Positions 1 to 64,000 of a DNA stretch of 64,000 nt are shown piece after piece. Each line of letters begins with the position of its first letter. The first letter of the stretch is position 1. A program made the position numbers and the translations under genes. This stretch comes from Candidatus Poribacteria bacterium. GTDB taxonomy: Bacteria; Poribacteria; WGA-4E; WGA-3G. The notes under the pieces were generated by a model. The model was not told the DNA's origin and did no database searches. It saw only the letters and a list, made by a program, of their open reading frames with translations. The stretch is from NCBI GenBank assembly GCA_026702755.1, contig JAPPBX010000081.1, positions 62,001 to 126,000 of the forward strand, in the 5' to 3' direction.

Positions 1-1
1 A

Positions 2-1177
2 TTACCCGAACAGTGCTCGTCGGATCTGACGCACCGCCTGACGAATCCGATCCTCGTTCTCTACGAGCGCAATACGGATATAGCCTTCGCCGTTATGTCC
101 GAATCCGGCACCGGGAGAAACACAGACCTCTGCTTCGTTCAGGAGTTTCATCGAAAAGTCCAGAGAATTCAGATGCCGCCACGCTTCCGGAATAGGTGCC
201 CAAACAAACATAGAAGCCTGCGGTTTCGGGACCTTCCATCCAATCCGGTTTAGACTGTCAACAAGTACATCGCGGCGTTTCTGATAGACAGCAGCGTTTT
301 CCATCACCATGTCTTCTGGCGTGCGCAGTGCCATGATTGCAGCAACCTGAATCGGTGCAAAAATCCCGTAATCGTAGTAGCCTTTAATCCGAGCGAGTGC
401 CTCGATAATCTCCCGATTTCCAGCGGCAAATCCGCAGCGCCATCCCGCCATATTGTAGGATTTGGACAGCGAGATAAATTCAACACCTACATCCTTCGCG
501 CCCTTTGCTTGTAAAAGACTCGGTGCTTTGTAGCCATCGAAAACGATGTCGGCGTAAGCCAAATCGTGGATAACAACGATCTCTTGGCGTTTCGCGAACG
601 CAACGATCTCCTCAAAGAACCCAAGATCAACGACAGCCCCTGTGGGATTATGTGGGAAACTTAAGATTAACACTTTGGGTCTCGGCCAAATATCACGCGT
701 GATTTCGGTCAGTGAGGGGATGAAATCGTTCTCTTCTGTCAAGGGTATGCTCACAACGCTTCCACCCGCAAGCACAATACTGTACATGTGGATTGGAAAG
801 GTCGGATTCGGCACCATCGCCAAGTCTCCGTTATCAATCAAGGCTAAAGCGAGGTGTCCAAGTCCCTCTTTGGTGCCGATGACGGCGAGGGTTTCTTCAT
901 TCGGATCGATGTCAACCCCGAACCGGCGTTCATAATGCCAACTGACTTCCCGCCGTAGGTTGTAGATGCCGCGCGAAGCAGAATAACGGTGATTCCGAAG
1001 TTCCTGTGCCGCTTCCGTTAGTTTATCAATAATCGGTTGTGGGGTCGCTTGATTCGGATTCCCCATTCCCAGATCAATAATATCTATCCCTTGCTGTCGG
1101 CGTTCATGTGTTATCTGTTTGAGCTTACCGAACATGTATGGCGGAAGCCGATTTAAGCGTTTTGAAAATATATTCAT
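2..1177 (-). CDS. Class I/II aminotransferase (alanine/LL-DAP type)
   Basis: PLP-dependent fold-type I transaminase, 391 aa, cytoplasmic. The N-terminus around DLGMGNPNQ and the opening PPYMFGKL are typical of the AlaC/YfdZ alanine transaminase and LL-diaminopimelate aminotransferase branch. Visible are the NPTG loop (Asn177), the HDLAY segment and the Schiff-base lysine K239 in SLSKSYNMAGWR. The stop codon lies only two bases from the window edge, so the gene is complete at full family length. The ATG at 1177 has AAAGG upstream. It is followed on the same strand, 206 bp away, by a sulfatase with no obvious functional link. Substrate (alanine, aspartate or LL-DAP) cannot be settled from the sequence; an alanine-glutamate role is my preferred inference. 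Confidence 0.88.
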   Translation of the reverse strand: MNIFSKRLNRLPPYMFGKLKQITHERRQQGIDIIDLGMGNPNQATPQPIIDKLTEAAQELRNHRYSASRGIYNLRREVSWHYERRFGVDIDPNEETLAVIGTKEGLGHLALALIDNGDLAMVPNPTFPIHMYSIVLAGGSVVSIPLTEENDFIPSLTEITRDIWPRPKVLILSFPHNPTGAVVDLGFFEEIVAFAKRQEIVVIHDLAYADIVFDGYKAPSLLQAKGAKDVGVEFISLSKSYNMAGWRCGFAAGNREIIEALARIKGYYDYGIFAPIQVAAIMALRTPEDMVMENAAVYQKRRDVLVDSLNRIGWKVPKPQASMFVWAPIPEAWRHLNSLDFSMKLLNEAEVCVSPGAGFGHNGEGYIRIALVENEDRIRQAVRQIRRALFG

Positions 1178-1211
1178 TTGTTCCGAAACCTTTATTTTTT
1201 TACATCTGTAC

Positions 1212-1352
1212 AGGACTTACACACAAAACAGATATTGAAGGATGGAAGGGTGGAAGGAGAGGGAAGATAGGGGGTTTCCGCACGTTTCCACCCATCCAAT
1301 CTTCCAGTCTTCCAATCCCGCAAGCAAAATAAGGGGATTTTGCGTAAGTCCT
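1212..1352. repeat. MITE-like element with AGGACTTAC ends
   Basis: A non-coding stretch bounded by imperfect inverted repeats, AGGACTTACACACAAAA at 1212-1228 and GATTTTGCGTAAGTCCT at 1336-1352. The interior is purine-rich on one side (GGATGGAAGGGTGGAAGG) and pyrimidine-rich on the other (TTTCCACCCATCC), so it could fold on itself. A second, shorter copy of the same ends lies at 27529-27620. No transposase is encoded, so it is most likely a non-autonomous element or its remnant. Confidence 0.55.
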
Positions 1353-1383
1353 ATCTGTATTAGCAAATTTACTTTCCTATGTT

Positions 1384-2808
1384 CTATCTACCGTGCTCCC
1401 AATATGCCCGTAACCGCTCCCCCCAATTTGATATGACGCGTTTCGGGCTTGGATGCACAATTTGCTGGCGATGGAGTTGAGCCTCTTGAGCGAGTAGTTT
1501 ATCTCGGCACGTGTTCACGACCTCGCTATAGGCTGCGTCTTCTGCAAGGTTTTTTGTCTCACCCGGGTCATCATGTCGATCAAATAGCTGCGAAAGCCCA
1601 AGTTGTTCGGCATCCGGTCCGGGTGGTGAGAAATCCTCCACCGCTTTCGGTCTGTATTCTGTAACGTATTTATACTCCTTAGTAACGATTGCCCGTCCCC
1701 AATAGTTACTCTCTATGTAAGCGCAATCCCGCCAAGGGACATCTTTCGCTTGAGCAAGTGGACGAACACTCACGCCTTGTATCCCTTCGGGTACGTCAAT
1801 ACCGGCGTAATCACAGACGGTCGGGAATAGGTCTACACCAGAGACGAAATGCCCTTCATCAAACCGATCTTTCTCTATAGAAATCCCATCCCCCAAACAC
1901 GCCACGATGAATGGCACTCTCACACTCTCCTCGTAGAGCGTGAACTTCTGGAACATCTGGTGACTTCCACACGCTTCGCCGTGGTCCGCGCTAAAAATGA
2001 TGAGTGTGTTATGGTGTAAAGAGGTCTCGCGCAGTAGTGCGAGCACTCTTCCGATCTCTGCATCAACCTTTTCAATGAATCTGTAATAGTTCCATCTCAA
2101 GTAACGCCAGTGAAGTTCATCCCAATTACGGACCCCTTTAAGGATAGCGGCGTGGATAAGCGCGTCGTCAACCCTTCGGCAGACGCGGTGTAGCACTGTC
2201 TCCCGTTCATCATAGTCGAAGTTTTCAGGGAGTGGTGGCAAACCGTCTTCCGAAACAGTTCCCTGTTCCAGAGGATTTGGGATACGTTTTTCCTCATGAT
2301 TGTGCAAATATTCGCATACATCGTGTGGATCAACGTACCCGATCTGGAGGTAAAACGGTTCATCGCTATCGTAATTTGTCAAGAAATCAGCAACCGCATG
2401 CGTAGATGCTGAATCGTAGTATGCTGCACCGCCTGCCCCAATATCGGTTTTCCCGTAATAAAGCGTTTGAAAACTCTCACGAACATTTCGCCCAGGAACA
2501 TGCCATTTGCCACAATGGAATGTTCTATAGCCGCCTGCGTTGAGGCACTGCCCAAGATCAGGAATTTCTGGGTGCAAATACCCACCGTTAAAAGGCACAC
2601 CTGTTTCAGAGGTGTACAAACCTGTCGCCCAACTCGAGCGGGCAGCGGCACACACTGGATCCGTGCAGAATGACCTGCGAAAAGAGGTTCCATTTCGATG
2701 CAGTTCATCAATATTAGGCGTACGCAGATACGGGTTTCCGTAAGCCGAGATCGCATCCCATGAGTGCTGGTCGGTGTTAATAAAGAGAATGTTGGGACGT
2801 TCGTTCAT
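1384..2808 (-). CDS. Sulfatase (arylsulfatase family)
   Basis: Formylglycine-dependent sulfatase of 474 aa, hydrolysing sulfate esters, probably on sulfated polysaccharide or glycan fragments. The N-terminus reads PNILFINTDQH with the metal-binding Asp13. The modified Cys is C53 in CAAAR, a C-x-A-x-R form of the usual C-x-P-x-R. FSADHGEACGSH in the middle supplies further metal ligands. No signal peptide is visible, which is common for sulfatases annotated in this group. The start overlaps the stop of the upstream gene in ATGA, implying translational coupling. Activation needs a formylglycine-generating enzyme that is not in this window. Substrate unknown. Confidence 0.92.
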   Translation of the reverse strand: MNERPNILFINTDQHSWDAISAYGNPYLRTPNIDELHRNGTSFRRSFCTDPVCAAARSSWATGLYTSETGVPFNGGYLHPEIPDLGQCLNAGGYRTFHCGKWHVPGRNVRESFQTLYYGKTDIGAGGAAYYDSASTHAVADFLTNYDSDEPFYLQIGYVDPHDVCEYLHNHEEKRIPNPLEQGTVSEDGLPPLPENFDYDERETVLHRVCRRVDDALIHAAILKGVRNWDELHWRYLRWNYYRFIEKVDAEIGRVLALLRETSLHHNTLIIFSADHGEACGSHQMFQKFTLYEESVRVPFIVACLGDGISIEKDRFDEGHFVSGVDLFPTVCDYAGIDVPEGIQGVSVRPLAQAKDVPWRDCAYIESNYWGRAIVTKEYKYVTEYRPKAVEDFSPPGPDAEQLGLSQLFDRHDDPGETKNLAEDAAYSEVVNTCRDKLLAQEAQLHRQQIVHPSPKRVISNWGERLRAYWEHGR

Positions 2809-3599
2809 TTACGGTCCCCCATCTTCTCTCTGAGTACCAACGTCTCAAAGAAAGTCGAAGCGATAGCGATGTTCCCGTGGACATCAAGCCACCAATAGGA
2901 GGGCAAAAGCCCAGCACCGTAGAGATAATAACCGTCAAGCGGAAGTGGGGTCTGTATCGACTCAAGGAAACCGAGTCTGCTTTTGGGTCGAAGTTGCTCT
3001 AAGTCTTCAAGCACCGCAATGTCGATCCCATCGCCCGATGCACGAATTGTTCGCGTAAGCGCGGGAATCACATCGAAGAGTGCCCAGTTGCACGTCAGCT
3101 TGACAGATGTGTCCACTGTTCCAGCACTGATTTCAGTGCCATTAATGCGCAGCCGAATCTCTGAATCTAAGGCGAGATAGCCCTCGCATGACAATCGGGA
3201 GTATGTATCGTCGCCACTGTTTCGGGCATCAACGCCCCAATTCCCCGTGAGTGGGCGGTAATCTTCATCCTCACAACGGAACTTAATCTCCAGATTCTCA
3301 CCACTTGTTGTATTCTCGTATTGAACAGAATAACTCCAGAGATTATTGCCGTTCTTGCTTCGTTCAATGATGGCTGTCCCGATGCTTAGTTCTTCCTTAA
3401 CACCCCCTCTACTATAGCCGCGCCAATAGTTCGGCAGGATATCGTAAACGTGGGTGACAGCGTGCGCTTTTTGTGTACCAGACGTGCTAATCTCTGGATC
3501 ATATCCACGAAGTATTCTAATTAACTCCTGTGCAAATTGGGGATTTTGCGCACCGTAATTGTAATCAAACGACCAGTGCAGCGGATTGCTATTGTTCAT
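2805..3599 (-). CDS. Hypothetical protein coupled to sulfatase
   Basis: No family recognised. A reading frame is open from 3656, but the ATG at 3599 (MNNSNPLHWSFDY) is preferred because it begins 11 bp after the stop of endonuclease V, whereas the longer start would overlap that gene. The 264-aa product has no signal peptide or membrane segment and is rich in aromatic residues and beta-prone sequence. The C-terminus contains LPSYWWLDVHGNIAIAS, which could be a beta-sandwich edge. Its stop overlaps the start of the sulfatase gene (ATGA), so the two are almost certainly co-translated and may share a substrate or regulation. Function unknown. Confidence 0.7.
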   Translation of the reverse strand: MNNSNPLHWSFDYNYGAQNPQFAQELIRILRGYDPEISTSGTQKAHAVTHVYDILPNYWRGYSRGGVKEELSIGTAIIERSKNGNNLWSYSVQYENTTSGENLEIKFRCEDEDYRPLTGNWGVDARNSGDDTYSRLSCEGYLALDSEIRLRINGTEISAGTVDTSVKLTCNWALFDVIPALTRTIRASGDGIDIAVLEDLEQLRPKSRLGFLESIQTPLPLDGYYLYGAGLLPSYWWLDVHGNIAIASTFFETLVLREKMGDRK

Positions 3600-3609
3600 G
3601 GTATTGCAA

Positions 3610-4284
3610 TCATTTACGTATTTTGGGGATTTTGCCGGATGCAGCGTTGTGTGCATGACGGGTCGTCTCAGGCAGGCGATATCCTTGGCAGCACGCCAGT
3701 GTCCATGTACGTGCTGAATCCAAGGAGATTCGGTGTCCTATTGATACGTAGACCACCCGAACGTTTGTACGTGTGCGGACCGCGGCACCAATCACCTCGT
3801 CCTTGTCTGTGAGGTACGTGTAAGCACCCTGTTCTGAATCGGGTTCTTCGTATCGTCCCCAGAGTCGAGATTTTGCACAACCGATCGTCGGTTTATCCAA
3901 GACCAACCCTAAATGCGATGCGAGTCCGAATCGTCTTGGGTGTGCGATGCCCTGTCCATCTACTATCACCAGATCTGGTTCCGTTTGTAACTGCGAAAAC
4001 GCTGTCAACAGTGGTGGGATTTCTCGGAAGGACAGCAACCCCGGTATATAAGGAAAACGAACAGGGCTCTCTGTAACCACGCTATCTACCACCTGTAGTT
4101 CGGGAAAACTGAGGACTACCACGGATGCACGTGCGATGTCCTTTTTCAACCCGATATCTACGCCAGCAACGGTGTTGATTGTCCCAAACCGGTCTGTTGT
4201 AACCACCTGCGTGCGAAGCCTGTTTTGAATTTGCCGTGCCTCTTCAGATGAAACATCCCACGAATGGAGAGCGTGATACTTCAT
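3610..4284 (-). CDS. nfi: Endonuclease V (deoxyinosine repair)
   Basis: Deoxyinosine 3'-endonuclease that nicks the second phosphodiester bond 3' of hypoxanthine in DNA; 224 aa, full family length. Catalytic acidic residues fall in the expected places: D43 in AGVDIG, E88 after YIPGLLSFRE and D109 in VDGQGIAHPRRFGLASHLG. The later K in IGCAKSRLWG is also family-typical. The start at 4284 reads MKYHALHSWDVS. A sigma-70 promoter with consensus boxes lies about 105 bp upstream on the same strand. Two genes downstream is the sulfatase, so it may head a three-gene transcript by proximity rather than by function. Confidence 0.95.
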   Translation of the reverse strand: MKYHALHSWDVSSEEARQIQNRLRTQVVTTDRFGTINTVAGVDIGLKKDIARASVVVLSFPELQVVDSVVTESPVRFPYIPGLLSFREIPPLLTAFSQLQTEPDLVIVDGQGIAHPRRFGLASHLGLVLDKPTIGCAKSRLWGRYEEPDSEQGAYTYLTDKDEVIGAAVRTRTNVRVVYVSIGHRISLDSARTWTLACCQGYRLPETTRHAHNAASGKIPKIRK

Positions 4285-4389
4285 AGCTGCCGCTGTTCGT
4301 TTTCAATCTAAACGTCATTTTGTTTTACAATGTCTCAGGCACCAAGAAAGAACGCAGCGGTAAACCTTTTCGTCCTAATGCTCAATAAC

Positions 4390-4418
4390 ATTATAACACA
4401 AAAATCTTCAACTGTCAA
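4390..4418 (-). promoter_or_regulatory. Consensus sigma-70 promoter for endonuclease V
   Basis: On the minus strand TTGACA (4418-4413), a 17-bp spacer and TATAAT (4395-4390) match the consensus exactly in both boxes and spacing. Transcription would start near 4383 and give a leader of about 100 nt before the endonuclease V ATG at 4284. Confidence 0.8.
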
Positions 4419-4450
4419 ACCTTTTCGGTGTAGCCTACGAGTCCAAGTGG

Positions 4451-4603
4451 CTATTTCTCGCGCGTTGTTTCTTTGACTTCAACAGCACCAGGCTTTGTGA
4501 TATGCCGGATACCCGCAAAAAAAGCAGAGAGGACAAGGTAACCGCCGCCAATACCAATGAGGGCACCTAAGCTACCGATAATAATCTCTATTCCGTAGAA
4601 CAT
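4451..4603 (-). CDS. Small single-span membrane protein (50 aa)
   Basis: A 50-residue protein beginning MFYGIEIIIGSLGALIG. Residues about 5-31 form one glycine-rich hydrophobic helix (IIIGSLGALIGIGGGYLVL), followed by a short basic and polar tail ending VEVKETTREK. It is supported by an excellent ribosome site, GAGGAGA seven bases before the ATG, and by AT-rich non-coding DNA on both sides. Topology is probably N-out/C-in by the positive-inside rule. Not assignable to a family; small membrane proteins of this kind often modulate larger membrane complexes, but nothing here names a partner. It is separated from endonuclease V by that gene's own promoter. Confidence 0.65.
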   Translation of the reverse strand: MFYGIEIIIGSLGALIGIGGGYLVLSAFFAGIRHITKPGAVEVKETTREK

Positions 4604-5038
4604 CGTCCGTTCTCCTCACTGTAAAATTTCTATTATTATAGTAATAGACCTATGTGAGTCTATTGACGTTTCTCAGGTTTGAAACCTTCCGCCGAAAACG
4701 TTGGTAAGATATAACGCAGATACCTAATAATCGGTTTCAAACTTTGCCAAATTTTGTTTAATTTGTCTATTAATTGTCTCAATAAAAGGTATTAGCAATA
4801 ATCATGCCATCTAAAAAACCTCCAAAATGACCGAATAAGTCGGAAAAATGTGTTTTATTTAACACAAAGGGACGAAAAATATGAAGAAATTGTAGCAAAA
4901 TAGAAACACGCCCAATATGTCTTTGAAGTAAGGTTTTACGTGGAACATTTTTTAGGAAATGGAAATGCATATAAAACGTAACTTTATCGTATTTTTAGCG
5001 TCAAAGTGAACAAAGATTGTCTCTCACGAGGTAAATAG
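4604..5038. other. AT-rich intergenic region
   Basis: 435 bp with markedly higher A+T than its neighbours. It holds a TATAAT-like box and an inverted repeat ATAGAC-N8-GTCTAT (4644-4663) just upstream of the 50-aa gene, and a possible rhomboid relic on the minus strand (4779-4970). I see no other gene. Confidence 0.6.
4779..4970 (-). pseudogene. Possible rhomboid-protease C-terminal relic
   Basis: A 63-aa open frame on the minus strand without a ribosome site. Its last third, HFSDLFGHFGGFLDGMIIA, resembles the final transmembrane helix of rhomboid proteases, where the catalytic His sits in a GHxGG(F/L)xxG context. The frame is closed by a stop shortly upstream of its ATG, and the catalytic GxSG helix is absent. 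If real, it is the degraded tail of a lost rhomboid gene; it could equally be a chance match in AT-rich DNA. Confidence 0.3.
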
Positions 5039-5608
5039 ATGTTATATTTAGATACACTTGACAACCTGAAAAAAGACAACACACAAAACCAATTCGTCAT
5101 CTGCCACCAAGCAGTAGACGGTTTGCAGAGTATACTTGAGTTAACTCCAGATACAGAACTGTTACGAAGATGGGAAACAGAGAAACTTGGGTGGGAAGAA
5201 TTTCAACAAGCCTTCAAAGCGCAGCTGCGCGAGGAATACAGTAAAGGTGAAAAAAGCCGACTCAGAGGTTTGGCAAGTTACTGTCTTGAAAATGATGTTG
5301 TCCTCTACTCGCCAGAATCTCCCGGTGAACAAACCTATCGCGCTGTTCTCACTGAGGTGATTAATAGTATATGGGAAGCGACAGGCGAGGCGGCGCGCGC
5401 TATCGACCAAGCTGCTGAATCTGTCAATAACGGACTTGCTAAGGTTTATCGAGATACAATGGAACAGATCGCTGATACGTGTGAATATTTACAACCAACT
5501 GTCCAAAACCCACATCGCAAATCCTGCCTCTACTGTCGGCATTTAGATGCACAAGTCTATAGCTGCCAGAAGTTAGACAAACTCGTCATTCCGTACAAGT
5601 GGCGTTAG
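5039..5608 (+). CDS. DUF488-like protein with C-terminal cysteine cluster
   Basis: A 189-aa cytoplasmic protein. Residues about 40-105 resemble the DUF488 core: a W...W-EEF-x-x-F-K-x-x-L-R-E-E segment followed by LASYCLENDVVLYSPE. The remainder departs from that family: a helical stretch (105-155) and then C-x-x-C-x-H-x(7)-C near the end (SCLYCRHLDAQVYSCQKL), which could bind zinc or a cluster. GAGGT lies before the ATG. It converges on the NadD-like gene with a 23-bp overlap of the 3' ends. DUF488 proteins have no settled biochemical role; the Cys cluster suggests a metal-stabilised variant. Moderate confidence in the family, none in a function. Confidence 0.6.
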   Translation: MLYLDTLDNLKKDNTQNQFVICHQAVDGLQSILELTPDTELLRRWETEKLGWEEFQQAFKAQLREEYSKGEKSRLRGLASYCLENDVVLYSPESPGEQTYRAVLTEVINSIWEATGEAARAIDQAAESVNNGLAKVYRDTMEQIADTCEYLQPTVQNPHRKSCLYCRHLDAQVYSCQKLDKLVIPYKWR

Positions 5609-6365
5609 AACGACTTTCGTCAAGCATAGCGAGGATACTGGGAGGCACAAGATGTTCAATAGCCTCGTTTCTCTCTAAGAGTTCGCGGGCCTCTGTTGAG
5701 GACATATAGGCGTAAAAGTCAGGCAGCAGAAGGCATGAAACGTAGGAAGCATATCGGTGAATTTCGGGTTGGGTCATGAAGGATTCTATTGTCTCGATAT
5801 CCGCCTCCGCACGATTCGCAACAATAAAACGGGCGGTTCCGAACAGTTCCTCCAATTCCGCGTGAAAATCTGTGTAATATTTCGGATCGAAGATTCTCAC
5901 TAAGGTGTCATATCCAACAATAAAGTAGAACTCGGTCTCCGGAGGTGAAATCGTTTTTAAAGCGGTGACTTTGTCAATGTACCTGCCATGGCTTGATACA
6001 CCTACCGAAAACCTCCGATGATCCTTTGTGTACCTTTTGAGGGTCAAGAGCCTCGCAGCAAGCGGTAAACCGAACACCGTCTTATCAACGTTTGCTTTTG
6101 CAAGGAGTAGAAGCAGTTCGTCCAATTGGTATTTGGTGAATGTATCCTCTATCATTTTCGTATGTGCGAGGGTCAACGGATTGAAGGAACCTGAAAAAAT
6201 ACCGAGTTTCTTACCGTGTTCAAGGGTTGAGGATGTGGCACGATGAATCAGTTCTATCTGCGGCGGAGCTGTCGGGTCCAGTCGGTTAAAGAGTTCGGTG
6301 TACCTTTCGTAGTCCGGATGGTTTTCGCATTTTTGTATCAATAGATTCAAAAGTGAGTTTTCCAT
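5586..6365 (-). CDS. NadD-like nicotinate/nicotinamide mononucleotide adenylyltransferase
   Basis: HIGH-superfamily nucleotidyltransferase of 259 aa. The nucleotide-binding motif reads GIFSGSFNPLTLAH instead of the classic GGTFDPIHxGH, and the second signature is SSTEARELL (ISSTxxR type). VGYDTLVRIFDPKYY fits the NMN-site region of NadD/NMNAT enzymes. There is an unusual N-terminal extension of about 50 residues before the motif. The ATG at 6365 is chosen over an upstream TTG because AGGTG precedes it at proper spacing. It is the last gene of a minus-strand run after mazG (55 bp gap). Likely role: adenylylation of NaMN or NMN to the dinucleotide in NAD synthesis or salvage; substrate preference uncertain. 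Confidence 0.75.
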   Translation of the reverse strand: MENSLLNLLIQKCENHPDYERYTELFNRLDPTAPPQIELIHRATSSTLEHGKKLGIFSGSFNPLTLAHTKMIEDTFTKYQLDELLLLLAKANVDKTVFGLPLAARLLTLKRYTKDHRRFSVGVSSHGRYIDKVTALKTISPPETEFYFIVGYDTLVRIFDPKYYTDFHAELEELFGTARFIVANRAEADIETIESFMTQPEIHRYASYVSCLLLPDFYAYMSSTEARELLERNEAIEHLVPPSILAMLDESRSNATCTE

Positions 6366-6420
6366 TTGCACACCTATTTTCGCTTTCCACGTCCTCAATC
6401 TCTACTTCAAGGGTACAGAA

Positions 6421-7212
6421 TTAATCCCTATCAACTTCCGCCTTTTTCGCCTCTTCCCAGATTTCATCTAAACTTTCTAAGTCCTGCGCTTCAAAATTCG
6501 TGCCGCGGCGTTCCAATTCCGCTTCCATCCATTTAAAGCGGGTCATAAACTTGCGGTTCGCGTTCCGCAACGTTTCTTCCGCTTGAATTTCCATAAAACG
6601 GCACAGATTAACGATAGCAAAAAATAGGTCTCCGAGTTCTGCCGAAATCGCTTCTGGCTTATCTGCGCTGATGCTCACCTTGACCTCTTCAAGTTCTTCA
6701 TCCACTTTGGCGATAACATCGGCGAGTTTATCCCAATCAAAACCGACACGTGCGGCTCGATTCTGTATCTTCTGGGCGCGGAGAAGTGTAGGAAGCGCGT
6801 TCGGAATCCCGTCAAGCACCGATTGCCGGTCCTCGTAGCCTGCCTCTTGGCGTTTGATCTCCTCCCAGTTCTTTACGACCTCGTTTGAATCCTCAACATT
6901 AACGTCACCAAAAACATGCGGATGCCGTCGGATCAATTTTTCCGTTAACGTTTCAATCACTGCATAGATGTCAAAATCTTTGTGTTCCGCTGCAATCTGC
7001 GCTTGAAGCATGATGTTTAGGAGGAGATCTCCCAATTCCTCTTTCAACTTTTTCGGGTCACCCGTATCGATTGCTTCAAGTGTTTCATAGGTTTCCTCAA
7101 TGAGTGTGGATTTCAGCGTTTCATGTGTCTGCTCCCGATCCCACGGACATCCATTCTCGCTTCTCAAGGTCGCTATGACATCAACAAGTTCTTCAAATAA
7201 TTCTTTTTCCAT
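6421..7212 (-). CDS. mazG: Nucleoside triphosphate pyrophosphohydrolase MazG
   Basis: House-cleaning NTP pyrophosphohydrolase, 263 aa, the same length as the two-domain Escherichia coli enzyme. The first domain has the opening RSENGCPWDREQTHETLKS, then ETYETLEAID and EELGDLLLNIMLQAQIA with the metal-binding ExxE and ExxD pairs. The second repeats the pattern (KVDEELEEVK, then AELGDLFFAIVNLCRF). It hydrolyses non-canonical or excess NTPs to NMP and PPi and can lower ppGpp under stress. AAGGAGA precedes the ATG. It lies 11 bp downstream of the esterase gene and 55 bp upstream of the NadD-like gene, in one minus-strand operon. Confidence 0.95.
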   Translation of the reverse strand: MEKELFEELVDVIATLRSENGCPWDREQTHETLKSTLIEETYETLEAIDTGDPKKLKEELGDLLLNIMLQAQIAAEHKDFDIYAVIETLTEKLIRRHPHVFGDVNVEDSNEVVKNWEEIKRQEAGYEDRQSVLDGIPNALPTLLRAQKIQNRAARVGFDWDKLADVIAKVDEELEEVKVSISADKPEAISAELGDLFFAIVNLCRFMEIQAEETLRNANRKFMTRFKWMEAELERRGTNFEAQDLESLDEIWEEAKKAEVDRD

Positions 7213-7223
7213 AGAGTTCTCCT

Positions 7224-8504
7224 TTACTTGGTTTTTGTTTTATTATTCAAAGCCTTTACGTGTTTTTGGACTTCGGAGTAACGTTCCGCTTCTGGGAAAT
7301 AGGTGAGATAAAGTTCATAGAACTGCAGTGCACGTGCATAATTTTTCTCTGCTTCTGCCGCACGAGCACGTGCCTCTAACGCGTCTGCTTTGGCGTTCAA
7401 TAACTCGCTGAGCAGTTGCGTCGCACGTTTTGTGAAAACACTACCGGCATAGGTCCTGCGAAATGCCTCTAACGTTTTTACCATCTCGGCGTAGGGTTTT
7501 TCATCAGCTGCCTTTTTTAGTTGGTCAAATTGCGTCTCAGCTTGCGTCCTGAGACGTGTTGTCGATTCTTTCGCATTTTGGCAGAGCTCTGTATCAGGTA
7601 AAATGTCCGCAATTTGGGTGTAAATTGTGAATGCCTCTCCAAGTCTGCCATTCTTTTCGGCGGTTTGTGCCTTTTCAAATCCAACTTCAACCTGCTTCAT
7701 AGGTCCATAAGCGATAAGCCACTCCCTTATTTTTGTTTTCGTTGACCACTTTGGAGAAAGCGTGTGTGTTTCATCTGGCCACCCCTCAAAAGTCACATCT
7801 GCACCCCACATCCTATAAAACTGTGCTGCGCGTTTTGCGCGTTCGTAATGCGGGTCATCCAATTCACCTGCACCATAGAAAACCGGATGTCCGCGAATCA
7901 ATTCCGCAGGGGGTGGATTTATGTCCACGTCGCGTCTTCCAGCACCGAGGACGAATCTCCCCGCTAATTGATCTAACATCTGTTCTCCGAGGACGGTCGT
8001 TGAATAGCCGCCTTGGCTATACCCCCCCATGAAAATGTATTCTTTGGCGACGTTCACCCGTTTTGAAACAAGTTCTAACGCCTCATCAAAGAAAATTTTC
8101 TCCGGTGCCGTTTCGGTGGGGCTGAGTCCTCCCTCATAATAACGATCAGTTGCATAATTCATACCGACAATAATAAACCCTTTTCCTTTTGTTAGCAGCC
8201 TGAACATTCCTGTTGTGGCCGTCCCACGGTAACCGTGGTAATAAAAAATAACTGGAAATGGACGTTTGTCGGTGTAATCAACTGGAACGTAAAGCAGAAA
8301 TGTCTTTCCTGTCTTTGGGGCTGTGATACGCACCTCTTTCCCCGGCGCCACAGTAGGTATCTCAGCGGCAAACGCGCTGTGAAGCAGAAGCAGTAAGGCT
8401 ATATTGCAGCATACAATCTTCACGCTGCGGCGCAAATTATTGGATGGTAGGCCTCTGATAGCAAGTTTCGACTTGCGAACTACGCCAAAAGGACGTGTTT
8501 TCAT
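7224..8504 (-). CDS. Exported esterase with C-terminal helical repeats
   Basis: An alpha/beta-hydrolase of the PHB-depolymerase/feruloyl-esterase (LpqC-like) type, 426 aa. A long basic N-region followed by a hydrophobic stretch ending SAFA marks a signal peptide (about residues 1-47). Then come FYYHGYRGT (oxyanion region), the nucleophile elbow GGYSQGGYST, the acid in GAGELDDPHY and the His in WPDETHTLS. After about residue 270 the sequence becomes helical with TPR-like spacing (EKNGRLGEAFTIYTQIADILP). The start overlaps the upstream gene's stop in ATGA. It probably cleaves ester bonds of polymers or oligomers in the periplasm; the helical tail may mediate assembly. Confidence 0.82.
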   Translation of the reverse strand: MKTRPFGVVRKSKLAIRGLPSNNLRRSVKIVCCNIALLLLLHSAFAAEIPTVAPGKEVRITAPKTGKTFLLYVPVDYTDKRPFPVIFYYHGYRGTATTGMFRLLTKGKGFIIVGMNYATDRYYEGGLSPTETAPEKIFFDEALELVSKRVNVAKEYIFMGGYSQGGYSTTVLGEQMLDQLAGRFVLGAGRRDVDINPPPAELIRGHPVFYGAGELDDPHYERAKRAAQFYRMWGADVTFEGWPDETHTLSPKWSTKTKIREWLIAYGPMKQVEVGFEKAQTAEKNGRLGEAFTIYTQIADILPDTELCQNAKESTTRLRTQAETQFDQLKKAADEKPYAEMVKTLEAFRRTYAGSVFTKRATQLLSELLNAKADALEARARAAEAEKNYARALQFYELYLTYFPEAERYSEVQKHVKALNNKTKTK

Positions 8505-9208
8505 GCGTCTGCTCCATTCTCCTGTTCTTGAAGGGTTTCTAATTGAAGAATCAACTGGCCGAGTTGAAGACGCAATAGTAAGGTATAGATTTGCATCAGG
8601 AGCGTAACCTGCGCCTCCGTTGGCAGATCGCTGGCATGAATTACCGCAAGCAGTCTATCCGCACGTTCCCGGACCTGTTCGGCTTTTTCTAAATCGTCTT
8701 CTTCTGTTTCTGCCGTGCTCTCCTTGATAAACTGCCAGATGCGGTCCTGAATTTCCAGCATATAATTTTTTGCCATTGCTGTGCGCGCCTTCTTAGCAGA
8801 ATCTACCCAGATTGTATTCGCCTTCCAATTCAGCATAAACGCCACACTGTTAATAACCACATCGCGAAGTGTATCCTCGCCAGAGAGCAGTTCTTCTAAG
8901 TTTGTTATGCCCTCTGCTTCTGCTGAGAAGGTGCGAACGCGCCTAAAATCTTTCATATTTGTCAACAACACTTCATTTTCTGCGATGAGCCGCCAAAAAT
9001 CAGCACTCGTTGAAAGGATTACCTCTAAACGATTACAAACCGTGTCGGATATCTGTGTGCGAACGCAGTAGTAATGCAGACTGTGGAGTTGGCTCCGAAA
9101 GCGTTGCAAACTCTCAGTCGTCTGGATCTCCGACGCGTATGCGATATGCGGAAGGAGTTCCTCCCGAATTTGATTCAAAAGTGTTGGGACAGTGCGTTCA
9201 GCGTTCAT
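8501..9208 (-). CDS. Hypothetical helical protein upstream of esterase
   Basis: A 235-aa, almost entirely helical, soluble protein of no recognised family. An upstream TTG extends the frame to 9229, but ATG 9208 (MNAERTVPTLLNQIREELLP) is preferred; ribosome sites are weak in both cases. Charged amphipathic helices run throughout, with an acidic patch STAETEEDDLEKAEQ near residue 170 and a Gln/Leu-rich C-terminus. It is first in a minus-strand operon with the esterase (ATGA overlap), mazG and the NadD-like gene. The low-complexity helices suggest a scaffold or adaptor role, but nothing proves it. Confidence 0.65.
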   Translation of the reverse strand: MNAERTVPTLLNQIREELLPHIAYASEIQTTESLQRFRSQLHSLHYYCVRTQISDTVCNRLEVILSTSADFWRLIAENEVLLTNMKDFRRVRTFSAEAEGITNLEELLSGEDTLRDVVINSVAFMLNWKANTIWVDSAKKARTAMAKNYMLEIQDRIWQFIKESTAETEEDDLEKAEQVRERADRLLAVIHASDLPTEAQVTLLMQIYTLLLRLQLGQLILQLETLQEQENGADA

Positions 9209-9544
9209 ATCTTTTACATGTAGAGGCAATAGCGAATAAATAGAACAGGATCATTCAGTTTTTTTAAGAAAGCTGTGTGGATATTGAACTTCCCTCACTC
9301 GGGACAATCTCCGAATCACAACAGATATTCGTCTTAGAAAATAACAACACGCTCAAGCCCGAGGTCGGATAGGTGGCGTAACGCTACAGATGACGATTGG
9401 CGATCAAGCAGTGTCTAATTCTGATAACTGACAACTTCTTTAGTAATAGAATAGCAGGTCTTCTCGAAAAAGTCAACTTGACAATTGTTGAGAGACTGTG
9501 TTAGAATGCGGATAGAGAATACACGGCACGGGAGAAAAGCTGCC
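9209..9544. other. Divergent intergenic region
   Basis: 336 bp between divergent genes. It contains the TTGACA/TAGAAT promoter of the thioredoxin-fold gene near its right end and the phrase CTGATAACTGACAACTT (9420-9436), which belongs to the degenerate TGACAACTGA repeat family also seen near 41165 and 58740. No gene seen. Confidence 0.6.
9478..9507 (+). promoter_or_regulatory. Sigma-70 promoter for thioredoxin-fold gene
   Basis: TTGACA at 9478-9483 and TAGAAT at 9502-9507, separated by 18 bp. Initiation would fall near 9514, about 30 nt before the ATG at 9545, which has GGGAG as ribosome site. Confidence 0.7.
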
Positions 9545-10093
9545 ATGAAATTGTCCATTGTTGCTGTCATCAGTATCGCTTTCTTTGGGATACTCATGAG
9601 TTCTGCCGACGAAAAAAGCGAGATAGTACCACCAAAAGTAGGCGATACAGCACCAGATTGGACGCTCCAAGACGCTGAGGAAAAGGAGCACAATTTGAAG
9701 AAGCTGCGCGGTAAGGTCGTTTTCCTGATTATGGGCAATCGCAAGATTCGAGAGGAAGACGACAAGTGGGCAGAAGCGTTCCAGAAAGACTATAAAGAAA
9801 ATGAAAAGGTTGTCGCCTATATCATTGCCGATTTGCGGAGTGTCCCCGGATTCATACCTAAAAGATTTATCAGAAGTCAACTCAAGAAAAACCCACCCCC
9901 TGTGGAATTCCTGCTGGATTGGAAGGGAGAGGTCCATAAGCGGTATCAGACGGAAAAGAAAAAACCAACACTATACCTAATTTCGCAGGAAAGCACCATT
10001 GTGTTCCACCGAAAATCCGATTTCAAACCGGAAATTTACGCCGAACTTAAAAAGGAAATCGACAAACTTTTAGCAAAACCCGATGCAGAGTAA
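9545..10093 (+). CDS. Exported thioredoxin-fold protein lacking cysteines
   Basis: A 182-aa redoxin-like protein. The ATG at 9545 is preferred to one 60 bp upstream because it starts a clean signal peptide (MKLSIVAVISIAFFGILMSS) and lies at the right distance from GGGAG and the promoter. Downstream, VGDTAPDWTLQDAEEKEHNL and LRGKVVFLIMGN are the standard TlpA/AhpC entry strands, and KKPTLYLISQESTIVFH is the later cis-Pro strand. Where the redox CxxC should lie the sequence reads MGNRKIREED. The whole protein contains no cysteine, so it cannot be a classical thiol oxidoreductase. It may be a binding or chaperone-like member of the fold (compare YtfJ-type proteins). Confidence 0.75.
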   Translation: MKLSIVAVISIAFFGILMSSADEKSEIVPPKVGDTAPDWTLQDAEEKEHNLKKLRGKVVFLIMGNRKIREEDDKWAEAFQKDYKENEKVVAYIIADLRSVPGFIPKRFIRSQLKKNPPPVEFLLDWKGEVHKRYQTEKKKPTLYLISQESTIVFHRKSDFKPEIYAELKKEIDKLLAKPDAE

Positions 10094-10180
10094 TGTTTAT
10101 GAAGTCGTATTTTGTTGTCAGTTGACCTTATATTTAGCAGCGTTTAAGCGTGTGCAATCCTCTCGGTAATGGAGGAAAGT

Positions 10181-11035
10181 ATGGCCACGAAAATTAGAAT
10201 AGAACCCTATTTGTCCAGTCCAATCTTTTTCCTTGTCGCGGGTCTGTTCCTTGGTGGATTCGGTTTCTTCGCGATGGGCGTAGCCGGAGACGACTTACTT
10301 TTTTTTATTTTAGACTGGATTTTAATCATCTTTGGTTTTTCTGCTGCGGTCTATGGGTTCATAGGGATAGTAGAAGGTAAACAAAAACGGATTAAGGGGA
10401 ACCAGCAGGAGGTACGCGCCCTTTCTCAAAATTTGAAGGTGCGTTATCCGACCTACATCTTAAAGGTTCACAAATTGAAACAGAAGCATGAAGACCTGCA
10501 TGAGAAGTTCCCTGAAGTCCGGGCATCTTCTGAGGAATTCAAACGCCGTATCAAAATGTTTCAAGCCGAGTTAGTTGAATTGGAAACCCAGCTTCGCGAT
10601 AACCTACAGAAGCACGCGCCCGTTATAGATAGCGATAACGTAGACGGTGTCGCGAAAAAGATTCTCTGGTCTGATCAGCAGATTCAGTTGACACAGTTGG
10701 GGGACACCTTAAAAACACTCACTGAGACGGAAAGCCCGATGGTGCCAGAAAATTACCGTAGGGCACTGAATCGGATACACCACGATTTCAAAAGGCTTGA
10801 TGGTGGCGTAACGCTTTATCACGAATTGTTAACAGCATGTACCAGTGAAACTGATGCATTCGACGCAATTTCAGCCTTGAAGCAGGAAGTTGAGGAGGTT
10901 GACGCGCTGCTCTCGCAGCACGAAGCCGAATTGCAAAAGTTAGCAACAGATACCCAAACGCAATATAAGATGTCGAAAATGGCACTCTCAATATTTCAAG
11001 AGCGTTTTGAAGAGTTCAAAGCAGGTTGCGAATAA
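10181..11035 (+). CDS. Two-span membrane protein with coiled coil
   Basis: A 284-aa protein. The ATG at 10181 is chosen because GGAGGAAAGT immediately precedes it; the in-frame ATG at 10169 lies upstream of this ribosome site. Residues about 12-35 and 41-63 are two hydrophobic helices forming a hairpin, followed by a basic stretch (EGKQKRIKGN) and a long cytoplasmic coiled-coil region (about 75-280) rich in Leu/Glu/Lys heptads. No enzyme motif is seen. It lies 18 bp before a UDP-sugar epimerase gene and is probably co-transcribed with it, so a role in envelope polysaccharide assembly (as a length-control or scaffold protein) is possible but unproven. Confidence 0.7.
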   Translation: MATKIRIEPYLSSPIFFLVAGLFLGGFGFFAMGVAGDDLLFFILDWILIIFGFSAAVYGFIGIVEGKQKRIKGNQQEVRALSQNLKVRYPTYILKVHKLKQKHEDLHEKFPEVRASSEEFKRRIKMFQAELVELETQLRDNLQKHAPVIDSDNVDGVAKKILWSDQQIQLTQLGDTLKTLTETESPMVPENYRRALNRIHHDFKRLDGGVTLYHELLTACTSETDAFDAISALKQEVEEVDALLSQHEAELQKLATDTQTQYKMSKMALSIFQERFEEFKAGCE

Positions 11036-11053
11036 TCACGAAGGGAAACGGAT

Positions 11054-12034
11054 ATGAAATATCTCGTCACCGGTTGTGCGGGGTTTATCGGTTGGAAAGT
11101 GACGGAGTTTTTGTTGGAAGCAGGACACACCGTTGTTGGAATCGATAATATAAACAAAGCGTATGATACACAAGTCAAGCAGTGGAGACTTCAGCAACTC
11201 GAAGGCATCCCAAACTTCCAATTTCACCGTTCAGATATCTGTGACCGAGATACCCTACAGGCAATATTCGAGAAGAGTACCCCTACATTTGACGCAGTGA
11301 TTAACCTCGCAGCTCGTGCCGGGGTGCGGCAGTCCGTTGAAAATCCTTGGGTATACGTTGACACGAACGTAACTGGTACACTGAATCTGTTAGAATTGTG
11401 CCGCGAGTTTGAAGTAAAGAAATTCGTGTTGGCATCGACATCAAGTCTTTACGGTGCGAACAATCCACTCCCCTTCAGCGAAGAGGCAAACACAGACGGA
11501 CCTTTATCCCCTTACGCTGCCTCAAAGAAAGGTGCCGAATCGTTCTGCCATAGTTACCATCACCTCTACGGTATCGACGTGACAATCTTCCGTTTTTTCA
11601 CTGTCTATGGTCCCGCTGGCAGACCGGATATGAGCGCGTTTCGTTTTGTACAGTGGATCAGTGAAGGGAAACCGGTCATCGTCTATGGCGATGGCAAACA
11701 GTCCTCGCGAGACTATACTTATCTTGAAGACATCGCTCGTGGGGTGATAGCAGGGCTGAAACCTCTCAACTACGAAGTGATTAACCTCGGTTCAGACAGT
11801 CCCATCGTACTTATTGATACGATTCGGCTTATAGAAGAACTCGTTGGTAAGGAAGCGCAGCTCTCACACCAACCTTTTCATCCGGCTGATGTTCGCGCCA
11901 CATGGGCAGATATCCGCAAAGCGGAAAAACTTTTAAACTGGCGACCCCAGGTCACTTTCCGTGAAGGTATCACTGCGCTTGTAGAGTGGTATCAGGCGAA
12001 TCGTGAATGGGCAAAAGACATCCAAACAGGCTAA
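11054..12034 (+). CDS. NAD-dependent nucleotide-sugar epimerase (UDP-glucuronate 4-epimerase-like)
   Basis: Extended short-chain dehydrogenase/reductase of 326 aa. The NAD site is TGCAGFIG (G7xxG10xxG13), the acid after strand beta2 is D31 in GIDNIN, and the catalytic triad is Ser130/131 in ASTSSLYG with Y154 and K158 in YAASK. RFFTVYGPAGRPDMSAFRF is typical of UDP-glucuronate 4-epimerases. It would interconvert UDP-GlcA and UDP-GalA (or UDP-Glc and UDP-Gal) for capsule or O-antigen synthesis. It follows the coiled-coil membrane protein by 18 bp with AAGGGA as ribosome site. Substrate assignment at the hexuronate level is likely but not certain. Confidence 0.88.
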   Translation: MKYLVTGCAGFIGWKVTEFLLEAGHTVVGIDNINKAYDTQVKQWRLQQLEGIPNFQFHRSDICDRDTLQAIFEKSTPTFDAVINLAARAGVRQSVENPWVYVDTNVTGTLNLLELCREFEVKKFVLASTSSLYGANNPLPFSEEANTDGPLSPYAASKKGAESFCHSYHHLYGIDVTIFRFFTVYGPAGRPDMSAFRFVQWISEGKPVIVYGDGKQSSRDYTYLEDIARGVIAGLKPLNYEVINLGSDSPIVLIDTIRLIEELVGKEAQLSHQPFHPADVRATWADIRKAEKLLNWRPQVTFREGITALVEWYQANREWAKDIQTG

Positions 12035-12062
12035 ATCGCCCCTCCTTGTAGGAGCGAGTGTT

Positions 12063-12119
12063 TTTGCTTGGGTATTTCTGCGGATTGCTTGGTGTCTTTG
12101 CTTGGGTGTTTCTGCGTAT
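12063..12119. repeat. Tandem 34-bp-period direct repeat
   Basis: Two near-identical 23-bp units, TTTGCTTGGGTATTTCTGCG (from 12063) and TTTGCTTGGGTGTTTCTGCG (from 12097), offset by 34 bp. A partial third unit, TTTTTGCGGATTT, follows near 12119. It lies between convergent genes in non-coding DNA; function unknown. Confidence 0.6.
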
Positions 12120-12178
12120 TTTTGCGGATTTCCCGTGCACGCGACCTTTACACCCATTAACTTTGACGAGACAAAGCA

Positions 12179-12766
12179 CTAAGTCAATAGTGTGACTGCC
12201 TTTTTCAAAGCATCGGCATCCACCTTTATTTTTGCTATCTCTACCTCGCGTTGGACATAAGTGAGTGTATGTTCTGGACTCATCGGGGCAGCAATGTCCT
12301 GAACGATCTTGTGGAGCCGCTTCACATCGGTTTTCTTGATACCGGTCTGTGCTTCAATGCGGGCATGTAACTCAGCGGGAGACTCCGGTTCTTCAATGGG
12401 TGCTGTGCGTTTGGAAGGTGCCCCTTTTCTTTTCGGTTTCGATTCTGCCGATGGAGATGTCCGTGTCTTCGTCTGGCGTGCCCTTCTTCGAGACGTTCCC
12501 TGTTTAGAAGTCTGAATTTTCCCCACTTCTAAGGACTTGACACCACATTCCTTACACAACTTCGCTGTGACATCCGCCAAGGTCATCGTTACAATCATTT
12601 CTGTAATCGCGCCACAGACTTCACATTCGGAAAGGTTTTCGATGTTTGTAAGGATCTCAGCGTGTATGACGAGCATTTTCTCTTTATCGGTTTTTGTCTG
12701 TTTCTCTTTCTGACAGAGTGCTATCAGTTTTTGTGCTGCCTTCTCGATTGTGTCTAAATGTCCCAT
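12179..12766 (-). CDS. Zinc-ribbon protein with basic linker
   Basis: A 195-aa protein of no firm family. Residues about 52-82 carry two CxxC pairs, CEVCG and CKECG, spaced as in a four-cysteine zinc ribbon. This is followed by a strongly basic, Ser/Arg/Lys-rich linker (about 88-125) and a helical C-terminal half with PMSPEHTLTYVQREVEIAK. The N-terminus is a charged helix of the sort seen in coiled-coil dimers. The basic tail and zinc ribbon suggest nucleic-acid binding, or a partner of an rRNA- or RNAP-associated complex, but this is inference. It stands alone, convergent with the epimerase gene. Confidence 0.65.
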   Translation of the reverse strand: MGHLDTIEKAAQKLIALCQKEKQTKTDKEKMLVIHAEILTNIENLSECEVCGAITEMIVTMTLADVTAKLCKECGVKSLEVGKIQTSKQGTSRRRARQTKTRTSPSAESKPKRKGAPSKRTAPIEEPESPAELHARIEAQTGIKKTDVKRLHKIVQDIAAPMSPEHTLTYVQREVEIAKIKVDADALKKAVTLLT

Positions 12767-12828
12767 GTTGTTCCCCTAAAAATATGAGGCATGGTAACCT
12801 CAAGGTGAAATATATCCTCGCTTCCGCT

Positions 12829-12849
12829 GGCGAGGATTGTATCCTCGCC
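12829..12849. repeat. Hairpin GGCGAGGAT-TGT-ATCCTCGCC
   Basis: Perfect 9-bp arms with a 3-nt loop, in the 219-bp gap between the zinc-ribbon gene and citramalate synthase. There is no T-run on either strand immediately after the stem, so it looks more like a REP-type palindrome than a terminator. It resembles the larger palindrome at 19454-19480, which shares GGCGAGG. Confidence 0.6.
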
Positions 12850-12985
12850 TTCCTCTAATGTTCAAGTAAGCGTAGACTTTACGATAAATTGCGATTCGTT
12901 TATAGGTGAGGTTTCTGACAGGAGGCACGCTTAATCTTCGCCAAAGCGCGCGTGCAGGACAATGTGGCACGTACGTCCTGCGTAA

Positions 12986-14572
12986 TTATTTAGATTGCAG
13001 CGAAGCAGCGAAAGTCTTGTCTGTATAGAGTTTATATTCAAAACTGTCTATCAATGCTTCGCAACTGGCGGAGATGATGTTCTCTGAAACGCCAACAGTG
13101 CTCCAAGTTCTCTCTCCGTCACTCGCTTCAATCAATACTCGGACTTTTGAACCTGTCCCGGCTTTGGTATCCAACACCCGAACCTTGTAATCTATCAATC
13201 GGACAGTCTGCAAAGCGGGATAGAACTGCTCAAGCGCTTTTCGGAGCGCGGTGTCAAGTGCGTTGACCGGTCCATCTCCATCAGCAGCGGTGTGTGCCGT
13301 AAGACCATCTGGTGTCGTAACCTTTATGGTTGCTTCAGAACGCATCGCGTAGTCGCTGAATTGTTCAATGATAACGCGGAAACCAACAGATTCAAAAAAG
13401 GATTCGTAACCATTAAATATCTTATGTGTCAAAAGTTCAAACGATGCTTCAGCGGCTTCGTATTGGTAGCCTTCCTGTTCCGCTTCCTTGAGGCGTTTGA
13501 AGAGTTCTAACACCTGTGGTGAATCCTTGTCGTAATCGGGGTATTCCTTCTCAATCTTTTTCATAATGGTGCCGCGTCCCGCTTGGTCAGAGACGAGAAT
13601 TCGTTGCGTATTGCCAACCGTTTCCGGCACGATGTGTTCATAAGTAAGACGATTTTTACGGATGGCATCGGTGTGCAAACCACCTTTGTGGGCAAAAGCG
13701 GAACGTCCGACGTAAGGTTGACGTTCATCGTGCGGGAGGTTCGCCAATTCGCTGATAAGTCGCGATACACTTGTTAACGCTTGTAGCCGCGTATCGCTGA
13801 GGCACTTTATGCCGAGTTTGAGTTGAATCGTGGGAATAATAGAGGCGAGATTCGCGTTTCCACACCGCTCACCGTAGCCGTTGAAGGTCCCTTGCACATG
13901 GGTCGCACCAGCCTGGACAGCCAGCACGGAATTTGCCGCACCCATTCCAGCATCGTTGTGCGTATGAATACCAACAGGCAGTGACAGTTCGGAGAGGACA
14001 GTTTCAACACCTGCTTGGATTTCCAGTGGTAGTCTGCCGCCGTTGGTATCGCAGAGCACGAGGCAGCTCGCACCGCCAGATGCAGCCGCTTGCAACGTCT
14101 TCATTGCATAGATAGCATCGTCGGCATAACCATCGAAGAAATGTTCGGCATCATAAATCACCTCGCGCCCATTTTCGACAAGATAGCGGACAGAACTCTC
14201 AATTAATTCCAAGTTCTCTTCTGCTGTGACACGCAGGACATCGGTGGCGTGGAGCCGCCAACTCTTTCCAAAAATTGTAACCGTCCTCGCACCAGTATCC
14301 AACAAAGCAGTCAAATTCGGATCGACATCGGCGGTATACGTCGGATAGCGCGTGCTGCCGAATGGCACAATCGTTGCCGTTTCTAACGCCATCCCTTTCG
14401 CTCGCTTGAAAAATTCTATATCTTTCGGGTTGGAGCCGGGGTAACCCCCCTCAATATAGCGGATACCTAACTTATCCAGTGCCTCTATGATGATAAGTTT
14501 ATCTTCAACAGAAAACGCTACGCCTTCTGCTTGGCTGCCATCCCTAAGTGTTGTGTCATAAAATTCAACCAT
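12986..14572 (-). CDS. cimA: (R)-Citramalate synthase
   Basis: Homocitrate/isopropylmalate-synthase-family enzyme, 528 aa. It condenses pyruvate with acetyl-CoA to citramalate, the entry to threonine-independent isoleucine synthesis. The TIM barrel opens with VEFYDTTLRDGSQAEGVAFS (metal Asp and Arg) and later shows GIHTHNDAGMGAANS (HxH metal ligands) and FNGYGERCGNANL. The C-terminal third is the LeuA-type regulatory domain (DGDGPVNALDTALRKAL). The frame extends to 14680, but the ATG at 14572 is preferred: it starts at the conserved N-terminus, has AAAAGGG upstream, and lies about 90 nt downstream of a TTGACT/TAAAAT promoter whose -10 box falls inside the longer frame. Confidence 0.93.
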   Translation of the reverse strand: MVEFYDTTLRDGSQAEGVAFSVEDKLIIIEALDKLGIRYIEGGYPGSNPKDIEFFKRAKGMALETATIVPFGSTRYPTYTADVDPNLTALLDTGARTVTIFGKSWRLHATDVLRVTAEENLELIESSVRYLVENGREVIYDAEHFFDGYADDAIYAMKTLQAAASGGASCLVLCDTNGGRLPLEIQAGVETVLSELSLPVGIHTHNDAGMGAANSVLAVQAGATHVQGTFNGYGERCGNANLASIIPTIQLKLGIKCLSDTRLQALTSVSRLISELANLPHDERQPYVGRSAFAHKGGLHTDAIRKNRLTYEHIVPETVGNTQRILVSDQAGRGTIMKKIEKEYPDYDKDSPQVLELFKRLKEAEQEGYQYEAAEASFELLTHKIFNGYESFFESVGFRVIIEQFSDYAMRSEATIKVTTPDGLTAHTAADGDGPVNALDTALRKALEQFYPALQTVRLIDYKVRVLDTKAGTGSKVRVLIEASDGERTWSTVGVSENIISASCEALIDSFEYKLYTDKTFAASLQSK

Positions 14573-14670
14573 GTCCCTTTTCACGGCAAGTTTTGGCTGC
14601 AAACTACGCCAAAATTCGGTGTCTCCTTTTAGGCTTTTATATCTTAATTCCTGTTTAGTTTTACACCAAT

Positions 14671-14699
14671 ATTTTATCACATTTAAGGGTGAAAGTCAA
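14671..14699 (-). promoter_or_regulatory. Sigma-70 promoter for citramalate synthase
   Basis: On the minus strand TTGACT (14699-14694), 17 bp, TAAAAT (14676-14671). Initiation near 14664 leaves a 90-nt leader to ATG 14572 and excludes translation from the upstream open frame. Confidence 0.7.
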
Positions 14700-14775
14700 A
14701 TTTTGTCTGTGTTTTTCGCAGTGCCAATAGCAAAATAAAATCCTTGTGCTGCGTCTCTTTAAATCTATTTGTAAT

Positions 14776-14803
14776 TTGATAATTCGTTCGATTATGGTAT
14801 TAT
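14776..14803 (+). promoter_or_regulatory. Possible promoter for PBP4-type lipoprotein
   Basis: TTGATA (14776-14781), 16 bp, TATTAT (14798-14803). If used, initiation near 14810 would put the ATG at 14812 at the very 5' end, giving a leaderless or near-leaderless message; no ribosome site precedes that ATG. Confidence 0.4.
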
Positions 14804-14811
14804 TAAAAATT

Positions 14812-16104
14812 ATGAAAACTTTTTCCATCTTTCTCTATTGTGGAATAATACTATTTTCAGGTTGTGGGATATTCACCTCCAAACCGGTTGAGATCCAGAT
14901 TCCAGCTGCATCGTTGGATCCACTCGAAAAACTACACGCCGATATTGATACCGTTTTACAGGAAGCGTTGTTCACAACGGCAAGCATTGGGATAAAGGTG
15001 GTTGCGGTTGAAACAGGGGAAGCGATTTATCAAAAAAATGCGCACAAGCTACACCACCCCGCCTCCACAACGAAACTCTTCACGGCAGCGGCTGCTTTGG
15101 CGAAATTGGGATCGGATTACCAGTTTGAAACAACGCTCTATGTCGATGCGGATGCGAATACACAAGTGATAGAAAACATCTACCTTAAAGGCAGAGCGGA
15201 TCCAGTGCTTCAACCAGATGATATAGTGCAATTGGCTGACCTGTTACTTGAATCTGGTGTGAAGTTGATAGAAGGTGATGTCGTTGTTGACGAAACATAT
15301 CTTGACACCGTTCGGGAGGGTCCAGGATGGATGTGGGACGATAGACCATTTCGGATGAGTGCTTTAAGCATCAGACAAATAGAACCCGATCCGGAAACAA
15401 GAAGCAGAGCACTGTCGTGTGGCTATCTATTGAAAATCGAACTCGAACAAAAAGGCATTGAAGTGGCAGGTGATGTCGTCTCAGGAACAGTCCCACCAGA
15501 CGCACGCAGCGTTGCCAAGCATTTATCGCCACCGCTCGCCGATATTCTCAAACGAATGAACAAACCGAGTGACAATTGGATCGCTGAACTGCTCTTCAAA
15601 ACCATAGGAGCAGAAGTGATAGGTGAACCCGGAACGTGGAGGAAAGGACGAGATGCCATCAATGAATTTTTAACTGAAATCATGGGCGAACCGCCGCCGC
15701 ATCGGTTCGTTGACGGTTCCGGGCTTTCTCGGTACAACCTCCTCAACGCCGAATTGCTCACGAAACTGCTCGTCTACATGTATCAGAACTTTGCGTTGAT
15801 GCCAGAGTATCTGGCATCGCTCCCGATTGCTGGCGTTGATGGCACCTTAAGCAATCGGATGCAAGGCGTGTCCGCCGAAAAGACATTACGTGCGAAAACT
15901 GGCACTTTAAGCGGTGTTTCTGCGCTTGCGGGTTACACCGTAACTGCAGACGGTGAGGTGTTCGCATTCGGCATCCTCATCAGCCATTATGTCGGTCCAG
16001 CGACACCTGCACGGAACATCCAAGATAAAATTGGGAATTATCTGGCCGGATTTAGCCGCCATCCGGTTAGTAACATTACCGGTAAACTCTCCGAAAACGA
16101 ATAG
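14812..16104 (+). CDS. D-alanyl-D-alanine carboxypeptidase/endopeptidase (PBP4 family), lipoprotein
   Basis: Class C penicillin-binding protein of the DacB/PBP4 type, 430 aa. The N-terminus is a lipoprotein signal with lipobox FSGC (Cys18). Catalytic motifs are complete: S85-T-T-K88 (SxxK), SDN in KPSDNWIAEL and KTG in LRAKTGTLSGVSALAGY. It trims pentapeptide stems and can cleave crosslinks in peptidoglycan. The family's inserted domains are partly reduced, making it shorter than typical PBP4 (about 450-480 aa). ATG 14812 is preferred to an upstream GTG and ATG because it gives a compact signal peptide; the true start is uncertain by 18 bp. Divergent from cimA. Confidence 0.9.
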   Translation: MKTFSIFLYCGIILFSGCGIFTSKPVEIQIPAASLDPLEKLHADIDTVLQEALFTTASIGIKVVAVETGEAIYQKNAHKLHHPASTTKLFTAAAALAKLGSDYQFETTLYVDADANTQVIENIYLKGRADPVLQPDDIVQLADLLLESGVKLIEGDVVVDETYLDTVREGPGWMWDDRPFRMSALSIRQIEPDPETRSRALSCGYLLKIELEQKGIEVAGDVVSGTVPPDARSVAKHLSPPLADILKRMNKPSDNWIAELLFKTIGAEVIGEPGTWRKGRDAINEFLTEIMGEPPPHRFVDGSGLSRYNLLNAELLTKLLVYMYQNFALMPEYLASLPIAGVDGTLSNRMQGVSAEKTLRAKTGTLSGVSALAGYTVTADGEVFAFGILISHYVGPATPARNIQDKIGNYLAGFSRHPVSNITGKLSENE

Positions 16105-16142
16105 GAACAACTTGGGCATGTTGCTCTATAAACGTGATTCTC

Positions 16143-16171
16143 TTGTCATATAGGCTTTCATGTGGTATAAT
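16143..16171 (+). promoter_or_regulatory. Sigma-70 promoter for HigB-like operon
   Basis: TTGTCA (16143-16148), 17 bp, TATAAT (16166-16171). It is followed by a leader of about 125 nt containing the stem GCAGCG (16223-16228) / CGCTGC (16240-16245). This is the only promoter-like site before the toxin gene. Confidence 0.7.
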
Positions 16172-16303
16172 AGTCGCGGTTTTGAGGGACTTATCTAATA
16201 AGATGGTGTAATTTTATTATCCGCAGCGTCCTAAGAATTCGCTGCTGGTATTCCAAGAACAGATACACCCGTTAATACAACAAACACACTACATGACTCT
16301 TTT

Positions 16304-16624
16304 ATGCGAATTGTTAGAGAAAATGAGTTGGCGAAATTTGCAGAGCGACATCCAAATACTCATACCTCCCTCAACCATTGGACACAATTGATGAGAGAAG
16401 GAAGTTTTAAGTCAATTATTGACCTGCGTGAAACGTTCGGACGCGTTTCACCAGTGAAGGTTCAACCTCGAAGGTTTAATCGAGAGTCAATAACATTGAC
16501 AGTTTTCAACATTAGTGGCAACGATGCTCGTCTTATCACGGTCGTGCAATACGCGCAACAGGTCGTGTTTATTGATCAAGTGCTAACACACGATGAGTAT
16601 GATACAGGAAATTGGAGAAAGTAG
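16304..16624 (+). CDS. higB: HigB-family mRNA interferase toxin
   Basis: A 106-aa RelE-superfamily toxin that would cleave mRNA, probably on the ribosome. It matches the HigB_toxin pattern throughout: MRIVRENELAKFAERHP at the start, LNHWTQLMREGSF in the first third, LTVFNISGNDARLITVVQY in the core and the closing FIDQVLTHDEYDTGNWRK with the conserved THxEYDxxxW. HigB genes normally precede their antitoxin, and here the next gene starts 3 bp after the stop. That gene is not an ordinary HigA but a HigA-like domain fused to TPRs. No clear ribosome site precedes the ATG, which may keep toxin synthesis low. Confidence 0.9.
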   Translation: MRIVRENELAKFAERHPNTHTSLNHWTQLMREGSFKSIIDLRETFGRVSPVKVQPRRFNRESITLTVFNISGNDARLITVVQYAQQVVFIDQVLTHDEYDTGNWRK

Positions 16625-16627
16625 ACC

Positions 16628-18604
16628 ATGTTAACTGAAAGACCTCCGACACCGAATGTATCGCCAACACCCATTTCTTTCGGACTTAATGTCTTATTAG
16701 AGAAAACAGACCTTAGCGCACTCCTCCAAGAACAAGCTATTGCTGAGTTCAGTTCCGAGCATCTACAAACACTGATGTGGAAAATCGTTCCTGAAGTTCC
16801 AATGTCTTTTTCCAAACCAATAAAAGCATCGGAACAAGAACAGATTGAATTGGATCCATATCCAGAAAGCGACTACCAATGGCTTCTGGAAGTACTTGAA
16901 ACCCTAAGCGATATAGTGAGTCGGAACGTAAATAACGACTTTGCTGCACTGACCGAAACCGACTATGAACAACTTGATGCAGTGCTAAAAGAACTAATCT
17001 ATATCGTTGGTGACGATGAAAAGCATCGCTTGGCATCATTGATGGACTTCACTGGTGTCCTCATCACAAAGTATGAAAATGAATACTTTCCAAAACTGAC
17101 AGACTTGTTTCCTGAATTAGCAGAAAATGTAAATTTAAACGACATAAAAGATGAGAATCAACAAGATAATCCTATCAAGAAGTCGGAAAAACCTACAAAA
17201 GCACTTGCCGCGGAGGCATTTTTGTCCATCGGTAACCTTCTCTCGGACGGAGATAAAAAGGAAGGGGCAATTTTTGCTTACGATCAAGCGATATACCTGA
17301 ATCCAGAGCACGCACATGCTTACTACAACCGTGGGAGAGCGAAAGGATCTTTAGGTCAATATGAGTCTGAGATTGTTGATTTAGATGAGACTGTGCGACT
17401 TATCCCCAATTTTGCCGAAGCTTACTTATTGCGAGGTATTGCAAAAACTGCGCTGAATCACTATAAGTCTGCGGTCGCTGACTTTGACGAGACTCTACGA
17501 CTAAACCTAAACAATTCGCTCGTATATATAGTTTACGCCTCGCGAGGTTGTGCCAAAATAGTGTTGAATCGTCATGAGTCTGCAGTTGCTGACTTTGATG
17601 TGACCCTTCAACTCAAACCTGATGCCAAAATTCATTTCTTGCGTGGTTATGCAAAATACAAAATAGAACAATATAAGGATGCGATTGTTGACTTCGACAA
17701 GACTCTTCAACTCAAATCAGATCACGCTCAAGCCTACTTCATGCGTGGACGCGCGAAGATTAAGTTAGAACAATATGAAACTGCAATTGCTGATTTTGGT
17801 AAAGGTTTCCAACTTGAACCAGATGATGTTTTAGCCTACTTTGATCGAGGTTATGCCAAATATAGCCTAAAACAATATGAAGATGCGATTGTTGATCTTG
17901 ACGAAGGCATCCGTCTCAATCCAAATTCTACTGAAACTTATTTATTCCGCGGTATGGTAAAATGCATTCTCAACCAACATGGCTCTGCAATTGGCGATTT
18001 TGATAAAGGTATTCCTCTTAACCCTGATTTTGCTGAAGCTTATTTATTTCGAGGCTATGCCAAATATGGAATAGGAGAATATGAATCTGCCATCGTGGAT
18101 TTTGACGAAGGTATTCGTCTCAATCCAGATTCTGCTGAAGCTTATTTATTCCGAGGCTACGCCAAATACAGATTAAAACAATATGAAACTGCGCTTGCTG
18201 ATTTCGACAAAACTATCCAACTCAACCCAGATAATGGCGAAGCATATAATAACCGAGGCCATTTGAAAAACAAACTTGGACAATATGAATCTGCACTGGC
18301 AGACTGCGATGAATCCATCCGTCTAAACTTTGATGATGCATGGCCGTATGCCAATAGAGGCTTTGCGAAAATTAAGTTAGGTCAACCAGAATCTGCGCTT
18401 ACCGACTGTAACGAAGCAATTCGGAGAAATCCTTCTTTGGCTGAAGCCTACAACACCCGAGGTCAAGCAAATACTCTTTTGGGCAGGACTCAGGAAGCAA
18501 AGGCAGATTTCCAAAAAGCCTTAGAACTGGCAGAACAGACTGATAACCAAGATCTCAAAACTGAGATTGAGCAATCACTTGAAGAACTTGATAATGCCAA
18601 TTAG
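16628..18604 (+). CDS. HigA-like N-terminal domain fused to 13 TPR repeats
   Basis: A 658-aa protein. Residues about 106-157 (ALTETDYEQLDAVLKELIYI and then LITKYENEYFPKL) follow the N-terminal pattern of HigA antitoxins, in which a helical E-x-x-Y...L region with a final YExEHxP is followed by an HTH. Here the HTH is missing. An acidic, low-complexity linker (160-195) leads into 13 consecutive TPRs (about 196-640) with the AYxxRGxAKxxLxQYExAxxDxDxxIxLNP consensus, several nearly identical. The gene starts 3 bp after higB. It probably neutralises HigB while the TPR array senses or tethers something else, but it lacks the DNA-binding part for autoregulation. Composition is AT-rich compared with flanking genes. 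Confidence 0.75.
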   Translation: MLTERPPTPNVSPTPISFGLNVLLEKTDLSALLQEQAIAEFSSEHLQTLMWKIVPEVPMSFSKPIKASEQEQIELDPYPESDYQWLLEVLETLSDIVSRNVNNDFAALTETDYEQLDAVLKELIYIVGDDEKHRLASLMDFTGVLITKYENEYFPKLTDLFPELAENVNLNDIKDENQQDNPIKKSEKPTKALAAEAFLSIGNLLSDGDKKEGAIFAYDQAIYLNPEHAHAYYNRGRAKGSLGQYESEIVDLDETVRLIPNFAEAYLLRGIAKTALNHYKSAVADFDETLRLNLNNSLVYIVYASRGCAKIVLNRHESAVADFDVTLQLKPDAKIHFLRGYAKYKIEQYKDAIVDFDKTLQLKSDHAQAYFMRGRAKIKLEQYETAIADFGKGFQLEPDDVLAYFDRGYAKYSLKQYEDAIVDLDEGIRLNPNSTETYLFRGMVKCILNQHGSAIGDFDKGIPLNPDFAEAYLFRGYAKYGIGEYESAIVDFDEGIRLNPDSAEAYLFRGYAKYRLKQYETALADFDKTIQLNPDNGEAYNNRGHLKNKLGQYESALADCDESIRLNFDDAWPYANRGFAKIKLGQPESALTDCNEAIRRNPSLAEAYNTRGQANTLLGRTQEAKADFQKALELAEQTDNQDLKTEIEQSLEELDNAN

Positions 18605-18651
18605 AAGACAATGTAAATCTGCGCGACGGTCAAGCATCTCCCCGACTTTTT

Positions 18652-19431
18652 TTAATCAAACCGAGACGTAATCTCAGGGGGCGGTTCTCCCACAACGGAT
18701 TTTCCATCTTTCAACAACGGCTCAGCGTTGCCCCATAGACGACTCCCATCATGTGAAAGCAGAGGTTCCGCGGAATACTGCGCAAGATACGCACGCCGTA
18801 GACTGTTCGTGTAGTTCGTCCCGCTACAGTGGAAATTGACGCTCGTAAACGCCACAATGCTCCCCGCAGGAACGATAGCAGGTACACCCTTTTCCGGTCC
18901 GAAATAGCCCACCATATCGTTACTTTCATCGTCGCGGATGTGTTTTACCCATGAACGGACACCGATATGAGAAAACGGCATCACGTAGACCGTCCCGTTC
19001 TCTTCGGACATATCATCAAGCGCACACCAACAGGTGAGGTACGGCTTGTGGTCGGGGTAACCAACGTAACCCGAATCTTGGTGCCAGCTGAACTTCATTC
19101 CCTCTTCTGCTCCCTTGACGACGTACTGCTCCCAGAAGAGATACGCCGTATCGCCTAAGGTCGCACGGCAGACATCCGCCATCAGATCGCTGAACAGAAA
19201 TTCGCGAAGTTTAGGCTGTTGCCTGAAGCAGTTTGAGACGAAATACCGCTTTCCGCGATGATTGAGACCGAGCATTTCTGTGTCCTGCCGCTCCATCTCA
19301 GCATCCGCCTGATTGATAAAGGTCCCGCACTCACCGCGAAGCAGTTCCAAAAGCGGTTCCGGGATAACGTTCTCTAAAATGAAATAGCCTTCCTCTTGGT
19401 ATTGCTGTTTCTGTGCATCAGTTATGTTCAT
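18652..19431 (-). CDS. Phytanoyl-CoA dioxygenase family protein
   Basis: Non-haem Fe(II)/2-oxoglutarate-dependent oxygenase of the PhyH family, 259 aa. The facial triad is H117-x-D119 in SWHQDSGYVGY plus the distal His in VNFHCSGTNYTNSLRRAYL, whose following RRAY supplies the 2-oxoglutarate Arg. The N-terminus (QYQEEGYFILENVIPEPLLELLR) is the standard PhyH opening. It hydroxylates an unknown small molecule; these bacterial paralogues are numerous and substrate-diverse. A second PhyH gene lies at 34733-35518 and is only distantly alike. It stands downstream of the Tat-exported sulfite oxidase gene on the same strand, separated by a large palindrome. Confidence 0.9.
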   Translation of the reverse strand: MNITDAQKQQYQEEGYFILENVIPEPLLELLRGECGTFINQADAEMERQDTEMLGLNHRGKRYFVSNCFRQQPKLREFLFSDLMADVCRATLGDTAYLFWEQYVVKGAEEGMKFSWHQDSGYVGYPDHKPYLTCWCALDDMSEENGTVYVMPFSHIGVRSWVKHIRDDESNDMVGYFGPEKGVPAIVPAGSIVAFTSVNFHCSGTNYTNSLRRAYLAQYSAEPLLSHDGSRLWGNAEPLLKDGKSVVGEPPPEITSRFD

Positions 19432-19453
19432 AAACTTCTACCTATAACGTGAC

Positions 19454-19480
19454 GCTGGCGAGGTTTCAAACCTCGCCAGC
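19454..19480. repeat. 27-bp near-perfect palindrome
   Basis: Arms GCTGGCGAGGTTT and AAACCTCGCCAGC with a single central base. It lies 18 bp downstream of the sulfite oxidase stop, in the 67-bp gap before the PhyH gene on the minus strand. No T-run follows. It is probably a REP-type element that could also stop transcription or protect the message end; shorter relatives occur at 12829 and near 27567. Confidence 0.7.
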
Positions 19481-19498
19481 AATATGGGAGTATAAATT

Positions 19499-20629
19499 CT
19501 ATTCGATATTTATTGGACGGACGATCTGGCCGTTGCTTTCCCAATACGTATGCTTTCCGGTGATGTAGTCAGAGTCCCCAGCAGGTTGGATGTTCCCTTT
19601 CGTATCAATGGCTCTGGAGACGACAGTATGTTCCCCCTTCGATGGGTTGTTCCAATCAAGATGCCAGATTTTCCATGCGAATTCGGCATCTTCTTCCGGA
19701 TCTATCGTCGCCTTTTGCCAAGCACCGCCATCAATGCTTACTTCAACGGTTTTGATAGGTGCCCCCCACGCGGCACCGTAGATACGGTATCTATCACCGA
19801 TGCGCGTTACTTTCGCCGCTAACGATTTCAAGTTTGTCCTACCAACTGAAGTCTCCATCCACACCGATTCGCCATCGGGACGTTTCTCCTCGCGCATCGT
19901 GACATAATCGCGTCCCATAAACCGCCCCATGTACCGGGTATCGCGCACCTCAATACGTTTGAGCCATTTTACGCAGGCGATGCCGTACCATCCCGGAGCG
20001 ATCAAGCGAAGCGGCGCGCCGTTCGCGTGTGGTAACGGTTCACCGTTCATCTCATAACAGAGGAGGTTGGTGTCTTCCAATGCGTCTTCAACAGACATAC
20101 TCCGTGCAAAGTTCTGACGCATCTTTACACCGCGTCGTTCCTCTTCGCCAACATCGTGTCCGAAGAAGATAACCTCAATCCCGTTTTCTTGGATACCAGC
20201 CTCCTTGAGAATCGGCGCGAGGGGTGTGCCAGCCCATTTAGCATTGCCAATTCCACCTGTGAACGTCGCAAACCCATGGTTGCCGGAGCACTCCAACGTA
20301 AAGGTTACCTCCTGCCGTGGACGTGCTTTAATATCTTCAATTGTGAGCATCAACGGGTTGTCAACCAAACCGCTAATCTCCAATTTCCATGTCGCGAGAT
20401 CAACTTCAGGTGTGCCGTAGTGGGAAACATTGAAGAATTTATCGTTCGGTGTGATAAAGGTATCAAGCTTACTCCAATCCAACAAAACTCGCTCTGAAGG
20501 TGGCGGTTGATCGGTGAAAGGGATAAGCACTTCACCCTCACGACGTGGAAAGGCGTAGACTGCCCACGGACTGAGCAGCAGCCCTGTAAGCGTTATACCG
20601 CTCTGTCGCAAAAAATCTCTGCGATCCAT
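19499..20629 (-). CDS. Tat-exported sulfite-oxidase-family molybdoenzyme
   Basis: Molybdopterin-dependent oxidoreductase, 376 aa. It begins MDRRDFLRQSGITLTGLLLS, a twin-arginine signal, so the folded enzyme is exported. The molybdenum-ligating cysteine is C114 in VTFTLECSGNHG. GAPLRLIAPGWYGIACVKWL is the cofactor pocket, and the C-terminal half (KVTRIGDRYRIYGAAW to WQKATIDPEEDAEFAWKIWHLDW) is the Mo-co dimerisation Ig-like domain. It likely oxidises sulfite or a related sulfur compound in the periplasm, which would suit an organism that releases sulfate or sulfonate from polymers. It follows the Fe/Mn SOD gene by 31 bp in a two-gene operon. Confidence 0.9.
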   Translation of the reverse strand: MDRRDFLRQSGITLTGLLLSPWAVYAFPRREGEVLIPFTDQPPPSERVLLDWSKLDTFITPNDKFFNVSHYGTPEVDLATWKLEISGLVDNPLMLTIEDIKARPRQEVTFTLECSGNHGFATFTGGIGNAKWAGTPLAPILKEAGIQENGIEVIFFGHDVGEEERRGVKMRQNFARSMSVEDALEDTNLLCYEMNGEPLPHANGAPLRLIAPGWYGIACVKWLKRIEVRDTRYMGRFMGRDYVTMREEKRPDGESVWMETSVGRTNLKSLAAKVTRIGDRYRIYGAAWGAPIKTVEVSIDGGAWQKATIDPEEDAEFAWKIWHLDWNNPSKGEHTVVSRAIDTKGNIQPAGDSDYITGKHTYWESNGQIVRPINIE

Positions 20630-20660
20630 GGTGCCTCCTCATTTTTCGGTAGACGTAGTT

Positions 20661-21383
20661 TTAAGCGTTCGTTGCCGCAATATAGTTGGCGTTAACCTGT
20701 TTCCAGTTAACGATTTTCCCCCAAGCATCAACATAATCAGCGCGTCGGTTCTGATAGTTCAGATAATAAGCGTGTTCCCAGACATCAAGACCGAGGATAG
20801 GGGTATGTCCTTTCATCAACGGACTATCCTGATTTGATGTTGAATAAATCTGCAGCTTCTTCTTATCGTCAACGACAAGCCATGCCCATCCGGATCCGAA
20901 ATGTGTTTTCGCGGCTTTGGCAAACATTTCGCTGCCAGCATCGAATGAACCAAACGTGGATTGAATCGTCTCGGCAACTTTCCCTGTCGGTTCTCTGCCT
21001 TCGGGAATCATAATGCTCCAGAAGAGCGTGTGGTTGGCGTGTCCACCGCCGCTGTTGATAACGGCTTGGCGAATGTCCTTCGGCACTTTATCAATATTCC
21101 TGAGCAGGTCTTCAATTGACAGGTGCTCCAAATCGTGGTGCCCTTTGATTGCCGCATTGAGTTTATTGACGTAGCCTTGGTGGTGTTTCCCGTGATGGAT
21201 CTCCATTGTGCGTTTGTCGATGTATGGTTCAAACGCATCGTGCGGATAGCGTAGTGCTGGTAGCGTATGACCATGGCTATGCGCTTGCTCGTGATGGTCA
21301 GCATAAAGGCGCAATGGACTGTTCGCAAGGAGCAGTCCTGCCACTGCGGTACTTCCTCGAATTAAAAAATTTCTGCGGTTCAT
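20661..21383 (-). CDS. Tat-exported Fe/Mn superoxide dismutase
   Basis: Superoxide dismutase, 240 aa, dismutating superoxide to peroxide and oxygen. The start at 21383 has AAGGAGA and gives [20 protein letters not shown], a twin-arginine signal; the longer frame up to 21533 would lie upstream of the promoter. Metal ligands are H63 ([11 protein letters not shown]), H118 (GHANHTLFW), D200 and H204 ([11 protein letters not shown]). A His-rich spacer, [10 protein letters not shown], follows the signal and could aid metal loading. Export with the downstream sulfite oxidase suggests protection of periplasmic redox chemistry. Metal choice (Fe or Mn) cannot be told with certainty. Confidence 0.93.
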
Positions 21384-21398
21384 GAGTTCTCCTTGTCC

Positions 21399-21415
21399 TG
21401 CTATTTTGGATAGCA
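21399..21415. promoter_or_regulatory. Operator-like inverted repeat before SOD
   Basis: TGCTAT-N5-ATAGCA with perfect 6-bp arms. It abuts the -10 box of the SOD promoter and covers the expected start site, a common position for a repressor site. The binding protein is unknown. Confidence 0.45.
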
Positions 21416-21443
21416 TTTTACAGAAATTGCGGGTTTGTGTCAA
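21415..21443 (-). promoter_or_regulatory. Sigma-70 promoter of the SOD-sulfite oxidase operon
   Basis: On the minus strand TTGACA (21443-21438), 17 bp, TAAAAT (21420-21415). Initiation near 21408 gives a leader of about 25 nt and supports the start at 21383. Confidence 0.75.
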
Positions 21444-21536
21444 TATAAAATTCGGTTGATTTTGGCACAGAGATGTGGTATGTTGATTGCAATACCAATA
21501 TAAAGAAACAAAGAATGAAAAGGAAGACAACACTTT

Positions 21537-22526
21537 ATGTCTAAAGAACTTTCCCGTCTTAAACCCGTTGAACTCCGTGATATTTGGCCCAACGAAGCTG
21601 CAGACTTTACACCATGGCTGGCTGAAGAAGAAAATCTTAACCTTCTCGCTGAAACCCTCGGTTTAGAACTGGAACTTGAAGCACAAGAAAGAGATGTGGG
21701 AGACTTCCGTGCTGATATTTTATGCAAAAATGATGATGGTTCACGAGTGCTCATTGAAAATCAATTGGAAGCGACTGACCACATTCACCTTGGTCAAATC
21801 CTAACGTATGCGGCTGGATTGGATATCCACACAGTTATCTGGATTGCGAAAGAATTCCGAGAAGAACATCGTGCTGCGCTTGATCGATTAAACGAAATTA
21901 CAGATGAACACTTCCAGTACTTTGGGATAGAGATTAAAGTATGGCAAATTGGGGATTCTGCACGTGCCCCGCAATTTGAGATCGTCTCTAGCCCCAATGA
22001 CTGGAGCCGATCAGTGACTAAAGACACGCGAAATGCCATTAAAGATCTCTCTGAAACCCAACGACAACAGGAAAAATTCTGGACAGAATTCGGCAAGCAC
22101 TTGACTAAAAAAAACAGTCCGATTACGCAGCCAAACCCACAACCTTTAGCACGGACGATTTTTAGGATTGGCAGATCCGATTTCGGTATATACACAACTT
22201 TAGTTAACAGGAGGCAGGAGATTCGTATTCAACTTACCATACGCGGAATCAACGCCAAGGCTCACTTTCATCTATTGAGAGAACAACAACCTGAAATTGA
22301 AAGTGAATTTGGTGAACCACTTGGATGGTCAGAACTACCTGAAAGAGAGGAAAGTCATATATACTTACTAAAAAGTGACACTGATCCATCAGATGAAGCT
22401 GATTGGCCCAATCAGCATGAATGGCTTGCAGCTAAACTTGAAAAGTTTTATGCTGTTTTCCGGCATCGCGTAAAAGCACTCAATGTCGACAACTGGGAAC
22501 CACCCGAAGCCGAGGATGACGCATAA
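21537..22526 (+). CDS. DUF4268 protein with nuclease-like core
   Basis: A 329-aa protein with a C-terminal DUF4268 region (about 185-320, including [15 protein letters not shown] and [14 protein letters not shown]). The N-terminal half looks like a PD-(D/E)xK-type fold: D60 in [13 protein letters not shown], then E74-N-Q76 in [17 protein letters not shown] and [16 protein letters not shown]. This D...E-x-Q layout is found in restriction-endonuclease-like proteins. DUF4268 proteins are often linked to defence or unknown DNA functions; catalytic activity is not shown. AAAAGGAAG precedes the ATG. It sits 59 bp before a patatin gene on the same strand and may be co-expressed. Confidence 0.8.
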
Positions 22527-22585
22527 ACATGGATTTGGTTTGTAGTAGGGCAATTTATTGCCCGTTTATCAAAGAGAGATAATCA

Positions 22586-23506
22586 ATGGAAAACGCAGAC
22601 ACCTTCCACATTCTCGCGTTAGATGGCGGTGGCACCCGCGGCATGTACACCGCCCAACTCCTCGCTAAAATTGAAGAGGCTTTTGGAACGCGTATCAAAA
22701 CCTGTTTCGATCTCATCGCCGGAACGAGCACAGGCGCAATCATCGCTGGTGCTGCTGTTTCCGACATCCCGATGACAGATATCGTCCAACTCTTTGAAAC
22801 TGAGACCCCTTATATCTTCCGAAGAAGATGGTATCGCATTCCATTATTCTTGAGTAAATATCCAAGCGAACAACTCGCCCAGGTTATCGCCAAGCATATT
22901 CCAGCAACGCCTCTCGGTCAAATAGCAACGCCATTGATGATAACAAGTTCGGAGATCGCCAAAAGTGAAGTTCACATTTTTAGATCCAATTATGGGAGTC
23001 GCTATTCGGAGGGTACACCCCCTACAAGTAAAGAGGTCTGTTTGCGAGAGGCTATCCTTGCCTCCTGTGCTGCACCCACATTTTTTGCCCCAAAATCCGT
23101 TGATGACCTCTTGTTAGCAGACGGCTGCTTATGGGCAAACAATCCCTCCACAATTGCCGCCACAGAGGCACTCTCAGTGTTTAGAAAAGAGGCACGAAAG
23201 ATTCGGATGCTATCTATCGGTACAGGACATTCAACAAACATGTATCGGCAGAGACGCGGCTGGGGGTTTATCACCGGATGGGGGGGTGCCAAACTAACCT
23301 CCTACGTGATGACATTGCAAGCCCAAGCCTCCGCACATATAGCGAAATTGTTGCTAAAGGGGAATTATTTACGCATCAATCCAGAAATCGATCGCTGGGA
23401 GATAGATACCCTTACGCGGTTAGATGACCTCAAATCCCTTGCTGAGCGCGATTTTGAAAAATATGCTGCAGAGATTGAAACTTTTATTCCTGCTGAATTT
23501 AAATAA
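22586..23506 (+). CDS. Patatin-like phospholipase
   Basis: A 306-aa serine acyl hydrolase. The oxyanion loop is DGGGTRG (residues 13-19), the nucleophile S48 is in GTSTG, and the catalytic Asp is D179 in ADGCLWANNP. It deacylates phospholipids or related esters. No signal peptide is present, so it acts inside the cell, as do the short bacterial patatins that serve as effectors in CBASS-type immunity. No nucleotide cyclase is found nearby, and the preceding gene is the nuclease-like DUF4268 protein. Function as a housekeeping lipase or defence effector cannot be decided. Confidence 0.9.
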   Translation: MENADTFHILALDGGGTRGMYTAQLLAKIEEAFGTRIKTCFDLIAGTSTGAIIAGAAVSDIPMTDIVQLFETETPYIFRRRWYRIPLFLSKYPSEQLAQVIAKHIPATPLGQIATPLMITSSEIAKSEVHIFRSNYGSRYSEGTPPTSKEVCLREAILASCAAPTFFAPKSVDDLLLADGCLWANNPSTIAATEALSVFRKEARKIRMLSIGTGHSTNMYRQRRGWGFITGWGGAKLTSYVMTLQAQASAHIAKLLLKGNYLRINPEIDRWEIDTLTRLDDLKSLAERDFEKYAAEIETFIPAEFK

Positions 23507-23797
23507 GGTCCAATGATCACCTGAAAACGCAGTTTTCACACATCTCCTATTTCTCAGCGTAATCCATGATTTAGGCAACCCCATATACTTTTCTGTTAAA
23601 AAATTGACTTTTTAAGTTGTAAAATGTATAATACAAGAGAATGTGACAAATTTTTCCGTTTTGAGAAGTGAAGGTAATTTCTTGTTTCGCTAACGACGGG
23701 TTAAAAACCTCAAACTTCATCCATTAACAATGCTATCCCGAATTCAGGTTTCGGACAGCATTAGCTGGACCCAATAAGGGAATAAGGAGAAATTTTC
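23507..23797. other. Intergenic region with promoter and structured leader
   Basis: 291 bp with no gene. The left half is plain AT-rich DNA. A strong promoter at 23604-23632 is followed by a leader of about 160 nt. Within the leader, AATGCTATCCCGAA (from 23729) pairs with TTCGGACAGCATT (to 23762) to form a stem with one bulge. A ribosome site AAGGAGA stands before the ATG at 23798. Confidence 0.6.
23604..23632 (+). promoter_or_regulatory. Sigma-70 promoter for four-span membrane protein
   Basis: TTGACT (23604-23609), 17-bp spacer, TATAAT (23627-23632). The only same-strand gene before the next terminator is the 142-aa membrane protein. Confidence 0.75.
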
Positions 23798-24226
23798 ATG
23801 GAAGGCTTTAAGCGATTTATAGGGGTTGTGCTTATCGTCATTGCGGCGATAGTCGCTATCCAGACGATAATCGAGCCAATTTACCACACCTCCACCGATG
23901 ATAGTCCGTACAGTTCCGCCTGGGACATCATCAACTGGCTCTCCGCCATTTCGATAATTCTGGGGTTGATATTCGGTTATATTCGTCTGAGCGGTGTCGG
24001 CGCGGATTCAAGCGTCCAAGAGTTCATAGCGGCGAACACGCTCTTCTACGGGTTTATATTCGTAGCTATAATCTTCTTCTGGAACTGGTTCGGCATCATG
24101 GAGTTCGCGTCAGACTTTACCGCTGTCAGCCATGGCACCCGAGGTTTAGTATGGATCCTCTTTGATGCTATACTACCACCGTTGAATATCGCGATGGGTA
24201 TTCACCTGCTGCGTGCCAGTGAATAG
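23798..24226 (+). CDS. Four-span membrane protein
   Basis: A 142-aa integral membrane protein, no family recognised. Hydrophobic helices lie at about 7-27, 47-67, 82-105 and 115-138. A hydrophilic loop between the first two (YHTSTDDSPYSSAWD) would face the periplasm, and there is a short basic N-terminus (MEGFKRF). AAGGAGA precedes the ATG. Expressed alone: it has its own promoter, a long structured leader and a hairpin terminator at 24298. That arrangement suggests a regulated single gene, but nothing in the protein indicates what it transports or senses. Confidence 0.75.
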   Translation: MEGFKRFIGVVLIVIAAIVAIQTIIEPIYHTSTDDSPYSSAWDIINWLSAISIILGLIFGYIRLSGVGADSSVQEFIAANTLFYGFIFVAIIFFWNWFGIMEFASDFTAVSHGTRGLVWILFDAILPPLNIAMGIHLLRASE

Positions 24227-24297
24227 GCAACGAAGCCTATTTTCAAAATTGACATCCGAGTTCATAGTCGTACAAGTACTATGACGAGCCTGAATAC

Positions 24298-24326
24298 GAA
24301 GTGCGTGCTTTCCAAGTGCGCACTTC
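24298..24326 (+). terminator. Hairpin terminator after membrane protein
   Basis: Stem GAAGTGCG (24298-24305) / CGCACTTC (24319-24326) followed by ACTTTTCT. It separates the membrane protein gene from the downstream aldolase. Confidence 0.5.
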
Positions 24327-24400
24327 ACTTTTCTATGGACAATTTTCAAAATTCCTGATATTCTTTACCCTTAAAGAGAACAGCCGAACAGGAGAAACCT

Positions 24401-25156
24401 ATGGAAATAAGACCAAACAGAGTTAAACAGAAGTTAGCAGACGGAGACCTTGCGTACGTCATCTCAGGACTCACAAATGCTGACGATATAGACATCTTCG
24501 GTCCAAACGGATACGACGGCGTATGGTTAGAAGGCGAACACGGGCGAGTTGACGCATCAGAAATCGCTGACCTGACACGCGCATGCGACCTCTGGGGCAT
24601 GACCTCTATCACACGGGTCAATCGCAACGACCAAGGGCTTATCTACCGTACGCTGGACTGCGGCTCAATGGGGATCGCTGTCCCACATGTCAACACGAAA
24701 GCGGAGGCGCAGAACGTCGTAGATGGTACGAAGTTCGCACCGATTGGTCACCGTGGCATGTATACCAGCCGTCAAGGGTATGGCGTGGACAACTATTTTG
24801 ATGTAGCCAATTCACAGACACTCGTCATCGTTTTGATTGAAGATATTACGGCGGTTAACAACTTAGACGATATCCTCACCGTCGATCATATTGACGTGTT
24901 TTTCGTTGCACCCTCGGATTTAGCGACTTCTATGGGGCATATCGGGAACTTAACGCACCCAGATGTCCAGAACACAATAGATGCCGCCCTCGCGCGCATC
25001 CAAGCGGCAGGACGGGTTGCTGGTACCTTGGCACTTGATCCCATGGTTGAGAAATATGTCAAGGCGGGTGTACGGTTCTTAATGACAGGTGTTGGTGGAT
25101 GGATCACGTCTGGCGCTGCGGCATACAAAGAACGAGCAGAGGGCGCGAAACCCTAA
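24401..25156 (+). CDS. HpcH/HpaI-family aldolase
   Basis: Class II (metal-dependent) pyruvate aldolase of 251 aa, in the family of HpaI, GarL and the 2-keto-3-deoxy-L-rhamnonate aldolase YfaU. Visible are the base region EGEHG (general-base His), TRVNRND (substrate-binding Arg), the metal pair E in LIEDITAV and D in APSDLATSMG. It cleaves 2-keto-3-deoxy acids to pyruvate and an aldehyde. The convergent neighbour is an L-fuconate dehydratase, whose product 2-keto-3-deoxy-L-fuconate would suit such an aldolase, so the pair may belong to one non-phosphorylating fucose route. GGAG precedes the ATG. Confidence 0.88.
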   Translation: MEIRPNRVKQKLADGDLAYVISGLTNADDIDIFGPNGYDGVWLEGEHGRVDASEIADLTRACDLWGMTSITRVNRNDQGLIYRTLDCGSMGIAVPHVNTKAEAQNVVDGTKFAPIGHRGMYTSRQGYGVDNYFDVANSQTLVIVLIEDITAVNNLDDILTVDHIDVFFVAPSDLATSMGHIGNLTHPDVQNTIDAALARIQAAGRVAGTLALDPMVEKYVKAGVRFLMTGVGGWITSGAAAYKERAEGAKP

Positions 25157-25196
25157 CAGATTTAACTTTGACAGTAGTCTCTCTTCGTTCTCATCA

Positions 25197-25215
25197 GCGC
25201 GGTTTTTAACCGCGC
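25197..25215. terminator. Bidirectional hairpin terminator
   Basis: Stem GCGCGGTT (25197-25204) / AACCGCGC (25208-25215) with a TTT loop and ATTTTCG following on the plus strand. It lies midway between convergent aldolase and L-fuconate dehydratase genes. Confidence 0.65.
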
Positions 25216-25231
25216 ATTTTCGTTAAGGCAA

Positions 25232-26566
25232 CTATGCCAAAAAAGTGATCCCCCCAGATGTCTCTCTCCCCTGCCAAACTGATCCTGTCGGATAGGTATG
25301 CTTCTCGACGAACTCCGGGTACATCTCAAGTCCCCAACCGGGTGTCGTTGGTGTGACATAGGCACCGTTGCGCACTTGAATCGGGTGTAGAAAAACTTCC
25401 TCTTGTAGGAAGTTGAGGTATTCAACCACCTGCGTCTCCGAGTGTGCAGCAACACAAATCTGATCCCATATTGCATAATGTTGAATCATGTTACATAATC
25501 CGATACCGCCACCGTGCGGACAGACAGGTATCCCATACTTCGCTGCCATTAAGATGACTCCTAACACATCGTTGACACCCCCAAGCCGCGTCGCGTCAAT
25601 CTGACAATATTGGATCGCACCACTTGTAATCAACTGCTTGAAGATGACCGGCGACGGTACCTGCTCCCCTGTGGCAACACCGATACCATGCTTCTCTAAG
25701 GCACGTGATATTTTTACGAAGCCGAGGACATCATCGCGGGCTGTCGGTTCCTCAATCCATGTCGGCTTGAACGCTGCCAATTCTTCCATATACGCGATGG
25801 CTTCATCAACACCCCAAACCTGGTTTGCATCCAGCATCAAACGTGCCTCTGAACCTATCGCCTCGCGTATGAAGGCGAGCCGTTTCTTGTCAAATTCCAA
25901 ATCCTGTCCGACCTTCATTTTGAAGCAGTCGAGTCCATCCGCTTTCACCTGATTCACGGTCTCAATGATCTGTTCGTCTGTCAGACCGAGCCATCCGGCG
26001 GTGGAATACGCCTTCGGTCCCTGTTGACGGAGCGTCTCTTCACGGGTTTCGCGGCTGTTCCAGTGTGTGTTAAGAATTGCCTCTGCTTCATCAGGTGTCA
26101 GCGCATCCCGCAGATACCGCCAATCGATGCACTGCACAATTTTCTCCGGTGGTAAATCGACGAGGAGTTTCCAGAGCGGTTTATCAACCAACTTTGCCCA
26201 AGCATCCCACATCGCATTGACAATACTGCCGATTGCCATCCGATTGACACCATCCGCAAGCCAGCGCAACTGGTGATGGTCTACGAGAAGTCTATGGAAC
26301 GCGCCCGGATCATTAACAAAAGTCTCCATATCCATCCCCACAACAAGTTGCGCGAGGTCTTTAACACCGTATGCGATCCAGTCATTTCCAGCCCCAGCGG
26401 TAAAAGCGACCGAAATGCCCTGATGTCCAGTATCTGTTTCCAATATTGTTAGCACGGCAGAATAGTTAGGTTTTTTATGAAACGGATCAGAACCGAGCAG
26501 TGTATCCGACGTAGGGACCCGTAAATCAACAACGTTAACCTTCTCGATTTTTCCCAAAGTTTTCAT
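25232..26566 (-). CDS. L-fuconate dehydratase (enolase superfamily)
   Basis: Mandelate-racemase-subgroup enolase of 444 aa, dehydrating L-fuconate to 2-keto-3-deoxy-L-fuconate. The N-terminus has the family phrase VDLRVPTSDTLLGSDPFHKKP. Catalytic KxK is K216-M-K218 in FKMKVG, the metal ligands are D246 (LDANQ), E272 (WIEEP) and E301 (TGEQ), and the general acid/base is H351 in CPHGGGIGLC. This residue spacing closely follows the Xanthomonas FucD enzyme as I remember it. It acts in cytoplasmic fucose catabolism, consistent with feeding on sulfated fucans. Convergent with the HpcH aldolase and divergent from the PduO gene by 44 bp. Confidence 0.88.
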   Translation of the reverse strand: MKTLGKIEKVNVVDLRVPTSDTLLGSDPFHKKPNYSAVLTILETDTGHQGISVAFTAGAGNDWIAYGVKDLAQLVVGMDMETFVNDPGAFHRLLVDHHQLRWLADGVNRMAIGSIVNAMWDAWAKLVDKPLWKLLVDLPPEKIVQCIDWRYLRDALTPDEAEAILNTHWNSRETREETLRQQGPKAYSTAGWLGLTDEQIIETVNQVKADGLDCFKMKVGQDLEFDKKRLAFIREAIGSEARLMLDANQVWGVDEAIAYMEELAAFKPTWIEEPTARDDVLGFVKISRALEKHGIGVATGEQVPSPVIFKQLITSGAIQYCQIDATRLGGVNDVLGVILMAAKYGIPVCPHGGGIGLCNMIQHYAIWDQICVAAHSETQVVEYLNFLQEEVFLHPIQVRNGAYVTPTTPGWGLEMYPEFVEKHTYPTGSVWQGRETSGGITFLA

Positions 26567-26610
26567 ACTTAACTTGACTCCTTTTTTCCCAAAGTATACA
26601 ATAGATAGAT

Positions 26611-27165
26611 ATGAAAATCTACACTAAATTTGGCGATTCTGGAGAGACCGCCCTCTTCGGGGGAATGCGACTTCGGAAAGATGCACCGCGCATTGAGGCG
26701 ATCGGTACTGTTGATGAACTGAACGCCTATATCGGTTATGCGCAAACACTGATTGATAATACTGATCTTTCTGAACTTATGACGCGGATCCAAAATCACC
26801 TCTTCTCGGTCGGGGCAGATTTGGCAACGCCAGCAACGCACGTGAAGGCTGCCCAGTTTCGTATATCGACAGATTTCACGACAGAGATGGAAACTGCAAT
26901 AGACACCCTTTCTGAAGAGCTTCCGCCGCTGACGAACTTTATTCTACCCGGTGGATGCACTGCTGGTGCTATTTTACATATTGCGCGGGTCGTCTGTCGC
27001 CGAAGCGAACGGTGTGTCGTCCGCCTCGCACGCGAAGAAGATGTTAATCCTGAGATAATCCGGAGTTTGAACAGGCTTTCGGATCTTCTGTTTGTTCTCG
27101 CTCGAGTAGTGAATTTCCGAGCGAACACTTCGGAACCGATTTGGGAGTCCCAATCAGACGCCTGA
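26611..27165 (+). CDS. Cob(I)alamin adenosyltransferase (PduO type)
   Basis: ATP:cob(I)alamin adenosyltransferase of 184 aa, making adenosylcobalamin. The N-terminal signature IYTKFGDSGETALFGG is the ATP-binding loop of the PduO family, VDELNAYIG follows, and the C-terminal catalytic helix contains ARVVCRRSERCVV with the conserved RxxxRRxER pattern and LNRLSDLLFVLAR. It is a single-domain trimeric enzyme by family knowledge. The gene starts 44 bp from the divergent L-fuconate dehydratase start; no functional link is required. Confidence 0.93.
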   Translation: MKIYTKFGDSGETALFGGMRLRKDAPRIEAIGTVDELNAYIGYAQTLIDNTDLSELMTRIQNHLFSVGADLATPATHVKAAQFRISTDFTTEMETAIDTLSEELPPLTNFILPGGCTAGAILHIARVVCRRSERCVVRLAREEDVNPEIIRSLNRLSDLLFVLARVVNFRANTSEPIWESQSDA

Positions 27166-27335
27166 AAAAGAGGTGGTATTAAGATGTTGTATTATGGCAG
27201 GGTTTTCAAATCACGCGAACTGAAAATCATAACTGGACTCTTAATAACCCAAGTTGCCATCTTTAGTAGTACAATCTGTTTCGCTTGAACATCTTGGCGA
27301 TTTCCCTCACTCGGAAACCATACACAAACTATAAT

Positions 27336-27364
27336 TTGATTTATGCCTCAAACTTGTGTATAAT
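27336..27364 (+). promoter_or_regulatory. Sigma-70 promoter upstream of the 902-aa secreted protein
   Basis: TTGATT (27336-27341), 17 bp, TATAAT (27359-27364). The leader to ATG 27647 would be about 275 nt and include the MITE-like insert. Confidence 0.65.
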
Positions 27365-27528
27365 TGATTATCTACACCATGACTATTTAGCTATAAATCT
27401 CTTATCGATAAATTTTCATGTTTATAAATTTTTGCTCAGTGACAACTTAGGTTTATTTAACTTTTTAGGATTCCTAAACGTAAGAACAACTTAATTCTTG
27501 AGGAGAACGCCTTAATTGAGATTTTTTC

Positions 27529-27620
27529 AGGACTTACGCACCGTCCTTGTTGGAGAGATTTGAAACCTCGTCCAGCGGCTTGCAGGCTGTGGGTTCTTAT
27601 TAGAAAATTGTGTAAGTTCT
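27529..27620. repeat. MITE-like element, second copy
   Basis: 92 bp bounded by AGGACTTACGCA (27529-27540) and TGTGTAAGTTCT (27609-27620), imperfect inverted repeats. They have the same end sequence as the element at 1212-1352. The interior holds TGAAACCTCGTCCAGC, related to the palindrome at 19454. It separates a good ribosome site from the start codon of the next gene. Confidence 0.5.
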
Positions 27621-27646
27621 ATTCTTTCTTAAGACACAATTAGACT

Positions 27647-30355
27647 ATGCATAATCAGAGTAAAATTAGTTTTTTGTTTTACACATTTATATTATTCCTA
27701 TGCTTCAATTCCTTTTTCTTACACAATACCGAGGCACAAACCGATAATGAACCACCCACGGCACCTGAATTCACCTACACCTATGAGAGCATTAAGGTGC
27801 CAGGTGTAGATTTTTTAGCGTTGACAGCGAGTAGCGACTTTGAGGATTACGCTGGCTACACGAAAAGTCCCGATGGCGACAAAATGATCGGCTTTACACT
27901 CATAGACGGCGTTTTTACAACGTATGACTTCCCCGGTTCACAGGACACTTACTTCTATGCGTTTGGCAATAATGGATTAGCTGCGGGACACTACAAAGAT
28001 AGTGATGGTCTCCATCACGGTGTTATCTTAGAAGATGGTGAATTGCGGCAATATGATTTTCCGGGTGCCGTTGAAACGGAGATATACGGTTACAGTGATT
28101 CGACGGGCGTATTGACGGGTAATTTTATAGATGCGTCTGGTGTGCGCCGTGGATTCTCGGGAGACCTAATAGTTGAGGTCCCTGAGGCAACGGCAACTTA
28201 TGCTGATTTTGTGAACGCAAGTGGTGCTATTACAGGAAGTTACATAGACGCTGAAGGCCTATATTATCCATACGTTCGCACCTCAAATGGCACATTTGTA
28301 TTTCATGACTATCTGGACTCATCAACGCTGGAATACTTTTTTGTGCACGGTATCACTGATACAAGAATTATCGTTGCGCGCGCTAAAGCGATAGGGGATA
28401 TTCCGCGCTCCTATGCCGGCACATCCCAGCAAGGATTATCTGAATTACAGTTTCCAAGCAGCGTTAGCACGGAGGGTTGGAATATCAATCAGGATGGTTC
28501 TGTCGTCGGGTACCACGATTTAGCAGATGGACGTAGACACGGGTTTATCGCCAGACCCACTGAGGAAACTGCTGCACAATTCAGAAATATAGCGTATCCT
28601 CCACCCCCTGAATTCACCTACACTTATGAGAGTATTGATGTTCCGAATGTAGATTTTTTAGCGTTGACAGCGAGTAGCGACTTTGAGGATTACGCTGGCT
28701 ACACGAAAAGTCCCGATGGCGACAAAATGGTTGGCTTTACACTCATAAATGGCATTTTTACGACATACGATTTCCCCGGTTCACAGAACACTTATTTCTA
28801 TGCACTCGGTAATAATGGGTTAGCTGCGGGACACTACGAGGATAGCAATGGTCTGTATCATGGTGTCATCTTAGAAGATGGTAAGTTGCGGCAATACGAT
28901 TTCCCGGGTGCCGTTGAAACCGAGATGTACGGTTACAGTGATTCGACAGGGGCATTGACAGGTAATTTTATAGATGCGTCTGGTGTTCGCCGTGGATTCT
29001 CGGGAGACCTAATAGTTGAGGTCCCTGAGGCAACGGCAACTTATGCTGATTTTGTGAATGCGGCAGGTTCTATCATAGGCAGCTACGTAGATGCTGACGG
29101 TCTATATCATGCATACGCGCGGACCTCGAGTGGCAGGTTTATAATCCTGGACTATCTGGAACCATCCAGCCTGGAATACTTTTTTCTGCACGGTATTAAC
29201 GATGCAGAGGGAAGGGGGGTGTTTGTGGTTGCCCGAGCCAAAGCGGCGGGGGACCTCCCGCGCTCCTATGTCGGCTCATACCTATATGGACTACATGAAT
29301 TGCAGTTTCCAGGCAGCGTTAGCACAGAAGGCTGGAATATCAATCAGGATAGTTCTGTCGTGGGACACTATGACTCGCCAGATGGGCGTAGACACGGGTT
29401 TATCGCTAAACTCACCACCAAGGAAGCGCGCGACCGTTTTGGTAACTTCTACACCGTCACACTGTCGAAAGGTCTAAATATGCTTTCTGTGCCATTGGCA
29501 CCCCCAAAACCTATGACCGCTAAGGCACTTGTCGCCATGACAGGGGCGACAACTATCATCACGCTTAATACAGCAACACAGGGGTTCGTCGCTTGGACAC
29601 CAAGTGCACCCAATGATGGTTTCCCAATTGAAGGGGGAAAAGGCTATATCGTCAATGTCCCAGAAGTTCGCAACTTTGCTTTCGTCGGCGCACCGTGGAC
29701 AGATCCAACTGAAGCATCTGCCGCAGCTCCATCTGCCATATCCACGGCGACACCCAATGAAGCATGGGCGTTCGTTGTCAGTGGGCACTTGAAAGGTAAA
29801 ACTGCATTTGATGGCTACCAAGTCATCGTCCGTAACCTCAGAACAAACAGCACTATAACCACCTCCGTGCAAGGGGATTACTTCGCTGCTGCGACTGCTG
29901 ACTTAGAACGGCGGAGCGTCGTCCGAGTTGGAGATGTGGTTGAGTTGCGCGTCATCGGTCCGGGTGGAAACGTTGAATTACAACCCCTCAGCTTTAAAGT
30001 GTCACCTGAGCACTTAGCAAACGCTGTTTTGTCAGTCAATCTTGATGGTATTGGTCAACCGACACAGAATCTCTTGCTGCAGAACTATCCAAATCCGTTT
30101 AACCCGGAGACATGGATTCCATATCAACTCTCGGAAGACAGTCTGGTATCGGTCTCCATTTACGATACAACCGGTAAGTTGATTCGCACACTCTCGCTCG
30201 GTTTTCGATCCGCTGGCTTCTATAACAGTCAAGGGCGTGCTGCGTATTGGGATGGACGTAATGCGCTTGGGGAACGCGTTGCGAGTAGTATCTATTTTTA
30301 CCAATTAACGACACCCTCTTTTCAGCAGACACGACGACTCGTCATTGTAAAGTAG
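27647..30355 (+). CDS. Secreted protein with duplicated 281-aa domain and FlgD/T9SS-like tail
   Basis: A 902-aa exported protein. The signal peptide covers about residues 1-30 (hydrophobic core FLFYTFILFLCFNSFF, ending TEA). Residues 41-321 and 322-about 600 are tandem copies of one domain, each starting EFTYTYESI and containing ASSDFEDYAGYTKSPDG and RRGFSGDLIVEVPEATATYA. The repeats GFTLIDGVFTTYDFPGS and HGVILEDG suggest a beta-propeller-like array. Then come a linker, LSKGLNMLSVPLAPP, and a C-terminal FlgD-Ig/sorting-type domain with NYPNPFNPETWIPYQL, YDTTGKLIRTL, AYWDGRN and final ARRLVIVK-like strands. The tail resembles those of many Poribacteria surface proteins and T9SS cargo. No ribosome site immediately precedes the ATG. 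Confidence 0.85.
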   Translation: MHNQSKISFLFYTFILFLCFNSFFLHNTEAQTDNEPPTAPEFTYTYESIKVPGVDFLALTASSDFEDYAGYTKSPDGDKMIGFTLIDGVFTTYDFPGSQDTYFYAFGNNGLAAGHYKDSDGLHHGVILEDGELRQYDFPGAVETEIYGYSDSTGVLTGNFIDASGVRRGFSGDLIVEVPEATATYADFVNASGAITGSYIDAEGLYYPYVRTSNGTFVFHDYLDSSTLEYFFVHGITDTRIIVARAKAIGDIPRSYAGTSQQGLSELQFPSSVSTEGWNINQDGSVVGYHDLADGRRHGFIARPTEETAAQFRNIAYPPPPEFTYTYESIDVPNVDFLALTASSDFEDYAGYTKSPDGDKMVGFTLINGIFTTYDFPGSQNTYFYALGNNGLAAGHYEDSNGLYHGVILEDGKLRQYDFPGAVETEMYGYSDSTGALTGNFIDASGVRRGFSGDLIVEVPEATATYADFVNAAGSIIGSYVDADGLYHAYARTSSGRFIILDYLEPSSLEYFFLHGINDAEGRGVFVVARAKAAGDLPRSYVGSYLYGLHELQFPGSVSTEGWNINQDSSVVGHYDSPDGRRHGFIAKLTTKEARDRFGNFYTVTLSKGLNMLSVPLAPPKPMTAKALVAMTGATTIITLNTATQGFVAWTPSAPNDGFPIEGGKGYIVNVPEVRNFAFVGAPWTDPTEASAAAPSAISTATPNEAWAFVVSGHLKGKTAFDGYQVIVRNLRTNSTITTSVQGDYFAAATADLERRSVVRVGDVVELRVIGPGGNVELQPLSFKVSPEHLANAVLSVNLDGIGQPTQNLLLQNYPNPFNPETWIPYQLSEDSLVSVSIYDTTGKLIRTLSLGFRSAGFYNSQGRAAYWDGRNALGERVASSIYFYQLTTPSFQQTRRLVIVK
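27767..28609 (+). repeat. Internal tandem duplication, copy A
   Basis: 843 bp encoding residues 41-321 of the secreted protein. Long stretches match copy B almost base for base, for example the coding segment for SGDLIVEVPEATATYADFVN, indicating recent duplication or gene conversion. Confidence 0.9.
28610..29440 (+). repeat. Internal tandem duplication, copy B
   Basis: Second copy, residues 322 to about 598. It carries a small in-frame insertion (about four residues, AEGRGVFVV against RIIV) and conservative changes concentrated at the edges; the end coordinate is approximate. Confidence 0.88.
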
Positions 30356-30487
30356 GGTCCCATCCGTATAGAACTTGCAAATGTCGCAGTTATATAGGAT
30401 GGTGTGTTAGATTTGAGAGGATGATGTATTAGTTTTGAAAAATTCTTACACTTTATGTGTTATATTTTTTGCGAAGGAGAATGAATT

Positions 30488-31258
30488 ATGAATTTAAAAT
30501 TTGCAAACCTCTTTTTGATAGTTCTCATCGCGCTCGTTGCACTGGCAGGTTGTGATAGAGGACAAAGGGTGATGATGGATAGCATGCCCTCAGCGGATAC
30601 TACCATGGGTGATGCTATGACTGATATCGAAGCGATCCCAGTGAAGTTTGTTTTGTTAATTGATTATCCGGAGGGTGGGAAAGACGCTTATATTGCATGG
30701 GTTACATCCGTTGTACCAGCCCTGCAAGCCCCCGAAGAGGTCGTTCGGATAAGATCTTACGACAACGAGGACCCGGAAATGAGTCCTAACCGGCTCGTCG
30801 AATGGGAATTCAACAGTTTCCTCGATATGGCGACCTATCTGAATCGTCCAGAGATCGCTGCCATACTCGGAGATATTCCGAACCATACAAGCGTAACAAC
30901 CGCGCACACGTTTATCCAACGTTCCGACTACTCAAAAGGCGAGGGAGGCAACTGGCAAATTAAAGGTATCCTTCTGATTGATTATCCACTTGGTGGGAAA
31001 CAGGCGTACTTGGAATGGGTTGCGTCCGTTTCTCAAGCACTCGTCGCTCCGCCTCAGTTGAAAGCGACGGCCTCTTACGACAACTATTATGGTGAATCTC
31101 CGCACCGGCTCGTCGAGTTGGAATTTGCGAGTCGAGAGGACATCGAGACTTATGAACAATTAGAAACTATAATGGCGATTGAGGCTGAACTTGACAACCA
31201 AGCGGGTAGCTGGGTGCTGCATACATTTGAGTTACGCTCAGATTACATCAATGAATGA
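30488..31258 (+). CDS. Lipoprotein with two tandem ferredoxin-like domains
   Basis: A 256-aa lipoprotein: hydrophobic signal followed by lipobox LAGC (Cys22). Two repeats follow, each with the pattern LLIDYPxGGKxAYxxWVxSVxxAL...P..L...SYDN......PxRLVExEF......YxxxxxIxAI...HTFxxRSDY (about 56-145 and 157-252). The units look like dimeric alpha/beta-barrel (ferredoxin-like, NIPSNAP/EthD-type) modules fused head to tail. No catalytic residues can be named. AAGGAGA precedes the ATG and a canonical terminator follows. A periplasmic binding or heme/small-molecule role is conceivable; function unknown. Confidence 0.75.
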   Translation: MNLKFANLFLIVLIALVALAGCDRGQRVMMDSMPSADTTMGDAMTDIEAIPVKFVLLIDYPEGGKDAYIAWVTSVVPALQAPEEVVRIRSYDNEDPEMSPNRLVEWEFNSFLDMATYLNRPEIAAILGDIPNHTSVTTAHTFIQRSDYSKGEGGNWQIKGILLIDYPLGGKQAYLEWVASVSQALVAPPQLKATASYDNYYGESPHRLVELEFASREDIETYEQLETIMAIEAELDNQAGSWVLHTFELRSDYINE

Positions 31259-31283
31259 TATCTCACAGTCCACTTGTTTTTTG

Positions 31284-31316
31284 GAGGCGCGCTTTCCCAG
31301 CGCGCCTCTCTTTTTT
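31284..31316 (+). terminator. Canonical rho-independent terminator
   Basis: Stem GAGGCGCGCT (31284-31293) / AGCGCGCCTC (31299-31308) with a 5-nt loop TTCCC, followed by TCTTTTTTAT. It lies between the lipoprotein gene and the convergent aldo/keto reductase gene, and an A-rich run upstream (read as T on the other strand) may let it work both ways. Confidence 0.85.
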
Positions 31317-31319
31317 ATC

Positions 31320-32306
31320 TCACCGTGCAGGTCCTGGCCCGCTATATTCCCTACCGAACGCCAAACTATGGGGTTCCTCAAAGGGTCGAAACGGCACCAT
31401 ATCCGCGATATCCTGAAGCCGTTCTAACACTTCCGAGGGCAATGGACCGGCTTCAACCGCACGGACATTCTGTTCGACTTCCTCTACAGACCGGGCACCC
31501 ACCAGCACCGTAGAAATATCAGGATTGGATATAGCCATACGGATACCCGCCTCTGGAAGCGAGAGTTCGATTTCATCCAAAAACTTATAAAGCACTTTGA
31601 ACTGTTCCTGACGCGGACGGCTAAGCCACCATGCCCCCGTCTCTACTTCAGCGTGGCGGCGTGACAATGCACCCTGTTGTAACGGCGCACCGATGACAAT
31701 TCCCATATTCCGTCGCTTCGCTTCTGGAAAGATTGAGATCGCCGCTTCGCGCCAGAGTAGGCTATAATTCTGTGCTGCCAGCACCACATCGTAGACCCCT
31801 GTTGCCATAATTGCGGGGAGTTGATGTGCGGTTGTGCCACCTAACCCTGTGAAACGGACAATCCCTTCCGCTTTGAGTTCCGCCAACAACTCACAGATCG
31901 GTCCATCAAATGTCTCGTGGCTTGTCCACCAATCGTATTGTCCCGGACGATCAGGTTCATGCACCATCAGGATGTCAATAGTATCTCTTTTCAGCAAACG
32001 CAGGCTCTCTTCAACCGATTGCCGTAGGAGTTGTTTATCCTTCGGATCGAAAGGTTGTGGTCTACCACCAATCTTCGTGGAGAGGTAATGCGGCTGCAAC
32101 ACACCCTCTAAAGCTTCCCCAACGACTTCTTCACTGTTGCCGTAACTCGGTGCGGTATCAACATAATTGACACCGAGTTCCAAAGCGCGTCGGATAGCGT
32201 TATGTCCGTCAGCGCGGTTCCTACCGCCAGCCGTTGAGACAAAGAGTCCGCCCATTCCTAAGACACTCACTTCAAGCCCAGTCCGCCCAAGAATGCGTTT
32301 TTCCAT
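31320..32306 (-). CDS. Aldo/keto reductase
   Basis: NADPH-dependent oxidoreductase of the AKR superfamily, 328 aa. ATG 32306 is chosen because the conserved opening MEKRILGRTGLEVSVLGMGG starts there, with AGGGATAACC before it; the longer frame adds 28 unlike residues. The catalytic tetrad is D50, Y55 (VDTAPSYGNSE), K78 (LSTKIGG) and His in ILMVHEPDR. LLAELKAEGIVRFTGLGG and the C-terminal STVLVGARSVEEVEQN (cofactor site) are typical. It resembles the D-threo-aldose 1-dehydrogenase/L-fucose dehydrogenase subgroup, which would fit fucose metabolism, but that substrate is a guess. Confidence 0.9.
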   Translation of the reverse strand: MEKRILGRTGLEVSVLGMGGLFVSTAGGRNRADGHNAIRRALELGVNYVDTAPSYGNSEEVVGEALEGVLQPHYLSTKIGGRPQPFDPKDKQLLRQSVEESLRLLKRDTIDILMVHEPDRPGQYDWWTSHETFDGPICELLAELKAEGIVRFTGLGGTTAHQLPAIMATGVYDVVLAAQNYSLLWREAAISIFPEAKRRNMGIVIGAPLQQGALSRRHAEVETGAWWLSRPRQEQFKVLYKFLDEIELSLPEAGIRMAISNPDISTVLVGARSVEEVEQNVRAVEAGPLPSEVLERLQDIADMVPFRPFEEPHSLAFGREYSGPGPAR

Positions 32307-32417
32307 GGTTATCCCTTTTGTTGATTTAGCAGAATTGGTACGTACAATGGAATAGAGTTTACAATAGATTCCACGGAAGGTCAATACCAAAATCTGTTTT
32401 TATTCCAACAAGGGGTT

Positions 32418-34445
32418 TCACTCCATAGCTCCGGCAACCGCGACAAGGTCAAGAATATTGACTATACCATCACCGTTAACATCCGCTACATTTTCTCTCT
32501 CAACATGTCCAAGGTGGTCAGCAACGAACCTTAAATCGTCAATATTGACAACACTATCGCCGTTGACATCTTCAGGCACTGCAGACTGAGTTTGCCACAA
32601 AAGGATCGTGCCATCTCCACCACCGCTGGCGAACGTGCGCCCATCTGGAGAATACACAACCGAATTGACCTCATACTTATTATGCCCTCTGAAAATGGTG
32701 TGGTTTCGACCTGTGTGTGCGTTCCACAACCGAACCGTCCCATCGTAACTTCCGCTGGCAAGTGTTTCTCCATCCAGCGAAAACGCAACCGAAGTTACAC
32801 CTTCTGTATGTCCATTAAGAATTCTTCTGGGCATACCAGTTTCTGTATCCCATAATCGAATGGTATCATCCCAACTCCCACTGGCGAGCGTGCGGCCATT
32901 TGGAGAATACGATAAGGTACTAACAAGTTCTTTATGTCCACTGATAGTTGTTTTGAGTTCGGCAGTAGAGACATCCCACAACAAAATAGTACCTTCGCCA
33001 CCTGCGCTGGCGAGTGTCCCTCCATCGGGTGAAAAAACCAGGCTATTAAAACTATCGCGATGTGCATCAAAGATAGCACGATTTTGGAGAAATTCGCGAT
33101 CATGAATCGTGGACGCATCCCACAACCGAATCGCGCCACCGAATCTTGCACTGGTGAACGTCTCCCCGTCTGGCGAAAACGCTATAGCACCATACCAATT
33201 TTGATACCTTGCATGGAGTTCTCCGGTGTGTGTACCCCATATCAACACCTCTTCCGAACTGCCGCTAACAAGCAGCTGCTCATTCGGTGAGAATGCAAGA
33301 CTCCAGACCCAAAACGCATCGGCTTCAAACTTGGCTTGGGGCTGTCGGGTATCCATATCCCACAATTGAATTGTGTGCGGTGAACTTCCACTCGCGAGGG
33401 TTCTCCCATCTGGTGAAAATGCAACGACACCAACCGACCCCAAGTGTCCTTGGAATGTCGTCCGATTCTCGCCTGTTTCTACATTCCATACCCGAACCGT
33501 GCCATTTCTGCTTCCACTGATCAACGTTTTCCCATCCGGTGAGAATGCTATCGCGTCAACAAGCCATGTATGCCCTGTAAAAGTCATGAGAACTTCGCCC
33601 GTTTGCGCGTTCCACAATTCAATTAAGTAATCCGGCCAACCACTGCTACTGACAAGCATTCCCCCGTCCGGCGAAAACGTAATAGCATCCACCGATTCCG
33701 CAGTTGTGAAGGTCCGTAGGAATTGACCTGTATCTGTTTCCCATAGTTCAATCTTCCCAATGCTCCTATGTGCCATAGCAAGCATTTTTCCATCTGGTGA
33801 GAGCACAACGTCTGCATATTTGTTGAGTTTCACATCAAAAGATTTATGTTGTCCTGTCAGCACGTCCCACACTCGCATCGTTCCATCCGAACTCGCGCTG
33901 ACTAATCTGCTCCCATCTTGAACAAACGTAATAGCCTTCACTGAATCAGTATGCCCCTCAAGGACCATCTGCTGTGCACCCGTTTCCGCGTCCCACAACA
34001 GGATTTCGTTAGCATTTGCGATGGCAAGCGTTTTGCCATCCGGTGAGAACACGAGCGCATTAACATTATTTACATATCCCGTTAGGGTAACGCGGAGTTG
34101 TCCGGTGTAAACATCCCACAACTGAACCGGATCGTCCCAACTTGCACTTGCAAGCGTTTTGCTATCCGGCGAAAACGCTACTGCCGAGGCTTCCCACGTA
34201 TGTCCAATAAGTAAGGCTGTCTCTTTATAGGTACGCGCATCGTAGAGCCAAATTCCGATAGTACTCACCACTGCAAAATGAGTGCCATCCGGTGAATACG
34301 TGATGTCTATTATGCTACCTCTACCGAGTCTCGCGATCGCGCCATCAGGCAAGTTCCATTGCGAAGAATCCTGTGCGAAACCACTCGGCAAAAAGAAGGG
34401 TGCAATCAGTAACAACACAAAAATAAAAAACGCCCTCTTATTCAT
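32418..34445 (-). CDS. Exported WD40-repeat protein with C-terminal dockerin
   Basis: A 675-aa protein. Signal peptide about residues 1-24 (FIFVLLLIAPFFLPSGFA). About twelve to thirteen WD40 repeats follow with the consensus GH...V.(A/S)(I/V)xFSPDGxTLASGSxDGTxRLWD, enough for two propellers. The last 55 residues are a type I dockerin: paired calcium loops DVNGDSVVNIDDLRFVAD and DVNGDGIVNILDLVAVAG. AAAGGAGGTG gives a very strong ribosome site. WD40 proteins provide binding platforms; with a dockerin the protein could dock to a cohesin-bearing surface complex. No cohesin is seen in this window. Divergent from the second PhyH gene. Confidence 0.9.
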   Translation of the reverse strand: MNKRAFFIFVLLLIAPFFLPSGFAQDSSQWNLPDGAIARLGRGSIIDITYSPDGTHFAVVSTIGIWLYDARTYKETALLIGHTWEASAVAFSPDSKTLASASWDDPVQLWDVYTGQLRVTLTGYVNNVNALVFSPDGKTLAIANANEILLWDAETGAQQMVLEGHTDSVKAITFVQDGSRLVSASSDGTMRVWDVLTGQHKSFDVKLNKYADVVLSPDGKMLAMAHRSIGKIELWETDTGQFLRTFTTAESVDAITFSPDGGMLVSSSGWPDYLIELWNAQTGEVLMTFTGHTWLVDAIAFSPDGKTLISGSRNGTVRVWNVETGENRTTFQGHLGSVGVVAFSPDGRTLASGSSPHTIQLWDMDTRQPQAKFEADAFWVWSLAFSPNEQLLVSGSSEEVLIWGTHTGELHARYQNWYGAIAFSPDGETFTSARFGGAIRLWDASTIHDREFLQNRAIFDAHRDSFNSLVFSPDGGTLASAGGEGTILLWDVSTAELKTTISGHKELVSTLSYSPNGRTLASGSWDDTIRLWDTETGMPRRILNGHTEGVTSVAFSLDGETLASGSYDGTVRLWNAHTGRNHTIFRGHNKYEVNSVVYSPDGRTFASGGGDGTILLWQTQSAVPEDVNGDSVVNIDDLRFVADHLGHVERENVADVNGDGIVNILDLVAVAGAME

Positions 34446-34732
34446 AGGTCTGACACCTCCTTTTCAAGCAATAGACACCTGCCATGAAAGTAGCAATTTA
34501 TGTGCCAGCCTTTGAAACGCTGAATATACTGCCATATCCAGTCCCAAGACAGATAACTTGCACAAAAAAGGGCAATCCGATCTTCACACTGCACCATATA
34601 GGACATCCACACGCGGCGAAATCGAAATTTGTTTGACACAGTCCAACCAAGTATGCTAAATTGATTATCAATATTTATTACCGCAATCTCACAGCTAAGT
34701 TTGAAGCCTGTAGATAATAGGAGACTGAGCGT
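34446..34732. other. Divergent intergenic region
   Basis: 287 bp between the WD40-dockerin gene and the PhyH gene. TTGACA at 34633-34638 is followed 17-18 bp later by CTAAAT/TAAATT, a weak -10, pointing to the PhyH gene. Otherwise I see no gene or clear structure. Confidence 0.5.
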
Positions 34733-35518
34733 ATGAGCGATCTACAGTTACAACAATACCTCTTCGACGTGCAAGGCTACCTTGTCATTGAGAATGTCTT
34801 GAGTCCAGAAGAGGTCGCAGCACTCAATCAATGTATTGACGAGCAACAACTCCCCACACCGGGGAAGGTCCAAAGATTTGGAAGTGCCCCCGATGGTCCC
34901 GGTTTTCTGCAGTGGGGACAACCGTTTTGCAATTTACTCGACCATCCTGAGATTATGCCGATACTTCAATTTCGCTTGGGCGATTGCTTTCGGCTCGACC
35001 GAATTTACGGGATGTATATGCGGGAAGGAATGCCGCGCGGACATCTGCATGCCGACTACGGTGCCACTTCTCCGACAGCAAGAGCGCAACCCGGAGAATA
35101 CTACTCTTTCCGAGATAATGAGATTCATAACGGTTTCGTTGTTGTGACGTGGAATCTTGCCGACACTGGACCGGATTATGGGGGATTTTGCTGTATTCCG
35201 GGCAGCCATAAAGGCAATTTCAAACTACCGCAACAGATCGCTGAAGCACCCCAAGATGCCCCTTGTGTCGTCATTCCGAACGCCCCAGCGGGTTCAGCGA
35301 TTCTATTTACCGAAGCACTAACGCACGGCACAGCAGCATGGAACGGTAAGCACCAACGCAGGTCCCTGCTGTATAAGTATTGTGTTTCGCACATCGCGTG
35401 GACTTCGCGGCGCGTGGCAATACCGGAGGATATAGAGATCACAGAACGTCAAAAGATTCTCTTCCGTGAACCTGCTGACCCGTATCGTCATTTCCCATCA
35501 TTGTTTGAGGCAGCATAA
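34733..35518 (+). CDS. Phytanoyl-CoA dioxygenase family protein
   Basis: Fe(II)/2-oxoglutarate oxygenase, 261 aa. Opening FDVQGYLVIENVLSPEEVAAL is the PhyH start; the metal dyad is HxD in RGHLHADYGATS; the distal His lies in FTEALTHGTAAWNGKHQRRSLLYKY, whose Arg binds 2-oxoglutarate. GGFCCIPGSHKGNF is the usual strand near the active site. It is only distantly similar to the other PhyH protein in this window (18652-19431), so probably acts on another substrate. A ribosome site GGAGA lies upstream. The gene stands alone before a repeat-rich gap. Confidence 0.9.
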   Translation: MSDLQLQQYLFDVQGYLVIENVLSPEEVAALNQCIDEQQLPTPGKVQRFGSAPDGPGFLQWGQPFCNLLDHPEIMPILQFRLGDCFRLDRIYGMYMREGMPRGHLHADYGATSPTARAQPGEYYSFRDNEIHNGFVVVTWNLADTGPDYGGFCCIPGSHKGNFKLPQQIAEAPQDAPCVVIPNAPAGSAILFTEALTHGTAAWNGKHQRRSLLYKYCVSHIAWTSRRVAIPEDIEITERQKILFREPADPYRHFPSLFEAA

Positions 35519-35525
35519 TAGATAC

Positions 35526-35620
35526 GGTAGGGGGTGTACCCTCCAAATCGCGACTTTTTAGCGATCTCCGAATCGCGATTCCTTTGGTAGGGGGCGTACT
35601 CTCCGAATCGCGACTTCTTA
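35526..35620. repeat. Direct repeat with AATCGCGACTT units
   Basis: Two 35-bp units, beginning GGTAGGGGGTGTACCCTCCA (35526) and GGTAGGGGGCGTACTCTCCG (35586), both ending in AATCGCGACTTYTTA, exactly 60 bp apart. A partial copy, CTCCGAATCGCGATT, lies between them. Found between PhyH and malate/lactate dehydrogenase genes; probably an expanding intergenic repeat. Confidence 0.75.
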
Positions 35621-35648
35621 ATATAGGACACAGAGAACCAAAAACTAT

Positions 35649-36707
35649 ATGCCAAATTTTACGCAGAACCAGCTACAGAAAATCGCAACTGACATCTTTG
35701 AAGCCGGAGGTGTTCCAAGCGATGAAGCAGAGATTATAGGGGAACTGCTCGTCGCTTCAAACCTCGCCGGGCATGATTCCCACGGCGTTCTCCGCATTCC
35801 GCAATATATTGGACTCATCGAATCCGGACTTATTCAACCCGGAGCACCGATGGAGATTGAACGTGAGTCGGCTTCGCATGCGCTCATCAACGGCAATTGG
35901 GGGTTTGGACACGTCATCGCACAGAAGGCGATGTCGCTCGCGATAGAGAAGGCGAAATCGAGTACGATCAGCGCAATTAGCGTCTATAACTGTAATCACA
36001 TCGGACGGATCGGGAGCTATCCGATGATGGCAGCTGAAACCGATATGGTAGGCATCACAATGGTGAATGCGGGTGGAACTGCACTATATGTTGCGCCGTT
36101 CGGTGGACGAGATGGACGGCTTGCGACCAATCCTATCGCAATTGCCACACCGACACGCGAGGGACACCCGATTCTGCTTGACATCACAAGTAGCGTTGTC
36201 GCGCAGGGTAAGATTCGCGTTGCTGTGAATCGTGGCGAATCTGTTCCACTCGGTTGGCTTATCAACAATGAAGGCGAACCGACACAGGACCCACGAGACT
36301 TGATAGAGGCTCCACACGGTGCGTTATTGCCGCTTGGTGGAATTGCTGGACACAAGGGATATGTACTCGGTTTGATGATTGACATTTTAGGGGGCGCGTT
36401 GTCCGGCGCAGGCTGTAGTGGATCGGGGAACACCCGTCTTCAGAACGGTGTCCTGATGATTGCACTGGATATCGCTAATTTTACACCGCTTGACGATTTT
36501 TATGACCATGTTGACGGACTGGTTGCCCATGTGAAAGCCTCACCAACCGCACCCGGATTCGATGAAATCTTGACACCCGGAGAAATTGAGGCGCGCCAGA
36601 CAGAGCGTCGTTTACGCGAAGGCATCCCAATCGATGACGAAACGTGGCGACAGATTCAAGAGACTGCAACACAGGTGGGGCTCCCGTGCTTAAATCTTGA
36701 AAGTTAA
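35649..36707 (+). CDS. Malate/L-lactate dehydrogenase family (Ldh2)
   Basis: NAD(P)-dependent oxidoreductase of the Ldh_2 fold (distinct from classical LDH), 352 aa. It carries the family phrases SNLAGHDSHGVLRIPQYI near residue 36 (catalytic His48-type segment), NCNHIGRIGSYPMMAAE, TMVNAGGTALYVAPFGG and LATNPIAIATPT. The C-terminal GGIAGHKGYVLGLMIDILGG is also conserved. It would oxidise a 2-hydroxy acid such as malate, lactate, ureidoglycolate or a sugar-derived hydroxy acid; which one is unknown. It lies 118 bp upstream of the decarboxylase and may supply or consume 2-oxoacids with it. Confidence 0.9.
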   Translation: MPNFTQNQLQKIATDIFEAGGVPSDEAEIIGELLVASNLAGHDSHGVLRIPQYIGLIESGLIQPGAPMEIERESASHALINGNWGFGHVIAQKAMSLAIEKAKSSTISAISVYNCNHIGRIGSYPMMAAETDMVGITMVNAGGTALYVAPFGGRDGRLATNPIAIATPTREGHPILLDITSSVVAQGKIRVAVNRGESVPLGWLINNEGEPTQDPRDLIEAPHGALLPLGGIAGHKGYVLGLMIDILGGALSGAGCSGSGNTRLQNGVLMIALDIANFTPLDDFYDHVDGLVAHVKASPTAPGFDEILTPGEIEARQTERRLREGIPIDDETWRQIQETATQVGLPCLNLES

Positions 36708-36825
36708 TTGTTGTAATACGTCTAATTGAGAGGGTTTTCGCCAATTTTTAGAATCTCAACTCAAATATGTCTCCACTTTTCGGTAAAACATCAAATGTTG
36801 CGATTTTACCTAAGAGGTTCGATAG

Positions 36826-38466
36826 ATGCAAAATCAACAACTAACTATCGGTAAATACCTGCTGAGAAAATTGCAAAGTTACGGTATTGATCACATTTTT
36901 GGCATTCCCGGTGATTATGTAGTGCAGTTCTTCGATATGATCGAGAAAAGCCCTATTCAACACATCGGCACGACACGAGAAGAAACTGCAGGATTTGCTG
37001 CAGATGCCTATGCCCGGACAAAAGGCATGGGAGCTGCATGTGTGACGTATGGGGTCGGTGGGTTATCAATGATCAACGCTGTTACCGCCGCCTACGCTGA
37101 AAAATCACCACTCATTGTGATTAGCGGAAGCCCAGGGATAAAGGAGCGTAGTGAAGAGGGGCTTTTGCATCATAAAGGTAAAGATTTCTACACACAACAA
37201 CGTATTTATGACGAGATAACCGTTGCATCCTCACTTCTTGATGAACCCTTTACCGCCTTTAACGAGATAGATAGGGTCCTCGACGCTGTGTATTGGCACA
37301 AGCGTCCCGGCTACATTGAACTGCCACGGGATATGGTAGGTATGCTGGGAACACCCTCCCAACGTCCTTCAACAGGCGACCACCAGAGTGACCCGGAGAC
37401 ATTAGAGGCCGCCTTAGAAAATGCAATTGCGTTCATAAATCAGAGCGAAAATCCTGTCATTTTAGCAGGCGCGGAACTCCACAGATTCGGCTACCAAAAC
37501 AAATTACGCCAGCTTGCCGAAGAAAAACAGTTTCCCGTGGTGACAACGCTGTTGGGCAAATCGGTAATGCCAGAGGCTCATCCGCTCTACTTGGGTATTT
37601 ACGGCGGCGCGATGAGCAGGGAAGAAATAACAGTACTCGTTGAATCTGCCGATTGTCTTATCACCCTTGGTGCCTTTATGACCGATGTCAACCTCGGAAT
37701 CTACACGGCAAACTTGGATCGCAGTCGCCGGGTATACGCCACCTCGGATAAAATTTCGGTTGGCTATTCTACCTATGAAAATGTCACGTTTGAAGATTTT
37801 ATTGATGGATTGCATTCTCCGAAACTCCATGAACGCGGGGACATAGATTTGGAGTGGGTCATGGAAGTGCCAGAACCTTTCAAGATGATGCCCGACCAGC
37901 CGCTTACAATGAAACGCCTGTTCCAACACCTAAATCTACTGCTGCGTGAAGACATGACAGTTATTCCTGACATCGGTGACAGCCTCTGGGCGGCTTTAGA
38001 CTTACGGCTTCCGGCGCGTACCGATTTTATTGCGCTTGCCTACTACACCTCAATGGGGTTTGCAGTTCCCGCCGCAATCGGTGCCCAACTCGGCAAACCC
38101 ACAGCCCGGCCACTTGTCATCGTAGGGGATGGGGCATTTCAAATGACCGGCCCCGAACTCTCAACGACTATTCGCTACCAGCTCAATCCGATTGTTCTGA
38201 TTTTAAACAATCAAGGATACGGCACCGTCCGTCCCTTTATTGACGGACCCTTTAACGATATAGAAAATTGGAACTACACCCATGTACCGGAACTCTTTGG
38301 CACAGGATGTGCATTTGCTGCCCGTACGGAAGGCGAATTTGATACTGCCATGAAAGCAGCACTTGCTGAGACACAACATTTTGTTTTGATTGAGGCAACA
38401 CTTGACAAATCGGACATTTCGCCCTCACTTATGCAGTTGGCAAAACAGGTGTCCAAGAAAGTTTAA
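36826..38466 (+). CDS. TPP-dependent 2-oxoacid decarboxylase (pyruvate/indolepyruvate type)
   Basis: Thiamine-diphosphate enzyme of 546 aa. The catalytic Glu is E52 in REETAGFAADAYAR, and the H115-H116 pair in GLLHHKGKDF marks the pyruvate/indolepyruvate decarboxylase branch, not acetolactate synthase. The TPP motif is GDGAFQMTGPELST ... NNQGYG. The central FAD-like domain is present without FAD residues. It would decarboxylate pyruvate, phenylpyruvate or indolepyruvate to the aldehyde. AAGAGG precedes the ATG. A HAD phosphatase starts 3 bp after the stop (TTG), forming an operon. True pyruvate decarboxylases are uncommon in bacteria, so substrate is uncertain. Confidence 0.9.
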   Translation: MQNQQLTIGKYLLRKLQSYGIDHIFGIPGDYVVQFFDMIEKSPIQHIGTTREETAGFAADAYARTKGMGAACVTYGVGGLSMINAVTAAYAEKSPLIVISGSPGIKERSEEGLLHHKGKDFYTQQRIYDEITVASSLLDEPFTAFNEIDRVLDAVYWHKRPGYIELPRDMVGMLGTPSQRPSTGDHQSDPETLEAALENAIAFINQSENPVILAGAELHRFGYQNKLRQLAEEKQFPVVTTLLGKSVMPEAHPLYLGIYGGAMSREEITVLVESADCLITLGAFMTDVNLGIYTANLDRSRRVYATSDKISVGYSTYENVTFEDFIDGLHSPKLHERGDIDLEWVMEVPEPFKMMPDQPLTMKRLFQHLNLLLREDMTVIPDIGDSLWAALDLRLPARTDFIALAYYTSMGFAVPAAIGAQLGKPTARPLVIVGDGAFQMTGPELSTTIRYQLNPIVLILNNQGYGTVRPFIDGPFNDIENWNYTHVPELFGTGCAFAARTEGEFDTAMKAALAETQHFVLIEATLDKSDISPSLMQLAKQVSKKV

Positions 38467-38468
38467 AA

Positions 38469-39131
38469 TTGAAACTACCTGTCCAAACTATCATATTTGA
38501 CTTTGACTATACGTTGGTAGAATCTTCACGTGGAACGATCGATGGCGTCAATTTCGCATTTGACAAAATGGGGATGCCGCTCGCTTCCGATGCCGCGATT
38601 CGGCAGACAATCGGTTTAGCACTACCGGATATACTGACGGCGTTAGCAGGGGAAGCATATAGCAGGCGAGTGGAGGAATTTACGCGGCTGTTTCTTCAAC
38701 GTGCCGATGAGACTATGGTCGCGTTAGCAGAATTTTACGCGGGTGTGCCAGAAACAGTACAAGCATTGCGGAGGCTTGGTCTTCAACTTGCTATCGTTTC
38801 TCAGAAACGTCGCGACTACATTCAGGGGATCCTTACGCGTGGAAATTTGTTAGATGCATTTGACGTTATCGTTGGTGGTGGGGACGCAGCGTATAAGCCG
38901 AACCCAGAAGGGTTACTGCTGGCGATTGCGCAAACGGATAGTATTCCGCAAAATTGCTTCTATGTCGGAGATAGCGTGACGGATGCCAAAACTGCCCAGC
39001 GTGCTGCCGTTCCCTTTATTGCTGTGCTGTCGGGTGTCACGCCACGAACGGCTTTTGATGATTACGATGTTTATGCGATTCTTGAAGATGTGTCTGAGGT
39101 ACTAAGTTTAGAACCAGTGAAAAAATTGTAA
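38469..39131 (+). CDS. HAD-family hydrolase (phosphoglycolate phosphatase-like)
   Basis: Haloacid-dehalogenase-superfamily phosphatase of 220 aa. Motif I is FDFDYTLVES (nucleophile Asp and acid/base Asp), motif II Ser lies in AIVSQKRRDYIQG, motif III Lys in DAAYKPNPEG, and motif IV in FYVGDSVTDAKTAQRA. The cap (about 20-85) is the alpha-helical type of Gph-like enzymes. It starts with TTG three bases after the decarboxylase stop; no better ATG exists upstream of motif I. It probably removes phosphate from phosphoglycolate or a sugar phosphate; the substrate is unknown. Confidence 0.88.
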   Translation: MKLPVQTIIFDFDYTLVESSRGTIDGVNFAFDKMGMPLASDAAIRQTIGLALPDILTALAGEAYSRRVEEFTRLFLQRADETMVALAEFYAGVPETVQALRRLGLQLAIVSQKRRDYIQGILTRGNLLDAFDVIVGGGDAAYKPNPEGLLLAIAQTDSIPQNCFYVGDSVTDAKTAQRAAVPFIAVLSGVTPRTAFDDYDVYAILEDVSEVLSLEPVKKL

Positions 39132-39173
39132 CAATGTTAACAACCGTGCATTAGCAAAGGAGCGAGTCACACG

Positions 39174-39974
39174 ATGAAAACGATGATTTTATCCATCCTC
39201 TTCGGGTTTCTGCTCATTTTTACAGTCAATGCAGACTTTCTGCCAGAGGACAACAGCGATGCGTTTGGGTTGGAATATGCAGAATCAATCGCGGGGTTCA
39301 TCCCGAACGCCCCCAAGATTGATGGAAAACTTGACGATTGGAAGTATGCTATTTGGGTCGCCTTTGATTCTGAGAAGGAACTTCTTCGCGGAAAAGGCGC
39401 GTGGAAGGGAAAAGATGACCTTACAATGACTTGGTCAACCATGTATGATGCGAAAACCTTCTACTTCGCAGCAGCAGTGCGTGACGATATTTTCGCGCCA
39501 GCAGCGAATGCCGCACAACCTTGGATAGGTGATACGATTTTTTTGTATATCGATTGGGAGCAAGTGGGAGCTGGAACACCTGCATGCAAGCCCAATTTCG
39601 CGTTTATCAACAAAAAAGCCCTTGTCACCGACTTCAGTGGGGTCAAAAATCCGAATCTCCCGAAGTCCGATATAGCAATCGTGCCAACCCCCGAATTGGG
39701 TAAAGGTGGTATGATTTATGAGGTGGCGATGCCGTTTGAATGGCTCACGAAGGTAAAAGTCGAGGAGGGTACTGAAGTCGGGTTTACACCCGGATATGAG
39801 GAAGGCACGGATAACCCAGAGAAGAAGGCTGGTCTTGTGTTCATGGATTGGCACGGGCTGAATCCAGACGAATCCGCGAATCTTGGCACTTTGATCTTTG
39901 GCGAGCCGCTTGCTGTTGATCCGATAGGCAAGTTAACGCTAACATGGGGACAGTTAAAGAAATTCGTTCCATAA
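39174..39974 (+). CDS. Exported CBM9-like protein with conserved C-terminal motif
   Basis: A 266-aa exported protein: signal peptide MKTMILSILFGFLLIFTVNA. Residues about 40-235 resemble CBM9-like/DOMON-type beta-sandwich domains (APKIDGKLDDWKYAIWVAFD, MYDAKTFYFAAAVRDD, GDTIFLYIDWEQ), which bind sugars or heme-like ligands. The extreme C-terminus VDPIGKLTLTWGQLKKFVP carries the motif shared with the exported proteins at 41211 and 48372. GGAG precedes the ATG. The domain suggests a glycan-binding surface or periplasmic protein; the C-terminal motif may be a processing or anchoring signal. Confidence 0.82.
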   Translation: MKTMILSILFGFLLIFTVNADFLPEDNSDAFGLEYAESIAGFIPNAPKIDGKLDDWKYAIWVAFDSEKELLRGKGAWKGKDDLTMTWSTMYDAKTFYFAAAVRDDIFAPAANAAQPWIGDTIFLYIDWEQVGAGTPACKPNFAFINKKALVTDFSGVKNPNLPKSDIAIVPTPELGKGGMIYEVAMPFEWLTKVKVEEGTEVGFTPGYEEGTDNPEKKAGLVFMDWHGLNPDESANLGTLIFGEPLAVDPIGKLTLTWGQLKKFVP

Positions 39975-40012
39975 TTACGGAAATCCCTACAACCACATCA
40001 AGGAGGGGACCA

Positions 40013-40219
40013 ATGGGGGGACCGGGCTTCGCAGAACTCATAATCCTAATAGTGATGTATCCATTAGCAGCTATATTCGGGGCAGTCATAATTGGAATTG
40101 GCATTGCATTAGGTTTCAGATGGGGCAGCAAGTGGTTATTGAAAGCAATTTATAGCGATCCCGAACTTGAAAAATGGCTGAAACGGGTTCTCAACTCCTC
40201 TGAGAAATCAGATCAATAG
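40013..40219 (+). CDS. Small single-span membrane protein (68 aa)
   Basis: A 68-residue protein starting at ATG 40013, preceded by the strong ribosome site AAGGAGGGG; the longer open frame from 39944 overlaps the previous gene and lacks a site. Residues about 9-35 form a hydrophobic helix (LIILIVMYPLAAIFGAVII and on), then an amphipathic basic tail with RWGSKWLLKAIYSDPELEKWL. The tail would lie in the cytoplasm. No family recognised. It sits 38 bp after the CBM9-like gene and 49 bp before the DUF815 ATPase gene. Confidence 0.7.
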   Translation: MGGPGFAELIILIVMYPLAAIFGAVIIGIGIALGFRWGSKWLLKAIYSDPELEKWLKRVLNSSEKSDQ

Positions 40220-40268
40220 CAATATTTTTGAATCCTCTACTGATGTTTCAAACCAACCAAATTGAATT

Positions 40269-41171
40269 ATGTCGAAAAGAAATCAGGCAATGAAAGACAT
40301 TTTACCACTTTTCACGCAGCTGCTTGAAAAAGCCGATAACTTGCTAAACCTTTTGGACGCACGCACAGTGCTGGCACCAAGCGAATATCTTGATGATTAC
40401 ATCGCTTTCCGGTGGCGGGAGCAGAATGGGTCGGGACACCTAATTCCAGTTAAACATCCCAATCTTGTCGGGCTATCGGATTTGCTCGGGATAGAGAGGC
40501 AGTCTATGGAACTGGATCGGAACACACGGCAGTTTCTGCAAGGGCTGCCTGCTAACCACGTTCTGTTATGGGGCGACCGTGGCACTGGTAAATCTTCGCT
40601 TGTGAAGGGGATGCTATCGCGCTATGCCGATGAGGGACTTCGGTTAATCGGAGTCAGTAAAGAAGGGCTTGCGCACCTGCAGGAGATTACCGAGGTGTTG
40701 TGGGAGCGTCCAGAACGCTATATCCTTTTTTGCGACGACCTCGCCTTTAACGAAGATGAACCGGAATACCGCGAGTTGAAAGCGATGTTGGAAGGTGGAA
40801 TTTCTGCTTGCCCGGACAACGTTCTCATCTATGCTACCTCGAATCGTCGGCACCTGATGCCTCGACAGGTACGCGAAAACCGGTATCCACAGAACGATGA
40901 AGATGAATTATATCCGCGCGAGGCGACGGAAGAAAAGGTCTCATTAAGCGACCGTTTTGGGTTGCGCCTCGCTTTCCAACGGATTTCACAGGACACCTAC
41001 TTGCAGATTGTCTCCCATTACGCGCAGAAACACGGTCTCTCCGTTCCGACGGAAGCATTACACCGAGCCGCGTTGGAATGGGAGGCATCCTCAAGTGGGC
41101 GTTCAGGACGCGTCGCCTATCAGTTTGTTGCGGACCTCGCTGGACGATTGGCACTTACTACCGACAACTGA
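40269..41171 (+). CDS. DUF815-family AAA ATPase
   Basis: A 300-aa ATPase of the DUF815 family. The Walker A motif is LLWGDRGTGKSSLVKGML, Walker B is ILFCDDLAFNEDEPEYRELKAMLEGG (two Asp), and NVLIYATSNRRHLMPR is sensor I. LSDRFGLRLAF and the arginine-containing lid follow. The N-terminus (about 1-95) is a helical domain specific to this family. Members are widespread and often called predicted ATPase of the DnaA/IstB-like clade, with no agreed role. The gene ends at a stretch rich in CGACAACTGA/TGACAACT repeats. Probably cytosolic. Confidence 0.88.
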   Translation: MSKRNQAMKDILPLFTQLLEKADNLLNLLDARTVLAPSEYLDDYIAFRWREQNGSGHLIPVKHPNLVGLSDLLGIERQSMELDRNTRQFLQGLPANHVLLWGDRGTGKSSLVKGMLSRYADEGLRLIGVSKEGLAHLQEITEVLWERPERYILFCDDLAFNEDEPEYRELKAMLEGGISACPDNVLIYATSNRRHLMPRQVRENRYPQNDEDELYPREATEEKVSLSDRFGLRLAFQRISQDTYLQIVSHYAQKHGLSVPTEALHRAALEWEASSSGRSGRVAYQFVADLAGRLALTTDN

Positions 41172-41210
41172 TTACTGGCAACTGACAACTATTAAAAAAT
41201 GGAGGTTTTT

Positions 41211-41846
41211 ATGAAAAACCGATTGATGTTCTCTGTAATACTCACGCTCTTCCTGAGTGGTATACTTCTGATACAAACCACAGATGCTGTGCCGAAGAAA
41301 GGCACGTTACGGGTCAGCGGCGATAATACATGGGTTGCGTTTATTAACGGCGAAGAGGTCGCTGCAAGCGGAAACTGGCAAGCTCCTACGGTCAGTGAAT
41401 TTGACTTGGACAAAGGCTTCGCACAGATTGCCGTCTACGTCCACGACGCTGAACCCGGTGCTGCCGGTAGAGGTGGGTTCCTCGCCGATATCATCCTTGA
41501 TGCCAAGCCGGACTACATCGGAACGGGTGAAGATGGTTGGCGATGTGATACTGGCGACCCCATCGGTGATCGGAAAGATGGTTGGGAAAAAACCGATTTC
41601 GACGACAGCAAATGGGAAGATGAACTCGAAATCTATGAAAAATTCGGGGCTGGTATATGGGGATTTGGTGCTGCAATCATGCAACAAATTCTCAAAGACC
41701 CCGATTGTGAAGCGAATTGGGTATGGTGCGGTCCTAACGATGTCGAAGACGATATCTATTTCCGATACACCATTGGGACGCTTTCCGTTGAACCCGAAGA
41801 CAAACTCGCAACAACATGGGGTACTTTGAAAAATGAACGGCGGTAG
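41211..41846 (+). CDS. Exported protein with conserved C-terminal motif
   Basis: A 211-aa exported protein. ATG 41211 is chosen because GGAGG lies 5 bases before it; the in-frame ATG at 41199 precedes that site. The signal peptide (about 1-25, FSVILTLFLSGILLIQTTDA) is followed by a galactose-binding-like fold: LRVSGDNTWVAFINGEEV, IAVYVHDAEPGAAGRGGFLADI and YFRYTIGTL resemble the jelly-roll domain of bacterial rhamnosidases and exported lectin-like proteins. Acidic and Trp-rich segments fill the middle. It ends VEPEDKLATTWGTLKNERR, the C-terminal motif also seen in the proteins at 39174 and 48372. A hairpin follows the stop. Confidence 0.8.
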   Translation: MKNRLMFSVILTLFLSGILLIQTTDAVPKKGTLRVSGDNTWVAFINGEEVAASGNWQAPTVSEFDLDKGFAQIAVYVHDAEPGAAGRGGFLADIILDAKPDYIGTGEDGWRCDTGDPIGDRKDGWEKTDFDDSKWEDELEIYEKFGAGIWGFGAAIMQQILKDPDCEANWVWCGPNDVEDDIYFRYTIGTLSVEPEDKLATTWGTLKNERR

Positions 41847-41870
41847 ATTTAATCTTTCACAGTGAATTTG

Positions 41871-41893
41871 AGGGCACCCACAACGGGTGCCCT
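41871..41893. terminator. Hairpin AGGGCACCC-N5-GGGTGCCCT
   Basis: Perfect 9-bp arms (41871-41879, 41885-41893) between convergent genes; no T-run follows. A related hairpin is at 43316-43336. It may be a REP repeat with a terminator role. Confidence 0.55.
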
Positions 41894-41958
41894 ACCAGAC
41901 GCTTATATATTTCGATAATTCACCATAGTCTACAACTGCGCTTCAATCCAACCACGTG

Positions 41959-43251
41959 CTATGCGTCCTCAATAACCTCGGCGATTGTCTTGAAAACCGT
42001 TTCAATATCCGACTCTGCAAGGCATGAATAAGCCACCCGCAGCTCGGTTTCACCGAGTGCAATCGTGCCGATGCTGTGTTCCTCAAGAAGCTGCTGCCGA
42101 ACCGCCTCTGCGTTCGCGGATTTGAGGTTCAGGCATATAAAATAGCCAGCATGACTCGGATACACCTCCCAAAGTTTTGCGTATCGGGTATCTGACACAA
42201 TTTCTTTTGCTTTCAACGCGCGTGCCTTGAGTGTCTCATAGTTGTGTTGTTTTTGATCGGCATGCCCCGGAGCCTTCATCGCTTCAAGGATGAGTGTTTG
42301 GGAAACCTGTGAGGCACCGGAGGTATTCGCTCGAATTAGCCCACTGAACTTCTGTTCGAGGGGCTGCATCGCTGCCTCTCCGAGACCGAAACTTATAAAT
42401 CCGACACGTAAACCCCACGCATATTCCTCTTTCGTTGCTCCGTCTATCTTCACAGGGACCACATTCGGATGGCATCCGACCAACAGTCCGAAGAGCGATT
42501 CTTGCATAACCGAGGCATCGTACCACAGACCTGCGTAGGCATCATCAACCATAACGAGGATGCGACATCCAGCGTCCGCACGCCCCACAATCGCTTCTAC
42601 AATATGCTGTGCTTCCGTGCGCGTAATCGCATAACCGGTGGGGTTGTGCGGAAAATTCAGGAGAATCAGCAGCTTTTCGTGGGTAGCGTTGGTAAGTGTC
42701 TCGCGAAATCCGTGTGTGTTGAAACCTTTCGCCGCGTTAAAAAATGGATAGGTTTGGAGATTCGCCGCCGCTTTGGTTTGGAAAATAAGTCTATAATTCC
42801 CCCAAATCTTATCCGGTAGAACGAGCGTGTCTCCACTGTCTGTGAAAAGTTCCGCGAGTAGACTAAACCCGTGTGTCATTCCACTCGTCACAATTGGTAA
42901 GCTTAATGCTGTCTCGGCAAGTGACGGGTTCTCTTTCAAGAGATGCGTTTTCCATGCATCCCGTAATTCCGGTTGACCCAACACGGGTGCGTACCCGTAG
43001 ATACTCTCCAAAGGTAACGCTGGCGCGAACTCCCGTGAAACGGTGAGGTGCATCATATCGCTGTTCTCTAACGCGATCGCGCGAGTTGCATTGAAACGAC
43101 GTGCTTTCGCATTCGCCTCCGCCGTCTGGCTTAAGATACCTCTCGGCAGATAGATGCGTTCTCCTAACTTGGAGAGTAGCGCGGAGACTGTCGGCACGGC
43201 ATTTTGAATTTGCCTGTTTAATTCGATGGCTAAAGGATTTAAATCTTGCAT
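41959..43251 (-). CDS. Class I/II aminotransferase (ACC-synthase-like)
   Basis: PLP-dependent transaminase, 430 aa. ATG 43251 (MQDLNPLAIELNRQIQ) is preferred; the frame open to 43362 would include 37 unrelated residues through a repeat-bearing region. The NPTG loop is in NFPHNPTGYAITR, VDDAYAGLWYD follows, and the Schiff-base Lys lies in IDGATKEEYAWGLRVGF. The N-terminal phrase LPRGILSQTAEANAKA and the central APVLGQPELRDAWKTHLL are typical of a bacterial subgroup near aromatic/aspartate aminotransferases and ACC-synthase-like proteins. Physiological substrate unknown. It converges with the exported protein gene. Confidence 0.87.
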   Translation of the reverse strand: MQDLNPLAIELNRQIQNAVPTVSALLSKLGERIYLPRGILSQTAEANAKARRFNATRAIALENSDMMHLTVSREFAPALPLESIYGYAPVLGQPELRDAWKTHLLKENPSLAETALSLPIVTSGMTHGFSLLAELFTDSGDTLVLPDKIWGNYRLIFQTKAAANLQTYPFFNAAKGFNTHGFRETLTNATHEKLLILLNFPHNPTGYAITRTEAQHIVEAIVGRADAGCRILVMVDDAYAGLWYDASVMQESLFGLLVGCHPNVVPVKIDGATKEEYAWGLRVGFISFGLGEAAMQPLEQKFSGLIRANTSGASQVSQTLILEAMKAPGHADQKQHNYETLKARALKAKEIVSDTRYAKLWEVYPSHAGYFICLNLKSANAEAVRQQLLEEHSIGTIALGETELRVAYSCLAESDIETVFKTIAEVIEDA

Positions 43252-43315
43252 ATTTTCTCTAAATTGTGAACAATAATAACTGTATAAAACACTAAAAATA
43301 AAACATATTTTGTAG

Positions 43316-43336
43316 GGGCACCCCTTGTGGGTGCCC
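43316..43336. repeat. Hairpin GGGCACCC-N5-GGGTGCCC
   Basis: Perfect 8-bp arms in the 230-bp divergent gap upstream of the aminotransferase and the SH3-like protein gene. It is the same sequence family as 41871-41893, so it is probably a dispersed palindromic repeat. Confidence 0.6.
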
Positions 43337-43481
43337 GCAAACGCAACGTTTACAATGCCCAATTAATTCTAAACTTTACTATAAATTGTGGACTGTCGCC
43401 AACTTAATGTCAACCGATTTCCACCACTATCCGTTTAAGAAGAAAAAAATTTAGACGCATCACATAGCACAAGGAAAAAAC

Positions 43482-44585
43482 ATGAAAGCACTTTTGAAAA
43501 GCCTGACATTGATCATTATCTTTGTCGTTTTTGTCGGTCTCGGCTTTAGCGTCTATGTTCTTCAAGCACCACCAGTTGAACAGAAAGGCGCGCCGAAACT
43601 ACAGATCCATACACGTACAGCACTGCGCAGCAGACCGACAGTAAACTCAAAACCGATTCGTTATACCAAAGATGTATACCGTTTCAGTGTGGATCGGCAA
43701 TATATTAGCAACCTAAATAGCGGTAAATTAGAGCATGAACTTCTGTTTAGTGCGGGGTTAGCGCATCGTGCAAGATTGAAAGCGCAACGTTTAGATGACT
43801 CTTTGAAAACAGCAACCGATTGGCAAAAGATGTTTGCTGATATGACACAAGATATTCGATTCCGTCCGAGCGCGTCACCTGTTGAAGTCTTACTGAGTGG
43901 TGAGGAGTGGTCACTCAGAGATACCACCGGTGCCGCATACACAGTCGTAAAAACTGACGACCGGGTTGATGTTTATCTACCTGATCTGAGGGCGGCGTTT
44001 GACGCAAACAAAATCTCGCTATCAACAGATCTGGAAATCTCCACTAAACAAGCAAACAGGCGATGGCTCCTCACGGATAAAGGATATAAACAGGCTTACA
44101 GCATTGTGAACGGTGAAGGAAAACTCAATGTTTTTCAGCAATCGAAGTTTGAAATTCTGACGTTTCTATTTGAAGTGGATACGGCATTGCAAAGCTCCCT
44201 CGCACAGGAAAAGTTGTCTTCTGAATTGATTCAAGAATTTGTGAAGGAAAAAATACCATTGTCACGACGGGCGAAAGTGTCCGCGAACGAAAACGGTATA
44301 AGTTGGCAGATAACCAACCCTCCATTGAAGTATAATATCCGAAGTGAGGACGGTCGATTGAAGGTCTATCTTGATCTTGAAAGTAGATGGCTCCTCGTCA
44401 AAGTTGATGACAGCGTAAAAGGCTGGGTCCAAAGCGAGCGCGGCACCATTTTCGAGCCACCCGCACCAACACCGAGTTCACGTCAGCAAGTCAAAGAACG
44501 GCTTCTCGGACTCATTGATGAATTGAAAGCGAAAGTCGGACTCTCCAATGCAGAAAATGAAGCCCAAGATACTGCGTCCCGGTAG
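43482..44585 (+). CDS. Membrane-anchored protein with SH3-like C-terminus
   Basis: A 367-aa protein, family not recognised. The N-terminus has one transmembrane anchor (about 8-29, LTLIIIFVVFVGLGFSVYVL) and the rest faces the periplasm. Near residues 300-330, DLESRWLLVKVDDSVKGWVQSERG resembles the last strands of a bacterial SH3 domain (W-x-x-V...GWV-x-S-x-G). Two earlier blocks (TDWQKMFADMTQDIRF and TGAAYTVVKTDDRVDVYLP) look beta-rich. AAGGA precedes the ATG. It overlaps the S66 peptidase gene by 38 bp in another frame, so the two are likely co-expressed; SH3 domains often bind peptidoglycan, which would fit that partner. Confidence 0.68.
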   Translation: MKALLKSLTLIIIFVVFVGLGFSVYVLQAPPVEQKGAPKLQIHTRTALRSRPTVNSKPIRYTKDVYRFSVDRQYISNLNSGKLEHELLFSAGLAHRARLKAQRLDDSLKTATDWQKMFADMTQDIRFRPSASPVEVLLSGEEWSLRDTTGAAYTVVKTDDRVDVYLPDLRAAFDANKISLSTDLEISTKQANRRWLLTDKGYKQAYSIVNGEGKLNVFQQSKFEILTFLFEVDTALQSSLAQEKLSSELIQEFVKEKIPLSRRAKVSANENGISWQITNPPLKYNIRSEDGRLKVYLDLESRWLLVKVDDSVKGWVQSERGTIFEPPAPTPSSRQQVKERLLGLIDELKAKVGLSNAENEAQDTASR

Positions 44586-45600
44586 TCGTGTCGCAGCGAT
44601 TTCGCTCTCCTGGGGCGGTCCCGGCACTATTCCCTACCGATACCAAATAGGTAAACGGCAATTTGAAGAAGAATTCGGTGTGACGGTTATTGAGACCGAA
44701 CACACCTTGCGCGATGCAGATTGGCTTGCCAGAAATCCCGAAGCGCGTGCCCACGATTTGATGGCAGCTTTCGCCGACGAGACAATCGACGGAATTATCT
44801 CAACCATCGGTGGTGAAGACTCAATCCGCACACTGCCATACCTTGACTTGGACTTGATTTGGAAGAACCCTAAAGTCTTCATGGGTTTTTCGGATACGAC
44901 TATATCGCACGCTGCCTGTTTTAAAGCGGGCCTCGTGTCGTTCTACGGTCCGTCATTTATGGCAGGATTTGCCGAAAACGACGGGATGTTTCCGTATATG
45001 GTGGATTCTGTGAGACGCACGCTCTTTTCCGCCGAACCGATTGGTGTTATTGAACCGAATCGAGCGGGTTGGACAGTTGAACATCTACCGTGGGAGAACC
45101 CTGAAAACCAGTCAGTTCGTCGGAAACTCAACCCTTGCACCGGTTGGAAGTTTCATCAGGATGAAGGTGTTGTCGAAGGACAACTTTTTGGGGGTTGTGT
45201 TGAGGTTTTGGACTGGCTTCGCGGCACCGACTATTTCCCTTCTGGTGGTGACCTTCAAGGTGCCGTTCTCTTTTTGGAGACCTCTGAAGAGGCACCGCCG
45301 CCTTCGTTTCTGGCGAGGTTTGTGAGATGCATCGCAGCGATGGGCGTTCTCGAAGGACTTAGCGGTATCCTACTTGGACGACCCGGGGGCGGTGTCGATC
45401 CTGGCACTTTCCACGAATACGACGACGCACTTTGTAAAGCCGTCCGTGAAGAACACGAGTTAAACGACATGCCGATTGTCACCAATATGGACTTTGGGCA
45501 CACGGATCCGATGTTCGTCATCCCAATGGGCATGAAGGCTCGTATTGATTCTGCCAAGCAGGAAATCGTCATTGACGAGGCAGCGGTTATCGAAAACTGA
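44548..45600 (+). CDS. S66-family serine peptidase (LD-carboxypeptidase/MccF-like)
   Basis: A 350-aa Ser-Glu-His peptidase of the LdcA/MccF family. The opening KPKILRPGSRVAAISLSWGG is typical; the GGEDSIRTLPYLD motif and the nucleophile-bearing MGFSDTTISHAA are clear; the C-terminal half contains GFGH-equivalent MDFGHTDPMFVIPMG with the catalytic His. LD-carboxypeptidases trim recycled murein tetrapeptides, whereas MccF-like members cleave microcin C-type peptide-nucleotides or acyl amides. It overlaps the upstream SH3-like protein gene. An alternative ATG is 9 bp downstream. Which branch it belongs to is unclear, though its sequence looks closer to MccF-like proteins. Confidence 0.87.
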   Translation: MQKMKPKILRPGSRVAAISLSWGGPGTIPYRYQIGKRQFEEEFGVTVIETEHTLRDADWLARNPEARAHDLMAAFADETIDGIISTIGGEDSIRTLPYLDLDLIWKNPKVFMGFSDTTISHAACFKAGLVSFYGPSFMAGFAENDGMFPYMVDSVRRTLFSAEPIGVIEPNRAGWTVEHLPWENPENQSVRRKLNPCTGWKFHQDEGVVEGQLFGGCVEVLDWLRGTDYFPSGGDLQGAVLFLETSEEAPPPSFLARFVRCIAAMGVLEGLSGILLGRPGGGVDPGTFHEYDDALCKAVREEHELNDMPIVTNMDFGHTDPMFVIPMGMKARIDSAKQEIVIDEAAVIEN

Positions 45601-45618
45601 CACAAAAAATTAGTATGA

Positions 45619-45721
45619 TGTTGGGTTCACTGGGTTTTCGTAACATAAACTGACCTATTCGATTTGACATGTCTTTGAGAGACTACATCGAATTTCTCTT
45701 TTCCGTTCAACCCAACTTACA
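45619..45721. repeat. Inverted repeat related to the 60.2-kb element
   Basis: GTTGGGTT (45620-45627) pairs with AACCCAAC (45709-45716), and the right end CCGTTCAACCCAACTTACA differs from the right end of the 60193-60438 element in only one base. Probably a shorter or decayed relative in the 155-bp gap before the glycosyltransferase gene. Confidence 0.5.
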
Positions 45722-45755
45722 GCGATACTGATTACACGCTTGGCTAATTAAAAAG

Positions 45756-46946
45756 ATGAAGATTCTTTTTCTTTCCCCTACCGTGCCGTTCCCACTCACT
45801 GACGGCGGACGTATCCGGGTGTTTAACCTCCTCAAACAGATCGCGCAGAAAAGCGAAGTGACGTTGCTCGCCTTAGAGACACAACCGACAGATGCAGAAG
45901 GGGTTTCCCAACTCCAGCAATTAGGTATTCAGGTGCATCTTGTCTCCAACGCACCGACACTTCCACGTCTATCGTTCGGCACACTCGCCAACGCTTTCTT
46001 CAAACGACAACCCATCACTGTTGCGCGCTATGATCTACCTGCCTATCGCCAGCAGTTCAAAGCGTTAATCGCAACCGATATTTTCGACCTCGTCCATTAC
46101 GAGATGTTCCACACAGCACAGTTTCGGACAGAGACAGATCTGCCCGGTGTGCTTTCACAACAGAACGTCGATTCTGCAATCTGGCGGCGACTTTGTGGCG
46201 AGACTGTCAACCCGTTCTATAAGTTCGCATACTGGACGCAGCAACTCGCATTCCAACGCTACGAACGGGTGCTAAGTCCAAAATTCGATGCCGTAACGTG
46301 TACCTCCGACATCGATGCCGCCGTTTTCCAACAACACTGTGCAGAAGGCGTTATTGAGATAATTCCGAACGGTGTTGATGTCACGCATTACCAGCCCGAC
46401 TTTTCTGCTGAGGCTCCCGCACACCTCATCTATATCGGGAGCATGGACTGGTATCCCAACGAGGACGCTGTCTCCTTTTTTGCCGATGAGGTGTTACCTC
46501 AGATTCACGCCGAGGTACCCGAGGTCAAATTTTCGATTGTTGGCGGAAATCCATCGGCACATGTCAAAAAGTTAGCGGAGAAAGAAGGGATTGTTGTCAC
46601 CGGACGTGTGCCGGAGATCAAACCCTATTTCGCAGAGACGACGGTCTTTGTCGTACCGTTGCGCATCGGGAGCGGCACCCGCCTGAAAATCCTTGAAGCT
46701 TTGGCGATGGGCAAAGCGATTGTCTCTACCTCAGTCGGTGCGGAGGGGTTGGATCTCAAAGATGGCGAGGAAATCTTCATTGCTGACGAACCAAAGGTCT
46801 TTGCCGAGGCGGTCACCCGATTGCTCAAGGACCCGTCCCTTCGCCGTAGGATTGGTGAAAACGGCCGCGCCCGTGTGGAGCAGGATTACGATTGGCGGAG
46901 CATCAGCGAGAAACTCCACCAACTCTATACCAGAATCCTCCCCTAA
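45756..46946 (+). CDS. Family 4 glycosyltransferase (TIGR03087-like)
   Basis: GT-B retaining glycosyltransferase, 396 aa. The N-terminal donor-independent domain opens MKILFLSPTVPFPLTDGGRIR (glycine-rich loop). The C-terminal domain has LIYIGSMDWYPNEDAVSFF, VKFSIVGGNPS, VVTGRVPEIKPYFAETTVFVVPLRIGSGTRLKILEALAMGKAIVSTSVGAEG, with the E(x7)E donor-binding pattern. It closely follows the sugar transferases associated with exopolysaccharide/PEP-CTERM loci. It transfers a nucleotide-sugar residue during surface polysaccharide synthesis. No other polysaccharide genes are next to it; the epimerase at 11054 could provide precursors. Confidence 0.9.
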   Translation: MKILFLSPTVPFPLTDGGRIRVFNLLKQIAQKSEVTLLALETQPTDAEGVSQLQQLGIQVHLVSNAPTLPRLSFGTLANAFFKRQPITVARYDLPAYRQQFKALIATDIFDLVHYEMFHTAQFRTETDLPGVLSQQNVDSAIWRRLCGETVNPFYKFAYWTQQLAFQRYERVLSPKFDAVTCTSDIDAAVFQQHCAEGVIEIIPNGVDVTHYQPDFSAEAPAHLIYIGSMDWYPNEDAVSFFADEVLPQIHAEVPEVKFSIVGGNPSAHVKKLAEKEGIVVTGRVPEIKPYFAETTVFVVPLRIGSGTRLKILEALAMGKAIVSTSVGAEGLDLKDGEEIFIADEPKVFAEAVTRLLKDPSLRRRIGENGRARVEQDYDWRSISEKLHQLYTRILP

Positions 46947-46987
46947 AATCAGTGATCCTCGTTTTCCTTAAGCCTGGTCTGAATGCG

Positions 46988-48034
46988 TCATTCCTTTGGG
47001 AGCTTGTGCTTTTCTCTCCACTGTGGGTATGCATCTGCAAGGAGCTTGGAAGCCCAGCCGCCGTAGTAGGCGTAGCCGGTGCGGCGTTCCTGCCCGATCT
47101 CGGAGAACGAGTAGCGGACCACCGAGTCGCGATCGAGAAAGATTGGACGGTTGCTGCCGAGCTCGTAGAAACGCGCCCAGAGGGGTCCCGCGTCGGGATC
47201 CGCCACGACCCGCCTATCGTTCTGCCCCTCTGCGTCAGTGAACGTCTTTAAGCGGATGCCGTGGATAGTGACGCTCCTGAACCACTCAACAGCCCCCTCA
47301 ACAGCAGCGATGATCGCTGGCGTAGGTTCCTCGACAGACATCAGGAAACGCACGACACCGACGCTTTCAGCACCTGAGATCGATGGCGGTTCATAAGAAC
47401 GGGCCCACGCAGGCGCAAGCGTTTTTTCGTCATGCTGCGCACACCAAGCCGTGAGCTTATCATTCTGCCTGATTTGCGTGCGTAGGATGCAGTTGATGCC
47501 CTTGGTTACTGCAACTTCAGCCTGAGTGCGGTACCCTGTTTCCAAAAACGCATAGTCGGAGGATTCAGAGACATCCCGGAGGAGTTCGAGAATTCGCACC
47601 ATAGCGTTGTCATTGAACGTGATGTGACGAGGGTAGCCTTTGCTTAGTGGATAAAACTGTGGCCACCCGCCATTCGGGTATTGCGCTTCGAGGATATGAG
47701 AAAGACCTTTGAGAAATGCTTGTTGATAGCGCGGCTCGTTTGTCGCACGAAATGCACGCCCAAGAAACCGTAGTTCGTCAATGGTCGCACTGTTGTCGAA
47801 CGTTCCGTGTAGATCGTCACTTTTGCCATCAAACGGCTCAGATGCCGTGTCTCTATTCTTGGGCCAACCGCCGTGCGGTGTCTGCCACGTAAGGACGTTG
47901 TCGGCTATACGGCGCCCCTCCTCGCTCTGAAACCATTCAACGGACTGCTTCGCATATCGGGAAGGAACGGTTGCATCGGAAGATGACAGAAACAAAATAA
48001 GTAAAACATAGAGGGTAGTAAATCGTAGTTTCAT
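46988..48034 (-). CDS. Exported pectate lyase (family PL10)
   Basis: A 348-aa polysaccharide lyase. Signal peptide about residues 1-22 (LRFTTLYVLLILFLSSSDA). The alpha/alpha-toroid carries the PL10 signatures: WQTPHGGWPKN near residue 50, GTFDNSATIDELRFLGRAF, AQYPNGGWPQFYPL and ITFNDNAMVRILELL. The calcium/substrate Asp and Arg residues fall in those blocks. It cleaves polygalacturonate by beta-elimination. The 3' third (46988-about 47340) is strikingly GC-rich, with C/G at most third codon positions, compared with the rest. Ends RTGYAYYGGWASKLLADAYP, as in full-length homologues, so the protein is complete. Confidence 0.9.
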   Translation of the reverse strand: MKLRFTTLYVLLILFLSSSDATVPSRYAKQSVEWFQSEEGRRIADNVLTWQTPHGGWPKNRDTASEPFDGKSDDLHGTFDNSATIDELRFLGRAFRATNEPRYQQAFLKGLSHILEAQYPNGGWPQFYPLSKGYPRHITFNDNAMVRILELLRDVSESSDYAFLETGYRTQAEVAVTKGINCILRTQIRQNDKLTAWCAQHDEKTLAPAWARSYEPPSISGAESVGVVRFLMSVEEPTPAIIAAVEGAVEWFRSVTIHGIRLKTFTDAEGQNDRRVVADPDAGPLWARFYELGSNRPIFLDRDSVVRYSFSEIGQERRTGYAYYGGWASKLLADAYPQWREKHKLPKE

Positions 48035-48371
48035 GATAGTGCCCCTTCGTTAGTAGTCAGAGGGTGTTGGTTAAACAAAAACCAGAACCATCGTTATTGC
48101 TTGAGTGTATTGACAATTTCTGCGTTACCCTCACGCAACGCCATGACGAACAGACCGTCGAATTGGACTCTCAAAAGTATACCACACAAAATGGGAAAGC
48201 GCAAGATGTAGGAACTGGGAATCCAGAGCGATTTAGTTTTCGGTTTTCTGGTCCGGTTCTGTAGACGCAATCCCAAAAAGTTGATTTTCTTTCTCCGATG
48301 TGCTAATATGTAACCAACTTGAACAAAACCCTCCAGTCTTAATAACGAACCACTTAAAAGGAGCTATTCCG
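48035..48371. other. Intergenic region
   Basis: 337 bp between the pectate lyase and LamG genes. Open frames on both strands (48064-48264 and 48094-48276) have no ribosome site and no recognisable family. The minus-strand peptide ends VQFDGLFVMALREGNAEIVN, which looks more protein-like than chance and might be a gene remnant. TTGACA at 48108 has no matching -10. Confidence 0.4.
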
Positions 48372-49121
48372 ATGAAAGTTTTTATGTTAACTTTGGCAGT
48401 CACCCTTCTACTGATGAGTGCTACTTTAGGGATTGCGGGTGAAGATCCTGATTTAGTGGCTTACTTCCCGTTTGAGGGGAGTGCAGAGGATGCATCTGGA
48501 AACGGAAACGATGGGAAAATTGAGGGTGGATCCAAGTGGGTTAAAGGCAAATTTGGAGACGCCATCAACCTTGATGCGGCAGCTTATGTCGAACTACAGG
48601 TTTCCGATTCTCTCAACGGCGACATTTTCAAAGCAGACCCCTTCACAATTTCCGCTTGGATTAATCCGAATTTTGAAGGTACCACGTGGGAACATATCTG
48701 GCGGAGTCTACCGGGTGCTTCCGGACACAATACCTTCTTCCTCAACAAAGACCAAGGACTCCTCTCTTGGCGAGGGCAGGTCGGCGGATGGACAGTCTTA
48801 TGTCAGAGCGACGGTGGAATCGTTGAAAAGGATAAATGGATGCATGTAGCCGTCACAGGGGATGGCGATAAATTCAAGATTTATGCCGACGGCGAGAAGG
48901 TCGCCGAGACCGACTTTCAAGAAACGCGCGGTAACAATGTAACCTACCGTCTTGGCGGCACAGGTGGCGAGACGTTCGCTGGTCTAATGGACGACTACGC
49001 CGTCTTCACTCGTGCGTTAGATGAAGATGAAATCAGTCTGATAATGGACAGCGTTGAAGTGTTCTTACCCGTTGAACCGAAAGGCAAGCTCGCAACACAA
49101 TGGGCAGCCCTCAAACGCTAA
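48372..49121 (+). CDS. Exported LamG/concanavalin-like protein with conserved C-terminal motif
   Basis: A 249-aa exported lectin-like protein. ATG 48372 is chosen over an upstream one because AAGGAG precedes it and it opens a signal peptide (MKVFMLTLAVTLLLMSATLG, ending IAG). The rest is one LamG/ConA-like jelly roll: DLVAYFPFEGSAEDASGNGNDG, FTISAWINPNFEGTTWEHIW, WMHVAVTGDGDKFKIYADGE and GLMDDYAVFTRALDEDEI. It ends VEPKGKLATQWAALKR, the third example of the C-terminal motif found at 39174 and 41211. Probably binds extracellular glycans. A hairpin follows the stop. Confidence 0.88.
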   Translation: MKVFMLTLAVTLLLMSATLGIAGEDPDLVAYFPFEGSAEDASGNGNDGKIEGGSKWVKGKFGDAINLDAAAYVELQVSDSLNGDIFKADPFTISAWINPNFEGTTWEHIWRSLPGASGHNTFFLNKDQGLLSWRGQVGGWTVLCQSDGGIVEKDKWMHVAVTGDGDKFKIYADGEKVAETDFQETRGNNVTYRLGGTGGETFAGLMDDYAVFTRALDEDEISLIMDSVEVFLPVEPKGKLATQWAALKR

Positions 49122-49133
49122 TCCCCAGGTCCG

Positions 49134-49160
49134 GTAGGTGCGGTTTGCAACCGCATCTAC
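49134..49160 (+). terminator. Hairpin GTAGGTGCGGTT-TGC-AACCGCATCTAC
   Basis: 12-bp arms with one G-T pair and a 3-nt loop directly after the LamG gene and before hsdM. It lacks a T-run; it may be a REP-type repeat that also ends transcription. Confidence 0.5.
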
Positions 49161-49190
49161 TGATAACTATTCTCCAAAGGAAACGAATCA

Positions 49191-50822
49191 TTGCCAAAAA
49201 AGAAAACCGAAACAGATACACCCCAACCTTCACTCTTCCCATCCGAGAACGAAGAACAACTGGATATCTCCACCCTTGAAACATGGCTACTGGATGCCGC
49301 GAATACCATTCGAGGCGCAAGCGATGCCCCAAAATTCAAGGATTTCATCTTACCTCTCATCTTCTACAAACGACTCTCCGATGTGTTTGACGATGAATTT
49401 GCCAAACAAATAGAAGAGTTCGGCAATGAAGAATTGGCACGAGAAATTGTTGAGGCAGACCACAAAGACGCACTCCAATCCGGACGGAACCCGATTGTCC
49501 GTTTTTACATTCCACCCGAATATCACTGGAACGCACTTCGCAACCACCCCGCCGACGGTCATCTGGGTGAATTTGTTACCGATGCAATGCGCGAAGTCGC
49601 ACGCCTTAACCCACTATTACAAGGAGTACTTGATGTCAAAGATTTCAGCGAAAGCCAGAGCGGACAACGCACGCTCGACGAAGAACGACTGGAGGCACTG
49701 ATTGAAGTACTAAGTCGGCATCGGCTTGGACTACAGGACACGGAACCGGACATCCTCGGCCGTGCGTATGAGTATCTATTACGGAAATTTGCTGAAGGGC
49801 AGGGACAGAGCGCGGGCGAGTTCTACACACCAAAAGAGGTTGGTGAACTAATGGCGCGTCTCCTCAACCCAGAACCCTACACCACTATCTACGATCCTGC
49901 GTGCGGCTCAGGTGGCTTGCTTATCAAAGGGCGGTTGCAATTTGAAGAAATGCACCCGGATGAAAAGAGTCAAGCACCTCAAATATACGGACAAGAATTG
50001 ACTCCCACCACCTACGCCATGGCAAAGATGAATGCTTTTCTGCACGATTTCATAGGCGCAGCTATTCAGATCGGAGATACCTTCCGCAATCCCCGTTTCA
50101 CAGATGATGATGCAACACTGCAACGCTTCAATTATGTAGTTGCGAATCCGATGTGGAATCAGAAGGAGTATGACGATGCCTTTTACGAGAACGACAACTG
50201 GAACCGATTTTCGGACGGCATCGCACCGAGTTCCTCAGCAGATTGGGGATGGGTACAACATATACTCGCCTCTTTAAAGGAAACTGGACGCGCCGCAATT
50301 GTGCTGGATACCGGCGCAGTCTCTCGCGGTTCTGGAAGTCAGAACACCGATCGGGAGCGTGATATCCGCAAAAAGTTTGTGAAGAAAGACTTAATTGAAG
50401 GCGTGATCCTTCTGCCCGAAAACCTGTTTTACAATACAAGCGCACCGGGCATTATCTTACTGCTGAACCGCAGCAAGCCAAAGGAACGCAAAGACCAAAT
50501 CCTACTCATCAATCTCTCCCAGCACTTTGAGAAGGGAAAACCGAAAAATATCCTCACCGATGAAGGAATTGATGCCGCGAGGGAAGTCTATCAGGCGTGG
50601 GAGTCTCGTGAGAAGTTGAGCAGCGTTATCAAATTAGAAGATGCGCAAAAAACCGATTACAACCTGAGTCCCTCCCAATTTGTAGACATAGGCGACAAGG
50701 TTGAACACCGTCCGGTGAATGAAATTCTTGCAGACTTAACAGAAGCACGCATCACCCGCCAAAAAGCAGATAAGACTTTAGATGATGTGTTGGCACAGCT
50801 TGGATTGAATGAACAGCATTAA
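49191..50822 (+). CDS. hsdM: Type I restriction-modification methyltransferase HsdM
   Basis: Modification subunit, 543 aa, N6-adenine methyltransferase of a type I system. It starts with TTG at 49191 after AAAGGAAACG. The N-terminal HsdM helical domain (ILPLIFYKRLSDVFDDEF) is followed by GEFYTPKEVGELMARLL, the SAM motif DPACGSGG (235-242), and motif IV as NPMWN (319-323), a variant of NPPF/Y. AEGQGQSAGEFYTPKE is family-typical. It heads a plus-strand cluster with two inserted genes, then hsdS and hsdR. It methylates target sites for self-protection, in complex with HsdS. Confidence 0.95.
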   Translation: MPKKKTETDTPQPSLFPSENEEQLDISTLETWLLDAANTIRGASDAPKFKDFILPLIFYKRLSDVFDDEFAKQIEEFGNEELAREIVEADHKDALQSGRNPIVRFYIPPEYHWNALRNHPADGHLGEFVTDAMREVARLNPLLQGVLDVKDFSESQSGQRTLDEERLEALIEVLSRHRLGLQDTEPDILGRAYEYLLRKFAEGQGQSAGEFYTPKEVGELMARLLNPEPYTTIYDPACGSGGLLIKGRLQFEEMHPDEKSQAPQIYGQELTPTTYAMAKMNAFLHDFIGAAIQIGDTFRNPRFTDDDATLQRFNYVVANPMWNQKEYDDAFYENDNWNRFSDGIAPSSSADWGWVQHILASLKETGRAAIVLDTGAVSRGSGSQNTDRERDIRKKFVKKDLIEGVILLPENLFYNTSAPGIILLLNRSKPKERKDQILLINLSQHFEKGKPKNILTDEGIDAAREVYQAWESREKLSSVIKLEDAQKTDYNLSPSQFVDIGDKVEHRPVNEILADLTEARITRQKADKTLDDVLAQLGLNEQH

Positions 50823-50865
50823 AAAAAGCCATGCTGGTATGTGCAGTTGTGCGGTTTCCTAAATT

Positions 50866-50894
50866 TTGATTTAACAGCATAAATATGCTATAAT
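50866..50894 (+). promoter_or_regulatory. Sigma-70 promoter with internal palindrome before the inserted DUF433 gene
   Basis: TTGATT (50866-50871), 17 bp, TATAAT (50889-50894). The spacer contains the palindrome AGCATA-AA-TATGCT (50876-50889), placed where a repressor would block the polymerase. It implies that the DUF433 fusion gene is transcribed independently of hsdM and may be autoregulated. Confidence 0.65.
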
Positions 50895-50926
50895 GTTGGT
50901 AAACACTTGATAAGAGATGAAAATTC

Positions 50927-52360
50927 ATGACAATACTCAATTTAGCATTCAAGGCTTATAACATTGTAGGCACTGGATCTTCTATGATTGGTGGTATCAA
51001 CTACGCCATCAAACATTTTTGCCAAACTACAGCAAAGGAATTTTTCAAAAAGTCTTTTGATAAAGTCGTTAAGCAATACGCATCTGACTTTGCTGATCTT
51101 ACTGATCCAAAAACAGTTAAAGTGGATCGTCATACATTTGACAACGTTATGGCTTCACTAAAAGATGCTGATGAAGCCCAATTTACACAATTAAATGAAA
51201 GTGAGAAAATCGCGAAAATCACAACACTTTTTCGGAACTGTATTATCGTCCCCAACCATCAATTGCCCAATATGGATTTTGAACGGAGAATTCGCCCCAT
51301 TATTGAGAGAGTGATTATTGATTTTTATTCACAACTTCCATTCAAACAGGAAGCATTTAATCAAATTGCACTTGAATTTATTCAAGATAGCACCACCGCG
51401 CAGGCAAACACAGATTCTATGCTATTGGACTTTACCAGAGAAATTGAACAGGTGCAGTTGGAAGTGAGTGAACGTATAAGCCAAGATATCCAAGCCATCA
51501 AAGATGACACTGAAAACATTACGGACGATAATGAGGAACTTAAGCAAACGACGGATAGTAATAGTTTAGATACATGGGGGTCCCTCATAGGTAACCCTGA
51601 ATTAGGGATTAGGTGTCGTATGGGTGATTTTGATTCAGACCTACTATTGGAAATCGCAAAACGTTCAAGTTGGAAGCTCTCTGAGCCTTACAACAGTTTT
51701 GTGCTTGCCTTAGGTGAAGAACGAATGAATTTGCAAACAGCATTAGACGTGAGCGTTGATTTCCTCTTTAAACTTTGGGAGAAATCAATTTTATTCAGAC
51801 AAAAAGAATTTTTGACGTTGGGTTTGCTAACTGGACTTACTGATGGACGGAATGCCCACAAAGTATTGAACCGACTTGAACATCTAATTCAAAATAAGCA
51901 CAAACTTTTTTTACCGATTGAAAACAGTATCCTCAGACAAATCCGTAATTTTCAACAAATCTATCCTCTTGAAAATAACTTCATGTTTTTGGCAGAAAAC
52001 GATATTCGTCTTAAAGGAACACGGGTAGGTATTGAAACCATCCTATACGAATATATGTACAATGGCAAAATGCCAGTCGTCATCGCTGATCACTACTATA
52101 CCCCCACACTGGAACAAGTTTACGCCACAATCTTATATTATCTTCAAAATCAAGAAAAAGTTGGTACATATTTGGAGAATTATCTGGCATACTGCCGAAA
52201 GGTGCGAGAAGAACAGGCGAAAAATCCGTCACCCGCTGTTATTCGCTTGCGTAAACTTCTGGCAGAAAGGGCAGCAACTTCTGATACTCCGTACACACAA
52301 ATTCCAAAAGACGGATCAGCAAGCACAACACAATCTCCATCCGAAAATGAACAGGAATAA
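50927..52360 (+). CDS. NTPase-type N-terminus fused to DUF433 antitoxin domain
   Basis: A 477-aa protein. Residues about 1-160 are a helical domain (GTGSSMIGGINYAIKHF, then IIERVIIDFYSQLPFKQEAF and FIQDS) like the N-terminal effector/sensor domain of some NACHT and TPR proteins. A coiled coil follows (165-210). Residues 215-355 are unassigned (IGNPELGIRCRMGDFDSDLL, SILFRQKEFLTLGLLTG). Residues about 359-425 (NDIRLKGTRVGIETILYEYM, then TLEQVYATILYYLQN) are a DUF433 domain, the VapB-like antitoxin partner of DUF5615 toxins. NPSPAVIRLRKLLAER follows, as in stand-alone DUF433 proteins. Its stop is 2 bp before the DUF5615 gene. AT-rich relative to hsdM. Confidence 0.72.
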   Translation: MTILNLAFKAYNIVGTGSSMIGGINYAIKHFCQTTAKEFFKKSFDKVVKQYASDFADLTDPKTVKVDRHTFDNVMASLKDADEAQFTQLNESEKIAKITTLFRNCIIVPNHQLPNMDFERRIRPIIERVIIDFYSQLPFKQEAFNQIALEFIQDSTTAQANTDSMLLDFTREIEQVQLEVSERISQDIQAIKDDTENITDDNEELKQTTDSNSLDTWGSLIGNPELGIRCRMGDFDSDLLLEIAKRSSWKLSEPYNSFVLALGEERMNLQTALDVSVDFLFKLWEKSILFRQKEFLTLGLLTGLTDGRNAHKVLNRLEHLIQNKHKLFLPIENSILRQIRNFQQIYPLENNFMFLAENDIRLKGTRVGIETILYEYMYNGKMPVVIADHYYTPTLEQVYATILYYLQNQEKVGTYLENYLAYCRKVREEQAKNPSPAVIRLRKLLAERAATSDTPYTQIPKDGSASTTQSPSENEQE

Positions 52361-52362
52361 AG

Positions 52363-52719
52363 ATGCGTCGGTATCTGATAGACGAAAATATTTCTCCGAA
52401 ATACCGTACGCAATTGCTTTACCATGAACCATCACTAACGGTCTTGGTGATTGGCGATGAGGATGCTCCTCCGAAAAGCACGCCAGACCCAGAAATCTTA
52501 GCGTGGTGTGAACAGCACCAATTTAACTTGATAACAAACAATCGGGAAAGTATGCCGCAACATCTCTCTGACCATATCGCAGCAGGACATCATGTACCCG
52601 GCATTTTCACGATTAATCTCCAAGTGCCAATGGGAAAAATTATTGACGAGTTGCTTCTCATCGCTGGTGCATCTGACGAAGACGAATATATGGACGAAAT
52701 TAAATATCTACCATTTTAA
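52363..52719 (+). CDS. DUF5615 PIN-like toxin
   Basis: A 118-aa PIN-like (Mut7-C-related) protein. It starts MRRYLIDENISPKYRTQLL with the acidic pair D7-E8, and has DPEILAWCEQHQFNLITNNRESMPQHL and HVPGIFTINLQVPMGKIIDELLLIAG, the standard layout of DUF5615 proteins paired with DUF433. Where many members read TxD, this one reads TNN, which is common in one subgroup. Predicted ribonuclease toxin of a type II toxin-antitoxin pair with the upstream fusion protein. It begins 2 bp after that gene's stop (TAAAGATG), so the two are translationally linked. It lies 97 bp before hsdS. Confidence 0.83.
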   Translation: MRRYLIDENISPKYRTQLLYHEPSLTVLVIGDEDAPPKSTPDPEILAWCEQHQFNLITNNRESMPQHLSDHIAAGHHVPGIFTINLQVPMGKIIDELLLIAGASDEDEYMDEIKYLPF

Positions 52720-52816
52720 CAACGAACTCAAGTTAAGGACATCACTCAACTCCGCTCAATCTGCTTCATTCGCGAAAAGCTGGCACCGTATAGGTTGAAT
52801 CAGTGAAAATGATGCC

Positions 52817-53461
52817 ATGAATAATACAAATTTCCCAGAACATTGGAAAGTAGTGCGTTTTGGCGACATTACTACGTTTACAAAGAAACCAAGAGACTTA
52901 CGATATTCGGAATATAATGAAATCCCATTTGTACCGATGGAATTGATTCCGATTGCCAAACTATCTTCTGAAGAATTCATTCTCAAAACAAACGATGAAC
53001 TAAAGAGTGGAACCTATTTTGAGCCTGGGGACATTCTTCTTCCTAAAATCACACCATCCTTTGAAAATAGGAAACAGTGCATCATTAAGGAGTTGCCAAC
53101 GCCATTTGGTATCGCAACAACTGAGGTGATTCCAATTCGGGAAATGGAAGGCATTAGCGATATATCCTACCTTTTCTATTACCTGTTACTTCCTGATGTT
53201 CGGGTCTCACTTGCTGGAAAAATGCAAGGTACGACGGGTAGGCAGCGACTAAGTAAAGACGCGCTTGTTAACTTGCAAATACCTCTCCCTCCACTTCCAG
53301 AACAACGCGCTATTGCTGCTGTTTTTCAAGCAATTGATGAAAAAACAGCAGCCCTTGAACAAGAAGTGGAACATCTGGATGAACTGTTCCACGCTATGCT
53401 TGACGAACTAATGACAGGACAAAGGTCCGCTGTGCCTTTAATCAAAGACGGAGAGCTATAA
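52817..53461 (+). CDS. hsdS: Type I specificity subunit HsdS, half-length
   Basis: Specificity subunit of 214 aa, about half the usual length. It contains one target-recognition domain (NFPEHWKVVRFGDITTFTKK to GKMQGTTGRQRLSKDALVNL) and one conserved spacer helix (IPLPPLPEQRAIAAVFQAID to LEQEVEHLDELFHAMLDELMTGQ). With only one TRD it would have to dimerise and recognise a palindromic or symmetric bipartite site. No second hsdS fragment is next to it. Its stop overlaps the hsdR start in TAATG. Half-size S subunits are known in functional systems, so truncation is not proof of decay. Confidence 0.9.
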   Translation: MNNTNFPEHWKVVRFGDITTFTKKPRDLRYSEYNEIPFVPMELIPIAKLSSEEFILKTNDELKSGTYFEPGDILLPKITPSFENRKQCIIKELPTPFGIATTEVIPIREMEGISDISYLFYYLLLPDVRVSLAGKMQGTTGRQRLSKDALVNLQIPLPPLPEQRAIAAVFQAIDEKTAALEQEVEHLDELFHAMLDELMTGQRSAVPLIKDGEL

Positions 53462-56331
53462 TGAGCGAGTACACAACTGTCCAAGAACCGATGCTTCGCT
53501 ATAGCGACCAGATTGGTTGGATGCGCGTATCTCAAGCGCAAGCCATGCAAATGCGTGGTGGCGACACCGGACTCTACTTTTCTGACGTGCTGCAGGCGCA
53601 ACTGCTGAAGCTCAATGAGGGGATAATGGACGCATCCAACTGCGCCGACATTCTGCGGCAGTTGAATTTGCTCAGATCGACGCTTGAGGGGAATCAAGAC
53701 GCACTTTCATGGATGCACGGGGAGCAGTCCATTTTTGTTCCCAATGAGAACCGCGAGCGCAATGTCACGTTAATCGATTTTGAGACACCTGATAACAATT
53801 TGTTTCACGTCACCGACGAATGGTCGCAGCAAAGTTTAACTGATCGCAACCGCGCCGATGTGGTGTTCCTGATTAACGGAATCCCCGTGGCAGTCGTTGA
53901 GGCAAAAAATGCTAACAAATCAGATGGGTTGGAACTCGGTGTTCAGCAGATCCGCCGTTACCACGACGAAACGCCAGAGATGTTCACCACCGCGCAACTT
54001 TTCGGTGTGACACAACTGCACGACTTTTTCTACGGTGTTACATGGAATACCAGCCGCAAAAACCTCTTCAACTGGAAATTTGAAGAACCCACCAACTACG
54101 AGCAGAAGGTCAAGACGTTCTTCGACCGCGACCGCTTCCTGAAGGTCCTGCAGCAGTTCATCATTTTCCAGAGCAGAGATGACCAACTTACCAAAATTGT
54201 GTTGCGTCAACACCAGACGCGTGCGGTGGAGAAAGTCATTGAACGGATTCACGATCCGAACAAGCGACGTGGGCTTGTCTGGCATACACAAGGCAGCGGC
54301 AAAACCCTCACCATGATAACCATCGCTGCCCGCCTCCTACGCGGTGGTGAGCAGACTGAAAAGCCCACCGTACTAATGGTGGTTGATCGAAACGAACTGG
54401 AGAGCCAACTCTTTAGAAACATTACGGGTTACGGCATCACAACCCTTGAAGTTGCAGAGAGCAAGGATGATCTGGAAAGAATTTTAGCCTCCGATTATCG
54501 TGGTTTGGTCGTGTCCACGATTCATAAGTTTGACAGGAGACCTGCGAACCTTAATACCCGCGAAAGCGTGATAGTGCTGATTGACGAGGCACATCGCACA
54601 ACCGGCGGCAATTTTGGGAATTACCTGATGGCAGCCCTCCCCAATGCGACCTATATCGGCTTTACCGGCACCCCGATCGATAGACTTTCCAAAGGTGAAG
54701 GAACGTTTAAGGTGTTCGGCATAGACGACGAACAAGGCTATCTCGACAAATACGCAATCGTGGAATCCATTGAAGATGGCACCACTATGCCGTTGAATTA
54801 CGCGCTTGCCGCCTCTGGTTTACGGGTTGACCGTGAAACATTGGAACGGGAATTTTTCAACCTTGCAGTAACGGAAGGCATAAGCGACTTTGAGGAACTC
54901 AATGCGGTCCTTAACAATGCTGTTCAGTTAAAGGCGATGATGAAAGCACCTGACAGGGTAGATGGCATTGCGAAATACGTTGCGGAACACTTCCGTGAGA
55001 CTGTGGAACCGATGCGGTTCAAGGCGTTTTTGGTGGCTGTAGACCGTGAGGCGTGCGCTTTGTATAAACAGGCACTGGATAAGTATCTGCCATCGGAGTA
55101 TTCAGAGGTTGTCTATTCAGAGGACAATCGAGATTCCGAGTTAATGAAAACTTATTATCATACGGAAGAACAGGAAAAAGAAATTCGTAAGAAGTTTATT
55201 GACAAAAATGAACAACCGAAGATTCTGATTGTAACTCAGAAGTTATTGACTGGCTTCGATGCACCAATCCTCTACTGCATGTATCTCGATAAACCGATGC
55301 GCGATCATGTGCTATTACAAGCAATTGCGCGTGTCAACCGTCCGTATGAAGACGAGGACGGTTTGGTGAAACCCGCCGGTTTCGTCTTAGATTTTGTCGG
55401 TATTTTTGACAAGCTCGAAAACGCATTGGCGTTCGATTCTGACGAAGTGGCGAGTGTAATTCAGAATATTGACGTGCTCAAGAAGGATTTCGCCAAGCGG
55501 ATCCGAGAGGACGCAGCGGCGTATTTACCCTTTGCCGAGGGGTGGGACGATAAAGCAAAGGAACGAGCCATTAATCATTTTGAGGACAAAGACAACCGAG
55601 AGACTTTTTTCAAGTTCTTCAGAGCGGTGCAAAATCTCTATGACATACTTTCACCAGATGCATTCTTACGGGAATTCATAGCGGATTATGAAGCGTTGGC
55701 AACCCTTTATGGACTGATTCGTAACGCCTATTCTGATCGTCCTTACGTCGATAAGGAATTGACTGCCAAAACGCGCAAACTGTTGCAGGCGCATACCGAA
55801 AGCGTTCTATTTGAATTGCCAGATGCCGTTTATGAATTGCAAGCAGATACTTTGCAGAAGATAGATCAGAGCGATGCCTCCGATACGGTCAAGGTCCAGA
55901 ATTTAAGAAAGGCATTGCATCACACAGTAACCAGCGAAGGCAGCTCCAAACCTTTCCTGATTTCCATTGGCGAACGCGCGGAAGCAGTCGCGGAGGCTTA
56001 TGAAAATCGTCAGGTTGCAACGCAAGATGTCTTGGCTGAATTCAGAAAATTAGCGGAGGAATATGCGCGTGCTGCAAGAGAGAGCGACCGCCTCGACTTG
56101 GATGATAACACCTTCGCGGTCTATACAGTTCTCAAGAACGTTATAGCGGATGTTAACCCAGAACAGGCGCGAGCCGTTGATCAGGTATTTGCGCAATTTC
56201 CTGATTATAAGTGGAATGAGCATCAGGAAAAGGAGTTACGGATGACACTCTATAGCACATTAAGACCCACGGTGGGTATGGAAAATCTGATTGAGACAAC
56301 AAATAAATTGTTGAGGTTGGAGCGGGTATGA
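53461..56331 (+). CDS. hsdR: Type I restriction endonuclease HsdR
   Basis: Restriction and translocase subunit, 956 aa. The N-terminal nuclease has D133 (RNRADVVFLING) and E147-A-K149 (VVEAK), the PD-(D/E)xK pattern. The SF2 translocase shows Walker A in WHTQGSGKTLTM, DEAH in VLIDEAHRT and the third motif GFTGTPID. The helicase C-lobe has ILIVTQKLLTGFDAPILYCMYLDKP and QAIARVNRPY. A C-terminal helical domain binds HsdM/HsdS. It cleaves unmodified DNA after ATP-driven translocation. It overlaps hsdS and the YgjP-like gene, so all three are co-translated. No frameshift or missing motif is visible, so the system appears intact. Confidence 0.95.
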   Translation: MSEYTTVQEPMLRYSDQIGWMRVSQAQAMQMRGGDTGLYFSDVLQAQLLKLNEGIMDASNCADILRQLNLLRSTLEGNQDALSWMHGEQSIFVPNENRERNVTLIDFETPDNNLFHVTDEWSQQSLTDRNRADVVFLINGIPVAVVEAKNANKSDGLELGVQQIRRYHDETPEMFTTAQLFGVTQLHDFFYGVTWNTSRKNLFNWKFEEPTNYEQKVKTFFDRDRFLKVLQQFIIFQSRDDQLTKIVLRQHQTRAVEKVIERIHDPNKRRGLVWHTQGSGKTLTMITIAARLLRGGEQTEKPTVLMVVDRNELESQLFRNITGYGITTLEVAESKDDLERILASDYRGLVVSTIHKFDRRPANLNTRESVIVLIDEAHRTTGGNFGNYLMAALPNATYIGFTGTPIDRLSKGEGTFKVFGIDDEQGYLDKYAIVESIEDGTTMPLNYALAASGLRVDRETLEREFFNLAVTEGISDFEELNAVLNNAVQLKAMMKAPDRVDGIAKYVAEHFRETVEPMRFKAFLVAVDREACALYKQALDKYLPSEYSEVVYSEDNRDSELMKTYYHTEEQEKEIRKKFIDKNEQPKILIVTQKLLTGFDAPILYCMYLDKPMRDHVLLQAIARVNRPYEDEDGLVKPAGFVLDFVGIFDKLENALAFDSDEVASVIQNIDVLKKDFAKRIREDAAAYLPFAEGWDDKAKERAINHFEDKDNRETFFKFFRAVQNLYDILSPDAFLREFIADYEALATLYGLIRNAYSDRPYVDKELTAKTRKLLQAHTESVLFELPDAVYELQADTLQKIDQSDASDTVKVQNLRKALHHTVTSEGSSKPFLISIGERAEAVAEAYENRQVATQDVLAEFRKLAEEYARAARESDRLDLDDNTFAVYTVLKNVIADVNPEQARAVDQVFAQFPDYKWNEHQEKELRMTLYSTLRPTVGMENLIETTNKLLRLERV

Positions 56332-56663
56332 ACACCAACAAAGTAGCAGGTACACACCGTAGGCTTCCGTTGCATCCAGCGGATTTAAAGGACGTTGTGT
56401 GGTACTGGGCAGACCGTATCGGTGTCAAGGTGCGAGAAATTCATCTCCGTCAGATGCAGCAGAAATGGGCATCTATATCAATGAAGGGACGATTGACACT
56501 CAACACAGAACTCCTTGATTTGCCAGAAGCGTTGACAGAATTCGTCATTGTCCACGAGCTGGTGCATCTCCTTGTCCCAAACCACGGCAAATTATTTAAG
56601 GGATATATGTCCGCGTATCTTCCAGACTGGGAAGATCGGCAAAATCGTTTGAGATCGCTTTAA
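56328..56663 (+). CDS. YgjP-like (DUF45) metal-dependent hydrolase, short
   Basis: A 111-aa zincin-like protein with the DUF45/WLM pattern LRQMQQKWASISMKGRLTLN and the metal motif H76-E-L-V-H80-x5-H86 (HELVHLLVPNH). It is about half the length of usual YgjP proteins: the N-terminal half is absent but the catalytic part is whole. The start overlaps hsdR's stop in ATGA. DUF45 genes often follow hsdR in type I operons; their role may be proteolysis linked to restriction control, but that is family context rather than shown here. Confidence 0.88.
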   Translation: MNTNKVAGTHRRLPLHPADLKDVVWYWADRIGVKVREIHLRQMQQKWASISMKGRLTLNTELLDLPEALTEFVIVHELVHLLVPNHGKLFKGYMSAYLPDWEDRQNRLRSL

Positions 56664-56728
56664 GGAAAATACAATATAGCAGTCAAATCTCACTTGTGTG
56701 TCCAAGGATCATGTTATTGATAAAAACA

Positions 56729-56757
56729 TTGACTTTCGAGGGAAAGTATAGTATAAT
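56729..56757 (+). promoter_or_regulatory. Sigma-70 promoter for the Panacea cluster
   Basis: TTGACT (56729-56734), 17 bp, TATAAT (56752-56757). Initiation near 56764; leader to ATG 56908 about 145 nt. Confidence 0.75.
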
Positions 56758-56773
56758 TACACTACGTTGTAAT
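56756..56773. promoter_or_regulatory. Operator-like inverted repeat in Panacea promoter
   Basis: ATTACA-N6-TGTAAT with perfect 6-bp arms, overlapping the -10 box and the expected start site. It fits autoregulation by a product of the operon. Confidence 0.5.
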
Positions 56774-56907
56774 CAACATAAATAACCCATCATTTGATAA
56801 GTATTTCTATACGGCTTATGGAATGGATATTCAGCTTTAACATAGGATAGATTACACCTGAACGTTTGGATAAACGATCCAAGCCCAACTCTTGAAAGGC
56901 ATTGCTC

Positions 56908-57549
56908 ATGAAATTAAGCAAACCCTCTAATGCTCTGGTTATTGTAGGCGGTTGGAACAGGCATATATTTACTCAAGATTGGATTAAGAGATACCTTTTT
57001 CCCAAAGAAGAATTCACAATAGACATGCTGGTTTCCCAAGGCTTCAACGCACAATTTATTTCTCCACGAATATCGTCAAAGGAAGTTGAAATTCTATTCC
57101 AAGAAAATAGACTAAATTTCAATCCAGTAGAAAACAATAACGAAAATTTAGACCGTATACAAGAACTTGCTCTACAACTTGCCGATTACCTTCCACATAC
57201 ACCAGTTACAGGATACGGAGTGAATTTTCTCTTTACCGAGAACGAGGTCAGTGATGATTTGATAAATCTGATGCGTCCAAAAGATTTAGAAAAAATTGAA
57301 CAGTTTGGTGGATCATTAACCAGCGAGCAATATAGTCGTCATTTGATGTTAAATGGACGAACCCTTAACATCACTATTAGATTTGAGGGCGAGAGTGTCG
57401 ATTTTGATTTTAATTTCCATTTTAATATCCGCGATTTAGTTGCGTTTAAAGCAGGAATTTTGGAAACTCCAATACTTAAATTGAGACAAGAGGCAGTAAA
57501 ATTCATCGCTAAAGTTTATAGTTTGGAATTGGAAGGAGAGAGCGAATGA
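56908..57549 (+). CDS. Unknown protein, first gene of Panacea cluster
   Basis: A 213-aa soluble protein, no family recognised. ATG 56908 is used; an upstream TTG at 56902 is possible and AAAGGC lies before both. The sequence has NALVIVGGWNRHIFTQDWI at the start, a central LPHTPVTGYGVNFLFTENEV, and a beta-rich C-terminal half (LNGRTLNITIRFEGESVDF, FNFHFNIRDLVAFK). Its stop overlaps the Panacea gene start in ATGA. In Panacea toxin-antitoxin operons the toxin commonly lies next to the antitoxin, so this is one candidate toxin; the downstream 144-aa protein is the other. No catalytic residues can be pointed out. AT-rich. Confidence 0.65.
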   Translation: MKLSKPSNALVIVGGWNRHIFTQDWIKRYLFPKEEFTIDMLVSQGFNAQFISPRISSKEVEILFQENRLNFNPVENNNENLDRIQELALQLADYLPHTPVTGYGVNFLFTENEVSDDLINLMRPKDLEKIEQFGGSLTSEQYSRHLMLNGRTLNITIRFEGESVDFDFNFHFNIRDLVAFKAGILETPILKLRQEAVKFIAKVYSLELEGESE

Positions 57550-58223
57550 GTAAATTGAACGACACAAACACAATACTTAAAGATGAAAACACTTTTCCCG
57601 AAGAGGCAGTCATTTCCGAAAAAGATATGGCTGTTCCAGCAAGTATGGAGGTCAATGAAAAATTTATAAATACTGCTAATTTAGAACTTGATGAAGACAG
57701 CAACCTTGAAATTTTGGAGGGTGAGGCTTGGAAAGAGCCACAGAATCCGAACCCTGAACCACTGAAAATCCGGGTCTTTGATGTTGCTGCCTATATTTTA
57801 GACAAAATGGGAACAATGACGACTATGAAGCTGCAGAAACTGGTATATTACAGTCAAGCATGGTCGTTAGTTTGGGATGAGAAGCAGCTGTTCGAGGAAG
57901 ATATTGAGGCTTGGGCAAATGGTCCAGTCATTAGAGATTTATTTGACTACTATCGTGGAATGTACGAAATATCGGCAATGCCAATTGGCAATCCCCGTTT
58001 GTTGAATAAAGAACAACAGGAAACTATTGACGCTGTTCTTAAATATTATGGAGATAAATCCGCCCAATGGCTCATTGAACTAACTCACATGGAAGATCCT
58101 TGGGTCCAGGCGAGAAAAGGACTACCCAAACTGGAGAGAGGTAATAGAATTATATCTTTAGACACGATAGCAGATTATTATAGTTCCTTGCCGGTTGAGG
58201 ACAATTACGAAGATGAGGAATAA
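57546..58223 (+). CDS. Panacea-domain (DUF4065) antitoxin-like protein
   Basis: A 225-aa protein. The C-terminal 150 residues match the Panacea/SocA-like domain: IRVFDVAAYILDKMGTMTTM, LQKLVYYSQAWSLVWDEKQLF, EAWANGPVIRDLFDYYRGM, and TIDAVLKYYGDKSAQWLIELTH with the final EDPWVQARKGL. This domain neutralises diverse unrelated toxins in known toxin-antitoxin pairs. The N-terminal 70 residues are acidic and disordered (EDSNLEILEGEAWKEP). The start overlaps the upstream gene (ATGA) and the stop overlaps the downstream gene, so the three form one operon under the promoter at 56729. Confidence 0.87.
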   Translation: MSKLNDTNTILKDENTFPEEAVISEKDMAVPASMEVNEKFINTANLELDEDSNLEILEGEAWKEPQNPNPEPLKIRVFDVAAYILDKMGTMTTMKLQKLVYYSQAWSLVWDEKQLFEEDIEAWANGPVIRDLFDYYRGMYEISAMPIGNPRLLNKEQQETIDAVLKYYGDKSAQWLIELTHMEDPWVQARKGLPKLERGNRIISLDTIADYYSSLPVEDNYEDEE

Positions 58224-58647
58224 AAGAGCGGGCCGAAATCGTAATCCGAGGTCAGAGAAGATACCTACATCTCGCTCTATAGTGTCTACTCAAAACAAGA
58301 AACTCGTGTGGAAAGTTGCACGGATTGATGACGATAGCCCATGGGGCTGGAATCAAATAACTTGTCCTGACTTTTTGAGAAAAATATGGGATAAAATGCA
58401 CAATTTTGAAACAATGACATGGGGTGAGATATTAGGACGGAACCACCATGCGATAGCCGTTAATGACATCATAAAACCCGCACAAAATCGGTTAGAACAA
58501 CTCGGACATGATGATCAGGCAGAATTAGTCTCATTTCGGCTAAGTAACACGGAGCGAATTTGGGCGATTCGATCTGGAGAAGAAGCTTTCCTGCTCTGGT
58601 GGGACCCCAATCATGAGATTTGCCCATCACATCTCCAGAATACGTAA
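58213..58647 (+). CDS. Unknown protein, third gene of Panacea cluster
   Basis: A 144-aa basic protein. ATG 58213 is chosen; a TTG 18 bp upstream is possible. It begins with a very basic stretch (MRNKRAGRNRNPRSEK) and ends with a conserved-looking block AELVSFRLSNTERIWAIRSG and LLWWDPNHEICPSHLQ. The C-terminal pattern RIWxI...FxLLWWDPxHxxCP occurs in small proteins often found next to Panacea or other antitoxins, to my recollection, but I cannot name the family with certainty. It overlaps the Panacea gene by 11 bp. A toxin role is plausible and unproven. Confidence 0.62.
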   Translation: MRNKRAGRNRNPRSEKIPTSRSIVSTQNKKLVWKVARIDDDSPWGWNQITCPDFLRKIWDKMHNFETMTWGEILGRNHHAIAVNDIIKPAQNRLEQLGHDDQAELVSFRLSNTERIWAIRSGEEAFLLWWDPNHEICPSHLQNT

Positions 58648-58730
58648 CATCAGTTACATTTGAACGTATCCCTTATTATGGTCACAAAAATCCCATAAAT
58701 CACAGTTCAGACTTCAACAGCACGGACCGG

Positions 58731-58800
58731 TAGTGACTGAGTACTGACAACTGATAACCATCCATCTGATGGCTGACAACTGACAGCCGACAACCGACCA
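58731..58800. repeat. Degenerate TGACAACTGA repeats
   Basis: Between the Panacea cluster and the LarA-like gene the sequence cycles through ACTGACAACTGATAACC, GGCTGACAACTGACAGCC and GACAACCGACC. Related phrases occur at 9420-9436 (CTGATAACTGACAACTT) and 41161-41190 (CGACAACTGATTACTGGC and CTGACAACTATT). The rest of the 246-bp gap holds only the promoter at 58817. Confidence 0.6.
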
Positions 58801-58816
58801 CTATTCCACATTTCCC

Positions 58817-58845
58817 TTGCACTCTTATCCCCTTTCTGATAAAAT
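58817..58845 (+). promoter_or_regulatory. Sigma-70 promoter for LarA-like gene
   Basis: TTGCAC (58817-58822), 17 bp, TAAAAT (58840-58845), 49 bp before ATG 58894, which has AAGGATGG upstream. Confidence 0.6.
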
Positions 58846-58893
58846 AAGGCTATAAAGTCCACCTATGGGTGAAAATATAAAGGATGGAAACGC

Positions 58894-60147
58894 ATGGCAC
58901 TTCCAAAAATGACACGGATTCAACAGCGGTTTGAGGCACCCGTTCTCACCGATCTCCCCGCAGCGATTCATGCTGAATTGGAGCGGATTAACGCCTCCGA
59001 TATTGTAAAATCTGGCGAAACTGTCGCCGTTACCGCTGGCAGTCGCGGAGTCGCAAATGTTGACATAGCGGTCAAGGCGACTGTTGATTATCTCAAAACA
59101 CTCGGTGCGAAACCCTTTGTTGTCCCGGCGATGGGAAGCCACGGTGGTGCAACGCCTGAAGGGCAGCGGAGTGTGTTGGAACACTACGGCATCACCGAAG
59201 AGACCGTCGGTGCACCGGTGAAAGCAACAATGGAGGTTGTGGAACTCGGAAAGACAGCAGACGGCTTGCCGGTTTTCTTCGACAGATATGCCGCCGAAGC
59301 CGACCATGTTGTGCCGCTTAACCGCGTCAAAGCGCATACAGATTTCAACGGCTCCATTGAGAGTGGCGTGGTGAAGATGATGGTGATTGGACTCGGCAAA
59401 CAGCAGGGCGCGAACTTCTATCACCGTGCCTTCTTTCAATACGGCTTTGAACACGTCATCACTGCGGTTGGTGGTTTTATTCTCGACACCGGAAAGATCG
59501 CTTTCGGCATTGGACTAATTGAGAACGCACACGAAGACACCGCGAAAGCAGTAGCGATGCCCGCCGCGCAGCTCCTCCAAACGGAACGTGAACTGCTGGT
59601 TGAGGCGAAATCATTGATGGGACGACTCCCGTTTGACGAACTCGATCTGCTTATCGTGGATTGGACAGGCAAAAACATCAGCGGCACCGGTATGGACTCG
59701 AACGTTATCGGCAGGATGATGCAGAATTTTGAACCGGAACCCGCGAAACCCGCGATCCTCCGTATATTTGTCCGCGATCTTACCGAAGAGAGCGATGGCA
59801 ATGCTACCGGTATCGGGCTTGCTGACTTCACAACGACGCGCCTCGTAGACCAGATCGACCGGCACTCGACCTATATGAACGGTATTACCGCGCTTGGACC
59901 GCAGAAGTCGAAAATCCCCTTCTACTACGACACCGACCGAGAAGCAATTGAGGTGGCACTTGACACTATTGGACTCACCGAACCAGAAGATGCACGGGTC
60001 ATCCGTATTGAGAGTACGCTGAGGTTGACGGAACTCGACATTTCTGACGTGCTGCTTGAGGATGCGAAGTTGCATTCAAGGTTGGAAGTTATCGGCGAAA
60101 CGAAGCCGCTCCCGTTTGACGCTACAGGTAACCTGCTGCCATTTTAG
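58894..60147 (+). CDS. LarA-like lactate racemase domain protein (DUF2088)
   Basis: A 417-aa protein of the nickel-dependent lactate-racemase superfamily. The N-terminal domain has VAVTAGSRGVANVDIAVKAT, FVVPAMGSHGGATPEGQRSV (the conserved GSHGG loop that holds substrate His residues) and RVKAHTDFNGSIESGVVKMM. GVVKMMVIGLGKQQG is the segment that in LarA carries the pincer-cofactor Lys; a Lys is present here. The C-terminal half is shorter and diverged from canonical LarA. These relatives often act on other 2-hydroxy acids; whether the nickel-pincer cofactor is used depends on larB/larC/larE elsewhere. Substrate unknown. Confidence 0.85.
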   Translation: MALPKMTRIQQRFEAPVLTDLPAAIHAELERINASDIVKSGETVAVTAGSRGVANVDIAVKATVDYLKTLGAKPFVVPAMGSHGGATPEGQRSVLEHYGITEETVGAPVKATMEVVELGKTADGLPVFFDRYAAEADHVVPLNRVKAHTDFNGSIESGVVKMMVIGLGKQQGANFYHRAFFQYGFEHVITAVGGFILDTGKIAFGIGLIENAHEDTAKAVAMPAAQLLQTERELLVEAKSLMGRLPFDELDLLIVDWTGKNISGTGMDSNVIGRMMQNFEPEPAKPAILRIFVRDLTEESDGNATGIGLADFTTTRLVDQIDRHSTYMNGITALGPQKSKIPFYYDTDREAIEVALDTIGLTEPEDARVIRIESTLRLTELDISDVLLEDAKLHSRLEVIGETKPLPFDATGNLLPF

Positions 60148-60524
60148 ATAGCCATCAATCGTCAGTAGTGGGTTTATCAGTCTCCGTGCTCCTGTAGGTT
60201 GGGTTGAACGGCGTTGAAAAGGCAGATGTCGATGTTTCAAACACACTTCAAATCCAAGAGGCTGCCATATACACGCAAGAACAGAGTGAAACCCAACTTC
60301 ATACCCCACAAGGGTAGCACTTCAGAACAAGAGCGTTGGGTTTCACTCGGTCACTGGTGGATATGACGTGTCTGGAGAAAAGCTCGTTTTTTCTATGATT
60401 TGGACGGTTTTGGTGGAATCCGTTCAACCCAACCTACAATACTATGACGCAGTTTTTTCTAAAATTGACACCTATGCCGCCGTCAGAAGCTCCACCTATC
60501 GCTTCGGGCTGGTAAGGACAGAGA
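60148..60524. other. Intergenic region containing a MITE
   Basis: 377 bp without a gene. Most of it is a 246-bp inverted-repeat element (60193-60438). The last 86 bp supply the ribosome site AAGGA for the UbiA gene. A 65-codon frame at 60368-60565 is not accepted, since it is made of the element's right half. Confidence 0.7.
60193..60438. mobile_element. MITE with perfect 18-bp terminal inverted repeats
   Basis: TGTAGGTTGGGTTGAACG (60193-60210) and its exact reverse complement CGTTCAACCCAACCTACA (60421-60438) bound a 246-bp non-coding element. An inner pair, AGTGAAACCCAAC near 60286 and GTTGGGTTTCACT near 60334, adds a second palindrome. No transposase is encoded and no convincing target duplication flanks it. 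A smaller relative occurs at 45619-45721. Confidence 0.8.
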
Positions 60525-61376
60525 ATGCGGAAACTCAGAATTATCTTAGAGATGATCAAATTTGAACATACCGTTTTCGCGCTTCCGTTTGCGGTTATGA
60601 GTGCCTTTATCGCTGCGGACGGATTTCCGCCGCTGCCAAAACTTGGCTGGATCCTCGTAGCAATGGTCGGCGCGCGCAGCTGCGCCATGGCATTCAATCG
60701 GCTCGCCGATGCTGAGATTGACAGCAAAAACCCGCGCACCGCCATGCGCGCGATCCCCGCGGGTTTAATCACGAAGAGTGCCGTCTGGGGTTTCACCATC
60801 ATCTCCGCCGGTCTGCTGGTTGTTGCGGCGTGGCGACTGAACCCGCTTGCCTTTGCGCTATCCCCAGTCGCGCTTATCGTAGTGATGGGCTATTCCTACA
60901 CCAAACGTTTCACGGCACTCTCCCATTTCTGGCTCGGACTTGCGCTCTCCATTTCACCCGTCGGTGCATGGATTGCGATTCAGGGCAGCTTTGCGTTACC
61001 TCCCATCATTCTCTGTCTCGTAGTGCTACTCTGGACAGCCGGATTTGACATCATCTATGCGTGTCAGGATGTCAACTTTGATAGGAAGCACAGACTACAT
61101 TCAATTCCAGCGAAAATCGGGATTCGGTGGGCGTTATGGCTTTCGTCTGCCTTACACGTTATTGCGGTGTTGCTGCTCCTCGCCATTTCATTTCTTGTCG
61201 AATTAGGACTTTTCTATTACATCGGTGTCGGAATTGTCGTCCTCATCTTTATCTATGAACATGCCATCGTCAAACCGACGGATCTATCCCGTGTCAATCT
61301 CGCCTTTTTCACACTGAACGGCATGATTAGCCTTGTCTTGATGGCACTCTCAATCACCGATATTTTACTTTTTTAG
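60525..61376 (+). CDS. UbiA-family prenyltransferase (menaquinone/MqnP type)
   Basis: Integral membrane aromatic prenyltransferase, 283 aa, with eight or nine predicted helices. The two Asp-rich prenyl-diphosphate motifs are NRLADAEIDSKNPRTAMR (N-x-x-x-D-x-x-x-D) and YACQDVNFDRKHRLHSIP. Together with AIPAGLITK this matches the 4-hydroxybenzoate/MqnP-type subgroup, which attaches a polyprenyl chain to a quinone precursor. AAGGA precedes the ATG. In organisms using the futalosine route this would be MqnP, but no other quinone genes are in the window, so the pathway is inferred only. It follows the MITE and precedes an isomerase gene by 115 bp. Confidence 0.9.
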   Translation: MRKLRIILEMIKFEHTVFALPFAVMSAFIAADGFPPLPKLGWILVAMVGARSCAMAFNRLADAEIDSKNPRTAMRAIPAGLITKSAVWGFTIISAGLLVVAAWRLNPLAFALSPVALIVVMGYSYTKRFTALSHFWLGLALSISPVGAWIAIQGSFALPPIILCLVVLLWTAGFDIIYACQDVNFDRKHRLHSIPAKIGIRWALWLSSALHVIAVLLLLAISFLVELGLFYYIGVGIVVLIFIYEHAIVKPTDLSRVNLAFFTLNGMISLVLMALSITDILLF

Positions 61377-61491
61377 TCCCGTAGTCCCAAGCATCGCGCC
61401 GGGTTTATTTGATTGGGTGTTTCTTCTAGATATACGGAAAGCAACTTATTGATGAAAGAAGCCTTAACGAACCGCAAGGAACATTAAAAAT

Positions 61492-62313
61492 ATGAAACTT
61501 TCACTCTCGGTACGCGTCGCAGAAACCGCATCTAAAAAGGATGCAACGCACACTTTCACACAACTGACGGAACTCGCTGCAGGGCTCGGCTACGAAGCAG
61601 TCTGCATGCGCGCCTCCCAAGTCGGTATCCACTCACCTTTAGAGCAGATTACCGCTGCGCGTAAACAGGCAGCATCGCTCAACCTGAAGGTCTCCATGGT
61701 CACCGGCGATTTTCCGGTACCACTTAACAACGAGCAGGGACCCGATGGGCTCCGCAATATAACCCCGTATCTTGATTTAACGGAACTCCTCGGCGCAGAC
61801 CTTATCCGTATTGCTATGAAGGTTGAGGAGGACATCCGGTGGGCGCAGCGTGCCTCCGACGAAGCTGCCGAGCGCGGTATCCGTCTCGCACATCAATCGC
61901 ATACACAGAGTTTGTTTGAAACAGTGGACGGATCGGTTGATATCTTAAAGCGAGTCGGCAGAGAGAATTTCGGGATTATCTATGAACCTGCCAATCTTGA
62001 CCTCTGTGCACAGGATTACGGCGTTGAGACGCTGAAACGATTCTCGCCCTATCTTCTCAACGTCTATCTCCAAAACCACATCCGCCGACCGGAGGGAAAG
62101 ACGCACCTTCTGACGTGGATCCAAGGCATCGTTCCACACGATCCGATCCGTTTACAAGACGAAGGTGGTATTGACTTTCCATCGGTGTTTGAGGGTCTGG
62201 AAGCAATCGGTTACGACGGTTATGTGACCGTGCATCAGGCGTTCCGTGAAATTATGGAGCCAGAAGACGCAGCGGAACAGAGTTACGACTATCTTAAACC
62301 GTTTTGTGGATAG
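61492..62313 (+). CDS. Sugar phosphate isomerase/epimerase (xylose-isomerase-like TIM barrel)
   Basis: A 273-aa AP-endonuclease-2-family TIM barrel, the fold of sugar isomerases, epimerases and inosose dehydratases. Visible motifs are GYEAVCMRASQVG at strand 2, LADLIRIAMKVEED, GIRLAHQSHTQSLFETVDG (metal His-rich strand), FGIIYEPANLDLCAQDYG (metal Glu) and VHQAFREIMEPEDAA. No phosphate or substrate motif identifies the reaction. AAGGA precedes the ATG. It lies 23 bp before the sulfatase gene and is probably co-transcribed with it, suggesting a shared role in sugar processing; the exact substrate is unknown. Confidence 0.82.
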   Translation: MKLSLSVRVAETASKKDATHTFTQLTELAAGLGYEAVCMRASQVGIHSPLEQITAARKQAASLNLKVSMVTGDFPVPLNNEQGPDGLRNITPYLDLTELLGADLIRIAMKVEEDIRWAQRASDEAAERGIRLAHQSHTQSLFETVDGSVDILKRVGRENFGIIYEPANLDLCAQDYGVETLKRFSPYLLNVYLQNHIRRPEGKTHLLTWIQGIVPHDPIRLQDEGGIDFPSVFEGLEAIGYDGYVTVHQAFREIMEPEDAAEQSYDYLKPFCG

Positions 62314-62336
62314 GGAAAGGAAGCATCTTTAATACG

Positions 62337-63851
62337 ATGAGCAGCCAACAACCTAATATCCTAATCATTACGACCGATCAACAGCGGACAGATAGCCTCA
62401 GCTGCTACGGGTCAACGTTCACGGATACACCGCATCTGGATAAGTTTGCATCTGAAGGTGTCTGTTTTGAAAGGGCGTACTGTGCGAATCCGGTATGTAC
62501 ACCCGCCCGTGCCTCAATCTTTTCGGGGCGATATGTGAGTCGCCACGGTGCGTGGAATGTCGGCATGAACGTCCCTGAAGACGAACCCATGCTCTCGCAT
62601 CGACTCGCCGAGGTCGGCTATCGCACGCGCTATATCGGTAAAGCACACTTCCAGCCTTTCGGCGCATCCGCGGAACAGTCGATCGAAACCTTCCGTGATA
62701 CAACGCGCTACCCTGATTTCCGAGGTCCCTACTATGGATTTGAAACAGTGGAATTAGCACTCGGTCACGCGACTTATGGTATTGCAGGACACTATGGTGA
62801 GTGGGTCCGCTCACACGTCTCTGAGGAAACATTCGAGAGTTACAGCAAAGCGACACGCCTTAGTGAAAGGGGTTTCGGTGGTGAGGCTTATGATTGGGAG
62901 ATACCCCTGAAATACCACAATAGCGTCTGGACAGCGGATCAAACAATAGATTTCTTGTCGAATCGGGATACATCCCAACCTTTTCTGTTAGCGGTTGGTT
63001 TCCAAGATCCACATCATCCGCATTGTGTCCCAACCGAATTTGAGGACCGCGTCGATCCCATGCACGTCCCCCTGCCGGATTTCGTTGAAGGCGAGTTAGA
63101 TGACAAGCCGCCCCACTTTTTGGAGGCGCGGCACGGCGAACTTGAGAAGTCAGAGATTCGCGGAACGTTTGCCATTGCGGGGCAGGGGGGTGGTGCTGAT
63201 TACCGCAAAGTTTCTGAAGACGATGCACGGCTCGGTAGGGCGTATTACTATAATATGGTGAAAATTATTGATCAGCAGATGGGGCGTATTCTGGAATGTC
63301 TGGATACGTGCGGATTGACAGAAAACACATTAGTGCTCTTCACGACCGATCACGGTGAACTTCTTGGAGACCACGGACTTTGGATGAAGGGCCCCTTCCA
63401 TTACGAGCAGCTTGTCCGCGTCCCGACGTTGATGCGGTTTCCGCAAAGCATACCCGCCGGGCAACGCACACAAGCACTGTTCAGCCATGTTGATATTGTC
63501 CCCACGGTTCTCTCCGCGATAAATTTGCCGATCCCCTCAGATATGGATGGTGTAGACGCGATGCCAATTCTCACTGGAAAAACAGCGTCCGTGCGTGATG
63601 ATGCGCTGGTTGAATGTGTGGACGATCCACGCGGTTTAAGACTCAAAACGATTGTAACCGACACGCGGAAGTTGACATGGTATTGTGGGCATGCTTATGG
63701 TGAACTCTACGATTTGGAGAACGATCCGGGCGAGCGGGTTAATCAATGGGACAATGCCGCTTACGCTGCAGACAAGACATCTCTCATGAGTCGCATTCTT
63801 GAAACAACGGAGCCTTTAGAGAAAAGGGTTGAGCGGTTGTCGTATGCATAA
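62337..63851 (+). CDS. Sulfatase (choline/heparan-type family)
   Basis: Formylglycine sulfatase of 504 aa. ATG 62337 (MSSQQPNILIITTDQQR) is chosen because sulfatases start there; a GTG at 62304 is possible but would overlap the isomerase. The modified Cys is C54 in CTPAR (NPVCTPARASIFSGRY), Asp14 binds metal, and LVLFTTDHGELLGDHGLWMKG supplies the later metal Asp-His and the catalytic Lys. The HMxDxxPT-equivalent FSHVDIVPTVL is typical. It removes sulfate from a sugar or related ester. It differs in the Cys motif from the sulfatase at 1384 (CAAAR), so the two probably have different substrates. Complete. Confidence 0.93.
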   Translation: MSSQQPNILIITTDQQRTDSLSCYGSTFTDTPHLDKFASEGVCFERAYCANPVCTPARASIFSGRYVSRHGAWNVGMNVPEDEPMLSHRLAEVGYRTRYIGKAHFQPFGASAEQSIETFRDTTRYPDFRGPYYGFETVELALGHATYGIAGHYGEWVRSHVSEETFESYSKATRLSERGFGGEAYDWEIPLKYHNSVWTADQTIDFLSNRDTSQPFLLAVGFQDPHHPHCVPTEFEDRVDPMHVPLPDFVEGELDDKPPHFLEARHGELEKSEIRGTFAIAGQGGGADYRKVSEDDARLGRAYYYNMVKIIDQQMGRILECLDTCGLTENTLVLFTTDHGELLGDHGLWMKGPFHYEQLVRVPTLMRFPQSIPAGQRTQALFSHVDIVPTVLSAINLPIPSDMDGVDAMPILTGKTASVRDDALVECVDDPRGLRLKTIVTDTRKLTWYCGHAYGELYDLENDPGERVNQWDNAAYAADKTSLMSRILETTEPLEKRVERLSYA

Positions 63852-63893
63852 AAGATGCTCGATTCAAATTGAAGTTATAGGAGGGTAAAACTC

Positions 63894-64000
63894 ATGGCAT
63901 TTAGCGATTTCAATACGATTCCTGAAGTTCAAGAAAGATTCAGAATTAAATACTCGGAAAACGACTTTTTCTGGGTTGAGGACACCTTAAGCCCTTCAGA
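63894..64000 (+). CDS. Partial gene running off the window
   Basis: ATG 63894 with a strong ribosome site, AGGAGGG, ten bases upstream. Only 35 codons are seen: MAFSDFNTIPEVQERFRI and then KYSENDFFWVEDTLSPS. No signal peptide or recognisable family; the coding frame is open to the end. It lies 42 bp after the sulfatase stop and is probably part of the same transcript. Confidence 0.7.
   Translation, partial: MAFSDFNTIPEVQERFRIKYSENDFFWVEDTLSPS

Follow-up and report, generated by a model that had tools for sequence, protein, structure and literature searches.

The window, by which we mean the entire stretch of 64,000 nucleotides analyzed in the present study, comes from Candidatus Poribacteria and contains three genes for small, predicted exported proteins that end in the same short tail, and a gene for a larger protein with a known type of C-terminal domain. 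These features are listed below; the coordinates of the tails were converted from those of contig C81.

27647..30355, plus strand: 902-aa protein with a FlgD/T9SS type A C-terminal domain (TIGR04183, 28 bits, above the 23-bit cut-off), given for contrast
39174..39974, plus strand: predicted exported CBM9_1 protein, 266 aa; open reading frame with a signal peptide, a CBM9-like domain (PF06452, E 4e-7), and the C-terminal tail
39909..39959, plus strand: tail 1, LAVDPIGKLTLTWGQLK, followed by KFVP and the stop codon (tail profile match at C81:101909-101959, 29.8 bits)
41211..41846, plus strand: predicted exported protein, 211 aa; weak lectin/rhamnosidase-type sandwich (weak NF041573 match, orthologues, AlphaFold, and Foldseek) and the C-terminal tail
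41781..41831, plus strand: tail 2, LSVEPEDKLATTWGTLK, followed by NERR and the stop codon (tail profile match at C81:103781-103831, 32.6 bits; low-confidence region of the model)
48372..49121, plus strand: predicted exported LamG protein, 249 aa; signal peptide, Laminin_G_3 domain (PF13385, E 3e-23; orthologues from 26 other loci; AlphaFold pLDDT 84), and the C-terminal tail
49065..49115, plus strand: tail 3, LPVEPKGKLATQWAALK, followed by R and the stop codon (tail profile match at C81:111065-111115; conserved in orthologues; residues 235-249 with pLDDT <50)

The three tails conform to the consensus L-x-V-[ED]-P-x-[GD]-K-L-[AT]-T-T-W-[GA]-x-[LI]-K, with 4, 4, and 1 residues, respectively, between the motif and the stop codon. 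Apart from the tail, nothing is common to the three proteins, and the best BLASTP alignment of each pair consisted of the tail alone (E 0.003, 5e-4, and 0.011, computed for one comparison). The initial annotation had described an extreme C-terminal motif on three exported proteins that all begin with signal peptides, and both observations were confirmed; a crude hydropathy rule identified Sec-type N-termini on all three, and orthologues back the start codons of the 41211 and 48372 proteins. The different folds that it had assigned were upheld only in part. CBM9_1 and LamG were recovered by Pfam, whereas the jelly-roll-like fold of the 41211 protein received only weak support. This protein had no Pfam match and only a weak match to the rhamnosidase model NF041573, and its classification as a lectin/rhamnosidase-like sandwich is accordingly only weakly supported. 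Relatives of it were found in 73 of the 85 poribacterial genomes, and many have another copy next to the first. The closest relatives of the LamG protein (48372) were all from Poribacteria records, and many were 80-92% identical. Toxin binding domains among the PDB matches of the LamG model were rejected as only generic lectin-fold resemblances.

Frequency and position of the tail

A tail profile of 17 columns, built on 31 tails, yielded at least 150 matches in the 5.8-Mb genome to which the window belongs, with E-values from 3e-9. Nine further LamG proteins that are not among these listed matches also score at least 10 bits for the tail. The 48372 LamG protein had 114 matches in the same genome, most of which extended into the tail. 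The motif is, therefore, found on far more proteins than the three on which it was first noticed. Furthermore, all 85 poribacterial genomes, which represent 10 families and 22 genera, contained matches to the profile, from 18 to more than 100 in each. In a closed genome of the same genus (G083), 8 of the 283 genes in an evenly spaced 400-kb sample carried the tail, and it was terminal in all of them. The outgroup comparison was limited to Planctomycetota, with no other phylum being sampled; the tail was detected in 2 of 199 genomes with two matches each. Since one of the two matches in genome G085 was located on a 4.4-kb contig, we suspect that the Planctomycetota tails are on contaminating (misbinned) poribacterial contigs; however, this has not been proven.

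The initial annotation would have been refuted by a motif that occurs equally often inside proteins. At a threshold of 10 bits, the profile matched 168 termini (15 residues or fewer from the stop) and no internal site in 17,376 stop-to-stop ORFs, which together comprise 1.49 million residues, and shuffled or reversed versions of the same ORFs gave no match at this threshold. The number of terminal tails is not a frequency because some of the sampled loci were retrieved for carrying tails. The distance between the tail and the stop was 0-7 residues in nearly all cases and rarely more, with a mode of 3, and the median was 1 to 2 in three more distant genera. Such loose placement speaks against recognition at a set distance from the carboxylate.

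Proteins carrying the tail

A Sec-type hydrophobic N-terminus was detected by the crude hydropathy rule on 73 of the 77 carriers that were fully read; the other four are truncated or frameshifted ORFs. When one crude rule was applied to all genes, a signal peptide was assigned to 62 of 68 carriers, as against 178 of the 516 remaining genes, such that the co-occurrence of the motif with signal peptides is supported. The rule is permissive, also firing on about a third of non-carrier genes, but the contrast with the carriers is still large. Nearly all carriers are 200-460 aa in length. They are drawn from eight or more Pfam families whose folds differ, namely, Laminin_G_3, CBM9_1, CBM_4_9, F5_F8_type_C, 3keto-disac_hyd, PD40/DPPIV_N propellers, a Kelch propeller, and a rhamnosidase-type sandwich. 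Most have non-enzymatic binding folds (LamG, CBM, F5/8C, and propellers). Carriers without a Pfam name also exist, and some of these resemble ThuA or glutamine-amidotransferase folds by eye.

LamG relatives account for over half of the carriers. Of 103 LamG matches in the genome of the window, 98 scored at least 10 bits for the tail, one had a degenerate tail, and four had none; these four sit in ORFs of 548-1147 aa. The tail may descend from the C-terminus of a single ancestral domain or gene family, retained by ordinary homology while the bodies diverged, and the LamG relatives have indeed inherited it together. However, Kelch and PD40 propellers, F5/8C, CBM9, and LamG are unrelated folds, and the AlphaFold model does not pack the tail on the LamG body. 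We regard this explanation as very improbable. Shared-domain homology was rejected based on the diversity of folds together with the tail-only pairwise alignments. The second result that would have refuted the initial annotation, a motif forming the final strand of a domain common to the proteins, is contradicted by the number of Pfam families and the unpacked LamG tail.

Conservation of the tail

Among 27 orthologous sequences of the 48372 protein, identity was 0.94 in the tail, 0.90 in the LamG domain, and 0.77 in the signal peptide, making the tail the most conserved part. In a wider set of 42 LamG relatives, comprising orthologues and distant paralogues (most of the latter at 21-33% identity), the only invariant columns were W96, V234, W244, and K248, the last three of which are in the tail. 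The V, W, and K of the tail are nearly invariant. The AlphaFold model of the LamG protein has a mean pLDDT of 84 with a well-modelled LamG domain, whereas residues 235-249 scored below 50; no other stretch of the mature protein longer than three residues scored so low. Similarly, the tail was among the lowest-scoring parts of the 41211 model (mean pLDDT 62). Such conservation without packing is characteristic of a peptide that binds to another molecule. Signals of its secondary structure conflict, with AlphaFold giving a low-confidence helix and the hydrophobic moment favouring a strand-like period.

Codon identity at shared tail residues was 0.349, against 0.327 expected from codon usage in the bodies. 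Since the codons are as mixed in the tails as in the bodies, the constraint acts at the protein level rather than reflecting a copied DNA element, and a value near expectation indicates that the DNA of the tails diverged long ago. These results bear on another explanation, in which a mobile DNA element or the recent exchange of tails spreads a functionless sequence. Its support is that tails drift jointly across different folds within one genome, as noted among the genera compared. Tail position 16 was L in 13 of 13 tails in G009, I in 13 of 15 in G002, and I in 12 of 14 in G004, while I/(I+L) in the protein bodies was 0.42, 0.50, and 0.56, respectively; position 2 was S in 12 of 13 tails in G009, which has a GC content of 0.59. 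However, the tail codons are mixed while the amino acids are nearly fixed, and codon diversity within the tails rules out a copied DNA element; we find the spread of a functionless tail hardly credible. The joint drift fits one shared reader per lineage, although tail exchange and GC content were not excluded as its cause.

Comparison with known C-terminal signals

MYXO-CTERM is distributed phylum-wide, and the signals of sortase, exosortase, rhombosortase, and myxosortase are tripartite (PMC11980579). The poribacterial tail resembles MYXO-CTERM in its phylum-wide distribution (PMC11980579), and resembles MYXO-CTERM, GlyGly-CTERM, PEP-CTERM, and PGF-CTERM in that each is short, C-terminal, and shared within a genome by many otherwise unrelated proteins with signal peptides. 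However, the CTERM signals (of myxosortase, rhombosortase, exosortase, and archaeosortase) have a transmembrane helix and a basic end, whereas the tail has no hydrophobic segment; none of the 77 carriers reached a mean hydropathy of 1.6 over 17 residues when the last 50 residues were scanned. Moreover, the MYXO-CTERM motif includes an invariant cysteine, and no cysteine was present in the last 25 residues of the 77 carriers. No NCBIfam C-terminal model matched the 42 LamG relatives or the three window proteins, and no Pfam model covered the tail in the proteins searched. A tripartite CTERM or sortase signal (LPXTG, PEP-, GlyGly-, PGF-, or MYXO-CTERM) was excluded based on the absence of a transmembrane segment and of an NCBIfam match, in agreement with the initial annotation, which had considered the motif to be unlike LPxTG and PEP-CTERM.

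The initial annotation had also distinguished the motif from the FlgD/T9SS tail of the 902-aa protein, and this distinction was retained. The T9SS type A domain (TIGR04183) is likewise an extreme C-terminal module on exported proteins, but has approximately 72 profile positions and occurs on large proteins, whereas the tail has 17 residues and occurs on small ones. The three window proteins matched neither the type A (TIGR04183/PF18962) nor the type B (CHU_C) domain, and the 42 LamG relatives did not match TIGR04183. The β-signal of outer-membrane β-barrels was excluded by the folds of the carriers (LamG, CBM, and propellers, not β-barrels) and their mostly non-aromatic ends; the conserved W of the tail is located four residues before the final Lys of the motif, and most carriers end in a non-aromatic residue. 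In the open-access literature (most subscription journals were outside the scope of our search), we found no paper with the consensus strings and no family description of the tail, and the open-access Poribacteria papers examined did not describe such a tail. The tail is best filed among C-terminal sorting or docking tags, without the defining features of any named family tested.

Type IX machinery in Poribacteria

A 2014 study on single-cell poribacterial genomes reported type IX C-terminal domains, but not type IX structural genes (PMC3909097). In the genome of the window, we found 59 type A domains in ORFs of 419-2163 aa, and an inspection of the two lists revealed no ORF shared between these and the listed tails (at least 150). 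The genome also encodes a SprA-like protein of 2256 aa and at least seven PorV-family loci above the NF033709 cut-off. The SprA-like protein aligns collinearly with TIGR04189 (E 1e-17), scoring 62 bits where the cut-off is 200, and no PDB chain was matched by sequence. Relatives of the SprA-like protein were present in 84 of 85 poribacterial genomes. Judging from the SprA-like protein, which scores below its cut-off, and the PorV family, a type IX-like machine seems to be present in Poribacteria. These proteins reopen the question of how proteins move to the poribacterial surface, in contrast to the 2014 finding (PMC3909097).

In the genome of the window, the gene immediately upstream of the sprA-like gene encodes a LamG protein with the tail, and about 21 of 30 loci from the same genus share this arrangement. 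However, none of about 20 loci sampled outside the genus, in other genera and other families, has a LamG tail gene beside sprA. The adjacency is an event in one lineage and weak evidence, and we dropped it as support because it is absent outside the genus.

The tail may be a minimal type IX secretion signal that is read by PorV-family shuttles and a SprA-like translocon, as is the 70-residue type A domain on the large proteins of this genome. This would be a specific version of the recognition signal that we propose below. The near-universal SprA-like protein and the PorV-family members are in its favor, and the 59 type A domains suggest that the pathway is in use; the gene order within the genus also fits. 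However, the tail is only 17 residues long, is not an Ig-like domain, and does not match TIGR04183; the SprA-like protein scores below its family cut-off and has no PDB match by sequence, and the gene order is lineage-restricted. We consider this version unlikely, but not to be dismissed. A T9SS-like machine is the leading candidate reader of the tail; this is unproven and we do not claim the route.

Proposed function of the tail

The tail resembles a previously unreported address label for a single partner in the cell envelope. We consider it likely that it is a short linear C-terminal recognition signal, a sorting or docking tag, that is read by one envelope receptor after Sec export. However, the receptor, protease, and translocon were not identified and no localization data are available; to our knowledge, the Poribacteria concerned are uncultured. 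As inferred from sequence, carriers would be made with a Sec signal peptide and exported. The carrier domain would then fold, leaving a flexible C-terminal peptide of 15-20 residues exposed, for which the AlphaFold models provide support. One envelope receptor, common to all carrier folds, is inferred to bind the V-[ED]-P-x-[GD]-K-L-x-T-T-W-[GA]-x-[LI]-K peptide, with V, W, and K as the presumed main contacts because they are nearly invariant. The receptor may deliver the carrier or hold it in place, most likely at the cell surface. The initial annotation had suggested a processing or anchoring signal or docking to one partner; its reading as a sorting signal is supported, whereas anchoring, processing, and docking themselves remain inferences without a demonstrated reader.

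More tentatively, a Poribacteria-specific envelope pathway could well read a 17-residue tag without a transmembrane helix on at least about 150 exported proteins and deliver small glycan-binding proteins to the sponge-facing surface, but we do not favor this fuller proposal over its absence. If correct, the tag would be a bacterial protein-sorting signal of a new class, served by a dedicated receptor. About 3% of the genes sampled in a poribacterial genome (the 8 of 283 described above) would be addressed by one unreported tag. A major phylum of sponge symbionts is likely to use the tagged proteins as its surface lectins and binding modules, and the tag offers a one-step listing of the poribacterial surface proteome and a search for its receptor.

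The recognition signal may also serve assembly rather than transport, with glycan-binding or display modules docking on an S-layer, a matrix, or a large surface protein. The prevalence of small, non-enzymatic binding folds among the carriers is consistent with this version, and the disorder and loose placement of the tail suit a docking peptide. However, we did not encounter a scaffold bearing a suitable receptor domain, although none was systematically sought, and we regard assembly as somewhat unlikely while keeping it in consideration. Peptides that load cargo into encapsulins and microcompartments are short and terminal, dock diverse proteins to one receptor, and act in the cytoplasm. The tail resembles them as a short terminal peptide on diverse proteins, but their cargo is cytoplasmic, whereas the tail carriers are predicted to be exported (73 of 77 by the crude rule). 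Type I dockerins are similar to the tail in being C-terminal docking modules; they are Ca-binding repeats of about 60 residues. Separately, a WD40 protein in the window shows a dockerin-like end.

Type IX-like components and tail-bearing proteins

A homologue resembling the type IX translocon SprA/Sov was found in 84 of the 85 Poribacteria genomes; the score of the 2256-aa protein at the locus below is under the family cut-off. In contrast, no type IX structural genes were reported for Poribacteria in a 2014 study (PMC3909097). The PorV family is expanded in the genome that supplied the window, with at least seven loci above the curated cut-off (NF033709), which suggests several shuttles, each with a different cargo.

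Loci in this genome (contig:positions):
C124:28365-35135 (sampled locus L185:10365-17135), SprA/Sov-like homologue
C120:47888-48868, C33:54093-54929, C43:65955-66956, PorV-family examples

In many genomes the type of protein encoded at 41211 (211 aa, exported) has an adjoining second copy, the tail of which is identical in kind to that of the first.

Second copies (sampled loci):
L345:792-1397
L322:844-1452

Tail-bearing genes were also present in two genomes classed as Planctomycetota (L177, JACNGQ010000398.1, a contig of only 4.4 kb; and G271:C103). In both, this is probably misbinned poribacterial DNA.

Other window features:
27647-30355 (+), 902-aa protein, HAF-type repeats as two tandem halves plus type A T9SS domain
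32418-34445 (-), WD40 propeller protein, dockerin-like end (DVNGDSVVNIDDL...DVNGDGIVNILDL)
49191-56331 (+), HsdM-, HsdS- and HsdR-like ORFs

With its resemblance to a type I dockerin, the C-terminus of the WD40 protein brings the kinds of C-terminal module in the window to three. By eye only, 49191-56331 reads like a type I restriction-modification operon interspersed with unrelated ORFs.
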